A DNA stretch of 64,000 nucleotides from Variovorax sp. TBS-050B (GTDB taxonomy: Bacteria > Pseudomonadota > Gammaproteobacteria > Burkholderiales > Burkholderiaceae_C): contig NZ_JARXYR010000002.1 of assembly GCF_029893635.1 (NCBI RefSeq), positions 2,517,001 through 2,581,000 of the forward strand, read 5' to 3'. A program made the position numbers and the translations under genes. Under the pieces are notes generated by a model. It was given only the letters and a program-made list of their open reading frames with translations. It did no database searches and was not told where the DNA came from. Shown here piece by piece: positions 1 through 64,000 of this stretch (position 1 is its first letter; every line of letters starts with the position of its first letter).

Positions 1-897
1 CGCGCCCTGCGCCTCAACGAGGACCTCGTCGAAGCTATCGCGCTGGCGCACGACCTCGGCCACACGCCCTTCGGCCATGCGGGCCAGGATGCGCTCAACG
101 CCTGCATGGAGGGCCATGGCGGCTTCGAGCACAACCTGCAGAGCCTGCGCGTGGTCGATGCGCTCGAGCACCGCTATCCGCAGTACGACGGGCTGAACCT
201 GAGCTTCGAGACCCGCGAAGGCATCCTCAAGCACTGCTCACGCGCCAATGCCGAACGGATCGAGGCCGCCGAGCCGTACGGCGTGGCGCGGCGCTTCCTC
301 GACCGCACGCAGCCGGGCCTCGAGGCGCAGCTGTGCAACCTCGCCGATGCCATCGCCTACAACGCGCACGACATCGACGACGGCGTGCGCTCCGGGCTCA
401 TCAGCGTCGAGCAGCTCGCGGAAGTGGCGCTGTTCGAGCGCTACCGGCGCGAGGCGCTGGACGAATACCCGCAGCTCGAAGGGCGGCGCGTGCTCTACGA
501 AGCGATCCGGCGCATGCTCAGTGCCCAGGTGTACGACGTGATCGACGCCACCCGCGCGGCGATCGAGGCGGCGGCGCCGGCCGATGCCGACGCGGTGCGC
601 CGCGCGCCGCCGCTGGTCCGCTTCAGCGACGGCATGCAGGCGCAGTCGGACGCGCTCAAGCGCTTTCTGTTCCGCAACCTGTACCGGCATCCCCAGGTGA
701 CCCAGACCACCGACCAGGCGCAGCAGGTGGTGCGCGAGCTGTTCGCGGCCTACCTCGAACGCGACGCGGAAATGCCTGCCTCCTACGCCGGGCGCCGCGA
801 CCGGCACCGCGCCGTCGCCGACTACATCGCCGGCATGACCGACCGCTTCGCGATGCGCGAGCATGAGCGGCTGACCGGCCGCCGGGGCATCGGATGA
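1..897 (+). CDS. dgt: Deoxyguanosinetriphosphate triphosphohydrolase-like protein (5' end outside window)
   Basis: Hydrolyses dNTPs to the nucleoside and triphosphate. The frame is open from base 1, so the N-terminus lies outside the window and 298 codons are seen. An HD-domain metal motif, HDLGHTPFGHAG, occurs at visible residues 17-28. It is followed by EHN and, further on, by YNAHDIDDG, the second conserved HD-family signature. The C-terminal FRNLYRHPQV stretch is typical of class-2 bacterial dGTPases. The stop overlaps the next start by ATGA, so the two genes are probably translationally coupled. Substrate specificity cannot be read from the sequence. Confidence 0.93.
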   Translation, partial: RALRLNEDLVEAIALAHDLGHTPFGHAGQDALNACMEGHGGFEHNLQSLRVVDALEHRYPQYDGLNLSFETREGILKHCSRANAERIEAAEPYGVARRFLDRTQPGLEAQLCNLADAIAYNAHDIDDGVRSGLISVEQLAEVALFERYRREALDEYPQLEGRRVLYEAIRRMLSAQVYDVIDATRAAIEAAAPADADAVRRAPPLVRFSDGMQAQSDALKRFLFRNLYRHPQVTQTTDQAQQVVRELFAAYLERDAEMPASYAGRRDRHRAVADYIAGMTDRFAMREHERLTGRRGIG

Positions 898-2186
898 CCG
901 TTGGCGGCAGCAGCACCGCGGCCGCGCCCGCGCGCGTTCCGGCCGCGGCCTTCGCCGTCGTGCTGGGCGGCGTCAGCGCCGCGCTGCACCTGGGCAAGCT
1001 GCCACCGGCCGTGCCCGCGCTGCAGGCCTCGATGGGCATCGACCTCGTCCAGGCCGGCTTCCTGCTGTCGCTCGTGCAGGTGGCGAGCATGACGCTGGGG
1101 CTCGTGGTCGGGCTCGCGGCCGACACGATCGGCCTGCGCCGCAGCATGCTGGCGGGGCTGTCGATCCTCACGGTCGCGAGCCTGCTGGGCGGCGCCGTGG
1201 GTGCCGGCTGGCTCGGCGGTGCGTTCGCGGTGCAATGGCTGCTGGGCCTGCGCGCGCTCGAAGGCATCGGTTTCCTGCTCGCCGTCATGCCCGGCCCGGG
1301 GCTGATCCGCCGGCTGACGCCGCCGGGCGCCGACAAGGCCGCGCTGGGCGTGTGGGGCGCCTACATGCCGCTCGGCGTGGCGCTCGCATTGCTCGTCGGG
1401 CCGGCGCTGATCGGCTGGGGCGGATGGGCCGACTGGTGGTGGACGCTGTCGGCCGTCTCGGCCGGCGCCGCGTTCTGGCTCTGGCGCATCGTGCCTGCCG
1501 ACGTGCGCCGCGTGCCGGCGGCCGGAGTCGCCGGTGGCGCGGACCGCGGGGCCGACGGATGGCCGTCGCGGTTGCGGCTCACCCTCGCGGCCTCCGCGCC
1601 ATGGATGATCGCCGCGACCTTCGCGGTCTATTCGGCCCAGTGGATGGCGGTGATCGGTTTTCTGCCCGCGATCTATGCCGCGGCCGGCGTGCCGGCGGGC
1701 TTCAATGCGGTGCTGACGGCGCTCGCCGCCGCGACGAACATCGTCGGCAACCTGGCCGGCGGCCGCTGGCTGCAGCGCGGCGTCGCACCCGAGCGGCTGC
1801 TGCGTACGGGCTTCCTGGCGATGGCGTTCGGCGGCATCGCGGCCTTCGCCCAGGTGGGGCAGGGCGCCGATGCCCTCGGGCTGCCGCCGGCGCTGCGCTA
1901 TGTCGCCGTGTGCCTGTTCTCTCTCGGTGGTGGCATGGTGCCCGCGACGCTGTTCCTGCTCGGCGTGCGGCTGGCGCCCGGGGCTTCCACCGTCTCCACC
2001 ACCGTGGGGCTGGTGCAGCAGGCTTCGTCGCTCGGGCAGTTCCTGGCGCCGCCCGCGGTGGCGTGGATCGCACAGCGCGCCGGCGGCTGGCACTGGACCT
2101 GGGGCGCCACGCTCGCCTGCTCGCTCGCGGGCATCGCGCTCGCGCGGCGCTTGGGGCGAATACGCCTGGCGGCGGAGGTGGCATGA
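894..2186 (+). CDS. MFS transporter (CynX/NimT-like)
   Basis: A 430-residue protein with about 12 hydrophobic segments. It has the major-facilitator layout of two six-helix halves joined by a charged loop near residues 200-225. The loop after TM2 (GLAADTIGLRRSM) is the usual MFS motif A region. It most resembles the cyanate/nitroimidazole-type branch, but the substrate is unknown. It overlaps dgt upstream and the DUF1415 gene downstream, each by ATGA, so it sits in a tightly packed operon of otherwise unrelated housekeeping genes. Confidence 0.85.
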   Translation: MTVGGSSTAAAPARVPAAAFAVVLGGVSAALHLGKLPPAVPALQASMGIDLVQAGFLLSLVQVASMTLGLVVGLAADTIGLRRSMLAGLSILTVASLLGGAVGAGWLGGAFAVQWLLGLRALEGIGFLLAVMPGPGLIRRLTPPGADKAALGVWGAYMPLGVALALLVGPALIGWGGWADWWWTLSAVSAGAAFWLWRIVPADVRRVPAAGVAGGADRGADGWPSRLRLTLAASAPWMIAATFAVYSAQWMAVIGFLPAIYAAAGVPAGFNAVLTALAAATNIVGNLAGGRWLQRGVAPERLLRTGFLAMAFGGIAAFAQVGQGADALGLPPALRYVAVCLFSLGGGMVPATLFLLGVRLAPGASTVSTTVGLVQQASSLGQFLAPPAVAWIAQRAGGWHWTWGATLACSLAGIALARRLGRIRLAAEVA

Positions 2187-2758
2187 CGGGCGCGGCGACA
2201 ATCGAGGCCATGCAAGCCGAAGCCGACACGCGGCGCTGGCTGGAGCGCGCGGTCATCGGGCTCAACCTCTGCCCCTTCGCCAAGGCGGTGCACGTGAAGC
2301 GGCAGATCCACTATGCCGTCTACCTGCCGGCCGGCGACGAGTCCCTGATCGAGATGCTCCTGGCCGAGGCCCATGAACTCACCGCGCGCGATGCTTCCGT
2401 GCGCGACACCACCTTGCTGATCGCACCCAACACCTTGGCGGATTTTCTGGACTTCAACGACTTCACGGTGCGCGCCGAACGCAAGCTCGCGCGCGCGGGT
2501 TTCGACGGCGTGCTGCAGCTCGCGAGCTTCCACCCGCACTTCCAGTTCGCCGGCAGCGCGGCCGACGACATCGCCAATGCCACCAACCGCGCGCCGTATC
2601 CCACGCTGCACCTGCTGCGCGAAGAGAGCGTCGGCCGCGCCGTCGATGCCTTCCCCGATGCCGAGGCGATCTTCGAGCGCAACATCGAAACCCTCGAGGC
2701 GCTGGGGCAGGCCGGCTGGGATGCGCTCGACGTCGGCCCCGGGAGCGCGCGCCCATGA
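2183..2758 (+). CDS. DUF1415 family protein
   Basis: A soluble 191-residue protein of the DUF1415 family; its function is not known. Visible hallmarks are WLERAVIGLNLCPFA near the N-terminus and LASFHPHFQFAG followed by NRAPYPTLHLLRE in the middle. The ATG at 2183 overlaps the MFS stop and has a GGAGG just upstream. A second in-frame ATG at 2210 (codon 10) lies 7 nt after a GACAAT hexamer at 2197-2202, so the gene may also be transcribed alone as a nearly leaderless message starting at MQAEAD. The next gene begins 4 nt before its end (ATGA). Confidence 0.85.
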   Translation: MTGAATIEAMQAEADTRRWLERAVIGLNLCPFAKAVHVKRQIHYAVYLPAGDESLIEMLLAEAHELTARDASVRDTTLLIAPNTLADFLDFNDFTVRAERKLARAGFDGVLQLASFHPHFQFAGSAADDIANATNRAPYPTLHLLREESVGRAVDAFPDAEAIFERNIETLEALGQAGWDALDVGPGSARP

Positions 2759-3642
2759 GCGCCCACGCAGCCAAGGCCGCGGCGAAGACCACCCGCACGG
2801 CCGCCAGGGCCGATGCCGAGCTGGCCGAGGTGCTGCGCCCCGGCCAGTCCATCGAGCTCCTGAAGGAACTGCACATCCTCACGCGCGAAGGACGGCTCAA
2901 CCAGGACTCGCGCCGCAAGCTCAAGCAGGTCTACCACCTGTTCCAGTTCATCGAACAGCTGCTGCGCGAGCTGCCCGAGGCGGGTGGCGACGCCACCCTG
3001 GCCGACCACGGCGCGGGCAAGTCGTACCTGGGTTTCATCATCTATGACCTGTTCTTCCGCGCGCGCGCCGGCGGCCATGTCTACGGCATCGAGACGCGCG
3101 CCGAATTGGTCGAGAAATCGCGCGCCCTGGCCGCGCGGCTCGGTTTCGAGCGGATGTCGTTCCTCAACCTCACGGTGGCCGAATCCGCCACCGCGCGCGA
3201 GCTGCCCGAGCGCATCGACGTGGTCACCGCGCTGCACGCCTGCGACACCGCCACCGACGATGCGATCGCCTTCGGCCTCGCGAAGAAGGCGCGCTGCATG
3301 GTGCTCGTCCCCTGCTGCCAGGCCGAAGTGGCCGCCTGCCTGCGCGAGACCAAGGCGCTGGCGCTGTCGCGCACCCCGCTCGCCGAGCTCTGGCGCCATC
3401 CGCTGCACACGCGCGAGATCGGCAGCCAGCTCACCAACGTGCTGCGCTGCCTGTACCTCGAGGCCAACGGCTACAGCGTGACGGTGACCGAACTCGTCGG
3501 CTGGGAGCACAGCATGAAGAACGAGCTGATCCTGGCCCGCCACACCGGCCACCGCAAGGCGGCGGCGGCCGCGCGGCTGCGCGAGCTGCTGTCGCAGTTC
3601 GGGCTCGACGCGCTGGGCGACACGCGCTTCCGCCTGCCCTGA
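2755..3642 (+). CDS. Class I SAM-dependent methyltransferase (Methyltransf_32-like)
   Basis: A 295-residue protein. The N-terminal third is basic and helical. A Rossmann-type methyltransferase core follows: DHGAGKSYLGFI near residues 84-95 is the SAM-binding loop, GIETRAELVEKS the acidic loop after beta-2, and TALHACDTATDDAI the motif typical of the methyltransferase-32 family. A CCQAE sequence follows the core. The acceptor is unknown; rRNA or tRNA is possible but not shown. It overlaps DUF1415 by ATGA and is the last gene of the dgt-MFS-DUF1415 operon. Confidence 0.8.
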   Translation: MSAHAAKAAAKTTRTAARADAELAEVLRPGQSIELLKELHILTREGRLNQDSRRKLKQVYHLFQFIEQLLRELPEAGGDATLADHGAGKSYLGFIIYDLFFRARAGGHVYGIETRAELVEKSRALAARLGFERMSFLNLTVAESATARELPERIDVVTALHACDTATDDAIAFGLAKKARCMVLVPCCQAEVAACLRETKALALSRTPLAELWRHPLHTREIGSQLTNVLRCLYLEANGYSVTVTELVGWEHSMKNELILARHTGHRKAAAAARLRELLSQFGLDALGDTRFRLP

Positions 3643-3684
3643 GGCGTACCCGGAAAAAAGAAGAAGCGCGCCCCGTACGACGCC

Positions 3685-4380
3685 ATGGCCCGTCTGCCCC
3701 GCCTCACGCTCGCCGGCATGCCGCACCACGTGATCCAGCGCGGCAACAACCGCCAGCCGATCTTCGTCGACCGGGCCGACCACGAGCGGCTGCTCGCGCT
3801 CATGGCCGAGGCGGCCGCCCGCTTCGGCGTGGCGGTGCATGCCTACGTGCTGATGGACAATCACTTCCATCTGCTGGCCACGCCCGGCACCGACACCGGG
3901 CTGCCGCAGTTCATGCAATCGGTCGGGCGCAGCTACGTGCGCTACTTCAACGACCGGCACGGCCGCAGCGGCACCTTGTGGGAAGGGCGCTACAGGTCCA
4001 CGCTGATCCAGACCGACCGCTATCTGCTGACCTGCATGGCGTACATCGATCTCAATCCGGTCCGCGCGGGCATGGTGCCGGATGCGCGCGACTTCCCCTG
4101 GTCCAGCCATGCCCACTACGCGGGCCTGCGGCACGACAAGCTGCTGACGCCGCATCCGCTCTACTGGGAGCTTGGCAACACGCCGTTCGCCCGCGAAGCC
4201 GCCTACGTCGAACTCGTGCGCGCCGGCGTGCGGGCCGCGGACCAGGGCACGCTGACCGACGCGACGCTGCGCGGCTGGGCGGCGGGCGACGCCGACTTCC
4301 TCGCGTCGCTCCAGAAGTCGACCGAGCGGCGCGTGAGCAAGACCAAGGCCGGACGGCCTCCCTCGACGCCGGCCCCATAA
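3685..4380 (+). CDS. REP-associated tyrosine transposase (RAYT, Y1_Tnp)
   Basis: A 231-residue single-strand DNA transposase of the IS200/Y1 HUH fold. The metal-binding HFH triad residues are H60 and H62 in MDNHFHLL. The probable nucleophile tyrosine is in SYVRYFNDRHGR (Y84 or Y87). RYRSTLIQTDRYLL and YIDLNPVRAGMV are conserved blocks of the RAYT group. Such proteins act on short palindromic repeats at their own flanks and elsewhere in the genome rather than on a full IS. The gene appears intact. It stands alone between the dgt operon and gltB and is followed by the repeat-like motifs listed at 4426-4491. Confidence 0.88.
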   Translation: MARLPRLTLAGMPHHVIQRGNNRQPIFVDRADHERLLALMAEAAARFGVAVHAYVLMDNHFHLLATPGTDTGLPQFMQSVGRSYVRYFNDRHGRSGTLWEGRYRSTLIQTDRYLLTCMAYIDLNPVRAGMVPDARDFPWSSHAHYAGLRHDKLLTPHPLYWELGNTPFAREAAYVELVRAGVRAADQGTLTDATLRGWAAGDADFLASLQKSTERRVSKTKAGRPPSTPAP

Positions 4381-4405
4381 CGCTACGTTGCTGCGCAGCG
4401 GCGCC

Positions 4406-4427
4406 AGGTCCTTTTCGGACTTTTTAA
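4406..4427 (+). terminator. Weak intrinsic terminator after the RAYT gene
   Basis: A 6-pair stem, AGGTCC with GGACTT (one G-U pair), closes a 5-nt loop and runs into a short T run. It lies 26 nt after the transposase stop. The stem is short, so the call is tentative. Confidence 0.35.
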
Positions 4428-4491
4428 TCTGTCCCCATTTTTATCTCGACCAAAAGACTCGATTTCAAATCAGACTCTGACCCCCATTAAA
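4426..4491 (+). repeat. RAYT-linked direct motifs (CTGTCCCC / CTGACCCC)
   Basis: Two similar AT-flanked blocks follow the transposase: AATCTGTCCCCATTTTT at 4426-4442 and a longer version containing GACTCTGACCCCCATTAAA ending at 4491. Motifs of the GACTCTGACCCC type commonly flank this transposase group, so they are probably its recognition sequences. Only these two copies were recognised in the window. Confidence 0.5.
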
Positions 4492-4495
4492 GTGT

Positions 4496-4524
4496 TTGGC
4501 ATTCTTTGTGCATCGCAATATGCT
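4496..4524 (+). promoter_or_regulatory. Candidate sigma-70 promoter of gltBD
   Basis: A -35 box TTGGCA (4496-4501) and a -10 box TATGCT (4519-4524) are separated by exactly 17 nt. This predicts a start near 4531 and a 25-nt leader before the gltB ATG at 4557. The hexamers match consensus at 5/6 and 4/6 positions. It also argues against an upstream in-frame ATG at 4506, which would lie between the two boxes. Confidence 0.5.
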
Positions 4525-4556
4525 TCCAATCCCTGCGAAAACTGAAGGAGTGCGCC

Positions 4557-9308
<4,752 letters not shown>

Positions 9309-9346
9309 AGCCCGGGTGAACGAAGACACAACAAAGGAACATCACG

Positions 9347-10825
<1,479 letters not shown>

Positions 10826-10886
10826 GATTTTTGTTTCAATTTCGCGGGGCCCGTCGCGGTCCCGCTATCATTCGCGGAAACCGCAC

Positions 10887-10919
10887 GCCGGGATGCCTGA
10901 AAGGGTACCCGGCTTTTTT
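10887..10919 (+). terminator. Probable intrinsic terminator after gltD
   Basis: GCCGGG (10887-10892) pairs with CCCGGC (10908-10913) and is followed by TTTTTT (10914-10919). It lies 61 nt past the gltD stop and only 6 nt before the mlaF ATG chosen here. A TATCAT hexamer at 10866-10871 could be a -10 for mla; if so, the same hairpin would sit in the mla leader and act as an attenuator. Confidence 0.55.
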
Positions 10920-10925
10920 ATTGAG

Positions 10926-11750
10926 ATGGACCCAGCCGCACAGCCACATCCTTTTGTCGAGTTCCGCGACGTCACGTTCGGCTACGGCGCACGCGCGATC
11001 CTCGGCGGTGTGTCGTTCTCGGTGCCGCGCGGCAAGGTCACGGCCCTGATGGGCGCCTCCGGCGGCGGCAAGACGACGGTGCTGCGGCTCGTCGGCGGCC
11101 AGCAGCGGGCGCAGCGCGGCGAAGTGTTGTTCGACGGCCACGATGTCGGCAAGTTCGACGCCGCGGCCATGTACGCGGCGCGGCGCCGCATGGGCATGCT
11201 GTTCCAGTTCGGCGCGCTGTTCACCGACATGAGCGTGTTCGACAACGTGGCGTTTCCGCTGCGCGAGCACACCCAGCTGCCCGAGCCGCTGGTGCGCGAC
11301 ATCGTGCTGATGAAGCTCGACGCCGTGGGCCTGCGCGGCGCGCGCGACCTGATGCCGAGCGAAGTCTCCGGCGGCATGGCGCGGCGGGTGGCGCTGGCGC
11401 GCGCGATCGCGCTCGATCCCGACCTGGTGATGTACGACGAGCCTTTCGCCGGCCTCGACCCGATCTCCCTCGGCACCGCGGCGCGGCTGATCCGCCGGCT
11501 CAACGACACCCTCGGCCTCACGAGCATCATCGTGTCGCACGACCTGGAAGAGACCTTCCGCATCGCCGACCACGTCGTCATCCTCGCCAACGGCCGCATT
11601 GCCGCCCAGGGCACGCCCGACGAAGTGCGCGGCAGCGACGATCCGCTGGTGCACCAGTTCGTCCATGCGCTGCCCGACGGGCCGGTGCATTTCCATTACC
11701 CGGGCGTCGGCATCGAAGAGGATTTCGATCCCCAGGGAGGCCGTTCATGA
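10926..11750 (+). CDS. mlaF: Phospholipid ABC transporter ATPase MlaF
   Basis: The ATPase of the MlaFEDB inner-membrane complex that moves phospholipids between inner and outer membrane and keeps outer-leaflet asymmetry. Walker A is GASGGGKTT (residues 43-51). The signature is VSGGMARRVALARA, Walker B is LVMYDEPFAGLDP, and the switch His is in VSHDLEE. The ATG at 10926 is preferred over an in-frame ATG at 10893, because the latter lies inside the terminator hairpin. This gives 274 residues, a usual length. The stop overlaps mlaE by ATGA. Confidence 0.95.
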   Translation: MDPAAQPHPFVEFRDVTFGYGARAILGGVSFSVPRGKVTALMGASGGGKTTVLRLVGGQQRAQRGEVLFDGHDVGKFDAAAMYAARRRMGMLFQFGALFTDMSVFDNVAFPLREHTQLPEPLVRDIVLMKLDAVGLRGARDLMPSEVSGGMARRVALARAIALDPDLVMYDEPFAGLDPISLGTAARLIRRLNDTLGLTSIIVSHDLEETFRIADHVVILANGRIAAQGTPDEVRGSDDPLVHQFVHALPDGPVHFHYPGVGIEEDFDPQGGRS

Positions 11751-12529
11751 GCTGGTGGAAACCCGCCGACGTCGGCTATGCAGTGCGCAGCAAGCTCGCC
11801 GACCTGGGCCATGGCGCCAGGCTGTTCGTGCGCCTGGCGGTGCAGGGCGCGCAGAGCCTGCGGCGCTTCGGCCTGGTGCGCGACCAGATCCACTTCCTGG
11901 GCAACTACTCGCTCGCCATCATCGCGGTGTCGGGCCTCTTCGTGGGCTTCGTGCTCGGGCTGCAGATGTACTACGCGCTGCAGCGCTACGGTTCGTCCGA
12001 GGCGCTCGGCCTGCTCGTCACGCTGAGCCTGGTGCGCGAACTCGGGCCGGTGGTCGCGGCGCTGCTCTTCACGGGGCGCGCCGGCACCTCGCTGACGGCG
12101 GAGATCGGCCTCATGAAGGCCGGCGAGCAGCTCAGCGCGATGGAGATGATGGCGGTCGATCCGGTGCGCCGCATCCTGGCGCCGCGCTTCTGGGCCGGCG
12201 TCATCACCATGCCGCTGCTGGCCGCGGTGTTCAGCGCGGTCGGCATCATGGGCGGCTACGTGGTCGGCGTGCTGATGCTCGGCGTCGATCCGGGCGCCTT
12301 CTGGGGACAGATGCAGGCCGGCGTCGACGTGTGGCGCGACGTGGGCAACGGCGTGATCAAGAGCATCGTGTTCGGCTTCACCGTGAGCTTCATCGCGCTG
12401 CTGCAGGGCTACGAGGCGCAGCCCACGCCCGAAGGCGTGTCGCGCGCCACCACCCGCACCGTGGTGATGGCGTCGCTGTCGGTGCTGGGGCTCGACTTCC
12501 TGCTCACCGCCATGATGTTCAGTATTTGA
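11747..12529 (+). CDS. mlaE: Phospholipid transport permease MlaE
   Basis: The 260-residue membrane subunit of the Mla transporter, with about five hydrophobic segments. Family signatures are LVTLSLVRELGPVVAALLF and GRAGTSLTAEIGLMKAGEQ, followed by EMMAVDPVRRI, the cytoplasmic coupling stretch that meets MlaF. It begins within the mlaF stop codon and is followed by mlaD after 36 nt. Confidence 0.96.
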   Translation: MSWWKPADVGYAVRSKLADLGHGARLFVRLAVQGAQSLRRFGLVRDQIHFLGNYSLAIIAVSGLFVGFVLGLQMYYALQRYGSSEALGLLVTLSLVRELGPVVAALLFTGRAGTSLTAEIGLMKAGEQLSAMEMMAVDPVRRILAPRFWAGVITMPLLAAVFSAVGIMGGYVVGVLMLGVDPGAFWGQMQAGVDVWRDVGNGVIKSIVFGFTVSFIALLQGYEAQPTPEGVSRATTRTVVMASLSVLGLDFLLTAMMFSI

Positions 12530-12565
12530 GGGAGCCGCGGCTCCATCGTTCTAGAGAGTGCAACC

Positions 12566-13057
12566 ATGCAACGTTCCAACAACGACATCTGGGTCGGCCT
12601 GTTCGTCCTGATCGGCGGCGCAGCGCTGCTGTTTCTCGCGCTGCAGTCGGCCAACCTGCTGAGCCTGAATTTCCAGAAGACCTACAACGTGGTCGCGCGC
12701 TTCGACAACATCGGCGGGCTCAAGCCGCAGACGGCGGTCAAGAGCGCCGGCGTGGTGGTCGGCCGGGTGGAATCGATCACGTTCAACGACAAGACCTTTC
12801 AGGCCGACGTCACGCTGGCTTTGCAAAACCGTTACAGTTTTCCGAAGGACAGCTCGCTCAAGATCCTGACCAGTGGCCTGCTCGGCGAGCAGTACATCGG
12901 AATCGAGGCGGGCTACGACGAGAAGCGCATGCAGGCCGGCGACACGATCACCGCGACCCAGTCGGCCGTGGTGCTTGAAAACCTGATCAGCCAGTTTCTC
13001 TACAGCAAGGCGGCCGAAGGAAGCACTTCGACGCCCGGAACCCCGAACAAGAAATGA
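12566..13057 (+). CDS. mlaD: Substrate-binding MCE protein MlaD
   Basis: A 163-residue single-pass membrane protein with one MCE domain. The N-terminal helix (residues 8-30) anchors it. The domain itself carries FDNIGGLKPQTAVKSAGV and GLLGEQYIGIEAG, both hallmarks of MlaD, which forms the hexameric ring holding lipid in the periplasm. The C-terminal tail is a short serine/threonine/proline run. mlaA starts within its stop codon (ATGA). Confidence 0.95.
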   Translation: MQRSNNDIWVGLFVLIGGAALLFLALQSANLLSLNFQKTYNVVARFDNIGGLKPQTAVKSAGVVVGRVESITFNDKTFQADVTLALQNRYSFPKDSSLKILTSGLLGEQYIGIEAGYDEKRMQAGDTITATQSAVVLENLISQFLYSKAAEGSTSTPGTPNKK

Positions 13058-13806
13058 AAACAACGCCCCCCCTTGTCCCTGGTGCTACAAGCAAGCTAGC
13101 AAACTTCGCCCGCTGGATGGGCATTTCCGCCGCCCTCGTCCTTTTCGCAGGATGCGCGAGCGGCCCGCAGGCCAATCCGGCCGATCCCTTCGAGCCGTTC
13201 AACCGCGGTGTCACGCGCTTCAACCAGGCGGTGGACGACGCGGTCCTGGTGCCCGTGGCCACGGCCTACGAGCGCACGCTGCCCTCGATGGTGCGCACCG
13301 GGGTGACCAACTTCTTCGGCAACATCGGCGACGTCTGGAGCCTGGCCAACAACGTGGCCCAGCTCAAGCTGCAGGACAGCGCCGAGACCTTCATGCGCCT
13401 GAACGTGAACACCTTCTTCGGGCTCGGCGGGCTGCTGGACATTGCGACCGAGGCAGGCATCCATCGCCACGAGGAAGACTTCGGCCAGACGCTCGGCCGC
13501 TGGGGCGTGGGGGCGGGCCCGTACGTGGTGCTGCCGCTGCTCGGTCCGTCGACGCTGCGCGACACCGCGGCGCTGCCGGTCGACCGCGCGGGCAATGTGA
13601 TCGGCAACATGAACGACGTCGCCTGGCGCAATTCGCTCTCGGTACTCGAGGTGGTCGACACCCGCGCCAGGTACCTGCGCGCCGGCCGCCTGCTCGACGA
13701 TGCCGCGCTCGACAAGTACACCTTCACGCGCGACGCCTACCTGCAGCATCGCCGCAGCGACGTCTATGACGGCAATCCGCCGGACGACAACGAAGGCGGC
13801 AAGTAG
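13054..13806 (+). CDS. mlaA: Outer-membrane lipoprotein MlaA (VacJ)
   Basis: A 250-residue lipoprotein that extracts phospholipid from the outer leaflet and hands it to MlaC. The signal peptide ends in the lipobox LFAGC with Cys34 as lipidation site. The mature start ADPFEPFNRGVTRFNQAVD is the VacJ signature, and GVGAGPYVVLPLLGPSTLRD is the conserved central block. In E. coli mlaA is unlinked to the mla operon; here it sits between mlaD and mlaC. Confidence 0.95.
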   Translation: MKTTPPLVPGATSKLANFARWMGISAALVLFAGCASGPQANPADPFEPFNRGVTRFNQAVDDAVLVPVATAYERTLPSMVRTGVTNFFGNIGDVWSLANNVAQLKLQDSAETFMRLNVNTFFGLGGLLDIATEAGIHRHEEDFGQTLGRWGVGAGPYVVLPLLGPSTLRDTAALPVDRAGNVIGNMNDVAWRNSLSVLEVVDTRARYLRAGRLLDDAALDKYTFTRDAYLQHRRSDVYDGNPPDDNEGGK

Positions 13807-13988
13807 ATCGGCGCAAAAAGCGGCTGAACGCCGGCCGATGCAGGCCGATCCGCTTGCATCCGGTTTCAAGGCTTCACCTGGGCTTTGGGAACCCGGTCGG
13901 CTGCCGACCCGTCGAACACGTTCTTCCGGAATGGCCGCTGCCCTGGTGCCGTGGCCGGCCGGACTTTCAAAAACCTGAGGGGAATCTG

Positions 13989-14645
13989 ATGGACTACAAG
14001 ATCTTGCAACGACGCGGCTTCGGCCGCCTGATGCTCGCCAGCGTGCTGCTCGTGGGTGCCGCCACCGCCTTCGTGCGCCCGGCCCATGCGGCCGACGAGG
14101 CGCCCGATGCGCTCGTGAAGCGGCTGTCGACCGACGTGCTCGAGACGATCAAGGCCGACACCTCGATCAAGGCCGGCGACATCAACAAGATCATGGTGCT
14201 GGTCGACAGCAAGATCATGCCGAACGTCAACTTCCAGCGCATGACGGCCTCCGCGGTCGGACCGGCCTGGCGTCAGGCGACCCCGGAGCAGCAGAAGCGG
14301 CTGCAGGAAGAATTCAAAACGCTGCTGGTGCGCACCTACGCGGGCGCGCTCGACCAGGTGAGCGACCAGACCGTGACCGTGCGCCCGTTCCGCGGCTCGC
14401 CCGAAGACACCGAGGTGCTGATCCGCACGGAGGTCAGGGGCCGCGGCGACCCGGTCCAGCTCGACTACCGCCTGGAGAAGACGCCGGGCCAGGGCGGCGG
14501 CTGGAAGGTCTACAACCTCAATGTGCTCGGCGTGTGGCTGGTCGACACCTACCGCACCCAGTTCGCGCAGGAAATCAACGCCCGCGGCATCGACGGCCTG
14601 ATCTCGGCGCTGGCGGCCCGCAACAAGGGCAACGGCAAGAGCTGA
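13989..14645 (+). CDS. mlaC: Periplasmic phospholipid shuttle MlaC
   Basis: A 218-residue exported protein of the Tol-Tol-Ttg2/MlaC family. It shuttles lipid between MlaA and the MlaFEDB complex. The ATG at 13989 follows GAGGGGA and gives a clean signal peptide ending at AHA (about residue 36). Mature features include VNFQRMTASAVGPAWRQAT, EFKTLLVRTYAGAL and VYNLNVLGVWLVDTYR. The 182 nt upstream of it hold no gene. Confidence 0.94.
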   Translation: MDYKILQRRGFGRLMLASVLLVGAATAFVRPAHAADEAPDALVKRLSTDVLETIKADTSIKAGDINKIMVLVDSKIMPNVNFQRMTASAVGPAWRQATPEQQKRLQEEFKTLLVRTYAGALDQVSDQTVTVRPFRGSPEDTEVLIRTEVRGRGDPVQLDYRLEKTPGQGGGWKVYNLNVLGVWLVDTYRTQFAQEINARGIDGLISALAARNKGNGKS

Positions 14646-14650
14646 CCGCC

Positions 14651-14923
14651 ATGCTGGTGCTGCCCTCCAAGCTCACCCACGACGACGCCCCGGCCTGCAT
14701 GCGCATGTTGCAGCAGGGGCTGGCGGGGCAGACCGACACCTCCACCGTGGTCGATGCGAGCGCGCTCGTGCAGTTCGATTCGTCGGCGCTGGCGGTGCTG
14801 CTCGAATGCCGGCGCGAATCCAGCGCCATCGGCCGCGGCTTCGCGGTCAAGGGGCTGCCGTCGCGGCTGCGCGAACTGGCGGCGCTGTACGGCGTGGCGA
14901 GCCTGCTGCCCGCGGCGCCCTGA
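14651..14923 (+). CDS. mlaB: STAS-domain protein MlaB
   Basis: A 90-residue cytoplasmic STAS protein that binds and activates MlaF. The signature VVDASALVQFDSSALAVLL contains the usual D-S-S-A/G-L motif of NTP-binding STAS folds. It starts 5 nt after the mlaC stop, which supports the ATG at 14651. It is the last gene of mlaFEDACB. Confidence 0.9.
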   Translation: MLVLPSKLTHDDAPACMRMLQQGLAGQTDTSTVVDASALVQFDSSALAVLLECRRESSAIGRGFAVKGLPSRLRELAALYGVASLLPAAP

Positions 14924-15017
14924 TCGGTTGGCGGCCCGGCCGCGGCCGGCGCCGCCGCAGGGCATCCGGCCCGCGGCCAGCGCGCTGGCGGGCGGGCCCG
15001 TAAAATCGCCGGCTCTC

Positions 15018-15965
15018 ATGCCCGCGATCTCATTCCAGTCGGTCTCCAAGACCTATCCTCCCTCCAGGCAACAGCGGGCCCAAGGCAAGCAGGGGCTGCG
15101 CGCGGTCGACGAAGTCAGCTTCCAGATCGAGGAGGGCGAGTTCTTCGGCCTGCTCGGCCCGAACGGCGCCGGCAAGACCACGCTGATCAGCATGCTCGCC
15201 GGGCTCTCGCGGCCCACCGCGGGCGCGATCAGCGTCCACGGCTTCGACGTGCAGCGCGACTATGCCGAGGCGCGGCGCCAGCTGGGCATCGTGCCGCAGG
15301 AGCTGGTGTTCGATCCCTTCTTCAACGTGCGCGAGTCGCTGCGCATCCAGTCGGGCTACTTCGGCATCACCAACAACGAGGCCTGGATCGACGAGCTGCT
15401 GCAGAGCCTGGGCCTGGCCGACAAGGCCACCGCCAACATGCGCCAGCTCTCGGGCGGCATGAAGCGCCGCGTGCTGGTGGCGCAGGCACTCGTGCACAAG
15501 CCGCAGGTGATCGTGCTCGACGAGCCCACGGCGGGCGTCGACGTCGAGCTGCGCCAGACGCTCTGGCAGTTCGTCGCCCGGCTCAACAAGCAGGGCAGCA
15601 CCGTGCTGCTCACCACCCATTACCTCGAGGAAGCCGAGGCGCTGTGCAGCCGCATCGCGATGCTCAAGCTCGGCCGCGTGATCGCGCTCGACCGCACCAG
15701 CGAGCTGCTCAAGTCCGCCGCGAGCAACGTGCTGCGCTTCAAGACCGACGCCATGCTGCCCTGGTCCATCGCACAGCATGCGCGCATCACCGGGCGCATC
15801 GTGCAGCTGCCGGCGCAGAACGCGCACGAGGTCGAACAGTTGCTGGCCGCGATCCGCGAGGCCGGCGTGGTGGTGGAAGACGTCGAAATGCGCAAGGCCG
15901 ACCTCGAGGATGTGTTCATCGACCTGATGGCGGGCGAGCAGACGCCGCTGGAGGTGTCGAGATGA
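15018..15965 (+). CDS. ABC-2 exporter ATP-binding protein (YadG-like)
   Basis: A 315-residue ATPase with Walker A GPNGAGKTT, signature LSGGMKRRVLVAQA and Walker B VIVLDEPTAGVD, followed by TTHYLEEAEALC. It pairs with the permease at 16048. The arrangement resembles E. coli yadGH, whose substrate is unknown. A TAAAAT hexamer (15001-15006) ends 11 nt before the ATG, so a promoter of its own with a very short leader is likely. The C-terminal 80 residues form the accessory domain usual in this subfamily. Confidence 0.92.
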   Translation: MPAISFQSVSKTYPPSRQQRAQGKQGLRAVDEVSFQIEEGEFFGLLGPNGAGKTTLISMLAGLSRPTAGAISVHGFDVQRDYAEARRQLGIVPQELVFDPFFNVRESLRIQSGYFGITNNEAWIDELLQSLGLADKATANMRQLSGGMKRRVLVAQALVHKPQVIVLDEPTAGVDVELRQTLWQFVARLNKQGSTVLLTTHYLEEAEALCSRIAMLKLGRVIALDRTSELLKSAASNVLRFKTDAMLPWSIAQHARITGRIVQLPAQNAHEVEQLLAAIREAGVVVEDVEMRKADLEDVFIDLMAGEQTPLEVSR

Positions 15966-15974
15966 GCGCCGCGC

Positions 15975-16046
15975 CGGGCCGCCCCAAGCAAGCGAAGCGC
16001 CCCCTCGGGGGGCAGCGAGGACACGCAGTGCCGAGCAAGGGGGCTC
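15975..16046. repeat. Dispersed intergenic CG-hairpin repeat
   Basis: The 82-nt gap between the two exporter genes is filled by a CG-rich element with the palindrome GCCCCCTCGGGGGGC and AGCGAAGCG / GCAGCGAGG flanks. Elements of this style are frequent between genes in Comamonadaceae. A related one lies at 56610-56690. It could form a stable hairpin in the mRNA between the two subunits. Confidence 0.55.
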
Positions 16047-16047
16047 C

Positions 16048-16812
16048 ATGATGGCTGTTACGGGGTGGCGCGCGCTGCTCTACAAGGAGACGCTGCGCTT
16101 CTGGAAGGTGGGCTTCCAGACCGTCGGCGCGCCGGTGCTGACCGCGCTGCTCTACCTGATGGTGTTCGGCCACGTGCTCGAGGACCACGTCAAGGTCTAC
16201 GGCTCGGTCGGCTACACCGCCTTCCTGATTCCGGGCCTGGTGATGATGAGCGTGCTGCAGAACGCCTTCGCCAACAGCTCGTCCTCGATCATCCAGAGCA
16301 AGATCATGGGCAACCTGGTCTTCGTGCTGCTCACGCCGCTGTCGCACTGGGGCTGGTTCTTCGCCTACGTGGGCTCGTCGGTGATCCGCGGGCTGGCCGT
16401 GGGGCTCGGCGTGTTCCTGGTCACCCTGTTCTTCGCGGTGCCGAGCTTCGTCGCGCCGCTGTGGATCCTGGCGTTCGCGCTGCTGGGTTCCGCGATGCTC
16501 GGCACGCTGGGGCTCATCGCGGGTCTCTGGGCGGAGAAGTTCGACCAGATGGCGGTGTTCCAGAACTTCCTGATCATGCCCATGACTTTCCTCTCGGGCG
16601 TGTTCTATTCGATCGCTTCGCTGCCGCCGTTCTGGCAGGGCGTGAGCCACCTCAACCCGTTCTTCTACATGATCGACGGCTTCCGCTACGGCTTCTTCGG
16701 CGTCAGCGACGCCTCGCCGTGGCTCAGCCTGGGCATCGTCGGTGCCGCCTGGCTGGCGGTCAGCGCGATCGCCGTCCATCTGCTGAAGATCGGCTACAAA
16801 ATCCGTGGCTGA
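16048..16812 (+). CDS. ABC-2 type permease (YadH-like)
   Basis: A 254-residue membrane protein with about six helices and the ABC-2 signature around FLSGVFYSIASLPPFWQ and LNPFFYMIDGFRYGFFG. It partners the ATPase at 15018. Two adjacent ATGs (16048 and 16051) are both possible starts. The cargo is unknown. Its place right after the Mla genes suggests an envelope-related cargo, but that is inference. Confidence 0.92.
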   Translation: MMAVTGWRALLYKETLRFWKVGFQTVGAPVLTALLYLMVFGHVLEDHVKVYGSVGYTAFLIPGLVMMSVLQNAFANSSSSIIQSKIMGNLVFVLLTPLSHWGWFFAYVGSSVIRGLAVGLGVFLVTLFFAVPSFVAPLWILAFALLGSAMLGTLGLIAGLWAEKFDQMAVFQNFLIMPMTFLSGVFYSIASLPPFWQGVSHLNPFFYMIDGFRYGFFGVSDASPWLSLGIVGAAWLAVSAIAVHLLKIGYKIRG

Positions 16813-16830
16813 ACGGCCATTGCACATCCC

Positions 16831-17073
16831 ATGACCGCCGAAGAACTCAAGGCCCTGATCCAGTCCCATCTGCCCTGCGAGCACATCACGCTCGAAGGCG
16901 ACGGCCGACATTGGTACGCCACCATCGTCTCGGCGGAATTCGAGGGCAAGCGCGCGATCCAGCGCCACCAGCGGGTCTACGCCACCCTCGGTGCGAAAAT
17001 GCACACCGACGAGGTGCATGCGCTCTCGATGAAGACCTACACGCCGGCCGAATGGGCGGCGATCGACAAGTAA
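16831..17073 (+). CDS. ibaG: BolA family protein IbaG
   Basis: An 80-residue BolA-fold protein. The conserved helix-turn region ends in [16 protein letters not shown]. IbaG/BolA proteins bind monothiol glutaredoxins with an Fe-S cluster. In many proteobacteria this gene (yrbA) lies just before murA, as it does here; the conserved position rather than the sequence alone separates it from BolA proper. The gap to murA is 43 nt. Confidence 0.92.
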
Positions 17074-17116
17074 GCAAGTAACTGCCGCCGAAGCGGCTCA
17101 ATTCGCTGGACTCCTG

Positions 17117-18402
<1,286 letters not shown>

Positions 18403-18406
<4 letters not shown>

Positions 18407-19047
18407 TCACCCTGGCACTCTCCAAGGGCCGCATCTTCGAAGAGACGATGCCCCTGCTGGCCGCGGCCGGCATCGAGGTCACCGAAGACCCCGAGAAGTC
18501 GCGCAAGCTGATCCTCGGCACCAGCCGCCCCGACGTGCGCGTGGTGCTGGTGCGCGCCTCCGACGTGCCGACCTACGTGCAGTACGGCGGCGCCGATCTC
18601 GGCGTGACCGGGCTCGACGTGCTGCTCGAGCACGGCAACCAGGGCCTGTACCAGCCGCTGGACCTGCGCATCGCGGCCTGCCGCCTCAGCGTGGCGGTGC
18701 GCGCCGACTACGACTACGCCTCGGCCGTGCGCCAAGGCTCGCGGCTCAAGGTCGCGACCAAGTACGTGGGGCTGGCGCGCGATTTCTTCGCGAGCAAGGG
18801 CGTGCACGTCGACCTGATCAAGCTCTACGGCAGCATGGAGCTCGCGCCGCTCACGGGCCTGGCCGACGCCATCGTCGACCTGGTCTCGACCGGCAACACG
18901 CTCAAGGCCAACCAACTGGTCGAGGTGGAGCGCATTATGGACATCAGCGCGCGCCTGGTGGTGAACCAGGCCGCGCTCAAGCTCAAGCGCGAGCCCATTC
19001 GCCGCATCATCGACGCCTTCGCGTCCGCCGTTCCTTCTTCCGCCTGA
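18403..19047 (+). CDS. hisG: ATP phosphoribosyltransferase, short form
   Basis: The first enzyme of histidine synthesis. At 214 residues it is the short form, which lacks the C-terminal regulatory domain and normally needs HisZ for activity and feedback inhibition. No hisZ is in this window. Conserved parts are [15 protein letters not shown] at the start, the PRPP loop [16 protein letters not shown], and the C-terminal [12 protein letters not shown]. It is translationally coupled to murA. Confidence 0.97.
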
Positions 19048-19057
19048 ATCTCAGTCC

Positions 19058-20380
19058 ATGACCTCCAAAGCAGCCCCCGCCCGCCTGTCCACGACTTCAG
19101 CCACCTTCGACGCTGAATTCAAGGCGCGGCTGCATTGGTCCGCCGACGCCGACGCGGCCATCGAGAAGGTGGTGGCGGACATCCTGGCCGATGTGCAGAA
19201 GCGCGGCGACGAGGCGGTGCTCGAATACACGAACCGCTTCGACAGGCTCGGCGCGAAGACGCTGCCCGAACTGGAACTGACCCAGGCCGAGCTGAAGGCC
19301 GCTTTCGATGCGCTGCCCGCTGCGCAGCGCGAGGCGCTCGAATCCGCCGCGCGCCGCGTGCGCAGCTACCACGAGGCGCAGAAGAAGGCCTCGGGCGAGA
19401 GCTGGAGCTACCGCGATGCCGACGGCACGCTGCTCGGCCAGAAGGTCACGCCGCTCGACCGCGTCGGCATCTACGTGCCGGGCGGCAAGGCGGCCTATCC
19501 GTCGAGCGTGCTGATGAACGCCATTCCCGCGCACGTCGCGGGCGTGGGCGAGATCGTCATGGTCGTGCCGACGCCGGGCGGCGAGAAGAACCCGCTGGTG
19601 CTCGCCGCGGCCTACGTGGCCGGCGTGACGCGGGGCTTCACGATCGGCGGTGCCCAGGCCGTCGCTGCGCTCGCCTACGGTACCGCCACCGTTCCCGCGG
19701 TCGACAAGATCACCGGCCCCGGCAACGCCTATGTCGCGGCCGCCAAGCGCCGCGTGTTCGGCACCGTGGGCATCGACATGATCGCGGGCCCGAGCGAGAT
19801 CTTGGTGTTGGCCGACGGCACCACGCCGCCCGAGTGGGTCGCGATGGACCTGTTCAGCCAGGCCGAGCACGACGAGCTGGCCCAGAGCATCCTGCTCAGC
19901 CCCGACGCCGCCTACATCGACCGCGTGCAGGCCGAAATCGACCGGCTGCTGCCCACGATGCCGCGCGCCGAGATCATCGCCGCCTCGCTCAACGGCCGCG
20001 GCGCGCTGATCCATACCCGCAGCATGGAAGAGGCCTGCGAGATCAGCAACCGCATCGCGCCCGAGCACCTCGAGGTCAGCAGCAGCGAGCCCGGCCGCTG
20101 GGAGCCGCTGCTGCGCCATGCCGGCGCGATCTTCCTCGGCGCCTTCACGAGCGAGAGCCTGGGCGACTACTGCGCCGGCCCCAACCACGTGCTGCCGACC
20201 AGCGGCACCGCGCGCTTCTCGAGCCCGCTCGGCGTCTACGACTTCCAGAAGCGCTCCAGCCTCATCGAGGTCAGCGAAGCCGGCGCGCAGGTGCTCGGCC
20301 CGATCGCCGTCACGCTGGCGGAGGGCGAGGGCCTGCAGGCGCACGCCGAAGCGGCGCGCATGCGCCTGCGCCGGGTCTGA
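19058..20380 (+). CDS. hisD: Histidinol dehydrogenase
   Basis: A 440-residue enzyme that oxidises histidinol to histidine in two NAD-dependent steps. Recognisable parts are [20 protein letters not shown], the [14 protein letters not shown] and [14 protein letters not shown] blocks, [17 protein letters not shown] (zinc ligands) and RIAPEHLEV (catalytic Glu-His). It follows hisG by 10 nt in the same operon. Confidence 0.98.
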
Positions 20381-20414
20381 GGCCCAGCCGAACGCCGGCA
20401 GCAGAAAGCAGAGG

Positions 20415-20780
20415 ATGGCCGATCGCCGCTTCCATCGTTCGCTGCGTGCGGCATGCCTGCTCGCACTCGCGGCCGGCAGTGCGCATGCGATGAGCATCCG
20501 CGAACTGCGCACCCTCGAAGCCAGCGAGAAGGACGGCAAGGCCTATGCGAGCTACTACCTCGTCGGCGTGCTCGAAGGCCTGCGCGAAGGCGTGGAAGCC
20601 TCCCAGCGCAACGGCCAGAAGCCGCTGTTCTGCATCGAGGGCCGCCGCCTCGAGCCGGCCATGGCCCGCTCTCTCTACCAGACCGAGCTGACCCGCAACA
20701 CCGACAGCTACGAAGCCGACATGCCCGTGCAACTGGTCATGGCCGGCGCCCTCCGCAACAGCTACCGCTGCACCCGATGA
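20415..20780 (+). CDS. Small exported protein, Rap1a/Tai-like, inside the his operon
   Basis: A 121-residue protein with a clear signal peptide ending at SAHA (about residue 25). The mature part has a [13 protein letters not shown] helix, an FCIEG cysteine and a C-terminal Cys three residues from the end, so one disulfide is possible. The pattern (GV.DGL helix, then FC.P/E) recalls Rap1a/Tai immunity-type small periplasmic proteins, but similarity is weak and no toxin gene is near. The ATG at 20415 lies just after AGAGG. It overlaps hisC by ATGA, so it is made with the histidine enzymes although nothing links it to histidine synthesis. Confidence 0.72.
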
Positions 20781-21868
20781 CCATTTCCTCTTCTTCCGCA
20801 CGCCCGATCGACCGCATCCGCAGCGACGTGCAGTCGATGCATGCCTATGCGGTGCAGGACGCGCGCGGCCTCGTCAAGCTCGACGCCATGGAGAACCCCT
20901 TCGGCCTGCCGCCCGCGCTGCAGGCCGAGCTCGGCGCCCGGCTCGGCGCGCTGGCGCTCAACCGCTACCCGGGCGAGCGCGGCGCCGAGCTGCAGCGCGC
21001 GCTCGCCGCGCACGCGCGGATGCCCGAGGGCTTCGCGCTGATGCTCGGCAATGGCTCCGACGAACTGATCTCGCTCCTGGCCATCGCCTGCGACAAGCCC
21101 GGCGCCGCGGTGCTCGCGCCCGTGCCGGGTTTCGTGATGTACGCGATGAGCGCGCAGCTGCAGGGCCTGCGTTTCGTCGGCGTGCCGCTCACGGCCGATT
21201 TCGAACTCGACGAGGCCGCGATGCTGGCCGCAATCGCGCGCGAGCAGCCCGCCATCGTCTACCTCGCCTATCCGAACAATCCGACCGCCAACCTCTGGGA
21301 CGACGCCGCCATCGAGCGGATCGTCGAAGCCCAGGGCGCACAGGGCGGCCTGGTGGTGATCGACGAGGCCTACCAGCCCTTCGCCGCCAGGAGCTACATC
21401 GACCGCATCGCGCGGCACGGCCACGTGCTGCTGATGCGCACCCTCAGCAAGTTCGGCCTGGCCGGCATCCGCCTCGGCTACCTGATGGGGCCGGCCGCGC
21501 TGGTCGCCGAGATCGACAAGGTGCGCCCGCCCTACAACATCAGCGTGCTCAACTGCGAGTGCGCGCTGTTCGCGCTCGAACATGCCGAGGTGTTCGAGGC
21601 GCAGGCGCGGCAGATCCGCGACGAGCGCCACCGGCTCATGATGGGCCTGGGCCGCCTGCCGGGCGTGAAGACCTGGCCGAGCGACGCCAACATGATCCTG
21701 GTGCGCGTGCCCGACGCCGGCAAGACCTTCGAGGGCATTAAGAGCCGCGGGATCCTCGTGAAGAACGTTTCTAAAATGCACGAACTGCTCGCAAACTGCC
21801 TGCGCCTGACCGTCGGAACCGCCGACGAGAACGCACGCATGCTGGCGGCACTCGAAGCCTCACTATGA
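20777..21868 (+). CDS. hisC: Histidinol-phosphate aminotransferase
   Basis: A 363-residue fold-type I PLP enzyme that converts imidazole-acetol phosphate to histidinol phosphate. The PLP lysine is K225 in [15 protein letters not shown]196 in VVIDEAY and the substrate stretch AYPNNPT are in place. The start at 20777 overlaps the preceding small exported gene, and the stop overlaps hisB by ATGA. Confidence 0.97.
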
Positions 21869-22473
21869 CCACCCCCCAGACCGCCGATCGCACCGCATCG
21901 GTCACCCGCAACACCGCCGAGACGAAGATCACCGTCAGCGTCAACCTCGACGGCACCGGCCGCGCCAGGCTGTCGACCGGCATCGGCTTCTTCGACCACA
22001 TGCTCGACCAGATCGCCCGCCACGGGCTGATCGACCTCGAGATCGACTGCCAGGGCGACCTGCACATCGACGGCCACCACACGGTGGAAGACGTGGGCAT
22101 CACGCTTGGCCAAGCCGTGGCCAAGGCCGTGGGCGACAAGAAGGGCATCCGCCGCTACGGCCATGCCTACGTGCCGCTCGACGAGGCGCTGAGCCGCGTG
22201 GTGATCGATTTCTCCGGCCGCCCCGGTCTGGAGATGCACGTGCCGTTCACGAGCGGCATGATCGGCACCTTCGACAGCCAGCTCACCTACGAGTTCTTCC
22301 AGGGCTTCGTGAACCACGCCTTCGTCACGCTGCACATCGACAACCTCAAGGGCGTGAACGCGCACCATCAGTGCGAGACCGTGTTCAAGGCCTTCGCGCG
22401 CGCCCTGCGCGCGGCGCTCGAACTCGATCCGCGCTCGGCCGGCGTGATCCCATCGACCAAGGGCTCGCTCTGA
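21865..22473 (+). CDS. hisB: Imidazoleglycerol-phosphate dehydratase
   Basis: A 202-residue monofunctional dehydratase without the histidinol-phosphatase domain found in the E. coli fusion. Two metal-binding histidine motifs are visible: [13 protein letters not shown] with [11 protein letters not shown] in the first half, and [12 protein letters not shown] with [18 protein letters not shown] in the second, reflecting the internal duplication of the fold. A histidinol phosphatase must be encoded elsewhere. Confidence 0.98.
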
Positions 22474-22492
22474 GCGCCGCGGACCCGAAGCT

Positions 22493-23152
22493 ATGAAATC
22501 TGTAGCAGCCAATACCGTCGCCGTGGTCGACTACGGCATGGGCAACCTGCACTCCGTGTCGCAGGCGGTGCGGCATGCGGCCGACCAGGTGGGCGTCGAG
22601 GTGTTCGTCACCTCCGACCCGGAGGTGGTGCGCCGCGCCACGCGCGTGGTGCTGCCGGGGCAGGGCGCCATGCCCGACTGCATGCGCGAGCTGCGCGACT
22701 CGGGCCTGCTCGATTCGGTGCTCGAGGCCGCGGCGAGCAAGCCGCTCTTCGGCGTCTGCGTCGGCATGCAGATGCTCCTGTCGCGCAGTGACGAGGGCCC
22801 GACCGACGGGCTCGGGCTCATCCCGGGCGAAGTCGTCAAGTTCGACCTGGCCGGCCGGCTGCAGCCCGACGGCAGCCGCTTCAAGGTGCCGCAGATGGGC
22901 TGGAACCAGGTGCGCCAGGCGCAGCCGCATGCCGTGTGGGCCGGCGTGCCGGACATGAGCTACTTCTATTTCGTCCACAGCTTCTATGCGCGGCCGGCGG
23001 ACGCACGGCACAGCGTGGGCGAGTCGGATTACGGGGCATGCTTTACCGCCGCCATCGCACGCGATAATATTTTTGCCACCCAGTTCCATCCCGAGAAGAG
23101 TGCGGACCACGGGTTGCAGCTCTACCGAAACTTCCTTCACTGGAACCCCTGA
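22493..23152 (+). CDS. hisH: Imidazole glycerol phosphate synthase, glutaminase subunit
   Basis: A 219-residue class-I glutamine amidotransferase that feeds ammonia to HisF. The nucleophile Cys is in [10 protein letters not shown], and the His-Glu pair is in [22 protein letters not shown] opens the protein as usual. Its partner hisF lies about 5.4 kb downstream, beyond the inserted gene block. Confidence 0.97.
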
Positions 23153-23216
23153 CCACCATCCCCTCGCCTGGGCTTCGTCGCTCGAAGCCCTTTCCTCGCC
23201 CTCTCGCGCAACTTTC

Positions 23217-23960
23217 ATGCTCCTCATCCCAGCGATCGACCTCAAAGACGGCCACTGCGTTCGCCTCAAGCAAGGCGACATGGACCAGTCCACCATCTTC
23301 AGCGAAGACCCTGCGGCCATGGCGCGCAAATGGGTCGAGGCCGGCGCGCGGCGCCTGCACCTGGTGGACCTGAATGGCGCGTTCGCCGGCAAGCCGCAGA
23401 ACCATGCGGCGATCAAGGCGATCCTGCGCGAGGTGGGCGACGACATCCCGGTGCAGCTGGGCGGCGGCATCCGCGACCTCGACACCATCGAGCGCTACAT
23501 CGACGACGGGCTGCGCTACGTGATCATTGGCACCGCCGCGGTCAAGAACCCCGGCTTCCTGAAGGACGCCTGCAGCGCCTTCGGCGGCCACATCATCGTG
23601 GGCCTCGACGCCAAGGACGGCAAGGTCGCGACCGACGGCTGGAGCAAGCTCACGGGCCACGAGGTGGCCGACCTCGGCAAGAAGTTCGAGGACTACGGCG
23701 TCGAGTCGATCATCTACACCGACATCGGCCGCGACGGCATGCTCTCGGGCATCAACATCGAGGCCACGGTCCGCCTCGCGCAGGCGCTGACCATCCCGGT
23801 GATCGCCTCGGGCGGCCTCTCGAACATGGCCGACATCGACAAGCTCTGCGAGGTCGAGCCGGAAGGCGTCGAAGGCGTGATCTGCGGCCGGGCCATCTAT
23901 TCGGGCGACCTGGACTTCGCGCTCGCGCAGGCGCGCGCGGACGAGCTTGCGGGCGCCTGA
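23217..23960 (+). CDS. hisA: ProFAR isomerase
   Basis: A 247-residue (beta/alpha)8 barrel that opens the ribose ring of ProFAR. The catalytic aspartates are in [15 protein letters not shown] (first half) and [15 protein letters not shown] (second half), with the phosphate loops VQLGGGIRD and IASGGLSNM. The start at 23217 is chosen because it gives the canonical [13 protein letters not shown]-terminus. The 64-nt gap after hisH holds no gene. Confidence 0.97.
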
Positions 23961-23998
23961 GGCGCACCGGTCAATAGCCAGCTAGAACGCGGATTTCC

Positions 23999-24050
23999 GG
24001 ACGCGGAGGACGCGAAGGGTTCGCGAAGGACGCGAAAGGACGGTCGAAAA
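23999..24050. repeat. Short GGACGCGAA repeat cluster
   Basis: Copies of the 9-mer GGACGCGRA begin at 23999, 24008 and 24028, with a further TCGCGAA between them. It lies in the 103-nt gap between hisA and the ATPase gene, at the edge of the block that splits the his operon. Similar GGACGCGAAGG strings occur between genes in related bacteria. Confidence 0.5.
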
Positions 24051-24063
24051 GGTTTCCTTCGCC

Positions 24064-25254
24064 ATGCTCTCTGCGCTTGCCATTGCCAACTATCGGTCGC
24101 TGCGGCAGCTGGTGGTGCCGCTTGCGCAGCTCACGGTGGTCACGGGGCCCAATGGCAGCGGCAAGTCGAGCGTGTACCGGGCGATGCGCCTGCTCGCCGA
24201 CATCGCCAATGGCGGCGTGATCCGCTCGCTGGTGCGCGAGGGCGGGCTGTCGTCCACGCTGTGGGCCGGGCCGGAGCGCTTCTCCGCCGCCATGCTGCGC
24301 GGCGAGGTGCCGGTGCAGGGCACCTCGCGCAGCGAGCCGGTCAATCTGCGCCTGGGCTTCGCGCCCGCGCAGGCCGAGGACTTCGGCTATGCGATCGACA
24401 TCGGCCTGCCGGTTCCGCGCGAGGGCAGCCGCTTCAACCGCGATCCGCAGATCAAGCACGAGGCCATCTGGAGCGGTCCGCTGCTGCGTCCCTCCACCCA
24501 GCTCGTCGACCGCAAGGGCGGCTCGCTCCGTCTGCGCGGCGAGCGCAGCGGCAGCTGGGTCTCGGTGGGGCGGCCGATCGCGCACTTCGCGAGCATGATG
24601 ACCGAGTTCGCCGATCCGCAGGCCGCACCCGAAATGCTCACGCTGCGCGAGCAGATGCGCTCCTGGCGCTTCTACGACCATTTCCGCTCCGACGCCGCCG
24701 CGCCCGCCCGCCAGCCGCAGCTCGGCACTTACACCCCGGTGCTGGCCGACGACGGCGCCGACCTCGCCGCCGCGCTGCAGACCATCCGCGAGATCGGCGA
24801 CGACGAGGCGCTCGACCGCGCAGTGGACGACGCCTTTCCCGGCGCGCGCATCCAGGTGCAGGTCACGCAGGACCGCTTCGAGACCCTGATGCACCAGCAC
24901 GGCCTGCTGCGTCCGCTGACGGCCGCCGAACTGTCCGACGGCACGCTGCGCTACCTGCTGTGGATCGCCGCGCTGCTCACGCCGCGGCCGCCCGCGCTGC
25001 TGGTGCTCAACGAGCCCGAGACCAGCCTGCACCCCGACCTGCTGCCCGCGCTCGGCCGGCTGGTCGCGCATGCCGCGCGCGAGTCGCAGGTGATCGTGGT
25101 CTCGCATGCGTCGCGGCTCATCGCCGCACTCGAGGAGGCCGCGCAGGGCAGCGTCAGTCTGCGGTCGGTGGTGCTCGACAAGCGGCTCGGCGAGACCCGC
25201 ATCGCGAACCTCGACATGGGCGACATCCCGCGCTGGGAATGGCCCGTGCGCTGA
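24064..25254 (+). CDS. AAA-type ATPase (RecF/SMC-like, AAA_21 group)
   Basis: A 396-residue soluble ATPase. Walker A is GPNGSGKSS (residues 28-36). An ABC-like signature LSDGTLRYLLWIAALL precedes the Walker B LLVLNEPETSLHP, in which the usual Asp before the catalytic Glu is Asn316. VVSHASRLIAAL is the switch-His loop. This matches a family of predicted stand-alone ATPases related to RecF and OLD proteins but lacking a Toprim nuclease domain; their role is unknown. It lies between hisA and a minus-strand transporter pair. Confidence 0.82.
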   Translation: MLSALAIANYRSLRQLVVPLAQLTVVTGPNGSGKSSVYRAMRLLADIANGGVIRSLVREGGLSSTLWAGPERFSAAMLRGEVPVQGTSRSEPVNLRLGFAPAQAEDFGYAIDIGLPVPREGSRFNRDPQIKHEAIWSGPLLRPSTQLVDRKGGSLRLRGERSGSWVSVGRPIAHFASMMTEFADPQAAPEMLTLREQMRSWRFYDHFRSDAAAPARQPQLGTYTPVLADDGADLAAALQTIREIGDDEALDRAVDDAFPGARIQVQVTQDRFETLMHQHGLLRPLTAAELSDGTLRYLLWIAALLTPRPPALLVLNEPETSLHPDLLPALGRLVAHAARESQVIVVSHASRLIAALEEAAQGSVSLRSVVLDKRLGETRIANLDMGDIPRWEWPVR

Positions 25255-25258
25255 GCGG

Positions 25259-26197
25259 CTACTCGGCGGCCTTCACCGCCATCGTCTCGATGATCGCCCG
25301 CAGCTGCGCGCTCATCGGCAGATCGATGCGGGTGCCCGTGGGCAGCTTGCGCAGGAACCAGCGCTTGTACTGGCGCTCGATCTCGCCGTCCTGCGCCAGC
25401 ACCTGGAAGGCATCGTTGACCACCTTGGCGAGCTGCGGGTCGCCCTTGCGGTAGACGATGCCGTAGGGATCGTAGGAAAGGTAGTCGCCGACCACCTCGT
25501 AGCCGGCCCTGGCGTCTTCCTGCGCGAGCAGGCCGTAGAGCAGCACGTCGTCGGTCGCGAAGGCATCGGCCTGTCCGCTCTTGACGAGCGCGAAGCCGTC
25601 GGCATGGTCGCGCGTCACGCGCAGATCGATGGCGAGCGCGAAGCGCTGCGACAGCTCGCGCAGCGCCTTCTCGTTCGTGGTGCCGGCGGTCACGGCCACG
25701 CGCCGGCCCGCGAGGTCGCGGAAGGAGCGGATCGGCGAACCCTTGCGCACCAGCACCTTGGTGCCCGAGACGAAGATGGTCGGCGAGAAGCTCACGCGCT
25801 TCTGCCGTTCGAGGTTGTTGGTGGTGGAGCCGCATTCGAGGTCGACGGCGCCGCTCTCCACCGCCTCCAGGCGGCTGTCGGAGGTCACGGGCACCCAGCG
25901 GATCGCCAGCGGCCTGTGCACCGCGTCCTCCATGGCCGTCACCAGGGCGCGGCAGAGTTCGATCGAATAGCCGACGGGCTGCCCGCGCGGGTCGAGGAAG
26001 GAGAAGGGCACCGACGAGGCGCGGTAGCCGATCGCGACGCTGCCGGCCTCGCGCGCCTTGGCGAGCGTGCCGGTCAATGTCTCGGGCGGCAGCTGCTGCG
26101 CCTGCACCGCCACCGGCAGGGCGCCGAGCGCCGCCGCCGCGAGCATGCCGGCGAGAAAGGACCGCAAGGCGGCGGCAGGCTTCATCGGGGGCCTCAT
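25259..26197 (-). CDS. Amino-acid ABC-type periplasmic binding protein (SBP family 3)
   Basis: A 312-residue exported solute-binding protein of the glutamate/aspartate (GltI) type. It has a signal peptide ending at VQAQ (about residue 34) and VAIGYRASSVPFSFLD, a family-3 opening. DLECGSTTNNLERQKRVSFSPTIF is the ligand-binding stretch, followed by RRVAVTAGTTNEKALREL. The start at 26197 overlaps the dctA-like stop by ATGA. No ABC permease or ATPase gene is adjacent, so it is either an orphan or works with the symporter it is translated with. Confidence 0.88.
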   Translation of the reverse strand: MRPPMKPAAALRSFLAGMLAAAALGALPVAVQAQQLPPETLTGTLAKAREAGSVAIGYRASSVPFSFLDPRGQPVGYSIELCRALVTAMEDAVHRPLAIRWVPVTSDSRLEAVESGAVDLECGSTTNNLERQKRVSFSPTIFVSGTKVLVRKGSPIRSFRDLAGRRVAVTAGTTNEKALRELSQRFALAIDLRVTRDHADGFALVKSGQADAFATDDVLLYGLLAQEDARAGYEVVGDYLSYDPYGIVYRKGDPQLAKVVNDAFQVLAQDGEIERQYKRWFLRKLPTGTRIDLPMSAQLRAIIETMAVKAAE

Positions 26198-27501
26198 GCG
26201 CTCGCGGGATGCGCGAGCGTGGCCGCGGCCTCGGCATCGAGTGCCTCGGCGTTGATCGCGGCGTCGCGCTCGGAGAGCAGCTCGCCCTCCCACTTGGCCA
26301 CCACCGCGGTGGCGATGGAGTTGCCCACCGCGTTGGTCGCCGAGCGGCCCATGTCGAGGAAGGTGTCCACGCCGAGGATCAGCAGCAGGCCCGCTTCCGG
26401 GATGTCGAAGTGGTTGAGCGTGGCCGCGATCACCACCAGCGAGGCGCGCGGCACGCCCGCCATGCCCTTGGAGGTGAGCATCAGGATCAGCAGCATCGTG
26501 ATCTGCGTGCTCAGGGGCATGTGGATGCCGTAGGCCTGTGCGATGAACAGCACGGCGAAGGTGCAGTACATCATCGAGCCGTCGAGGTTGAACGAGTAGC
26601 CCATCGGCATCACGAAGCTCGAGATCTTGCGCTTTACGCCGAAGCGGTCGAGCGCCTGCAGGATCTTCGGATAGGCCGCCTCCGAACTGGCGGTGGCGAA
26701 CGAGAGCAGGAAGGCCTCCTTGATGAGCGCCAGCAGCTTGAAGACGCGCCGGCCGAGGAAGCTCAGGCCCACGAGGATCAGCACGCCCCAGAGCACGAAC
26801 AGCCCCAGGTAGAAGTCGCCCATGAACACCGCGAACTTGAGCAGGATGCCCAGGCCGTTGACCGCCACCGTGGCGGCCATGGCGGCCATCACCGCGAGCG
26901 GTGCGAGCTTCATCACGTAGCCGGTGATCTTGAGCATCGCGTGCGAGAGTTCGTCGATCGCGGCCACCAGCGTCTTCGCCTTCTCGCCGAGTGAGGCCAG
27001 GGCCACGCCGAAGAACATCGAGAACACCACGATCTGCAGGATCTCGTTGTTGGCCATGGCTTCGGCGAAGGACTTGGGCACCAGGTGGCTCACGAAGTCC
27101 TTGAGCGTGAACTTCGCCGTCGCGAGGTTGGCCGAGGAGCCGATGTCGGGCAGCGGCAGGCCCAGGTTCTCGCCGGGCTTCAGCAGGTTGGCCATCACGA
27201 GCCCGATGACGAGTGAGATCAGCGACGCGGTGAAGAACCAGCCGAGCGACTTGCCGAACACCCGGCCCACTGACTTGGCGTCGCCCATGTGCGCGATGCC
27301 CACCACCAGCGTGGAGAACACCAGCGGGCCGATCAGCATCTTGATGAGGCGCAGGAACACGTCGGAGACGATCGACACGTAGCCCGCGATCTCGGCGGCC
27401 GCCTTCTTCTCGGGAAAGCTCGTGAAGATCATGTAGCCGACAAGGATGCCGAGCACCATGGCGATCAGGATCCAGGCGGCGGCCGGCAGTTTCTTTCTCA
27501 T
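26194..27501 (-). CDS. Dicarboxylate/amino acid:cation symporter (DAACS, DctA/GltP-like)
   Basis: A 435-residue secondary transporter with about eight hydrophobic helices and two hairpins. ATASSEAAYPKILQ is the serine-rich HP1 hairpin, SFVMPMGYSFNLDGSMMY the TM7 NMDG-like motif, and FLDMGRSATNAVGNSIATAVV the TM8 substrate site with conserved Asp, Arg and Asn. Substrate is probably a C4-dicarboxylate, glutamate or aspartate; sequence does not settle which. It is the first gene of a minus-strand pair with the binding protein. Confidence 0.9.
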   Translation of the reverse strand: MRKKLPAAAWILIAMVLGILVGYMIFTSFPEKKAAAEIAGYVSIVSDVFLRLIKMLIGPLVFSTLVVGIAHMGDAKSVGRVFGKSLGWFFTASLISLVIGLVMANLLKPGENLGLPLPDIGSSANLATAKFTLKDFVSHLVPKSFAEAMANNEILQIVVFSMFFGVALASLGEKAKTLVAAIDELSHAMLKITGYVMKLAPLAVMAAMAATVAVNGLGILLKFAVFMGDFYLGLFVLWGVLILVGLSFLGRRVFKLLALIKEAFLLSFATASSEAAYPKILQALDRFGVKRKISSFVMPMGYSFNLDGSMMYCTFAVLFIAQAYGIHMPLSTQITMLLILMLTSKGMAGVPRASLVVIAATLNHFDIPEAGLLLILGVDTFLDMGRSATNAVGNSIATAVVAKWEGELLSERDAAINAEALDAEAAATLAHPASA

Positions 27502-27673
27502 GTTCGTACCTTTGGAGTGTGTGTGGTGCAGGCGCGGGCGCAGGGCGCGGCGGCCTCTCCTCGTGCGGCAGGCACAGGGTAGCCAAGAAGCTCGCCCGCA
27601 TGCAACCGCACTGGCCGGGGCGATGAAGTCTTAAGTCTCCACTGCCGGTTCCGCGCCACGGAATTTCGCTGCC

Positions 27674-27679
27674 TACAAT
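27674..27679 (+). promoter_or_regulatory. -10 box placed for a leaderless mutarotase transcript
   Basis: TACAAT ends 6 nt before the ATG at 27686, and no Shine-Dalgarno sequence lies between. Transcription starting 6-7 nt after the box would begin at or next to the start codon. A good -35 match was not seen. Confidence 0.45.
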
Positions 27680-27685
27680 TCTCCA

Positions 27686-28522
27686 ATGGATATCAGCTCG
27701 ATCGAGTTCCGCGGCCAGCCCGCGCTTCGCGCCGCAGGCGCCGACGGCAGCGTCCTGACGGTCTCGCTGCACGGGGCGCAGCCGCTCTCGTGGATCACGG
27801 CCGACGGCGTGGAACGCCTCTACCTGAGCCCGACGGCGGTGTTCGACGGCCAGGCCCCGATCCGCGGCGGCGTGCCCATCTGCTGCCCCCAGTTCAACCA
27901 GCGCGGCATGCTGCCCAAACATGGCTTCATGCGCAATCTGCCTTGGGAAAACCGCGGCGTCGACGCCGCATCGGGCGAACTGGTGCTGCGGCTGCGCGAC
28001 AGCGAGGCCACGCGGTCGCTCTGGCCGCATCCCTTCGAGGCGCGGCTTGCGCTCGCGATGACGCCGGGGCAATTGCGCATCACGCTCTCGCTGCTCAACA
28101 CCGGCCATGCGCCGCTGAGCTTCGCGGCGGCGCTGCACACCTACCTGCGCGTGGACGACATTGCCGAGGTGCGGCTGGAGGGCCTGCAGGGCGCCAACCG
28201 CTGGGATTCGCTGCGCGACGACCGCCACGTCGAGACCGCGCAGGCATTGCGCTTCGCTGCCGAGTTCGACAGCGTCTACGCCGCCCCCGCGAAACCGCTA
28301 CGCCTGCTGCAGCCCGGCGGCACGCTCGAGATCTCGCAGAGCGCGAGCTGCAGCGAAACGGTGGTCTGGAACCCCGGCGCCGCGCTGAGTGCGAAACTCG
28401 CCGACATGCCCGACGACGGTTTCCGCCACATGCTCTGCGTCGAGGCCGGGCGCATCGACGAGCAGGTGCTCCTGATGCCCGGCGCCTCCTGGCAGGGCTG
28501 GCAGCAGCTGCGCGTTTCCTGA
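27686..28522 (+). CDS. D-hexose-6-phosphate mutarotase (YeaD-like)
   Basis: A 278-residue aldose-1-epimerase fold protein that interconverts anomers of hexose 6-phosphates. Family features are [16 protein letters not shown] opening around [28 protein letters not shown] with the conserved Gly-Gly-Pro, HGFMRNLPW (catalytic His), [11 protein letters not shown] and [17 protein letters not shown]. It has an upstream TACAAT box and lies just before hisF, separated by 20 nt, so hisF may partly depend on its promoter. Confidence 0.88.
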
Positions 28523-28542
28523 TTTCCTCTTCTTCTCCGACC

Positions 28543-29322
28543 ATGCTCGCAAAACGCATCATTCCCTGTCTCGACGTCACCGGCGGCCGCGTCGTGAAGG
28601 GCGTCAACTTCCTCGAACTGCGCGACGCGGGCGATCCGGTCGAGATCGCGGCGCGCTACAACGCGCAGGGCGCCGACGAACTCACCTTCCTCGACATCAC
28701 CGCCACCAGCGATGGACGCGACCTGATTCTGCCGATCATCGAGGCCGTGGCCTCGCAGGTGTTCATTCCGCTGACCGTGGGCGGCGGCGTGCGCACCGTC
28801 GAGGACGTGCGGCGGCTGCTCAACGCGGGCGCCGACAAGACCAGCTTCAACTCGGCAGCCATCGCGAATCCGCAGGTGATCGAAGACGCCTCGCACAAGT
28901 ACGGCGCGCAGTGCATCGTGGTGGCGATCGACGCCAAGCGCCGCAGCCCCGAGGAAGCCGCCGTGCGCGGACCCGGCTGGGACGTGTACAGCCACGGCGG
29001 GCGCAAGAACACCGGCCTCGACGCCGTGGCATGGGCCGCCGAGATGGCGCGCCGCGGCGCGGGCGAGATCCTGCTGACCAGCATGGACCGCGACGGCACC
29101 AAGAGCGGTTTCGACCTCGAACTCACGCGCGCCGTGAGCGACGCGGTGGACGTGCCGGTCATCGCCTCGGGCGGCGTGGGCAGCCTCGACGACCTGGCCG
29201 ACGGCATCCAGACCGGCGGCGCGGACGCGGTGCTCGCCGCGAGCATCTTCCACTATGGCGAGCACACGGTCGGCGAGGCCAAGGCGCGCATGGCCGCGCG
29301 GGGCATCCCGGTCCGGACCTGA
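28543..29322 (+). CDS. hisF: Imidazole glycerol phosphate synthase, cyclase subunit
   Basis: A 259-residue barrel that uses ammonia from HisH to form imidazole glycerol phosphate and AICAR. The catalytic aspartates lie in [17 protein letters not shown] and VAIDAKRRS. The phosphate loops [10 protein letters not shown] and [11 protein letters not shown] are intact. It resumes the his operon after the inserted block. Confidence 0.98.
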
Positions 29323-29355
29323 GCGGTCCCGCCCCGGGGTGGGACAATACGCGCC

Positions 29356-29745
29356 ATGAACTGGCTCGACGAAGTGAAGTGGGACGCGAACGGCCTGGTG
29401 CCCGTCATCGCGCAGGAACAGGGCAGCAACGACGTGCTGATGTTCGCCTGGATGAACCGCGAGGCGCTCGCGAAGACGGCCGAACTCGGCCGCGCCGTGT
29501 ATTTCAGTCGCTCGCGCGGCAAGCTCTGGTTCAAGGGCGAGGAATCGGGCCACGTGCAGACGGTGCACGAGATCCGCATCGACTGCGACAACGACGTGGT
29601 GCTGCTCAAGGTCACCCAGCTCGGCCACGAACCCGGCATCGCCTGCCACACCGGCCGCCACAGCTGCTTCTTCAGCAAGTACGAGAACGGCCGCTGGACG
29701 GTCACCGAACCCGTCTTGAAAGACCCGGAATCAATCTACAAATGA
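29356..29745 (+). CDS. hisI: Phosphoribosyl-AMP cyclohydrolase
   Basis: A 129-residue stand-alone cyclohydrolase, not fused to HisE. The metal-binding motif [11 protein letters not shown] and the zinc cysteines in [11 protein letters not shown] are present, as is [20 protein letters not shown] hexamer (29343-29348) ends 7 nt before the ATG, so an internal, nearly leaderless transcript is possible. It overlaps hisE by 4 nt. Confidence 0.97.
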
Positions 29746-30122
29746 GCGCCGCCGTGAACACCTCCGACGCCCTCGCGCGCCTTGCCGCCGTGATCGAAAG
29801 CCGCCTGCCCGCGCGCGGCGGGAATCCCGAGAAAAGCTACGTCGCACGGCTGCTGCACAAGGGCCCCGACGCCTTCCTCAAGAAGATCGGCGAAGAAGCC
29901 ACCGAGGTCGTGATGGCCGCCAAGGACGCCGACCATGGCGGCGACCGCGCAAAAATAGTGAACGAAGTGGCCGACCTGTGGTTCCACACCATGGTGGCGC
30001 TGGCGCACTACGGCAGCTCGCCGGCCGAGGTGATCGCCGAACTCGAGCGCCGCGAAGGCACCAGCGGCATCGAGGAAAAGGCGCTGCGCAAGGCGCAGGC
30101 GCGCGAGGCCTCCAACGATTGA
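29742..30122 (+). CDS. hisE: Phosphoribosyl-ATP pyrophosphatase
   Basis: A 126-residue all-alpha MazG-like pyrophosphohydrolase, the second step of histidine synthesis. The metal-binding motif [15 protein letters not shown] is followed by [14 protein letters not shown]. The ATG at 29742 overlaps the hisI stop. It closes the histidine genes. Confidence 0.96.
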
Positions 30123-30133
30123 AAGGACATCCG

Positions 30134-30523
30134 ATGGCCAACGAGATCGTGAACGTGGAACCCGACGACTCCCTCAAGACCTGGGGCTGGGTCAGCTACA
30201 TCCTGCACCTGATCGTGGCCATCGGCGCCGTCCTGCCGGGCATGCAGGCCTCGGTGGTGCTGCTGCTGCTGGCGCTGCTGATCGATTTCATCAAGCGCGA
30301 CAACGCCGCCGGCACCTGGCAGGCCTCGCACTTCAGCTGGCGCATCCGCTCGGTGCTCTGGGCCGGCCTGCTGTACATCGTGACCTCGTGGCTCTGGCTG
30401 CTGCTGCTCGTGCCAGGCTGGATCGCCTGGAGCCTGATTTCGCTGTGGTTCCTGTACCGGATCGTGAAAGGCATGATCCGCATGAACGACGGCCGTCCCA
30501 TGGAACCCAAAGATGTCATCTGA
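30134..30523 (+). CDS. DUF4870-type small membrane protein
   Basis: A 129-residue protein with three or four hydrophobic helices. The short acidic N-terminus is followed by WGWVSYILHLIVAIG, and the end carries FLYRIVKGMIRMNDGRPM. This matches DUF4870-like membrane proteins often found after hisE in this order; function is unknown. The ATG at 30134 follows AAAGGA. It overlaps the HIT gene by 11 nt. Confidence 0.82.
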   Translation: MANEIVNVEPDDSLKTWGWVSYILHLIVAIGAVLPGMQASVVLLLLALLIDFIKRDNAAGTWQASHFSWRIRSVLWAGLLYIVTSWLWLLLLVPGWIAWSLISLWFLYRIVKGMIRMNDGRPMEPKDVI

Positions 30524-30872
30524 CCCGAACTGCGTCTTCTGCAAGATCATCGAAGGCAAGATCCCCTCGCGCAAGGTCTACGAGGACGACGAGCTGTTCG
30601 GCTTCCACGACATCGCGCCCTGGGCGCCGGTGCATTTCATGCTGGTGCCCAAGCGCCACATCGCCTCGATGGCGCAACTCACCGCCGACGATGCGGCGCT
30701 GATGGGCCGCATCATGACCCTCGCGCCCAAGCTCGCGCTGGAGCAGGGCTGCAGGCCCTATCCGGAAGGCGGATTCCGCGTCGTCGTCAACACCGGCACC
30801 GAGGGCGGACAGGAGGTGCACCATCTCCATGTCCATGTCATGGGCGGTCCCCGGCCCTGGGCCCGGGGCTGA
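30513..30872 (+). CDS. hinT: HIT-family nucleotide hydrolase (HinT-like)
   Basis: A 119-residue histidine-triad protein. The catalytic motif is HHLHVHVMGG near the C-terminus, and CVFCKIIEGKIPSRKVYEDD is the usual N-terminal block with a CxxC pair. HinT proteins hydrolyse AMP linked to amines (adenosine phosphoramidates). It starts within the end of the DUF4870 gene and precedes tatA. Confidence 0.93.
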   Translation: MSSDPNCVFCKIIEGKIPSRKVYEDDELFGFHDIAPWAPVHFMLVPKRHIASMAQLTADDAALMGRIMTLAPKLALEQGCRPYPEGGFRVVVNTGTEGGQEVHHLHVHVMGGPRPWARG

Positions 30873-30900
30873 GTCCCGATAAGCCAAACTGTCACATTCC

Positions 30901-30918
30901 GCCCGACTAAAATCGGGC
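30901..30918 (+). promoter_or_regulatory. Candidate -10 region of tatABC inside an inverted repeat
   Basis: TAAAAT (30908-30913) lies in the loop of a 6-bp inverted repeat, GCCCGA (30901-30906) and TCGGGC (30913-30918). It is 24 nt before the tatA ATG. The same layout is seen upstream of petA. No convincing -35 was found. Confidence 0.4.
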
Positions 30919-30937
30919 ACATTCTTAGGAGTCTTCC

Positions 30938-31186
30938 ATGGGTTCTTTTTCCATCTGGCACTGGCTGATCGTGCTGCTCGTCGTGGTCATGATCTTCGGC
31001 ACGAAGAAGCTGCGGAACATGGGTTCCGACCTCGGAGGCGCCGTCAAGGGCTTCAAGGACGGCATGAAGGACGGCAGCGCGAACGATGCCTCCACCGCCT
31101 CGTCGGCCCCGGCCCAGCAGGTGACCGGCCAGCCCGCCAACAGCGACAAGTCGACCATCGACGTCGAAGCGCGTCAGAAGTCCTGA
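30938..31186 (+). CDS. tatA: Twin-arginine translocase subunit TatA
   Basis: An 82-residue protein with a single N-terminal membrane helix and the [20 protein letters not shown] amphipathic helix typical of TatA. The C-terminal tail is polar and low in complexity. TatA multimers form the translocation path for folded proteins. A ribosome site TAGGAG precedes the ATG. tatB follows after 13 nt. Confidence 0.97.
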
Positions 31187-31199
31187 GCGCAGACCGAAC

Positions 31200-31661
31200 G
31201 TGATCGACCTTGGCATCGAGAAGCTGGCGCTGATCGGCGTCGTGGCGCTGATCGTCATCGGGCCGGAAAAGCTGCCGCGCGTGGCGCGCACCGTCGGCAC
31301 GCTGCTCGGCAAGGCGCAGCGTTACGTGAACGACGTCAAGGCCGAAGTCAACCGCTCCATGGAGCTCGACGAGCTCCGCAAGATGAAGACCACGGTCGAA
31401 GATGCGGCACGCGACGTCGAGCACAGCATCCAGGCCGGCGCGAGCGATCTCGAAAAGCAGCTTTCGGGTTCCTCGGGCGAAACGCTCTCGGCCCTGGCCG
31501 AGCCCGAACCGCCGGTGCCCGAATACAAGCACCCGCGCAAGAACTGGCGCCTGAAGCAGGGCGCCACGCCCCAGTGGTACAAGGCCCGCAACGGCGTGCG
31601 CACCAGGGCCCTTTCGGGTGCAGCGCGCGTGGCCCGTTTCCGTCCCCACAAGATCAACTAG
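31200..31661 (+). CDS. tatB: Twin-arginine translocase subunit TatB
   Basis: A 153-residue protein starting with GTG. The N-terminal helix ([23 protein letters not shown]) carries the Glu and Pro usual for TatB. A long helical region and a proline-rich stretch follow. The basic C-terminal part (residues 125-153) is longer than in E. coli. It binds signal peptides together with TatC. Confidence 0.95.
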
Positions 31662-31749
31662 CCGCGGTCCAACCTTCGTCGCGCTCCTCCTCCCCGTGTG
31701 CCGGGCGCCGGCCGGAGCCGCGCTCCTCCTGCTCTTTTCTTCTCCCCCC

Positions 31750-32556
31750 ATGGCCGATTCCGACAACAAGAACAAAGACGCAGACGACGAATTGGCGGGT
31801 ACCGAACAGCCATTCGTGCAGCACCTGGTCGAATTGCGCGACCGGCTGCTCTACTGCGTCTACGGGTTGGCGGTCGCGGGCATCCTGCTGGCCATCTGGC
31901 CCGGGCCGGGCGGCCTGATCGACCTGATCGCGATGCCGATCCGCGCGCACATGCCGCCGGACGCCAAGCTCATCGCGATCGGCGTGTTCTCGCCGTTCTT
32001 CGTGCCGCTCAAGGTGTTGATGATGACGGCCGTGCTGCTGGCGCTGCCCTGGCTCATGTACCAGGCATGGATGTTCATCGCGCCGGGTCTCTACAGCCAC
32101 GAGAAGCGCTTCGCGCTGCCGCTGATCTTCTTCGGCAGCCTGCTGGCCTACGCGGGCATCGCCTTCGTCCAGTTCTTCGTGCTGGACAAGATGTTCGGCT
32201 TCATCCAGAAGTTCACGCCCGAGGCAGTGGCGGCCACGCCCGACATCTCCTCGTACGTCGAGGCCATCCTCTCGCTCTACATCGCCTTCGGCGTGGCCTT
32301 CCAGGTGCCGATCGTCGTGATGCTGCTCGTGCGTTTCGAGATGGTCACGATCGAGAAGCTGCGTTCGTTCCGCGGCTACTTCATCGTCATGGCCTTCGTG
32401 ATCGCCGCGGTGCTCACGCCGCCCGACGTGGTGTCGCAACTCGCGCTGGCGGTGCCGATGTGCCTGCTCTACGAGGTGGGCATCATCGGCGCGCGCTACT
32501 TCGCACAGGGCAACCGCAAGCCGGAAGAAAAGGAAAGCGCCGATCCGTCGGCCTGA
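31750..32556 (+). CDS. tatC: Twin-arginine translocase subunit TatC
   Basis: A 268-residue six-helix membrane protein, the receptor for twin-arginine signal peptides. Conserved parts are TEQPFVQHLVELRDRLL at the N-terminus, PFFVPLKVLMMTAVLLALPW, and FRGYFIVMAFVIAAVLTPPDVVSQ. The ATG at 31750 gives the usual short acidic N-terminus; no clear ribosome site precedes it, so the start is the least certain part. The gene faces the protease gene, with about 40 nt between. Confidence 0.96.
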   Translation: MADSDNKNKDADDELAGTEQPFVQHLVELRDRLLYCVYGLAVAGILLAIWPGPGGLIDLIAMPIRAHMPPDAKLIAIGVFSPFFVPLKVLMMTAVLLALPWLMYQAWMFIAPGLYSHEKRFALPLIFFGSLLAYAGIAFVQFFVLDKMFGFIQKFTPEAVAATPDISSYVEAILSLYIAFGVAFQVPIVVMLLVRFEMVTIEKLRSFRGYFIVMAFVIAAVLTPPDVVSQLALAVPMCLLYEVGIIGARYFAQGNRKPEEKESADPSA

Positions 32557-32598
32557 CCGCGGGCTGCGGGCCTTTCTTTCGGGGCCCCCGCCCCGGCG

Positions 32599-33759
<1,161 letters not shown>

Positions 33760-34058
33760 GAAAGCTTCGATCGAAAGACGGGGGGTGAATGCGGCGTTTG
33801 CCATCGGAGGCGGCGCCGGGTCCATTGTCCCTCAACGCCAGCCGCCAGAGACCGCGCGGGGCGGTCGAGATTCGGCGCCGGCGTCGGCGCCAATAAGGGA
33901 TAACCCCTAGCATTGCGTCCCGAGCCCACACGGCTCCCCGCGACCCGGCCTTCCGCGCATCGCCCATCCGGCGACGGCGGCAGGTGTTCCGCCGGCGCCC
34001 CCGACCACCGCCGTCATCCCTCGCGCGGCCGGGGCGCGGCACGCCCTCCCTGCCAGCC

Positions 34059-35402
34059 ATGACCTCTCAAGCACTTTCCCCGGACGACGCCCGGTCGGCG
34101 CCGACGCGCGCACTCGGCGCGAGCGACTACAAGACCCTTGCGCTCTCCGCCCTCGGCGGCACGCTGGAGTTCTACGACTTCGTCATCTACGTCTTCTTCG
34201 CCACCGTGCTGGGGGCGCTGTTCTTCCCGGCCGACATGCCCGACTGGCTGCGGCAGCTGCAGACCTTCGGCATCTTCGCGGCCGGCTACCTGGCCCGGCC
34301 GCTGGGCGGCATCGTGATCGCGCACTTCGGCGACCTGCTCGGCCGCAAGCGCATGTTCACGCTGTCGATCTTCCTGATGGCCGCGCCCACGCTGGTGATC
34401 GGCCTGCTGCCCACCTACGCGAGCATCGGCGTGGCGGCGCCGCTGCTGCTGCTCGCCATGCGCGTGCTCCAGGGCGCGGCGATCGGCGGCGAGATGCCCG
34501 GCGCCTGGGTCTTCGTCGGCGAGCACGTGCCGGCGCGGCGCTACGGCTTCGGCGTAGGCACGCTGACCTCGGGCATCACCGGCGGCATTCTGCTGGGCTC
34601 GCTGGTGGCGGTGGCCATCAACCGGCACTATTCGCCGGCCGAGGTGAGCGGCTTCGCGTGGCGCATTCCCTTCGTGCTGGGCGGCGTGTTCGGGCTGGTC
34701 TCGGTCTACCTGCGCCGCTTCTTGCACGAGACGCCGGTGTTCAGGGAACTGGCCGACCGCAAGACGGTGGCGCGCGAGCTGCCGCTGCGCACCATCCTGC
34801 GCGAGCACCGCCTGCCGAGCCTGTACGTGGCGCTGCTGACCTGGGTGCTGTCGGCGGCGATCGTGGTGGTGGTGCTCTACACGCCCACCTACCTGCAGAA
34901 GGTGCATCACATCCCGGCCGCGCTGGCGCTCGAGGCCAATGCGCTCGCCACGCTCACGCTCACCATCGGCTGCGTGCTGGTCGGCTGGGCCAGCGACCGC
35001 ATCGGCACCCGCGCGGTCATGCTCATCGGCTGGGCCGGGCTGTTCGGCACGGCCTACCTGTTCTACACCGGCCTGCCGGGCACGCCCGCGACGCTGTTCT
35101 GGCACTACGGCCTGGTGGGGCTGTTCGTGGGCACCATCGCGACGGTGCCGATCGCCGGCGTGCGCGCCTTTCCGGCGCCGGTGCGTTTCACCGGGCTCTC
35201 GTTCGCCTACAACATGTCGTATGCGGTGTTCGGCGGGCTGACGCCGGTGATCCTCACGCTCTGGCTGCAGCGCGACCCCATGGCGCCGGCGCACTACGTC
35301 GCGGCGCTCGCGGCCGTCGGCTTCCTGCTGGCGCTGTGGCCATTGGCGGCACGCGGCCATGCGATGCGCGAGGAGGGCGGGGGCGCGACAATGGCGCGAT
35401 GA
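34059..35402 (+). CDS. MFS transporter, metabolite:H+ symporter family
   Basis: A 447-residue 12-helix transporter of the MHS branch (ProP/KgtP-like). The family opening GGTLEFYDFVIYVFFATVLG is followed by ARPLGGIVIAHFGDLLGRKR (motif A) and RVLQGAAIGGEMPGAWVFVGEH, a signature of this group. The substrate is unknown, probably a small organic acid or osmolyte. The stop overlaps the next gene by ATGA. Confidence 0.92.
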   Translation: MTSQALSPDDARSAPTRALGASDYKTLALSALGGTLEFYDFVIYVFFATVLGALFFPADMPDWLRQLQTFGIFAAGYLARPLGGIVIAHFGDLLGRKRMFTLSIFLMAAPTLVIGLLPTYASIGVAAPLLLLAMRVLQGAAIGGEMPGAWVFVGEHVPARRYGFGVGTLTSGITGGILLGSLVAVAINRHYSPAEVSGFAWRIPFVLGGVFGLVSVYLRRFLHETPVFRELADRKTVARELPLRTILREHRLPSLYVALLTWVLSAAIVVVVLYTPTYLQKVHHIPAALALEANALATLTLTIGCVLVGWASDRIGTRAVMLIGWAGLFGTAYLFYTGLPGTPATLFWHYGLVGLFVGTIATVPIAGVRAFPAPVRFTGLSFAYNMSYAVFGGLTPVILTLWLQRDPMAPAHYVAALAAVGFLLALWPLAARGHAMREEGGGATMAR

Positions 35403-36168
35403 GCACCACACGCCACGAACTGCTGCACGCCTTCGACCTGCTGCTCGCGCCGTCGCGCTTCAAGGACTACGGACCCAACGGCCTGCAGGTCGAGGGCCGC
35501 ACCGTGGTGCGCAAGATCGTCTCGGGCGTGACCGCGAGCCGCGCGCTGATCGAGGCCGCGATCCACGCCGAGGCCGACGCCATCTTCGTGCACCACGGCC
35601 TGTTCTGGCGCGGCCAGGACGGCCGCGTGACCGGATGGATGAAGCAGCGCCTGAGCCTGCTGCTGGGCGACGACGTCAACCTCTTCGCCTACCACCTGCC
35701 GCTGGACGCGCATCCGGAGCTCGGCAACAACGCGCAGCTCGGTCTTCGGCTCGGCCTGCTGGCCCATCCGGGGTCGGAAGGCCGCTTCGGCGAACAGGAG
35801 CTCGGCTTCCTCGGCGCGCTGGAGAACGGCGACACCTTCGCCGACGGCAAGGCGCTGGCCGCGCATGCGGAGAAGGTGCTCGGGCGGCCGGTCACGCTGG
35901 TGGACGCGGCGCATCGCCCGATCCGCAACGTCGCCTGGTGCACGGGCGGCGCCCAGGGCTATTTCGAGGCCGCGATCGCCGCCGGGGCCGACGCCTTCAT
36001 CACCGGCGAGATCTCGGAGCCCCAGGCGCACTATGCGCGCGAGATGGGCGTCGCCTTCCTGGCCTGCGGCCATCACGCCACCGAGCGCTACGGCGCGCAA
36101 GCCGTGGCGGCGCACGTGGCGGGGCAGCTCGGCCTCCAGCACGAGTTCATCGACATCGACAATCCGGC

Positions 36169-36172
<4 letters not shown>
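35399..36172 (+). CDS. Nif3-like dinuclear metal centre protein (YbgI family)
   Basis: A 257-residue NIF3 family protein, often labelled GTP cyclohydrolase I type 2 without proof. Metal-binding histidines are seen in IFVHHGLFW, AYHLPLDAH and ACGHHATERYG, with the final Glu in this last motif. The single-domain length matches YbgI. A GACAAT (35387-35392) ends 6 nt before the ATG. It overlaps both neighbours by ATGA. Confidence 0.93.
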
Positions 36173-37237
<1,065 letters not shown>

Positions 37238-37251
<14 letters not shown>

Positions 37252-37669
37252 GGCTGTCGCGGATCTCGCGCAGCAGCGCGATGTCTTCCGGCGGCGCGAC
37301 CGGGGCCGCGGGCGCCTCGGCATGGGTTTTGCGCAGCTTGTTGATCTGCTTGACCATCATGAAGATGATGAACGCGAGGATCAGGAAGTTGACCGTGATG
37401 GTGATGAAGTTGCCGTAGGCCAGCACCGGAACCCCGGCCTTCTTGAGGTCCGCCAGGTTGTGTGCCACGCCGGCCGGTACCGTGCCCAGCACCACGAACA
37501 GGTTCGAGAAATCGAGCTTGCCGAACACCAGGCCGGCCACCGGCATGATGACGTCGTTCACCAGCGAGTCGACGATCTTTCCGAACGCCGCGCCGATGAT
37601 CACGCCCACGGCGAGATCCACCACGTTGCCCTTGACGGCAAATTCCCGGAATTCACTGAAGATGCTCAT
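37238..37669 (-). CDS. mscL: Large-conductance mechanosensitive channel
   Basis: A 143-residue channel that opens under membrane tension to relieve osmotic stress. The N-terminal [29 protein letters not shown] is the amphipathic helix and pore helix TM1, followed by the periplasmic loop. TM2 is [19 protein letters not shown], and the cytoplasmic helix ends in [11 protein letters not shown] ribosome site GAGGGTAA precedes the ATG on the minus strand. Confidence 0.97.
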
Positions 37670-37870
37670 GATTTCGTTACCCTCTGAGAGCTTTGGTGTT
37701 GAATGCGCCGCCGGTGCGCGTTCCTGCCTTCGGAATGCGCGCGGAACGAATCCGCGGGCGGCGCATCAGTGTAGTTCCAAAGCGTTGTGCGCCCATCGCC
37801 TGCCCCCCGACCTTGGCGCGGGTGCAAATGACCGGCGTGCGAAGAATAAGAAGAATTTCCTCTTCAATTA

Positions 37871-38518
37871 ATGAATAATTTCTGGTTCATTGTCACGGCA
37901 TTCGGTGACAGCGGTTTTCTTCTGCCCGCCGCATTATGGATTGCAATTTGGCTCGGCAGCGACGGTGGCACGCGTTCGGCGGCGGCGCATTGGGTCCTGT
38001 TATTCGGCGGCTGCGGATTGATCGTGATGCTTTCCAAGCTCGCGTTCCTGGGTTGGGGAATTGGCAGCGCGCGATTCGATTTCACCGGCTTCAGCGGCCA
38101 TACGGCGCTCGCCACCGCGCTCTGGCCGGTGGCGTTCTGGCTCGCGGCACAACGGTGGGTACCCTCCCTGCGACTCGCAGCGGTGGCAGCCGGCAGCGTC
38201 TGGGCGGTGTTCGTCGGGGCCTCGCGGCTGGCGCTGGAAGTGCATTCCACCGCGGAAGTGGTAACAGGAGCCTTCCTCGGCCTGGCGGCGAGCGCCAGCT
38301 TCCTCTGGCTGCACCGCGCCCGCTCGATCCCGGCGCCGCCGCCGCGCTGGCTGGCGATGGGCCTTGCGGTGCCGCTCGTTTTCTTCCTGGTGGGGCGGCC
38401 CGCACCGACACAGGGCGCACTCGAGGCCCTGGCCGCATGGATGGCGGGCATTGAGCGTCCGTACACGCGCCTCGATCTGCGCCAGGGCCGCGGGGCGCCC
38501 GCCGAGTCCGCGGAGTAG
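37871..38518 (+). CDS. PAP2-family membrane phosphatase
   Basis: A 215-residue membrane protein with five or six helices. The PAP2 motifs are FSGHTALAT (motif 2) and SRLALEVHSTAEVVTG (motif 3, Arg and His). These enzymes remove phosphate from lipid pyrophosphates such as undecaprenyl-PP. Its position before the exopolysaccharide genes makes a carrier-lipid recycling role plausible, but that is inference. Its upstream region and start are AT-rich compared with the surrounding genes. Confidence 0.86.
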   Translation: MNNFWFIVTAFGDSGFLLPAALWIAIWLGSDGGTRSAAAHWVLLFGGCGLIVMLSKLAFLGWGIGSARFDFTGFSGHTALATALWPVAFWLAAQRWVPSLRLAAVAAGSVWAVFVGASRLALEVHSTAEVVTGAFLGLAASASFLWLHRARSIPAPPPRWLAMGLAVPLVFFLVGRPAPTQGALEALAAWMAGIERPYTRLDLRQGRGAPAESAE

Positions 38519-38933
38519 GCAACGTTTGCTTACAAAAGAGCAAACCTTTTCAACGAGTTGCTGCGCTGCACGAATCGTCGCGTGCAGACCACAATTCGCG
38601 AAATCAAGCGGTTAATTAATAGTTCGCATTTGTAGGCATCGGCTTACAGCGTCGAACACCCCTTTTTCGCCGCCTTTCCCAATGGCGAAAGGCCTCCGGC
38701 GATTGAGCTGCCCGATACCCCCTCGTTCTCTTGGGGTATTCCGCATCTGGAAACATTTTTTTCATCTATTCAACGGAATAGGAAGGCTGTGCGGGCAGCG
38801 ACAATTCGGCCGGCCCGCCTGCGATCAGGCGCAGGCTTGCTTTGACGAACCGCGACAAAAAGGCGGGAGCTCCAATGCCAATTGGGCTCGGGCCTTGCAT
38901 ATGGATCGCGGTTGTTGAAAACCAATTTGTGCA
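38519..38933. other. Structured non-coding leader before the exopolysaccharide genes
   Basis: These 415 nt hold no convincing gene and are less GC-rich than the flanks. They contain inverted repeats: GTTTGCT/AGCAAAC (38524-38545), TTTCGCC/GGCGAAA (38665-38690) competing with GCCTTTC/GAAAGGC (38672-38693), ATACCCC/GGGGTAT (38715-38739), and CGCCTG/CAGGCG (38816-38831) competing with GCCTGCG/CGCAGGC (38817-38836). A promoter and long 5' leader for wza are likely; no clear -35/-10 pair was fixed. Confidence 0.5.
38524..38550 (+). terminator. Hairpin after the PAP2 gene
   Basis: A perfect 7-bp stem (GTTTGCT with AGCAAAC) and an 8-nt loop, 5 nt past the stop and followed by CCTTTTC. The T run is short, so termination is only probable. 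Confidence 0.4.
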
Positions 38934-40100
38934 ATGGGGATCAATTTGACACGCTTCGTGTGCCCGAAAGGGTGGGGTTTTGCCCTAATGGGCGCGCTAT
39001 TGCTGCTGCAGGGCTGTGCACCGGGTTTTGGCTCATTGGGCGCCTACGAGGCTGACCAGAGCCTGCCTCCGGAGTTCCAGTACCTGCCGGCCGACGGCGC
39101 GCCCGACGGGGTGATCACATCGATTTCGCCTGCGCTCATCCGCACCATGGCGCAGGCGCAGCCGACTTCGGTTCCGCCGGACGTGAAGTCGCTGTTCGGG
39201 GAAGCGCCGGCCTACACGATCGGGCCCGGCGACGTGGTGGGCGTGATCGTCTACGACCATCCGGAGCTCTTGCCCAACGCGGGCGCGGTCATCACCCAGC
39301 AGGCCGATCCCACGGGCATCAGCGTGGCGCCGGGCTTCATCGTCGGCGCGACGGGCCAGATCAGCTTTCCCTACATCGGCCGCGTGAAGCTCGAGGGCCT
39401 CACCGAGATCGAGGCTTCCGACCTCATCGCCAGCCGCATTTCCGCCTACATCCGCGATCCGCAGGTGACGGTGCGCATCCAGTCCTTCCGCAGCCGCCGC
39501 GCCTTCGTGGAGGGCGAGGTGCGCAACCCGGGGCTGCAGATCTTCACCGACGTGCCGATGACGCTCGCCGAGGCGATCAGCCGCGCCGGCGGCATCACCG
39601 CGAACGGCGACCGCTCGTTCGTCACGCTCACGCGCGGCGAGAAGACGACGCAGATCGACCTGCAGCGCCTGCAGGAGCTCGGCGCCGACGCGAGCAGGAT
39701 CCCGCTGCGCAACGGCGACGTGGTGCAGGTGCGGCACCGCGACGAGAGCAAGGTGTTCGTGATGGGCGAGATCGCGCGGCCCTCGGCGCTCGTGATGCAC
39801 AACGGGCGGCTCAGCCTCAACGAAGCGCTGGGCGAGGCCGGCGGTCCCAACCTGACCTCGGCGAACACGGGCCAGATCTACGTGATCCGCAACAACGCGC
39901 GCGGACTGCCCGCGATCTTCCACCTGAACGCGAAGAACCCCGCGGCGCTGGCGCTGGCCGAGCGCTTCCCGCTGCAGCCGCGCGACGTGGTCTACATCGA
40001 TTCCGTGCCGCTCGTCACCTGGAACCGCCTGGCCAGCCTGATCCTGCCCGCGGCGCAGGTGATCAACGCGGGCGACGAAGTCTGGAGCCGCCACCGATGA
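38934..40100 (+). CDS. wza: Polysaccharide export outer-membrane lipoprotein (Wza-like)
   Basis: A 388-residue outer-membrane secretin-like exporter. The signal peptide ends with lipobox LLQGC (Cys28). The poly-sugar export domain begins at YTIGPGDVVGVIVYDHPEL, then SLBB beta-grasp repeats follow around RRAFVEGEVRNPG and KVFVMGEIARPS. The C-terminal helix WNRLASLILPAAQVI is the membrane-spanning amphipathic helix of Wza. It overlaps the phosphatase gene by ATGA and starts the operon. Confidence 0.94.
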   Translation: MGINLTRFVCPKGWGFALMGALLLLQGCAPGFGSLGAYEADQSLPPEFQYLPADGAPDGVITSISPALIRTMAQAQPTSVPPDVKSLFGEAPAYTIGPGDVVGVIVYDHPELLPNAGAVITQQADPTGISVAPGFIVGATGQISFPYIGRVKLEGLTEIEASDLIASRISAYIRDPQVTVRIQSFRSRRAFVEGEVRNPGLQIFTDVPMTLAEAISRAGGITANGDRSFVTLTRGEKTTQIDLQRLQELGADASRIPLRNGDVVQVRHRDESKVFVMGEIARPSALVMHNGRLSLNEALGEAGGPNLTSANTGQIYVIRNNARGLPAIFHLNAKNPAALALAERFPLQPRDVVYIDSVPLVTWNRLASLILPAAQVINAGDEVWSRHR

Positions 40101-40552
40101 AATCAGTTCTGACGGTCTGCATCGGCAACATCTGCCGAAGCCCGATGGCCGAGGGCCTGCTCGCCGCCGGCCTGCCGCACCTTCGCGTGATGTCCGCGGG
40201 CACCAGCGCGCTGGTCGGCCGGCCGGCCGATCCGATGGCGCAGAAGCTCATGCAGGCGCGCGGGATCGACATCTCGGGGCATGTCGCGCAGCAGGTGAAC
40301 CAGGTGCTGTGCCGGCACGCCGACCTGATCCTCGTGATGGACGCGGACCAGCGGCGCCACCTCGAATCGGCCTACCCCTTCGTGCGCGGCAAGGTGTTCC
40401 GCATCGCCGAGGCCGCCAAGCAGGACGTGCCCGACCCGTACCGGCAGGACGAGGCGGCGTTCGCGCATGCCCTGGCCCTCATCGACGTGGGCGCGCGGAC
40501 CTGGATCGACCGCATTCTGAAAATTACAAAACCTGAGCAGCAACCGACATGA
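40097..40552 (+). CDS. wzb: Low-molecular-weight protein tyrosine phosphatase (Wzb-like)
   Basis: A 151-residue phosphatase. The P-loop is VCIGNICRS (Cys8, Arg14) and the general acid Asp113 is in DPYRQ. It removes phosphate from the tyrosine cluster of the partner kinase Wzc, whose cycling controls chain export. It overlaps wza and wzc by ATGA each. Confidence 0.95.
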   Translation: MKSVLTVCIGNICRSPMAEGLLAAGLPHLRVMSAGTSALVGRPADPMAQKLMQARGIDISGHVAQQVNQVLCRHADLILVMDADQRRHLESAYPFVRGKVFRIAEAAKQDVPDPYRQDEAAFAHALALIDVGARTWIDRILKITKPEQQPT

Positions 40553-42802
40553 ACGCTCCGCAGCAAGCCGCCCTGCCGATGCCACCGCTGGAAGAGGAGA
40601 ACGACGGGATCAACGTCGTCGAGTACCTGGACATCCTGGTCGACAACCGCTGGCTGATCGGCGTCATCGTGGCCGCGGCCCTGTTCCTGGGCGCCGCCTA
40701 CGCGCTCTTCGGCCGGCCGATGTACGAGGCCAACCTCGCCGTGCAGGTGGAGGACTCGGGCAACTCGGCCGGCAGCTTTCTCGGCGATGCGGCCTCGTCG
40801 CTGCTGAGCGTGAAGACGCCGGCCGCGGGCGAGATCGAGATCATTCGATCGCGCGCGATCCTCGGCCAGGCGGTGGAGAACACCAAGCTGTACATCAGCG
40901 CGCAGCCGCGCTATGCGCCGGTCGTGGGCAGCTGGCTCGCGCGGCGCGCGACGGAGCTGTCGAACCCCGGCTTCCTCGGCCTCTCGGGCTACGTGACCGG
41001 CACCGAGAAGATCGTCGTCGCGCAGTTCGACCTTCCCGCCGGCCTCGAGGAAAAGCCGTTCACCCTCACGGTGCAGGACGGCAACGCCTACGAGCTGAGC
41101 TATCCCGATGCCGCTGCGCCGCTCAAGGGCACGATCGGCACGCCGCTGCAGGCGAGCGTGCCGGGCGGCAACCTGCGGCTGCTGGTGGGCGCCGTCAGCG
41201 CCAAGCCCGGCGCGCAGTTCCAGCTGGTGCGCTATTCGAAGCAGCTGACGCTGCTCGCGCTGCAGGACAGCCTCAAGGTCGCCGAGAAGGGCAAGCAGTC
41301 GGGCGTGCTCGACGTCAGCTGGAAGAGTCCCGACCCCGAGAAGCTCACGCAGCTGCTCAACGAGATCGGCCGCCTCTACGTGCGCCAGAACATCGAGCGC
41401 AAGGCGGCCGAGGCCGAGAAGACGCTCGGCTTCCTCGACACCGCGCTGCCGCAGTTCAAGAAGCAGCTCGAGCAGTCCGAGGACCTCTACAACCGCTACC
41501 GCAACGAGAACGGCACCGTGAGCCTCGACGACGAGGCCAAGAACGCGCTCGCGCAAACGGTCGAGCTGCAGTCCAAGCTGCTCGAGGCGCAGCAGAAACG
41601 GCGCGAACTCTCGGCGCGCTTCACCGACAAGCATCCGACCATCCAGACGCTCGACAACCAGATCGCGGCCTGGAAGGGCGAGATCGGATCGGTCGACTCG
41701 CGCATCCGGAAGATGCCGCTGCTGCAGCAGAACACCGTGCAGATGCAGCGCGACATCAAGGTCAACACCGACCTCTACGTGTCGCTGCTCAACAGCTCGC
41801 TGCAGATGCGGCTGGCCAAGGAGGGCAAGGTCGGCAACGTGCGCCTGCTCGACGAGGCCATCATTCCCGAGGAGCCCGTGTGGCCCAAGCGCTCGCTGAT
41901 CCTCGCGGCGGCGCTGCTGCTGGGGCTCGGCGCCGGCGTGGCCGCGGCGATCGCGCGCAACTCGCTCTTCGGCGGCATCCGCAACCCGAGCGAGATCGAG
42001 ATGCACACCGGGCTCAGCGTCTACAGCAGCATTCCGCTGAGCGGCGCGCAGCGCCTGATCGACCGCAACATCGAGAGCCGGGCGCCGGGCGTGCACGTGC
42101 TGGCGCTGCAGCAGTCGGAAGACCCGGCGGTCGAGAGCCTGCGCAGCCTGCGCACCGCGCTGCAGTTCGCCATGCTCGAGGCGCCCAACAACCGCCTGCT
42201 CATCTCCGGTGCGACGCCGGGCGTCGGCAAGACCTTCGTCTCGGTCAATTTCGCGGCCATCACCGCGGCCTCGGGCAAGAAGGTCCTGCTGATCGACGCC
42301 GACCTGCGCAAGGGCCGGGTGAACCAGTTCTTCTCGATGGGCCGGTCGAACGGCCTTTCCGAACTGATTGCCGGCACCCTGAGCGCCGACAAGGCGATCC
42401 GCGCCGGCGTGCTGCCGAATCTCGACGTGATGACCACCGGGGTGCTGCCGCCGAATCCGGCCGAATTGCTACTGAGCGAATCTTTTTCGCACATTCTGCA
42501 AAAGCTTTCGGCCGGATTACGACTTGATCATTATCGATACCGCCCCCGTGCTCGTGGCGGCGGATACCGCTTCCGTGGCGCCGCTTGCCGGCTCATTGCT
42601 GCTGGTGGCGCGGGCGGAAAAGACGCAGCTCGGCGAATTGAATGAAAGCGTCAGAAGACTGGCGCATGCGGGCTGCACGGCCAATGGCGTCATTTTGAAT
42701 GCTATGGACTTATCGCGTCGCCACGCCGGCAGCAGCAGCTACAAATACGGCGGTTACCGTTACACACACTATAAATATAAAAACAACAGGGATACCACCT
42801 AG
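40549..42802 (+). pseudogene. wzc: Polysaccharide co-polymerase / tyrosine autokinase (Wzc-like), frameshifted
   Basis: A Wzz-BY-kinase of about 750 residues when repaired. Residues 1-490 hold the chain-length domain with TM1 (about 30-50), a periplasmic coiled region, and TM2 (about 446-466). Kinase Walker A is GATPGVGKT (554-562) and Walker A' is LLIDADLRKGR (D583, D585). After codon 655 the frame breaks: the +1-shifted frame from about 42516 continues with YDLIIIDTAPVLVAADTAS (Walker B) and a tail with six tyrosines (YKYGGYRYTHYKY), ending at 42802. The unshifted frame ends at 42645 with unrelated residues. Dropping one G at 42514/42515 restores ADYDLIII. Either a real mutation or a sequence error. 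Confidence 0.9.
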
Positions 42803-43138
42803 TCTACCGATGAGTTTCTGGGAAAATTAGCTGGAAATGTGAGATTAATCACTTGATGCACTAAATCGGTGCCATCAATTCAATGCTGATTAAAAAGGTC
42901 TAGAGGCAATTGCGTATTCATTTGGTATTACTCGTCCATATCGCTTTGCCCGCGCACTGATTTCTGCGCCGCGACCTTCAAGGCCGCCGGGCCGAGGCCG
43001 AAGAGCGGCCTTGGTGCCGGACCACCACGTATGACCGAACCCCCAAGGGGCAAGCACCTGCTTGTAAGACGAAAGGTACTCTGCGATGAGAGTTCTTCAT
43101 CTGGAAATTCATTTCGCCCTCGAATGCGAAATTGGGGC
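42803..43138. other. AT-rich gap with a strong hairpin before the priming transferase
   Basis: No convincing gene in 336 nt. The first 150 nt are clearly AT-rich compared with the neighbours. A perfect 9-bp inverted repeat, CAAGGCCGC (42979-42987) and GCGGCCTTG (43005-43013), with a GC-rich loop, and a 6-bp repeat CAAGCA/TGCTTG (43051-43064) follow. It may hold a second promoter or an attenuator between wzc and the transferase. Confidence 0.45.
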
Positions 43139-43858
43139 ATGACCATGAGCAATTTCCATCCGGAAAAATCGATGGCGCCCGCCGGCGAGGACGCATTCGG
43201 CGTGGTGGCGGATGAAATGGCCTGGATGAAAGTCCGCCATCCCGCGGCGCTGCGCGCCGGCAAAAGGGCGGTCGACATTGCGGCCGCGCTTTTCTTTTTC
43301 TGCGCCTTCGGCTGGCTTTTCGCCATCATTGCCATCGGCGTGCTCATCACCTCCGGGGCGCCCGTGCTTTATTCGCAGCCGCGCTTCGGACGCGGCGGCC
43401 GGGTGTTCAAGTTCTACAAATTCCGCTCGATGCTGCCGAATTCGGCCCAGATCCTGGAGGAACATCTCAAGAACGACCCGGTGGCGCGCCAGCAATGGGA
43501 CGAGTACCAGAAGCTCGAGAACGATCCGCGCATCACGCCGTTCGGCAAGTTCATCCGCAAGACCAGCCTCGACGAGCTGCCGCAGTTCTGGAACGTGCTG
43601 GTGGGCGACATGAGCCTGGTCGGGCCGCGGCCCTGCATGCTCGACCAGAAGGGCCTGTACGGCACCGACTGGTCGTACTACTGCGCGGTGCGCCCCGGCA
43701 TCACCGGCCTGTGGCAGGTCAGCGGCCGCAACCAGCTGAGCTACAAGGCGCGCGTCGCGCTCGACGTGGCCTATGTCGAGACGCTTTCCGTGGGCCGGGA
43801 CATCGGCATCTTCCTGCGCACCATCTGGGTGGTGGCCGTGGGCCACGGATCGCGCTGA
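43139..43858 (+). CDS. Priming undecaprenyl-phosphate sugar transferase (WcaJ/EpsE-like)
   Basis: About 239 residues of the polyprenyl phosphosugar-1-P transferase family, which starts the repeat unit on undecaprenyl phosphate. A single N-terminal hydrophobic hairpin (about residues 35-60) is followed by the catalytic part: KFYKFRSMLPNS, ITPFGKFIRKTSLDELPQFWNVL and GDMSLVGPRPCM, then PGITGLWQVSGRN. Only the small core is present, not the five-helix version. The start is uncertain: ATG at 43139 or 43145, with further in-frame ATGs at 43124 and 43031. Confidence 0.93.
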   Translation: MTMSNFHPEKSMAPAGEDAFGVVADEMAWMKVRHPAALRAGKRAVDIAAALFFFCAFGWLFAIIAIGVLITSGAPVLYSQPRFGRGGRVFKFYKFRSMLPNSAQILEEHLKNDPVARQQWDEYQKLENDPRITPFGKFIRKTSLDELPQFWNVLVGDMSLVGPRPCMLDQKGLYGTDWSYYCAVRPGITGLWQVSGRNQLSYKARVALDVAYVETLSVGRDIGIFLRTIWVVAVGHGSR

Positions 43859-43878
43859 ATGCCTGGGCCGATCCCGAG

Positions 43879-45027
43879 ATGAAGAAGATCCTGATCTGCG
43901 CCGTGCCCTTCAGCGACAACCTGGGCGACGGCGTGATTGCCGCGTCGCTCGCGCACATCGCGGCGCTCAAGTACCCGCAGGCGCGCTTCGAACTCCTGGA
44001 CATCGCGGGGCGCCAGGGCTTCGCGGAAGACAACCTGCGCGGCGGCGGCGCCTTCCGGCTGTTCGCGAAATTGCCGTCGCTGCTGAGGTCGCTGATCGTC
44101 TTTCTTTACTGCCTGAAAGGCTATTTCCTTTCCTGGCGAAAGAACTGGAAGGCCGCGGTGGACGACGCCGACCTGGTGGTGATCGGCGGCGGCCAGCTGT
44201 TCTGCGACGTGGCGCTCAACTTTCCGGCGAAGCTGTTTCTGCTGAGCCGGCTCCTGCGCGGCAAGAAGGTGGTGGTCGCCTGCGTGGGCGTGACGGCCAA
44301 GTGGTCGTTCTGGGGGCGCTTCCTGGTGAAGCGCTTCATCGCCAACGCGCGGCCGGTCTTCTACGCCACGCGCGACCCCGAATCGGCCCGCAACCTGCAC
44401 ACCTATTTCAAGGTGCCGAGGACCCACATCGAGGTGGTCCCGGACCCGGCGCTGATCTGCGCCGATGCGTTCTCCGGCGAACTCTCGGCCGAGAAGAACT
44501 GGGACATCGGCATCTGCGTCAGCAGCCTCGATGCGCTGGTGATGAATTCGGAATACGGCCAGCCGAATGCCACGTCCTCGGCGCGCTTCTTCGCGGGGCT
44601 GGCCGACGCATTGCGCGCGAAGGGCTTGCGCGTGCTCTATTTCACCAACGGCGCTTCCGAGGACAACCGGGTGCTGGAGGAAATCGCCTCGGCAGCGGGC
44701 GAGGCCAAGCCGGCCTTCCTGGTGCCGCGCTATCCCGACGAGCTGGTGTCGCTGATCAGCGCGTGCTCATGCATCGTGGCGCACCGGCTGCACGCGAACA
44801 TCGTGGCCTACGGGCTGAACATTCCCTCCATCGGAATGAACTGGGACAAGAAGGTCGCGTCCTTCTTCGAACTGACCGGCCGCACGCACTACCTCTTCGA
44901 CCTGTCGCCGCGCGCCGAGAAGCTCGGCGCCTCGGTGCTCGACCTGTTGAACGACGGCCAGCCCGATCGCCAGCGGCTCGACGCGCTGCGCGGCCAGGTC
45001 GTGGCCGGCGTCCATGCCTTGATCTGA
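43879..45027 (+). CDS. Polysaccharide pyruvyl transferase family protein
   Basis: A 382-residue member of the family that adds ketal-linked pyruvate to exopolysaccharide sugars. Seen are AVPFSDNLGDGVIAASL at the N-terminus, DADLVVIGGGQLF, and the C-terminal CIVAHRLHANIVAYGLNIPSIGM with family histidines. Pyruvate would make the polymer acidic. The gene begins 20 nt after the transferase stop. Confidence 0.88.
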   Translation: MKKILICAVPFSDNLGDGVIAASLAHIAALKYPQARFELLDIAGRQGFAEDNLRGGGAFRLFAKLPSLLRSLIVFLYCLKGYFLSWRKNWKAAVDDADLVVIGGGQLFCDVALNFPAKLFLLSRLLRGKKVVVACVGVTAKWSFWGRFLVKRFIANARPVFYATRDPESARNLHTYFKVPRTHIEVVPDPALICADAFSGELSAEKNWDIGICVSSLDALVMNSEYGQPNATSSARFFAGLADALRAKGLRVLYFTNGASEDNRVLEEIASAAGEAKPAFLVPRYPDELVSLISACSCIVAHRLHANIVAYGLNIPSIGMNWDKKVASFFELTGRTHYLFDLSPRAEKLGASVLDLLNDGQPDRQRLDALRGQVVAGVHALI

Positions 45028-45043
45028 CGAACGAGTGGCGGCC

Positions 45044-46120
45044 ATGAAGATATTGCACATCGCCGAGACCCTGAAGGGCGGCCTGGAGACCTACCTGCGC
45101 ATGGTCTCGGGCTTCCAGCAGAATTCGCCCGCGATCACCCAGGCCAAGTTCGTGCTGCCCGGCCCGGTGGACTGGCTGAGCCCGCAGGACACGCATGTGG
45201 TGCCCACGGCGCGCAGCCCGCTGGTGCTGGCGGGCTATGCCGCCGAGATCCGCCGGATCATCCGCAGCGAGCGGCCGACGGTGCTGCATCTGCACAGTTC
45301 GATCGCGGGCGGCATCGTGCGTGCGATGGCGCTGCTCGGGCAGGTGCCGGCCGAGACCCGCATCGTCTACTGCTCGCACGGCTGGGCCTTCGACCAGATC
45401 GGGCCCTCGTACAAGAAGACGATCTACCGCTGGATCGAATGGCTTCTTTCGCACTGGAGCGACGCCATCATCTGCATCAGCGACCACGAACTGCGGCTGG
45501 CCGAGAAGTTCGGCATCAAGCGCTGCAAGTGCATTCCGAACGGCATCGCGGCCTCGGCCGCGGTACCTGCACCCGCCGAGTTCGAAGCGGTGGCGCGTCC
45601 GCCGTCGGCGCAGCGAACGATCCTGTTCGTCGGCCGGCTCGACCGGCAGAAGGGCATCGATGCGCTGCTCGACGCCTACCTGCGGGTGCGGCCGAACTTC
45701 AAGTTGGTGGTGGTGGGCGAAGCGGTCCGCAACGACCTGCCGATCGCCAAGCCCAACGAGGTGGAGTTCAGGGGCTGGCTCGAGAAGGATGCCCTCGACG
45801 AGGCCTACCGCACGTGCGACGCGATCATCGTGCCGTCGCGCTGGGAGGGCTTCGGCCTGGTCGCGATCGAGGCCATGGCGCGCGGCAAGCCGGTGTTCGC
45901 GTCCGCGGTCGGCGGGCTGGTCGACATCGTCGAGGACAACCGCAGCGGCCGCCTGTTCCCGCTCGAACGGCTGGACGAGATGCTGCACGAGATCGACGGC
46001 ATGTCCTCGGAGCAGCTGATGCGCATGGGCCGGGCAGGGCGTGCGCTCTTCGAGCAGAAATACACCGCCGAGCGGATGAATGCCGCCATCGTCGATCTGT
46101 ACAAGGAGTCGGTGCTTTGA
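45044..46120 (+). CDS. Glycosyltransferase family 4 protein
   Basis: A 358-residue GT-B glycosyltransferase. The N-terminal half has HIAETLKGGLETYLRM and the C-terminal half has ILFVGRLDRQKGIDALLDAY and VPSRWEGFGLVAIEAMARGKPV, the E-x7-E nucleotide-sugar motif. The sugar and acceptor are unknown. An in-frame GTG at 45035 is a second possible start. It is the only non-priming glycosyltransferase seen in the cluster. Confidence 0.92.
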   Translation: MKILHIAETLKGGLETYLRMVSGFQQNSPAITQAKFVLPGPVDWLSPQDTHVVPTARSPLVLAGYAAEIRRIIRSERPTVLHLHSSIAGGIVRAMALLGQVPAETRIVYCSHGWAFDQIGPSYKKTIYRWIEWLLSHWSDAIICISDHELRLAEKFGIKRCKCIPNGIAASAAVPAPAEFEAVARPPSAQRTILFVGRLDRQKGIDALLDAYLRVRPNFKLVVVGEAVRNDLPIAKPNEVEFRGWLEKDALDEAYRTCDAIIVPSRWEGFGLVAIEAMARGKPVFASAVGGLVDIVEDNRSGRLFPLERLDEMLHEIDGMSSEQLMRMGRAGRALFEQKYTAERMNAAIVDLYKESVL

Positions 46121-47394
46121 AGAGGAACCCGTCCCTGCTTTCGCCGCGCGGCCTGCGCCGCGCATGTGCCTGGCTGTGCGCATCGGTGGCGCTGGCGGCG
46201 ATCGCCGTTTCCGCCCAGGCCCGCGGCATCGCCGAGCTGCATTCGGACTACCCGGTGGCGCTCAGCGTGCAGATCGACCCGGCGGACATCTCGGACGACG
46301 ACCTGCGCGAGATCAAGGCTTCGGGCTTCGAGTTCGTGCGCTTCGGCGCGCGGCCGCCGCTCAAGAGCGTGAACCCCGCGTCCATCGACTATGCGAACCT
46401 GATCCGGCGCGTGAAGAACGCGCGCCTCGAAGCGATCGTTACCTTGTTCGGCGGCCGCGAGATCTGGGGCCAGCAGCCCGCGGACCTGGGCGGCGGCCAG
46501 CGCGAGAAGCTGTTCGCCGACTTCGCGCGCCGGTTCATGGAAACGCATGCGGCCGAGGTGGCCGTGTGGGAGCTGTGGAACGAGCCCGACCACAAGACCT
46601 TCCTGAACCCCGCGCTGTTCCCCGCCTTCGAGACCGCGACCGCGGAGTTCTGCCGCAGCATCGCGCAGCTGAAGACGCCGCCGAAGATCGTCATGGGCTT
46701 CGGCTTCGCGAAGCTGCCGTTCAACGCGGGCCAGGTGCCCGCGCCGCTCGAGAGCGCCTTCGTCTCGGCCGCGAAGTCGGACTGCCTGACGGACATCTCG
46801 ATCCATCCCTACCGCGCGGTGCCGGAAACCGCCATCGCCGACTACGCCAAGCTGCGTGCGCAGCTCGACCAGCGGCAGCTGAACAGGGTCGGCATCGTCG
46901 CCTCGGAGTGGGGCTATGCCTCGTACCTGCCGGTGCGCGACCGCAACACGCAGGCCTCGCTGATCTTCCGCGAGTACCTGACCAACGTCGCGGCGGGCAT
47001 CAAGCTGCTGAACCTCTATGCCTGGAAGGACCGGGGCACCTCGGTCGTTGCGCGCGAGGACAACTTCGGCCTCAAGTCGAAGAGCGGCGAGAAGAAGGAG
47101 GCCTTCGCGAGCCTCACCGAATTCCTGCGCATCGTGCGCACTGCCCGGAAGGTCTCCTTCGAGAGCAGCGCCGGCGTGAACAGGCTGGTGCTGAGCCGCG
47201 GCAGCACGCTGCTGCACGTGGTGTGGACGCAGGGCGCCGGGCATGACGTGGTCGTGCCGGCCGAGAAAGGCCGCAAGTGCACGCGCGTGGAGTTCTTCCC
47301 GCAGGTGCGCCATGGCAGCTGCGGCGCGCCCGTGGAGGGCGGTTTCGCGGCCGAGGCCACCGCCTACCCGGTCCTGCTCTCCATCGCGGAATGA
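46117..47394 (+). CDS. Secreted glycoside hydrolase, PslG/GH39-like
   Basis: A 425-residue exported glycosidase. The start is a TTG at 46117 that overlaps the upstream stop (TTGA); AAGGAG ends 8 nt before it and the frame then gives a signal peptide cleaved near SAQA (residue 35). Clan-A fold residues are visible: acid/base E156 in WELWNEPDH and nucleophile candidate E264 in VASEWGYAS. Length and the NEPD motif recall PslG, an exopolysaccharide hydrolase of another species. It probably trims or releases the polymer. Confidence 0.82.
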   Translation: MKRNPSLLSPRGLRRACAWLCASVALAAIAVSAQARGIAELHSDYPVALSVQIDPADISDDDLREIKASGFEFVRFGARPPLKSVNPASIDYANLIRRVKNARLEAIVTLFGGREIWGQQPADLGGGQREKLFADFARRFMETHAAEVAVWELWNEPDHKTFLNPALFPAFETATAEFCRSIAQLKTPPKIVMGFGFAKLPFNAGQVPAPLESAFVSAAKSDCLTDISIHPYRAVPETAIADYAKLRAQLDQRQLNRVGIVASEWGYASYLPVRDRNTQASLIFREYLTNVAAGIKLLNLYAWKDRGTSVVAREDNFGLKSKSGEKKEAFASLTEFLRIVRTARKVSFESSAGVNRLVLSRGSTLLHVVWTQGAGHDVVVPAEKGRKCTRVEFFPQVRHGSCGAPVEGGFAAEATAYPVLLSIAE

Positions 47395-48614
47395 GCTTCG
47401 CGGGCATTCGGAAGCGCCTCGGTCCGGTCTATGCGATTGCCGATCAGTGCATCTACAGCGCGAGCCAGCTGCTGCTGAGCTTCGCGCTTGCGCGGGCGCT
47501 GTCGCCCGCGGACTTCGGCATCGCGTCGGCCTTTCTTGCGATCGTCAGCTTCCAGTACATCCTGCACACGGCCGTGGTGCACGAGCCGCTCCTGATCCGG
47601 CGCTACTACGCCGGCCGCTCGGCTGCGTGGTGGAGCTGGGCGCTGGTGCTCGCGGTCTCGGTGGCGGGCTTCCTGGCGTGGCAGTTCACGAGCTTTCCTG
47701 GGCCGGTGAGTGCCGCCGGCATCGCGCTGATCGTCGGCTACGAGATCTTCTGGATCGCGCGCAGCATGCTGCTCGTGGGGCGGCGCTTTCTGGCGCTCTG
47801 TGTCTCGGGGGTGCTGGTCTGCGTCGGCTACGTGGCGGTGCTGATCGGCCTCCGTCCCGGTACCTGGGCGCAGGCGCTGCTGTGGATCGCCGTCGTGCAG
47901 CTGCCCTTCGCGCTGCTCGTCGCAGCGCACTTCCGGCGCGTGATGGCGCCGCTGCCCGCGCCGGCCGGCACGCCGGCGCTGACGATCGGCGAAGCCGCGA
48001 GCTACGGCTGGAAGGCCAGCCTTTCCCAGCTCATGAGCTGGATCATGACCGGCGGCGCGATCCTGCTGCTGGGCTCTTCGGCGGACGCCGCGCAGGGCGG
48101 GCTGCTGAAGATCTACATCACCTTCCTGCTGCCGATGCAGTACGTGCTGCTGGCGCTGGGCTACTACATCCTGCCGCGGCTCGCGGCGAACTGGCACTCG
48201 GAGTCACGCCGGGAGGCCTTCGGCCTGTTCGTGAAGTTCGTGGTCTTCGGCTTTCTGGTTGCCGAGCTCGGCGGCGTCGTGCTCGGCCTGCTCGGTCCGC
48301 ACCTGGTGGTGCTGGCCTTCGGCGCGAACTATGCGGGCATGGATTTCTCGCCCTTCTTCTACGCGCCCGCGATCTTCGGGCTCACCATGTGCCTGCGCAC
48401 CGGCTTCAGGGCCGCCCGACGCCCCGGCGCGCTGCTGTGGTGCTCCATCTTCGGGGCGCTGGTGTTCGCGGCCTGCATGCGCCTGGCACGGCTTCCGATC
48501 TCCTACATCCAGACCATCCACGCGATGACCATCGGCTTCGCCTGCATGGCGGCCGCGATGATCGTCTGGCTGTTCTTCATCATGCGCGGCGCGCAGGCCT
48601 CGCCGGGCCGCTGA
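47391..48614 (+). CDS. Oligosaccharide flippase (Wzx-like)
   Basis: A 407-residue protein with about 12 hydrophobic helices, starting GPVYAIADQCIYSASQLLLSF and having the polysaccharide-synthase/MATE-like layout. It is shorter than typical 420-500 residue flippases but complete. It likely flips the lipid-linked repeat unit. It overlaps the hydrolase gene by ATGA and ends the operon, 16 nt from the convergent yjbH gene. Confidence 0.85.
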   Translation: MSFAGIRKRLGPVYAIADQCIYSASQLLLSFALARALSPADFGIASAFLAIVSFQYILHTAVVHEPLLIRRYYAGRSAAWWSWALVLAVSVAGFLAWQFTSFPGPVSAAGIALIVGYEIFWIARSMLLVGRRFLALCVSGVLVCVGYVAVLIGLRPGTWAQALLWIAVVQLPFALLVAAHFRRVMAPLPAPAGTPALTIGEAASYGWKASLSQLMSWIMTGGAILLLGSSADAAQGGLLKIYITFLLPMQYVLLALGYYILPRLAANWHSESRREAFGLFVKFVVFGFLVAELGGVVLGLLGPHLVVLAFGANYAGMDFSPFFYAPAIFGLTMCLRTGFRAARRPGALLWCSIFGALVFAACMRLARLPISYIQTIHAMTIGFACMAAAMIVWLFFIMRGAQASPGR

Positions 48615-48630
48615 GCCGGCCCGGCCCCGC

Positions 48631-51600
48631 TCAGCGGCCGAAGTTCAGGATGTTGTCGCCCGTGCGCGGCTCGCCGCTGTCGGGTGCGCTGAACTTGTAG
48701 GCGCTCGGGTCGCGCGCCGAGGTCATCTCGTACAGCGGATGGATCCGCCCGAGCCGCGCGCCGCCGTCGCGCACCAGCGGTGCCCAGGCGAAGTTGGCGG
48801 TGAACTTGCTCGTGCGCGGCAGCAGCGCGTCGAAGGGAATCGCGAGATAGATGCCCTTGTCGAAGCTGCCTTCGCCGAACTGCCGGGCCGAGACGTTGGT
48901 CTTGGTGGCATAGGCGCCGAGCACCACGCCGTTGTCGAAGCGGCGGCTGATGTCGATGGTCACGCCGCGGTCGCCGGCCAGGTACTGGCCTGCGCTGATC
49001 TTGGCGAGCACGCCGTGCCAGCCGGTGTCCCAGTAGAGCGTGGCGTGGCCGGTGTTGACCTTGTAGTCGCGCAGCCCGAAGTCCTGCTCGAAGTCGCGCT
49101 GCCGCACGTGGTTGAAGTCGACGCCGAAGGCGATCTTGCTGCGCCACGGCCGGTAGAGCCATTCGCCGCCCACACCCGCGAACATGGTTTCGAGCGCGCC
49201 GCCGTAGACGCTGTAGTACTGGTTGTCGTTGATCCGGCCCACGTGCGTGAGCTGGAACACCGGCATGGTCAGCCGCTTCGAGGTGACGTACTCGCGCTGG
49301 TAGGTGCGCACGCGCGGCAGGTTGCTGGGCGCGGTGTAGGTGAACTTGTCGAAGTTGTCGACCAGGCGCAGGTTGAGCGCACCGTTGACCCAGGTGCTCG
49401 GCGTGAACCGGTATTCGGCCACCGCCTGCACGCCGATCTGGTAGAGCACGAAGGCGTTCGGGCCGCCGAGGATCTGGCCCAGGCTCGGCGTCAGGCCGAT
49501 GCTGAACTTGGGCGTGTGCCGCTCCCATGCGGGCAGCGCCTGGCCCTCGGCCGCGCCGGCCTTGGTGGCCGCAGGCGCATCGCCGCGCGCGGCCTGCAGC
49601 ACGGGCTTCGGATCGTCGGCGCCGATGGGTGCCGGCGCGTAGTCGCGCTGGCTGGTGGCGCGGCGTTCGGCCGGCGTCTGTGCCTGGTAGTGGGCCGTGA
49701 CCCACTCGCCGCGGTCGACCACCTGCGCATGCATCGGCAGGCCGCGCTCGGAGTAGTGCAGCACGAAGTTCCGGATCGAGCCCGGTGCATCGCGATGCAG
49801 CACCGCGATGATCTGCTCGACGCGCGCACTGCGGTAGACGGTGGCGCTTTCGGTGATCCACACATGCAGCATCGCCCCCTGCGGCGCGATGCGCTGGATG
49901 GTCCAGTCGGTGCGGTTCTCGATCTCCGCCGCGGTGGCGGCCCAGCCCTGGAAGGTGGCGGGCGGATCGGGCGTGAACCGCGGCGCCGGCGGGTCCGCCG
50001 TCTTGGGCATCTGCATGGTCGCGAGGTTGGTCTGCAGCGTGAGGCCCATCATCACCTTGTTGCCGCGCTCGAAGCCGGCCGAGAAGGTGATGCCCGGTGC
50101 ATAGCGGTACTCGAGACCGATGTTGACCGGCGACCGCTGCCGCTGGTTGTTGTTGAGCGGCTCGTTCTGGTAGTCGTTGCCTTCGTACTCGAGCTTGAGC
50201 GTCAGCGGCTCCCAGGGCGTGCGCCACTGCACGCCGCCGAAGAGCGCCGCGGGCCCGCGGAACAGGCGGCCGAAGTTGGCGCCTCCCCACGTCGTCTGGC
50301 TCACGCGCGTCTTGAAGCGGCTGTTCAGCAGGCCGAAGGGGTTGCTGATGTTGCCGGCATTGCCCAGGTAGCCCCAGCCGATGCCGAGGCTGAAATCGAA
50401 GTCGCCGTAGCGCTTGTTCGCCACCAGGTACTCGGAGGAGAACAGGCCCGTGCCGCCGATGTCGCGAAAGCCCAGTGCCACTTCGGGCAGGTAGGCCGAT
50501 TCCTTCCACAGCCTCGCCTTCAGGTCGATGCTCTTGTCCTTGTAGCCCTGGTTGCTGAGGCCGATGCCGTAGATGCGGTTGCTGATCGACGTGTAGCGAA
50601 AACCCGCCTCGAGCCAGTCGAGCGGCTGGAACATCACGTTCAGCCGCGTGTAGGGCGAAACGTGCGAGATCGAGGTCCGCATGTCGCCGGTCTGGCCCAT
50701 GCGGGCGGTGGGCGTCTGCAGCAGGCCGGTCTCGCCCCAGTCGTTGCCGCTGGTCTGCAGCGCGCGGTACTGCGGCGCGGGGTCGGGGCGGACGGAAATC
50801 GCCGTCGAGGCCGGCGGCACGGGGGGGGCGAGGGGCGCGGGCGGTGCCGCGACGGCTGCGGGATCGGGCTGCGCGGCAGGGGCGGGCTCCGGCACCGCGG
50901 GCGGCGCCTGTGCGCTGATTTCTTCCTGCGGAGACGGGCCTTGCGTCGCCAGGAACTTGATCATCCCTTCGGAGATGCCCTCGAGATCCGCCCTGCCGCG
51001 CGGCGCCGACCAGATCCAGGCGCCGGGCGCGGGCTCGTCCGAGGGATGCGCCGTCCACGGCGACACGCCCACGCGCGCGGTGCGGCCGTCGGGCTGGGCC
51101 ACCCAGGCCCAGTCGTGCTTTCCTTCGGGGTCGCAGGCGGCCACGTAGTCCCATGCGGTGCGGCCGGGCTCGTGCGCCACCGCGCAGAGCCGCCCGTCGG
51201 GCTGGAGCACCGAGACCGTCTTCAGCACCGGCGGCGGCGCCACGAGCTGCTGGCCGGCCGTCAGCACCGGATCCTGCTCGGGATGGGCTTCGAGCCAGCG
51301 CGGGTCCACGATGCCCAGCGCCACGCGGCCGGTGATCGGCAGGCCCTGCAGCCAGGCGATCAACTGCTGGCGCTGCGGCTGCTCCTGCCGCGGTGCGCGC
51401 TTGCGGGCGGCCTCGAGCCGCACCAGCAGGGTGTTCTTGAGGAACTGCTGCGCCAGGCGCTCCTGCGGAACGCGCCATGCGAGTCCCGGCGAGGCCGTGG
51501 CGGCGGGCTGGCGCAGCAGCCAGGCGCTCAGGCGCTCGCCCGGGCGGATGTCCGCATCGCCGGCGGGCGCGGGGTTGTCGACCGCGCCGCCGCCTGGAGC

Positions 51601-51702
51601 CTGCGCGCCCGCGGCGCAGCTTGCCGCCAGCGCGCAGGCGGCCATCGCAGCGCGCAGGGGCCGGGGATCCTTGCCGAAGCCACGGGGAAGCAGACGGCTC
51701 AT
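48631..51702 (-). CDS. YjbG-YjbH fusion protein (GfcC + GfcD domains)
   Basis: A 1023-residue exported protein combining two E. coli operon products. After the signal peptide (end near residue 35), residues 50-255 match a GfcC/YjbG domain: FLKNTLLVRLEAAR, GLPITGRVAL, VLTAGQQLVAPP and PGAWIWSAPRG. A proline/alanine linker (about 265-310) leads to the YjbH domain, starting NDWGETGLLQTPTARMGQ and carrying many beta-barrel-like aromatic strands to the C-terminus. YjbH-type proteins are outer-membrane beta-barrel lipopolysaccharide/capsule-secretion related proteins. The ATG at 51702 overlaps the yjbF stop. Confidence 0.85.
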   Translation of the reverse strand: MSRLLPRGFGKDPRPLRAAMAACALAASCAAGAQAPGGGAVDNPAPAGDADIRPGERLSAWLLRQPAATASPGLAWRVPQERLAQQFLKNTLLVRLEAARKRAPRQEQPQRQQLIAWLQGLPITGRVALGIVDPRWLEAHPEQDPVLTAGQQLVAPPPVLKTVSVLQPDGRLCAVAHEPGRTAWDYVAACDPEGKHDWAWVAQPDGRTARVGVSPWTAHPSDEPAPGAWIWSAPRGRADLEGISEGMIKFLATQGPSPQEEISAQAPPAVPEPAPAAQPDPAAVAAPPAPLAPPVPPASTAISVRPDPAPQYRALQTSGNDWGETGLLQTPTARMGQTGDMRTSISHVSPYTRLNVMFQPLDWLEAGFRYTSISNRIYGIGLSNQGYKDKSIDLKARLWKESAYLPEVALGFRDIGGTGLFSSEYLVANKRYGDFDFSLGIGWGYLGNAGNISNPFGLLNSRFKTRVSQTTWGGANFGRLFRGPAALFGGVQWRTPWEPLTLKLEYEGNDYQNEPLNNNQRQRSPVNIGLEYRYAPGITFSAGFERGNKVMMGLTLQTNLATMQMPKTADPPAPRFTPDPPATFQGWAATAAEIENRTDWTIQRIAPQGAMLHVWITESATVYRSARVEQIIAVLHRDAPGSIRNFVLHYSERGLPMHAQVVDRGEWVTAHYQAQTPAERRATSQRDYAPAPIGADDPKPVLQAARGDAPAATKAGAAEGQALPAWERHTPKFSIGLTPSLGQILGGPNAFVLYQIGVQAVAEYRFTPSTWVNGALNLRLVDNFDKFTYTAPSNLPRVRTYQREYVTSKRLTMPVFQLTHVGRINDNQYYSVYGGALETMFAGVGGEWLYRPWRSKIAFGVDFNHVRQRDFEQDFGLRDYKVNTGHATLYWDTGWHGVLAKISAGQYLAGDRGVTIDISRRFDNGVVLGAYATKTNVSARQFGEGSFDKGIYLAIPFDALLPRTSKFTANFAWAPLVRDGGARLGRIHPLYEMTSARDPSAYKFSAPDSGEPRTGDNILNFGR

Positions 51703-52439
51703 GTACCAGCGCTCGCCGCTGCGACGGGTGCTGGAGAAGAAGGCGTCCACTGCTCGAAGCTCATACACAGATCATTGGAAATACATTGCTCGGAATAGAC
51801 GACGCGCGGCGTTCCGCCCGCCTGCGACACGCCGAAGCGCGCGGGCGGCAGCGCGGCGCTCGCCGGGCGCGAGGTGCTGCGCTCCTCGTACCAGCGCAGC
51901 GACGACGCGGCCGTGCCGGCCAGCGCCACCTGGGGCGGCGGGGCGATCGGCGTCTGCACGATCCGGTCGCGGATGCCGAAGCGGTAGCCGGGCATCATGT
52001 CGCGCTCGCGCACGTAGGTGCGGGCGTCGGCCTGGGACCAGCCGGGCGGATCGGACAGGCGCACCTCGCGCCAGTCGGTCGAAAGGCCCGTGGTGCCGAC
52101 CAGACGCCCGTCGAGCAACCGCACCACTTCGCCGCTGCCGCTGTACCAGACCTCGACGGCCCCTTCGGGCCGCTGGTCGATATAGCCGAGCACCATGAAT
52201 ACCGCCTGCCCGCCGGTCACGACGCGCAAATAGCGGTAATTCGGATTGAAGGTGGGTTCGGGTGCGGCGGCTTTGCCGTTGTACAAATGCCGCGCGGTGG
52301 CCAGCATGGCCGAGGAACCGGAAGAGCAGCCGCCAACGCCCAAAAGAAATGCTGCCAGCAGACAGCATTCGACCAGTCGCGCAGCGAAACCGGCGCGCGG
52401 AGCTCTCGGCGATTGCCCTCCCGCGGGGAGGGCCGGCAC
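51699..52439 (-). CDS. yjbF: YjbF-family lipoprotein
   Basis: About 246 residues, with lipobox LLGVGGC near residue 38. The mature part has NPNYRYLRVVTGGQAVFMVLGYID and WYSGSGEVVRLLDGRLVGTTGLST, which is the YjbF/GfcB signature. In E. coli it is encoded in the yjbEFGH polysaccharide operon. The start shown is a GTG 2 nt after the yjbE stop with no good ribosome site, so the N-terminus is uncertain. It is coupled to yjbGH by ATGA. Confidence 0.82.
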   Translation of the reverse strand: MPALPAGGQSPRAPRAGFAARLVECCLLAAFLLGVGGCSSGSSAMLATARHLYNGKAAAPEPTFNPNYRYLRVVTGGQAVFMVLGYIDQRPEGAVEVWYSGSGEVVRLLDGRLVGTTGLSTDWREVRLSDPPGWSQADARTYVRERDMMPGYRFGIRDRIVQTPIAPPPQVALAGTAASSLRWYEERSTSRPASAALPPARFGVSQAGGTPRVVYSEQCISNDLCMSFEQWTPSSPAPVAAASAGT

Positions 52440-52441
52440 GG

Positions 52442-52738
52442 TCAGTTGGTGCCGGTCGTGCCCGTGCCGGTGCCCCCGGTACCGCCCGTGCCGCTGCCGC
52501 CGCCGCTGTTGCCACCGTTGCCGCTGGCAATGGCGGCCGCGAGGCCCACGCTGGCGGCGATGCCGCCGGCCTGGCCGGCCGTGATGCGGCCGAAGGCCGA
52601 GTTGGTGGCACCCGTCGCGCTCGCCGGCTGCGGACCCGGGGTCGAGACCGGCGGCGGCGAAGGCGGCGTTTGAGCGAACGCCGAAGAAATGCCCAGAACG
52701 GCGACGGCGGTCGCGGAAACCAATGGCTTAATTCTCAT
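52442..52738 (-). CDS. yjbE: YjbE-like small exported Gly/Thr-rich protein
   Basis: A 98-residue protein with a signal peptide (MRIKPLVSATAVAVLGISSAFA). The mature part has a hydrophobic GGIAASVGLAAAIASG and a Gly/Thr-only tail. E. coli YjbE has the same plan (hydrophobic AVGVALAATGGG then Thr-rich tail), and the position before yjbF agrees. Function is unknown beyond its link to exopolysaccharide. AGAGGA precedes the ATG at 52738. Confidence 0.68.
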   Translation of the reverse strand: MRIKPLVSATAVAVLGISSAFAQTPPSPPPVSTPGPQPASATGATNSAFGRITAGQAGGIAASVGLAAAIASGNGGNSGGGSGTGGTGGTGTGTTGTN

Positions 52739-52944
52739 GGCGAATATCCTCTTCAATGGCAAATTAACAGTTGAGAGAAGCCTATCAGTTGGCGAAGTGT
52801 GTCGCAACTAATTTACCTTTTAAGGCGTTTTTACTTGCAAGACCCTGTGTCGAAATGTCTTTGAAATGAATTGCTAATTCATTGTTCTTAAATGGTGTGC
52901 GGGGATGCGCCGGCACGCCATTCGCGTCGCGCCGGCTGCCGGCG

Positions 52945-52974
52945 TTGAATATGCACGCAACAGCCCGCTACAAT
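52945..52974 (+). promoter_or_regulatory. Candidate sigma-70 promoter of petABC
   Basis: TTGAAT (52945-52950) and TACAAT (52969-52974) are 18 nt apart, 44 nt upstream of the petA ATG. The -10 lies in the loop of a perfect CCCGC/GCGGG repeat (52964-52980). The 280-nt gap to yjbE is AT-rich and should also hold the divergent yjbE promoter, which was not pinned down. Confidence 0.55.
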
Positions 52975-53018
52975 CGCGGGTTGACCCTGCTCCAGCGAAG
53001 AAGACATAGAGGATCCCC

Positions 53019-53636
53019 ATGAGTGACATGACCTCCGGCTCCCCCCGGATCGACACAAGCAAGCGGACGTGGTTGATCGCATCCAGCTGTGCCGGCGTAG
53101 CGGGAGGCGTGGCCACCGCGATTCCCTTTGTGAGTACGTTCCAGCCCTCCGAGAAGGCCAAGGCCGCGGGCGCTGCCGTCGAAGTGGACATCGCAGGCCT
53201 CAAGGTCGGCGAGAAGATCACCGTCGAATGGCGCGGCAAGCCCGTCTGGATCCTCAAGCGCTCCCCCGAGCAGGTGGCCCAGCTGACCAAGCTCGACGGC
53301 CAGCTCGCCGATCCGCAATCGAAACGCCATCCCGACGAATTCACCCCCAAGTACGCGCAGAACGAGCACCGCTCGATCAAGCCCGACGTGCTCGTGGTCG
53401 TGGGCATCTGCACCCACCTCGGCTGCTCGCCGGTCGACCGCCTGCAATCGGGCCCGCAGCCCTCGCTGCCCAACGACTGGGAGGGCGGCTTCCTCTGCCC
53501 CTGCCATGGTTCCACCTTCGATCTCGCTGGCCGCGTCTTCAAGAACAAGCCCGCGCCCGACAACCTGCCTGTGCCTCCGCACATGTACCTGTCGGACACC
53601 AAGCTCCTGATCGGTGAAGACTCCAAGAAGGCCTGA
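53019..53636 (+). CDS. petA: Ubiquinol-cytochrome c reductase Rieske iron-sulfur subunit
   Basis: A 205-residue Rieske subunit of the bc1 complex. The 2Fe-2S ligands are in CTHLGCSP and CPCHGSTFD. The N-terminal SKRTWLIASS followed by a hydrophobic helix is a Tat-type anchor with Lys-Arg in place of twin Arg; tatABC lies in this window. It accepts electrons from ubiquinol and passes them to cytochrome c1. Confidence 0.98.
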   Translation: MSDMTSGSPRIDTSKRTWLIASSCAGVAGGVATAIPFVSTFQPSEKAKAAGAAVEVDIAGLKVGEKITVEWRGKPVWILKRSPEQVAQLTKLDGQLADPQSKRHPDEFTPKYAQNEHRSIKPDVLVVVGICTHLGCSPVDRLQSGPQPSLPNDWEGGFLCPCHGSTFDLAGRVFKNKPAPDNLPVPPHMYLSDTKLLIGEDSKKA

Positions 53637-53650
53637 GGCAGACGAAGAAC

Positions 53651-55087
53651 ATGGCTGAATTCCGCGAAATCTCCCCCAACGCGCCCGCGGGCGAGAAGCT
53701 CCTCAACTGGGTCGACAACCGCTTCCCCCTGACGAAGCTCTGGAACGACCAGTGGGGCAAGTACTACGCCCCGAAGAACTTCAACTTCTGGTACATCTTC
53801 GGCTCGCTCGCGATGCTGGTGCTCGTCATCCAGATCGTGACCGGCATCTTCCTCGTGATGCACTACAAGCCCGATGCGAACCTCGCCTTCGCCTCGGTCG
53901 AGTACATCATGCGCGACGTGCCCTGGGGCTGGCTCATCCGCTACATCCACTCGACGGGCGCCTCGGCGTTCTTCATCGTGGTGTACCTGCACATGTTCCG
54001 CGGCCTCATGTACGGCAGCTACCGCAAGCCGCGCGAGCTGATCTGGGTGTTCGGCTGCGCGATCTTCCTGTGCCTCATGGCCGAAGCCTTCATGGGCTAC
54101 CTGCTGCCCTGGGGCCAGATGTCGTACTGGGGCGCCCAGGTGATCGTGAACCTGTTCGCGGCCATTCCCTTCGTCGGCCCCGACCTCGCGCTGCTGATCC
54201 GCGGCGACTACGTGGTGAGCGACGCGACGCTGAACCGCTTCTTCAGCTTCCACGTGATCGCGGTGCCGCTGGTGCTGCTCGGCCTCGTGGTGGCCCACCT
54301 GATCGCGCTGCACGAAGTGGGTTCCAACAACCCCGACGGCATCGAGATCAAGGCCACGCGCGGCCCCGACGGCCATCCGCTCGACGGCATCCCGTCGCAT
54401 CCGTACTACACGGTGCACGACATCTTCGGCGTGGTGGTGTTCCTCACGATCTTCTCGGCCGTGATCTTCTTCGCGCCGGAAGCGGGCGGGTACTTCCTCG
54501 AGTACAACAACTTCATCCCCGCCGATTCGCTCAAGACGCCGAACCACATCGCGCCAGTCTGGTACTTCACGCCCTTCTATTCGATGCTGCGTGCGACCAC
54601 CGACGACATGGTCAACGTGTTCGCGCTGATCATCGGCCTTGCCGCGATCCTGAACTTCGTCAAGGGCAGGTCGGGCATGGGCCTGAAGATCGCGGCCATC
54701 GTCGTGGCGGCCGTGGCGATCTTCCTGCTCAAGGCCTTCGACGCCAAGTTCTGGGGCGTGGTCGTGATGGGCGGCTCGGTCATCATCCTGTTCTTCCTGC
54801 CCTGGCTCGACAAGAGCGAGGTCAAGTCGATCCGCTACCGTCCGAGCTGGCACAAGTACGTCTACGGCGTCTTCGTCTTCTTCTTCCTGATCCTCGGCTA
54901 CCTGGGCATCCAGGCGCCCGGCGTCTGGGGCAACCTGGTCATCGGTTCGTTCGCGCTCGACATCGCGCAGACCATCTCCCAGATCGGCACGCTGTTCTAT
55001 TTCGGTTTCTTCCTGCTCATGCCCTGGTGGAGCAGCAAGGGCGAGTTCAAGCCCGTGCCGGATCGCGTGACCTTCGCCGCCCATTGA
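53651..55087 (+). CDS. petB: Cytochrome b of the bc1 complex
   Basis: A 478-residue membrane protein with eight or more helices. Haem-binding histidines are in IRYIHSTGASAFFIVVYLHM and in FHVIAVPLVLLGLVVAHLIALH. The full-length b-type (not split b6/IV) carries the C-terminal helices. It starts 14 nt after petA. Confidence 0.98.
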   Translation: MAEFREISPNAPAGEKLLNWVDNRFPLTKLWNDQWGKYYAPKNFNFWYIFGSLAMLVLVIQIVTGIFLVMHYKPDANLAFASVEYIMRDVPWGWLIRYIHSTGASAFFIVVYLHMFRGLMYGSYRKPRELIWVFGCAIFLCLMAEAFMGYLLPWGQMSYWGAQVIVNLFAAIPFVGPDLALLIRGDYVVSDATLNRFFSFHVIAVPLVLLGLVVAHLIALHEVGSNNPDGIEIKATRGPDGHPLDGIPSHPYYTVHDIFGVVVFLTIFSAVIFFAPEAGGYFLEYNNFIPADSLKTPNHIAPVWYFTPFYSMLRATTDDMVNVFALIIGLAAILNFVKGRSGMGLKIAAIVVAAVAIFLLKAFDAKFWGVVVMGGSVIILFFLPWLDKSEVKSIRYRPSWHKYVYGVFVFFFLILGYLGIQAPGVWGNLVIGSFALDIAQTISQIGTLFYFGFFLLMPWWSSKGEFKPVPDRVTFAAH

Positions 55088-55116
55088 GAAGCCCAAGAGA
55101 GCTCGAGAGAAACACG

Positions 55117-55893
55117 ATGAAGAAAAGCATTTCTGGCTGGATCGCGGTTGTGGGTCTGGCGCTGGGCCTGACCTTTTCCGCGACGGCCGTTTCGGCTGCC
55201 GAGGGCGGCATCGCCTGGGACAAGGCGCCCAACAAGACCACCGACGTGGCCTCGCTGCAGAACGGCGCCAAGCTGTTCGTCAACTACTGCCTCAACTGCC
55301 ACTCGGCAGCCTTCATGCGCTTCAACCGCCTGCAGGACATCGGCATCAGCGAGCAGCAGATCAAGGACAACCTTCTGTTCACGACCGAGAAGGTCGGCGA
55401 GACCATGAAGGCCAACATCGATGCCCGCCAGGCCAAGGAATGGTTCGGCACCACGCCGCCCGACCTGACGCTCGTGGCCCGCTCGCGCGCCGGCCATGGC
55501 GGCACGGGCGCCGACTACCTCTACACCTACCTGCGCACCTACTACCGCGACGACACCAAGGCCACGGGCTGGAACAACCTCGTGTTCCCGAGCGTCGCCA
55601 TGCCGAACCCGCTGTGGGAACTGCAGGGCGAACGCCGCCCGGTCTACACCAAGGTCGTGCAGCACGGCCACGAGACCGAAGTGTTCAAGGGCTGGGAACA
55701 GGTCACCCCCGGCACGATGACGCCGCTGCAGTTCGACAACGCCGTGGGCGACCTCGTCGGCTACCTGCAATGGATGGCCGAGCCGGCACAGAACACCCGC
55801 ATCCGCATCGGCGTGTGGGTGCTGCTGTTCCTCGTCATGTCGCTGGTGTTCGTGTGGCGACTGAACGCCTCGTACTGGAAAGACGTCAAGTAG
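55117..55893 (+). CDS. petC: Cytochrome c1
   Basis: A 258-residue exported subunit. The signal peptide ends near SAAEG (residue 27-29). Haem c is attached at NYCLNCHSA. A C-terminal helix (IGVWVLLFLVMSLVFVWRL) anchors it in the membrane. It passes electrons from the Rieske centre to cytochrome c. It is the last gene before the terminator. Confidence 0.97.
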   Translation: MKKSISGWIAVVGLALGLTFSATAVSAAEGGIAWDKAPNKTTDVASLQNGAKLFVNYCLNCHSAAFMRFNRLQDIGISEQQIKDNLLFTTEKVGETMKANIDARQAKEWFGTTPPDLTLVARSRAGHGGTGADYLYTYLRTYYRDDTKATGWNNLVFPSVAMPNPLWELQGERRPVYTKVVQHGHETEVFKGWEQVTPGTMTPLQFDNAVGDLVGYLQWMAEPAQNTRIRIGVWVLLFLVMSLVFVWRLNASYWKDVK

Positions 55894-55938
55894 TTCCGTC
55901 CACGCCGACCGGACGGCGCCTTGCGCGGCCGGTCCCGC

Positions 55939-55977
55939 AGAGTGGGTTGCCAACGCGACCCACTCTTTTTGATTTTT
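55939..55977 (+). terminator. Strong intrinsic terminator after petABC
   Basis: A perfect 9-bp stem, AGAGTGGGT (55939-55947) with ACCCACTCT (55958-55966), a 10-nt loop and a T run TTTT followed by GATTTTT. It sits 45 nt past petC and just before sspA. Confidence 0.85.
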
Positions 55978-55991
55978 AGGAGTCTCTCGCC

Positions 55992-56603
55992 ATGATGGTC
56001 TTGTATTCAGGAACGACCTGCCCCTTTTCCCACCGCTGCCGCTTCGTGTTGTTCGAGAAGGGCATGGACTTCGAGATCCGCGACGTCGACCTCTACAACA
56101 AGCCCGAAGACATCAGCGTGATGAACCCGTACGGCCAGGTGCCGATCCTGGTCGAGCGCGACCTGATCCTGTACGAGTCGAACATCATCAACGAGTACAT
56201 CGACGAGCGCTTTCCACATCCGCAACTGATGCCCGGCGACCCGGTGGACCGCGCCCGCGTGCGCCTGTTCCTGCTCAACTTCGAGAAGGAACTGTTCGTG
56301 CACGTGGCCACGCTCGAGAACCGCACCGCCAAGGGCAACGAGAAGGCGCTCGAAAAGGCACGCTCGCACATCCGCGACCGCCTCACGCAGCTCGCGCCCG
56401 TGTTCCTCAAGAACAAGTACATGCTGGGCGACAACTTCTCGATGCTCGACGTGGCCATCGCGCCGCTGCTCTGGCGCCTCGACTACTACGGCATCGACCT
56501 CAGCAAGAACGCGGCGCCGCTCCTGAAGTACGCCGAGCGCATCTTCTCGCGCCCGGCCTACATCGAGGCGCTCACGCCGTCCGAAAAGGTCATGCGCAAG
56601 TAA
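55992..56603 (+). CDS. sspA: Stringent starvation protein A
   Basis: A 203-residue GST-fold protein that binds RNA polymerase. The thioredoxin-like N-domain starts MVLYSGTTCPFSHRCRFVL, with VMNPYGQVPILVERD and LYESNIINEYID, the usual SspA layout. Two ATGs (55992, 55995) are possible; TAGGAG lies upstream. sspB follows after a repeat-containing gap of 137 nt, a common beta-proteobacterial order petABC-sspAB. Confidence 0.96.
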   Translation: MMVLYSGTTCPFSHRCRFVLFEKGMDFEIRDVDLYNKPEDISVMNPYGQVPILVERDLILYESNIINEYIDERFPHPQLMPGDPVDRARVRLFLLNFEKELFVHVATLENRTAKGNEKALEKARSHIRDRLTQLAPVFLKNKYMLGDNFSMLDVAIAPLLWRLDYYGIDLSKNAAPLLKYAERIFSRPAYIEALTPSEKVMRK

Positions 56604-56609
56604 GGTTCG

Positions 56610-56690
56610 CCCCCAGGCTTCGCGCGCTTCGTGTCGCTTCGCCACCCCCTTCCGGGGGGCAACACCTGCGGCCCGGCAGAGCCGGTTCCG
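56610..56690. repeat. Dispersed CG-hairpin intergenic repeat
   Basis: The sspA-sspB gap holds a CG-rich element with CTTCGCGCGCTTCG, TCGCTTCGCCACCCCC and TTCCGGGGGGCAACACC, forming a CCCCC/GGGGG hairpin. It belongs to the same general class as the element at 15975-16046, but in another version and orientation. Confidence 0.55.
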
Positions 56691-56740
56691 CGGTGTTCCG
56701 CGAAAATGCCGAAGCACCGATTGCACGGTAGAAAATTTTC

Positions 56741-57292
56741 ATGATCAACGCGCTCGAGTCGTCTTCCACCCGCCCGTACCTGATCCGGGCGCTCTACGAA
56801 TGGTGCACCGACAACGGCTTCACGCCGTATGTCGCGGTGCAGGTCGACGACACCGTGCAGGTGCCGCGCGAATACGTGAAGAACGGCGAGATCGTTCTCA
56901 ACATCAGCTTCGACGCGACCAGTTCGCTCAAGCTCGGCAACGACTTCATCGAGTTCAAGGCCCGCTTCGCGGGCACCGCGCGCGAGATCGTGGTGCCGGT
57001 CGGGCGCGTGATCGCCATCTATGCGCGCGAGAACGGGCAGGGCATGGCCTTCCCGTTGCCGGTGCCGGCGCAGGGGGGCGACGACGGGACCGCGTCGGCC
57101 ACGCCGCAGGCACGCACGCCGCTGCGCGACGCATCGCGCGGCAGCGAGGGCGACGCCGGCAAGATCGTCCATCTCGTGAGCGGCGAGGAGCCCGACGAGA
57201 CGGTGGGCTCGGGCGAGAACGGTCCCCCCGACGAGCCGCCGCGCCCGCCGGCCGGCGGCGGCAGCCGGCCGTCGCTCAAGCGCGTGAAGTAG
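56741..57292 (+). CDS. sspB: ClpXP specificity-enhancing factor SspB
   Basis: A 183-residue adaptor that delivers ssrA-tagged proteins to ClpXP. The folded part (1-115) has RPYLIRALYEWCTDNGFTPY, VPREYVKNGEIVLNIS and VGRVIAIYARENGQG. The tail is disordered and rich in Gly, Pro and charged residues, ending in the basic SLKRVK segment that binds ClpX. Confidence 0.95.
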   Translation: MINALESSSTRPYLIRALYEWCTDNGFTPYVAVQVDDTVQVPREYVKNGEIVLNISFDATSSLKLGNDFIEFKARFAGTAREIVVPVGRVIAIYARENGQGMAFPLPVPAQGGDDGTASATPQARTPLRDASRGSEGDAGKIVHLVSGEEPDETVGSGENGPPDEPPRPPAGGGSRPSLKRVK

Positions 57293-57360
57293 CCGCAGGC
57301 GGGCAACCAAACCACGCGCCGTAGGCGGCGTGGCCCGGCAGGGGCCGCCGGTTCGCCTCG

Positions 57361-57366
57361 TAGAAT
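57361..57366 (+). promoter_or_regulatory. -10 box of the tRNA-Thr gene
   Basis: TAGAAT lies 14 nt before the tRNA gene, a suitable position for a -10. No good -35 was seen. Confidence 0.4.
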
Positions 57367-57380
57367 CAGCAGGAATCCGT

Positions 57381-57456
57381 GCCGCTTTAGCTCAGCTGGT
57401 AGAGCACCCGCCTTGTAAGCGGAAGGTCGTCCGTTCGATTCGGACAAGCGGCACCA
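57381..57456 (+). tRNA. tRNA-Thr (anticodon UGU)
   Basis: A 76-nt cloverleaf. The acceptor stem is GCCGCTT with AAGCGGC, the D arm has GCTC/GAGC, the anticodon loop CTTGTAA reads TGT, and the T arm is GTCCG TTCGATT CGGAC. CCA is encoded. The outermost anticodon-stem pair (C-A) is a mismatch. It stands alone between sspB and a gene-free stretch. Confidence 0.96.
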
Positions 57457-58210
57457 CTTCTCCTCCCTCGCTCCCTCATCGTCGCCCGACGCCGCCGAGC
57501 CACGCGGCTGCAGCCGCCATTCACGAATCGTTCGATCGGACGCCCTCGTCCGTGAAGCTCGCGGCGACATTTCCCCCCCCTTCTCCCGATTGCGCTGCAT
57601 TTCGCCGCGCGCACGCAAATCGCGCAATGGCGCGTGGGACGTGGCGGATGCTTCGAGGCTTTTCTTGATAACGAGAAGCAACGCCGCGCTCGAATATTAA
57701 AGAACGATAAAAAACCACGCCAATATTTTTGGCTCGCCGTGCGTCGATGAATGCCATTGCGCTATGGAATCTATCTTGGAATATAAAAGTTCCAATTGGG
57801 CGGCAATAGTTTTCAAGCGGCTATCCCGGGAAGCAGGCGAATTCGCGCCGAATGCATTCTTTCTCACTCAATTCTGCATCTGCCAGATCCCGCCGCGCGC
57901 CCATCGCTCGCCGCCCCGCAGAGCACCGGCCACTCTGCGCCAGCAGCTTTGCGAACAGAAAATCCCTCCAATTTTATTGTTGACGACTATTAACTCGGTT
58001 CAGCGGTAAATTGATTTTTCGAGTTGCTTGGAATCGACAAGCATTCGGGATTTCACCAGGCCAAGCCGAAGGTCGCGCCCCGAAGTCTCGGTCAGTCGAG
58101 TTGAAAAAAGGAAGTCGAAAAACGAGGCCAGCACCCGGCGAGCGCTTCTTGGCAATTGATGTTCGGAGGAAATCAATTCGACGGCCGGGCTGAATAAAAA
58201 GAGGTGATCC
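57457..58210. other. AT-rich gene-free stretch after the tRNA
   Basis: About 750 nt with no gene that can be supported. From about 57660 the DNA turns AT-rich, then GC rises and falls again near 57960-58010. One short palindrome is visible, TTGGAA/TTCCAA (about 57777-57796). No second copy of the tRNA 3' end was recognised within the window. The stretch may carry the promoter of the secretion cluster. Confidence 0.5.
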
Positions 58211-59806
58211 ATGTCCATCAGGTCGACAAATAGTTGGAGAAGCAGGCGCAGCAATGCGGGTCGCTTTTGCACGGCGATTTTTCCGGCGGTCGTCCTCGCC
58301 GGCTGCGCCGTGCAGCCCGAACCGTTTGCGCAGGACGAGCACCGCGCCCGTTCCGTCGATCTGCTCCAGCGCGCCACGGCCGGCCAGGAGCCGCTCACCG
58401 GGCCGGTCGATCTTTATGAAGCCATGGCACGGGCGATCAAATACAACCTCGACGGCCGGGTCGAATGGATGAACCTCGCGCTGAGCCGCAAGGAGCTCGA
58501 TCTTCAGCGCCATGACATGCTGCCCAAGCTCGTCGCGTCGCTCGACTACACGGGCCGCGACAGCGACGCGGGCGGCAGCAGCCGCTCGCTGCTGAGCGGG
58601 CGCACTTCGCTGGAGCCGTCCACCTCGTCCGACCGCAGCGTGCTGGCGGGCGAGCTCGCCCTGAGCTGGGACGTACTCGACTTCGGGCTGTCGTACGTGC
58701 GCGCGCAGCAGACGGCCGATCAGGTCAACATCGCCGAGGAGCGCAGGCGCAAGGTGTTCAACCGGCTGGTCGAGGACGTGCGCACCGCCTACTGGCGCGC
58801 GGTGAGCGCCGAACGCCTGATGAACCAGATCGAGGAACTGCAGCGCAGCACGCAGGCGGCGCTCGAACTGGCCGAGCAGCAGGAAAAGGTGGGGCTGAGT
58901 TCGCCGCTCGCGCCGCTGGGCTACCAGCGCGAGATGCTCGGCATCCGCCGCGACATCCAGGCCCTGGCCCGCGAGCTCGGCGTGGCCAAGCGGCAGTTGG
59001 GCGCCTTGATGAACCTGCCGCCGCGCACCGCCTACCGCGTGGCCCTTCCACCCACTTCCATCGACTGGGAGCCGCAGCCGCTGGCGGGCGGGAACGCCAA
59101 TGACGGGGAGGCGCTGCTGCGCATGGCGATCGAGAACCGCCCCGAACTGCGCGAGGTGGCCTACCAGCTGCGCAGCAACGACCGGGAGGCCACGGCCGCC
59201 TACCTGCGCATGCTGCCGAGCCTGCGGGTGTCCGTCAGCAGCAACCACAGCGACAACAGCTTTCTCTACAACGGCAACTGGGTGGGGTGGGGCGCGCGGG
59301 CGAGCTGGAATCTGCTGAACGTGTTCCGCCTGCCCGCGGAGCAGCAGAAGATCAGGGCGCAGGGCCAGTCGCTCGACCACCGCCAACTGGCGCTCACGAC
59401 GGCGGTGGCCACGCAGGTGGAGGTGTCCCAGGCGCGCTACGTGCTGCGGCTCGAGGAATTCCGGACGGCCCGGCGCTTTCACGAGGTACAGGTCCGGATC
59501 GAGGCGCAGATCGAAGCCGGGGTCCAGGTCGGGACGCTCGGCCGCCAGGCGCTCATCCGCGAACGGATGAACACGCTGGTCTCGAAGGTGCGCTACGACA
59601 TGGCGCTTGCGGACCTGCAGAACGCCTATGCGAATGTCTACGCCTCGCTGGGCATCGATCCGGTCACGGTGGAGATGCGCACCACAGAGCCCGTGGCCTC
59701 GCTCAGCGCCAAGCTGCGGGCGATGTGGGCGCAGCGGCGCGACCCGGCCGCCATGCAGGAGCCGTCCGCGCCCACCGGCACGGCACCCCAAACCCCGGAG
59801 GGCTGA
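58211..59806 (+). CDS. TolC-family outer-membrane lipoprotein
   Basis: A 531-residue outer-membrane channel. The lipobox is VVLAGC (Cys32). The mature part has two TolC-like helical/strand repeats: ALSWDVLDFGLSYVRAQQTADQ with a Trp-aspartate strand and ARASWNLLNVFRLPAEQQK with the matching second strand, plus long coiled helices. It should open the outer membrane for the adaptors that follow. GAGGTG precedes the ATG. It is the first gene of the cluster. Confidence 0.9.
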   Translation: MSIRSTNSWRSRRSNAGRFCTAIFPAVVLAGCAVQPEPFAQDEHRARSVDLLQRATAGQEPLTGPVDLYEAMARAIKYNLDGRVEWMNLALSRKELDLQRHDMLPKLVASLDYTGRDSDAGGSSRSLLSGRTSLEPSTSSDRSVLAGELALSWDVLDFGLSYVRAQQTADQVNIAEERRRKVFNRLVEDVRTAYWRAVSAERLMNQIEELQRSTQAALELAEQQEKVGLSSPLAPLGYQREMLGIRRDIQALARELGVAKRQLGALMNLPPRTAYRVALPPTSIDWEPQPLAGGNANDGEALLRMAIENRPELREVAYQLRSNDREATAAYLRMLPSLRVSVSSNHSDNSFLYNGNWVGWGARASWNLLNVFRLPAEQQKIRAQGQSLDHRQLALTTAVATQVEVSQARYVLRLEEFRTARRFHEVQVRIEAQIEAGVQVGTLGRQALIRERMNTLVSKVRYDMALADLQNAYANVYASLGIDPVTVEMRTTEPVASLSAKLRAMWAQRRDPAAMQEPSAPTGTAPQTPEG

Positions 59807-59810
59807 TGAA

Positions 59811-60635
59811 ATGTCTTGCCTGAAGCACAAGAAAGCCGCCGCGGGCCTCGCGCTCGCATGGCTGGCATGGCCGGCCTTGGCCCAGACCGACGAGGCGCTC
59901 CACGCCGAGGGCACGCGCGGCGTGCTGCGCGCGCAGCACGAGGCCGTGCTGGCTTCGAGCATTTCCGAGCGCATCGTGCGCATGCCCTTGCGCGAGGGTG
60001 ACCGCTTCCAGAAGGGCCAGACGCTGGTGGCCTTCGACTGCAGCCGCCTGCAGGCCGAGCTGCGCGCGGCGCAGGCCGGCCAGGCGGCCGAGGCGCGCAA
60101 TGCCCAGGTGCAGGCCGAACTGCTCGCGATGCAGGCGGCGGGCCGGGTCGAGGCCGAGATCGCCCGCCACAAGGAGACGGAGCGGACGGCCCAGGTCGAC
60201 ACCATCCGCGCGCGCATGGTCGGCTGCCGCGTGGTGGCGCCGTTCTCCGGCCGGGTGGTCGAGACCTTCGCCCGGCCGCACGAGACGCCGCCGGCCAACG
60301 AGAGGCTGTTGCACATCGTGAGCGACGGCGCGCTCGAACTGCATGTGGTGGTGCCGTCGCGATGGCTCGGCTGGCTGCGCGCGGGGTCGGCCATGCAGTT
60401 CAGGGTCGACGAAACCGGCGACCTGCTGCAGGCGGAGGTGAAACGCATCGCCGCCGCCGTCGACGCCGTGAGCCAGACCGTGAAGGTGGTGGCGTCGGTG
60501 CCGCATGCGCCGGCCGGCGTGCTGCCGGGCATGAGCGGGCGGGTGGTGACCGATCGGCCCCCGGCGCCCGGGCTCGCGGTCGCGGTGGAGCGTTCGCCGG
60601 CCTCCTACCCGTCCCGGGGCCGGCCGTCGCGGTGA
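59811..60635 (+). CDS. HlyD/RND-type periplasmic adaptor
   Basis: A 274-residue exported adaptor with signal peptide MSCLKHKKAAAGLALAWLAW-PALA (end near residue 24). Half-lipoyl motifs are at 40-77 (SERIVRMPLREGDRFQKGQTLVAFD-type) and 137-170 (VVAPFSGRVVETF), with a short helical hairpin between. The beta-barrel follows (LELHVVVPSRWLGWL). The C-terminal membrane-proximal domain is short. A GGAGGG lies 8-13 nt upstream of the start. It begins 4 nt after the TolC stop. Confidence 0.85.
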   Translation: MSCLKHKKAAAGLALAWLAWPALAQTDEALHAEGTRGVLRAQHEAVLASSISERIVRMPLREGDRFQKGQTLVAFDCSRLQAELRAAQAGQAAEARNAQVQAELLAMQAAGRVEAEIARHKETERTAQVDTIRARMVGCRVVAPFSGRVVETFARPHETPPANERLLHIVSDGALELHVVVPSRWLGWLRAGSAMQFRVDETGDLLQAEVKRIAAAVDAVSQTVKVVASVPHAPAGVLPGMSGRVVTDRPPAPGLAVAVERSPASYPSRGRPSR

Positions 60636-62026
60636 GCACGATGCCGCGGCTCGCTGCTCCTGCCCCGCGTCCCGATGCGGACAGCCTGCGCCCGACCAGC
60701 GTGCAGCTGATCCGCATCGAGGGCGAACTGCGCCAGTGCGCGGCGAAGGACGCGCTCTGGCAGCACCTGGCCAACGAGCCGGTGATGCTGCTGCCTTTCG
60801 ACACCGCCCTGGTGTTCGAGGCCGGTGGCGGCCGCAGGCGCATGCGCTGGAAGGCCGTGGCCGTGTCCGCGCTGGCGCAGGTCCATCGCGATGCGCCGAT
60901 GACGCGCTGGTACGAGGACATGGTCGCGAAGGCATGGTCGAGCACCCAGGGCGCGACCGGCGTCTACCTGTTCGAACTGTCCGCGCACGCCGATCTCTCC
61001 GATCCCTGCGCAGACGATGCGGCGCTGGCGCATCTGATGTGGGTGCCGCTGGTCGACCTGGGGCAGCCCGTGCGTGCCGGCTGGCTGCTGGCGCGCCGCA
61101 CGCCCTGGGAGCCGGCGCACCAGACGCTCGCGGCCCGGCTGGCGGCTGCCTACGCCCACGGGTTGAGTGCCATCGAAGGGCGCGCGAAACCGCCCGCGCC
61201 GTGGCGCCGGCACCGGATCGCGCTGGCGCTCGCGGGGGCCGCGGCCGTGCTCGCGCTGGTCTTCGTGCAGGTGCCGCTGACCACGCTCGCGCCGGTCGAG
61301 GTCATGCCCGAGGCGCCTTTCGTCGTGGCGGCCCCGGTGCCGGGCGTGGTCGAGCGGATCCTGGTGGCGCCGGGCACGCGGGTGAGCGAGGGCTCGCCGC
61401 TGGTGCAGCTGGTCGACACCACGCTGCGCAGCGATTTCGAGGTGGCCGGCCGCAAGCTCGGCGTGGCACGCGCGCGCAAGCTGCGCCTGCAGCAGGCGGC
61501 CGTGGTCGACCCGACCGCCAAGCGGGAGTTGGCGATCGCGCGCAGCGAGGAACTCGTGGCGCGGGCCGAGCGCGACTACGCCCGCGCCATGCTCGAGAAG
61601 GCCGTCATCCGCGCGCCGCGCGAAGGCGTCGTGCTCTATGGCGACCCGCGCGACTGGATGGGGCGGCCGGTGGCCGTGGGCGAGGCGATCATGCGCGTGG
61701 CCGATCCCGGGCGGGTGGAGTACCGCATCAAGGTCGCCGTCGCCGATGCGGTCAACCTGCGCGAGAACGCCAGCGTCAAGGTGTTCCTCGACGCGGCGCC
61801 GCTGGCTCCTTTCGACGCGCGCGTGGTGCGCGCGGCCTACCGCGCCGAGGCCGACGCGGCGGGCGTTTCGAGCTACGTCGTCACCGCCCGGCCCGTGGAA
61901 CCCTATGTCGCGCCCGAGCGACTGGGCCTGCGCGGCACGGCGCGCCTGTATGGCGAACCCGTGTCGCTGCTCTATTACCTGCTGCGCCGGCCGATCACCG
62001 CCGCGCGCCAGTGGACGGGGCTTTGA
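60632..62026 (+). CDS. HlyD-family adaptor with cytoplasmic GAF-like N-domain
   Basis: About 464 residues from GTG 60632 (overlapping the upstream stop as GTGA); ATG 60641 is an alternative start three codons on. The first 185 residues look soluble and GAF-like, not an adaptor. A single helix (about 193-212) then leads to lipoyl motifs VVAAPVPGVVERILVAPGTRVSEG and the matching VIRAPREGVVLYG, and a barrel. This adaptor with a sensing-like cytoplasmic part is uncommon. Confidence 0.82.
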   Translation: MSTMPRLAAPAPRPDADSLRPTSVQLIRIEGELRQCAAKDALWQHLANEPVMLLPFDTALVFEAGGGRRRMRWKAVAVSALAQVHRDAPMTRWYEDMVAKAWSSTQGATGVYLFELSAHADLSDPCADDAALAHLMWVPLVDLGQPVRAGWLLARRTPWEPAHQTLAARLAAAYAHGLSAIEGRAKPPAPWRRHRIALALAGAAAVLALVFVQVPLTTLAPVEVMPEAPFVVAAPVPGVVERILVAPGTRVSEGSPLVQLVDTTLRSDFEVAGRKLGVARARKLRLQQAAVVDPTAKRELAIARSEELVARAERDYARAMLEKAVIRAPREGVVLYGDPRDWMGRPVAVGEAIMRVADPGRVEYRIKVAVADAVNLRENASVKVFLDAAPLAPFDARVVRAAYRAEADAAGVSSYVVTARPVEPYVAPERLGLRGTARLYGEPVSLLYYLLRRPITAARQWTGL

Positions 62027-62031
62027 CCGCC

Positions 62032-64000
62032 ATGCCGCACGCCATCAATCGAAGCCAGCGGCTGCCCCCGCTGCGCCAGGATCTCCGGCTCATCGAAGGC
62101 GGTGCGCACGGGTCCGCATCCGACGGCACCGCGCAGTGGCGCATTCACGATCCGCTCGCGCAGCGCTTCTACAGCGTCGGTTCCGACGTGGTGGACATGC
62201 TGGCGCACTGGGGCGAAGGCAGCGCCGGCGCGCTGCGCGCGGCCATGCTGCGCGAGCGCGGCCGCGCCGCGAGCGACGAGAAGATCGCCGCGCTCTGCGA
62301 GTTCCTGCAGCGCAACGAGCTGCTGCGTCCCGTGCCGCAGCAGACCTTCGCGCGCGTGCGCCGGCAGGTCGGGGCGGCCAGGCGTTCGCCAGGCAGCCGC
62401 GTGCTGCACGGCTATCTGTTCTTCAAGCTGCCGCTCGCGCGGCCCGATGCCTTTCTGCGCCGCACGCTGGCCTGGGTGCAGGTGTTCTTCGCGCCGGCGC
62501 TCTGGTGGACGGCCGCGTTGCTGGGGCTCGTCGGCCTCTATCTGGTGTCGCGGCAATGGGAGCGCTTCGTCGCCACCTTCCCCGACATGCTGTCGGCCGG
62601 CGGCATCGCCACCTTCGGCTTGAGCCTGGTGCTGGTCAAGGCGCTGCACGAGCTCGGCCACGGCTACGCGGCCGTGCACATGGGCGCGCGCGTGACCACC
62701 ATGGGCATGGCCTTCGTCGTGATGGCGCCCATTCTCTACACCGACACCACCGATGCCTGGCGCCTGCCGCACCGGCGCCAGCGCGTGCTGATCGACGCCG
62801 CGGGCATGCTGGTGGAGCTGCTGGTGGCCGTGGCCGCGACGCTGGCCTGGGTGTTCCTGCCCGACGGGCCGATGCGCCATGCGGCCTTCGCGCTGGCCAC
62901 CACCGGCTGGGTGCTCAGCCTGGCGGTGAACCTCAATCCGTTGATGCGCTTCGACGGCTACTACCTGTTCAGCGACCTGCTGGGGCAGCCCAATCTGCAG
63001 GAGCGCGCCTTCGCGATGGGGCGCTGGTGGCTGCGCGAGCTGCTGTTCGGCTTCGGCGACGCCGCACCCGAGCCCGCGCGCGGGCGCCGCCGGTTGCTGC
63101 TGGTCGGCTTCGCCTATGCCACCTGGCTCTACCGCTTCTTCCTGTTCCTCGGCATCGCGCTGCTGGTCTATCACTACTTCTTCAAGATGCTCGGTATCTT
63201 CCTGTTCGCGGTGGAGTTGGGCTGGTTCATCGCGCGGCCCGTCTGGCGCGAACTCCGGATCTGGGCCGTCCGGCGGCGCGAGGCGGGGCCGCGCGGGCGC
63301 ATCACCGCGCTGCTGCTGCTGGGCCTGCTGGTGGCGCTGCTGCTGCCCTTTCCCTACACGGTGCGCATTCCCGCCATGCTGACCGCGGCGCGAAAGGCGG
63401 CGGTCTTCTCGCCACGGGCGGGGCGCATCGAGGCCGTGCACGTGCGGCCGCGCGAGCAGGTCCGCGCGGGGCAGGTTTTGATCGACATGGCCGCACCGGA
63501 GATCGAGCAGCGGCTGCACAGCGCGCGCGCGAACCTGGCGCTGCTGCGGGAGCGCCTGGCGCGGCGGGGTGTGGACGAAAGCGACCTGTCGGCCAGCATG
63601 GTGCTCGCGCACGAACTCGGGCTCGAGCACGAGCGCATCGAAGGCCTGGAACGCGAGCGCGACCGCCTGCAGGTGCGCGCGCCAATGGACGGCGTCATCG
63701 CCGAGCTTGCGGAGGAACTCGGACCCGGGCACTGGATCGGCGAGGGCACGCAACTCGCGCTGATCGCCGCGCCGGGCGGCCTCTCGGCGCGCGGCTACGT
63801 CGCCGCCCACGACCTGCGGCGCATCGCCGAGGGCGACGAAGGCCGCTTCGTCGACGAGCTCCGCATGCAGCCCGCCCGCGCGCTGCGCCTCGAGCGCGTG
63901 GCCACGGCCGCCAGCGAGCACATGGACCACTGGCTGCTGGCGTCGACCCACGGCGGGCCGGTGGCCGCGCGCGCGCAGGGCGGCAGGACCGTGCCCGAGC
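62032..64000 (+). CDS. PqqD/RRE-like - M50 metallopeptidase - HlyD fusion protein (3' end outside window)
   Basis: The frame is open to the window end (656 codons seen). Residues ~15-100 (WRIHDPLAQRFYSVGSDVVD) recall PqqD-like peptide-recognition domains. Membrane helices follow around residues 150-345. The zinc site of site-2 proteases is HELGH (206-210) with the third ligand D308 in NPLMRFDGYY. From about 455 a HlyD-like part (SPRAGRIEAVHVRPREQVRAGQ) with coiled region follows. KEGG-type labels for this family are 'putative peptide zinc metalloprotease'. It forms one unit with the preceding three genes. Confidence 0.86.
   Translation, partial: MPHAINRSQRLPPLRQDLRLIEGGAHGSASDGTAQWRIHDPLAQRFYSVGSDVVDMLAHWGEGSAGALRAAMLRERGRAASDEKIAALCEFLQRNELLRPVPQQTFARVRRQVGAARRSPGSRVLHGYLFFKLPLARPDAFLRRTLAWVQVFFAPALWWTAALLGLVGLYLVSRQWERFVATFPDMLSAGGIATFGLSLVLVKALHELGHGYAAVHMGARVTTMGMAFVVMAPILYTDTTDAWRLPHRRQRVLIDAAGMLVELLVAVAATLAWVFLPDGPMRHAAFALATTGWVLSLAVNLNPLMRFDGYYLFSDLLGQPNLQERAFAMGRWWLRELLFGFGDAAPEPARGRRRLLLVGFAYATWLYRFFLFLGIALLVYHYFFKMLGIFLFAVELGWFIARPVWRELRIWAVRRREAGPRGRITALLLLGLLVALLLPFPYTVRIPAMLTAARKAAVFSPRAGRIEAVHVRPREQVRAGQVLIDMAAPEIEQRLHSARANLALLRERLARRGVDESDLSASMVLAHELGLEHERIEGLERERDRLQVRAPMDGVIAELAEELGPGHWIGEGTQLALIAAPGGLSARGYVAAHDLRRIAEGDEGRFVDELRMQPARALRLERVATAASEHMDHWLLASTHGGPVAARAQGGRTVPE

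Follow-up and report, generated by a model that had tools for sequence, protein, structure and literature searches.

Four genes on the plus strand lie in tight series at the end of the window, the 64,000-nucleotide stretch of DNA that was analysed. The first of them (58211..59806, 531 aa) encodes an outer-membrane channel of the TolC/OEP family (Pfam OEP 113.4 bits, in two stretches), the start of which, read by eye, is lipoprotein-like with an LAGC lipobox. The second (59811..60635, 274 aa) encodes a HlyD/RND-type periplasmic adaptor, which reached 104.2 bits against TIGR01730 (cut-off 94.9) and 64.4 bits against HlyD_3. On the TolC lipoprotein and this HlyD adaptor the Pfam and NCBIfam matches agree with the first-pass annotation, which had been made from the sequence alone. 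The third gene (60632..62026, 464 aa from a GTG at 60632) encodes a second adaptor, composed of an N-terminal domain of about 185 aa and a HlyD domain (HlyD_3 54.4). The N-terminal domain had no Pfam match and no significant match among PDB sequences; GAF was matched in neither, and the earlier label 'GAF-like' is thus unsupported.

The fourth gene (62032..64164, 710 aa) encodes an RRE-like/M50 intramembrane metalloprotease/HlyD fusion, assigned by Pfam/NCBIfam, alignment, AlphaFold and hhalign, and its stop lies 164 nt past the window end. The tight arrangement of the four reading frames was confirmed, with spacings of 4, -4 and 5 nt given the GTG start of the third gene; an alternative ATG at 60641 would change the gap between the second and third genes to +5. 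Only 64 nt beyond the end of the fourth gene, and preceded by AGGAGG ahead of its ATG, starts a giant gene (64229-74173, 3,314 aa), a very large repeat protein of the kind that had been named as worth looking for past position 64000. Since these five genes fill the span from 58211 to 74173, there is no room in it for an ABC or RND gene, and none was found in the ORF list; the missing pump noted earlier up to the window end is thus also missing immediately downstream.

The M50-HlyD fusion protein

The M50 domain of the fusion protein was found by Pfam just above the cut-off (27.5 against 27.2 bits), together with an HExxH motif and a downstream Asp, and the HlyD domain was found by Pfam/NCBIfam. 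The zinc motif HELGH (residues 206-210, 62647..62661, plus strand) and its partner D308 (62953-62955, plus strand) were invariant in 34 aligned proteins, the own one included, and H206, E207, H210 and D308 were invariant across 86 proteins. The reading as a membrane metalloprotease fused to a HlyD domain is therefore retained. The AlphaFold model has a mean pLDDT of 90.6, and 6,319 relatives of the protein were found at E <= 0.001.

The N-terminus (about residues 11-100, 62062..62331, plus strand) had been called PqqD/RRE-like, and the support for an RRE-like domain there is mixed but mostly favourable, as judged from profiles and a predicted structure. In the AlphaFold model the order of the elements, b-b-b-a-a-a, fits PqqD/RRE. 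Since the Foldseek and VIA-align lists for the protein were filled by the HlyD part and residues 1-100 were not reached, hhalign was used for the comparison; it gave 94.9% with 14 PqqD-family sequences, 77.7% with 7 divergent PqqD and 0.8% with 7 classical PqqD, while the controls reached at most 0.13%. The call is thus favoured by the predicted topology and by two of the three PqqD sets, and disfavoured by the classical PqqD set and by Pfam PqqD (PF05402, cut-off 23.4), which had no match in the own protein or in 33 near relatives (34 members). Some distant relatives were matched by Pfam PqqD: among subclass-B M50-HlyD proteins, one of ten was over the cut-off and three more were listed below it; frames of three genomes (G042, G006, G003) exceeded the cut-off in one scan, that of G006 scoring 21.9 in another. 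From hydropathy, the RRE-like domain is predicted to lie on the cytosolic side.

The first-pass annotation had proposed a peptide-export system, and a version of it in which a small RiPP-like peptide is matured and exported can draw on the RRE-like domain and on the resemblance of the protease to leader proteases. NF041824 (daptide HExxH protease) matched residues 38-398 with 165.7 bits and NF058609 (YydH/LiaK epipeptide protease) residues 195-313 with 25.8 bits, which reflects a common M50 core, but both scores are far below the cut-offs (300 and 225); moreover, unlike those proteases, the present one is fused to HlyD and encoded beside a giant gene rather than a small precursor. Some M50-HlyD genes elsewhere have no giant in view, which would suit a peptide. 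However, the small precursors and radical-SAM-type maturases that were to be sought past 64000 did not appear as a conserved family among neighbour ORFs of at least 90 aa, a size at which shorter precursors would be missed, and RiPP export was rejected on this ground; we regard it as very improbable. What stands of the earlier proposal is an export-type module with no visible pump, an RRE-like N-terminus on the M50-HlyD protein and a conserved neighbourhood; the most likely cargo, given the gene found 64 nt further on, is the LEPR-XLL giant and not a small peptide.

The giant protein and its proposed leader

The N-terminus of the giant matched LEPR-8K (NF012209, LEPR-XLL) at residues 27-41 with 18.8 bits (cut-off 17); the database entry names the motif only. 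It is followed by DUF4347 (155 bits) and by many Ig/cadherin-like repeats, including Big_9/cadherin repeats. The proposed leader consists of a basic stretch and then ALEPRxxFDAAxxAT, and relatives of the giant's N-terminus numbered 53 among the proteins listed. Within the loci set, each of the 29 DUF4347 giants, counting the one described here, carried the LEPR motif, and none of 9,923 shuffled ORFs scored above 8 bits with the motif profile; as the profile was built from the same giants that it later matched, its check consists of three extra matches and the shuffles only. In DUF4347, Cys193 was conserved in 26 of 26 and His146 in 24 of 26 aligned sequences, a His/Cys pair that may act as a dyad as in clan CD, and the domain is probably caspase-like (clan CD).

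The leader also bears on the possibility that Sec or some other general pathway carries the giant across the inner membrane, with the module confined to its maturation, anchoring or release at the outer one. Of nine DUF4347 proteins that lack the motif, five carry a strongly hydrophobic, Sec-like stretch ahead of the domain (mean over 15 residues at least 1.5), so the DUF4347 domain is probably able to travel by Sec, and three of the 34 motif-bearing proteins (L113, L134, L145) reach the same value. The other 31 motif-bearing proteins stay below 1.5, the own giant at 0.92, in a scan of stop-to-stop frames in which some windows may precede the true start. These values, along with the predicted cytosolic position of the RRE-like domain, argue against a general route, which we consider quite unlikely.

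Conservation of the module and its association with the tag

The block TolC/HlyD/HlyD/RRE-M50-HlyD recurs across Proteobacteria and beyond. A conserved neighbourhood, the lack of which would have refuted the earlier proposal, was thus found; the arrangement recurs over a set of 80 loci and is more than chance. The second adaptor adjoins the M50-HlyD gene in 78 of the 80 loci; where enough upstream DNA was present, 61 of 65 loci have the first adaptor and 43 of 56 have TolC. A LEPR giant is present in 31 of the 80 loci and in 20 of the 37 with full flanks; another frame of at least 1000 aa occurs in 33 of these 37, some being shadow or unrelated frames. The set of four looks like an export module that is widespread but unstudied. 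In the available passages of the full-text literature (including PMC6963963, PMC6584795, PMC12310338, PMC3032545, PMC8262886, PMC10868602 and PMC9611531) no publication on the module was found, nor, in the passages searched, any tie of LEPR-XLL to it. The Pectobacterium adhesin ECA3266/MRP was considered as a user of the module and dropped, because the published passages describe it as a type I secretion substrate, one legend aligning it with LapA.

The TolC and HlyD parts are of the types used in type I secretion and efflux, and the module could be a disguised type I system in which an ABC exporter encoded elsewhere docks on the adaptors and the M50-HlyD protein is an accessory protease. ABC exporters under the curated cut-offs were indeed present in all ten chosen genomes. 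However, only 5 of the 80 loci have an ABC NBD at a distance of up to 3 kb (3 of them on the module's strand), the ABC ORFs in the neighbour clustering came from 10 loci in all and were scattered, and no pump was conserved with the module. Clustering of ORFs of at least 90 aa gave no further conserved neighbour family besides the module and the giants. In seven of the ten genomes no type I exporter of the LssB/PrtD/HlyB type exceeded the three curated cut-offs among the best 33-60 candidates scored per genome. The tag is N-terminal, and the RTX-like GGxGxD is near absent: it had no match in 20 of 21 DUF4347 proteins scanned, several of them incomplete, and one match in the other; the own giant has one. 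A hidden type I system thus appears unlikely.

Co-occurrence was counted in two samples. In the first (281 genomes) DUF4347 was present in 39, M50-HlyD in 45 and both in 31 (p 4e-23), and in the second (396 genomes) the corresponding values were 82, 79 and 63 (p 1e-40); these p-values overstate independence because the genomes are related. In the 281-genome sample a genome was counted as M50-HlyD when a listed match extended over the M50 part and scored roughly 100 bits or higher, a threshold chosen by us; any match to the protein occurred in 224 of the 281, mostly HlyD-only. Dropped before counting were G053 (under the Pfam cut-off; it would be the 40th DUF4347 genome), a weak second match in G166, and second partial DUF4347 matches within one ORF; G155, the protein of which has its start cut off, stands outside the 2x2 table.

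LEPR-positive DUF4347 proteins were found in M50-HlyD genomes in 32 of 34 cases; in G193, which has a motif-bearing protein, M50-HlyD was not found, and G094 has M50-HlyD fragments only. Motif-less DUF4347 proteins occur in two module genomes, G254 (two) and G060 (one). Of 27 M50-HlyD genomes without DUF4347 in the two samples, 16 were examined; in seven (G043, G086, G152, G179, G431, G449, G504) a motif-bearing ORF adjoins M50-HlyD, and in nine (G082, G190, G300, G047, G143, G156, G186, G339, G418) neither tagged giant nor motif was seen in the fetched DNA. Giant frames are cut at the edge of this DNA in G082, G190 and G300, and in G156 and G143 the partner genes of M50-HlyD are also absent from it. 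These nine genomes, like G193, G094 and the motif-less proteins of G254 and G060, speak against the export module proposed below. Whether D or S/A follows LEPRxxx agreed with the subclass of M50-HlyD in all 29 genomes compared. G045 was assigned to subclass A on the summed score of two pieces (423 bits). G086 was left out, as it has the D residue but an M50 score of 313 bits, similar to that of subclass B; in its second adaptor and TolC it scores as subclass A does. This covariation could be co-inheritance.

The first adaptor lies over the RND adaptor cut-off (TIGR01730), as would be expected if the genes were an orphan drug or metabolite efflux set linked to the giant by coincidence. The co-occurrence, the neighbourhood, the covariation of tag and subclass and the lack of a further conserved family all count against that reading, which we hold to be highly improbable.

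Proposed route of export

We give about an even chance to a dedicated, type I-like but ABC-less envelope export system for giant adhesin-like proteins. Its computed support is gene content, conservation, the association of tag and module, the covariation of tag and subclass, intact catalytic residues and predicted folds; binding, cleavage and translocation are inferred, as is any supply of energy by means apart from a dedicated ATPase. The giant, made in the cytosol, would carry its N-terminal leader in place of a Sec signal, and this leader would be bound by the RRE-like domain of the fusion protein on the cytosolic side. Cleavage by M50, within the membrane or at its surface, would then take place in the leader or in a stretch next to it. 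TolC, the two separate adaptors and the HlyD part of the fusion protein would together form the conduit outward, and the probably caspase-like DUF4347, which adjoins the leader, may subject the giant to further processing.

The module shares TolC, HlyD adaptors and a neighbouring giant repeat adhesin with type I secretion (HlyB/HlyD/TolC; LapBCE and its giant adhesins of the LapA type), but there the ABC exporter is encoded alongside, while the module has none and has instead an N-terminal LEPR tag, an intramembrane metalloprotease fused to HlyD and, in the giants scanned, hardly any RTX-like repeats. In C39 PCATs (peptidase-containing ABC exporters) a single inner-membrane protein binds and cuts the leader and feeds TolC; the same one-protein binding, cutting and feeding of TolC is proposed for the fusion protein, which has M50 and not C39, and no ATPase. 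The stronger claim, a new Gram-negative secretion system in which the RRE-protease-HlyD protein replaces the ABC transporter, reads the LEPR tag and exports adhesins thousands of residues long via TolC without a dedicated ATPase, is put forward tentatively, as one possibility. Moving a chain of more than 3,000 aa without an energy source is hard to explain, and this counts against ATPase-less export.

With the export module as proposed, the LEPR-XLL motif gains a putative function as export tag and a likely reader, and many uncharacterised annotations of 'HlyD', 'site-2 protease' and giant proteins would come together in one testable system. Self-processing is a further possibility, given the probably caspase-like DUF4347 next to the tag. 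If the system is ATPase-free, it would challenge the notion that a tripartite exporter depends on an energised transporter in the inner membrane.

Gene block and downstream giant

The first-pass annotation had proposed four adjacent reading frames, and these were borne out on the plus strand; the gaps are 4, -4 and 5 nt provided that gene 3 starts at its GTG. Gene 1 (58211-59806) encodes a TolC-family channel, gene 2 (59811-60635) an adaptor which scores above the RND-adaptor cut-off, gene 3 (60632-62026) a domain of unknown type of about 185 aa together with HlyD, and gene 4 (62032-64164, i.e. ending past the window) an M50 protease with HlyD. When the contig was read past 64000, a giant of 3,314 aa was found (64229-74173). 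It begins 64 nt after gene 4, and AGGAGG precedes its ATG. Close to the N-terminus is a LEPR-XLL motif, scored at 18.8 bits against a cut-off of 17; the protein also contains a DUF4347 match of 155 bits and 18 Big_9 stretches (2,590 aa scanned). The five genes take up the whole of 58211-74173, so that neither an ABC nor an RND gene could fit there, and the earlier statement that no such pump is seen holds through 74173.

The DUF4347 of this giant (64229-64993, beyond the window; 12230-12994 of the fetched locus L005) carries a conserved His/Cys pair; its predicted fold is probably caspase-like, and among solved structures the closest relative is that of Tce1 (9qpe), a T6SS protein. Further upstream, an apparent exopolysaccharide-type cluster (38934-51768), judged by eye from translations, ends with an ORF of 1045 aa on the minus strand (48631-51768).

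Exporters elsewhere in the genome were surveyed in 10 chosen module-bearing genomes, the best candidates of each being scored against NCBI cut-offs. LssB-, PrtD- and HlyB-type exporters exceeded these in one genome each (G252, G254 and G082), and in the other seven, the window's own included, none of the three types did so among the best candidates scored. Lower-scoring ABC exporters were present in all 10.

M50-HlyD protein and its N-terminus

Residues H206, E207, H210 and D308 were invariant in the 86 proteins aligned. In the structure model of gene 4 (mean pLDDT 90.6) the N-terminal elements follow the order strand-strand-strand-helix-helix-helix, which is that of PqqD/RRE. The RRE-like N-terminus proposed earlier is supported by this order and by hhalign against 14 PqqD-family sequences (94.9%; 77.7% against the 7 divergent ones among them; four other domains as controls at most 0.13%), but not by the 7 classical ones (only 0.8%) or by Pfam PqqD, which matched none of 34 near members. 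Pfam PqqD was above cut-off in frames of the more distant relatives G042, G006 and G003, and in one of 10 distant relatives tested directly.

LEPR tag and its distribution

The motif LExRxx(L/F)D(A/G) precedes DUF4347 in all 29 DUF4347 giants of the loci set, own included. The 24-column profile built from these also matched three giants without DUF4347, and none of 9,923 shuffled ORFs exceeded 8 bits. DUF4347 was found in 39, M50-HlyD in 45 and both in 31 of 281 genomes of the class (82, 79 and 63 of 396 in the phylum); the samples share some genomes and kinship inflates p. The 281 genomes hold 44 DUF4347 proteins, one with its start cut off. Motif-bearing ones were in M50-HlyD genomes in 32 cases and outside in 2, motif-less ones in 3 and 6 (Fisher p 3e-4, inflated by kinship). 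The two outside are in G094, which has M50-HlyD fragments, and in G193, where no M50-HlyD was found and the contig ends inside the tagged giant (L092), so the module may be unassembled. Tagless proteins in module-carrying genomes are L136 and L144 (G254) and L119 (G060), the last with a Sec-like hydrophobic stretch. A hydrophobic stretch of at least 1.5 precedes DUF4347 in 5 of 9 motif-less proteins versus 3 of 34 motif-bearing ones. In most cases, then, the tag appears to take the place of a Sec signal.

Two classes of M50-HlyD can be told apart, A being near and B far; in class B the homologue of gene 3 is usually longer. Motif position 8 is D in 10/10 class-A and S or A in 19/19 class-B genomes, a covariation noticed post hoc. 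Sixteen of the 27 M50-HlyD genomes without DUF4347 were fetched, and in seven a motif-bearing ORF adjoins the module, with D in class A (G179, G431, G449, G504), S in class B (G043, G152), and D in G086, whose M50 score is class-B-like and whose second adaptor and TolC are class-A-like. No such ORF was seen in the other nine: in G082, G190 and G300 giant frames extend beyond the fetched edge, and none was seen in the fetched DNA of G047, G186, G339, G418, G156 and G143. Around the M50-HlyD genes of the last two (L095, L104), neither an adaptor nor TolC nor a giant could be recognised within the DNA viewed.

Conservation and proposed function

The loci set comprised the best 80 of 587 confirmed candidates, each species being represented by a single genome in the scan. 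The gene 3 homologue adjoins M50-HlyD in 78/80 loci, and in 71/71 with at least 2 kb of upstream DNA; where upstream DNA sufficed, the gene 2 homologue was present in 61/65 and TolC in 43/56. A giant with the LEPR motif was found in 31/80 (20/37 with full flanks), and another frame of at least 1000 aa, of any kind, in 33/37 full-flank loci, a count which may include shadow frames. With two NBDs as queries, an ABC NBD lay within 3 kb in 5/80 loci, on the same strand in 3. Clustering of 916 neighbour ORFs of at least 90 aa, module included, revealed no additional family that is conserved alongside the module. One cluster, from 13 loci, we read as probable shadow frames on the antisense strand; ABC ATPases occurred in 10 loci and giant pieces in 7.

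Within the window genome's genus presence is patchy, G644 having M50-HlyD and a 9250-aa DUF4347 frame while G585 had neither at the thresholds used. The complete genome of Pectobacterium aroidearum L6 carries two module copies with giants (L040, L079). A comparative paper describes an M50 peptidase as restricted to this species (PMC6963963); contrary to this, M50-HlyD also occurs in P. versatile (L050) and P. carotovorum (L074).

Full-text searches turned up no paper on the module, a weak absence as most subscription journals lie outside their coverage; in two papers LEPR-XLL is used as a passing label. An export module is the reading which fits best, with gene content, association and folds obtained by computation, and binding, cleavage, transport and energy supply inferred. 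The RRE-like domain would read the LEPR tag in the cytosol, the M50 site would cut it, and the adaptors with TolC would form the conduit.
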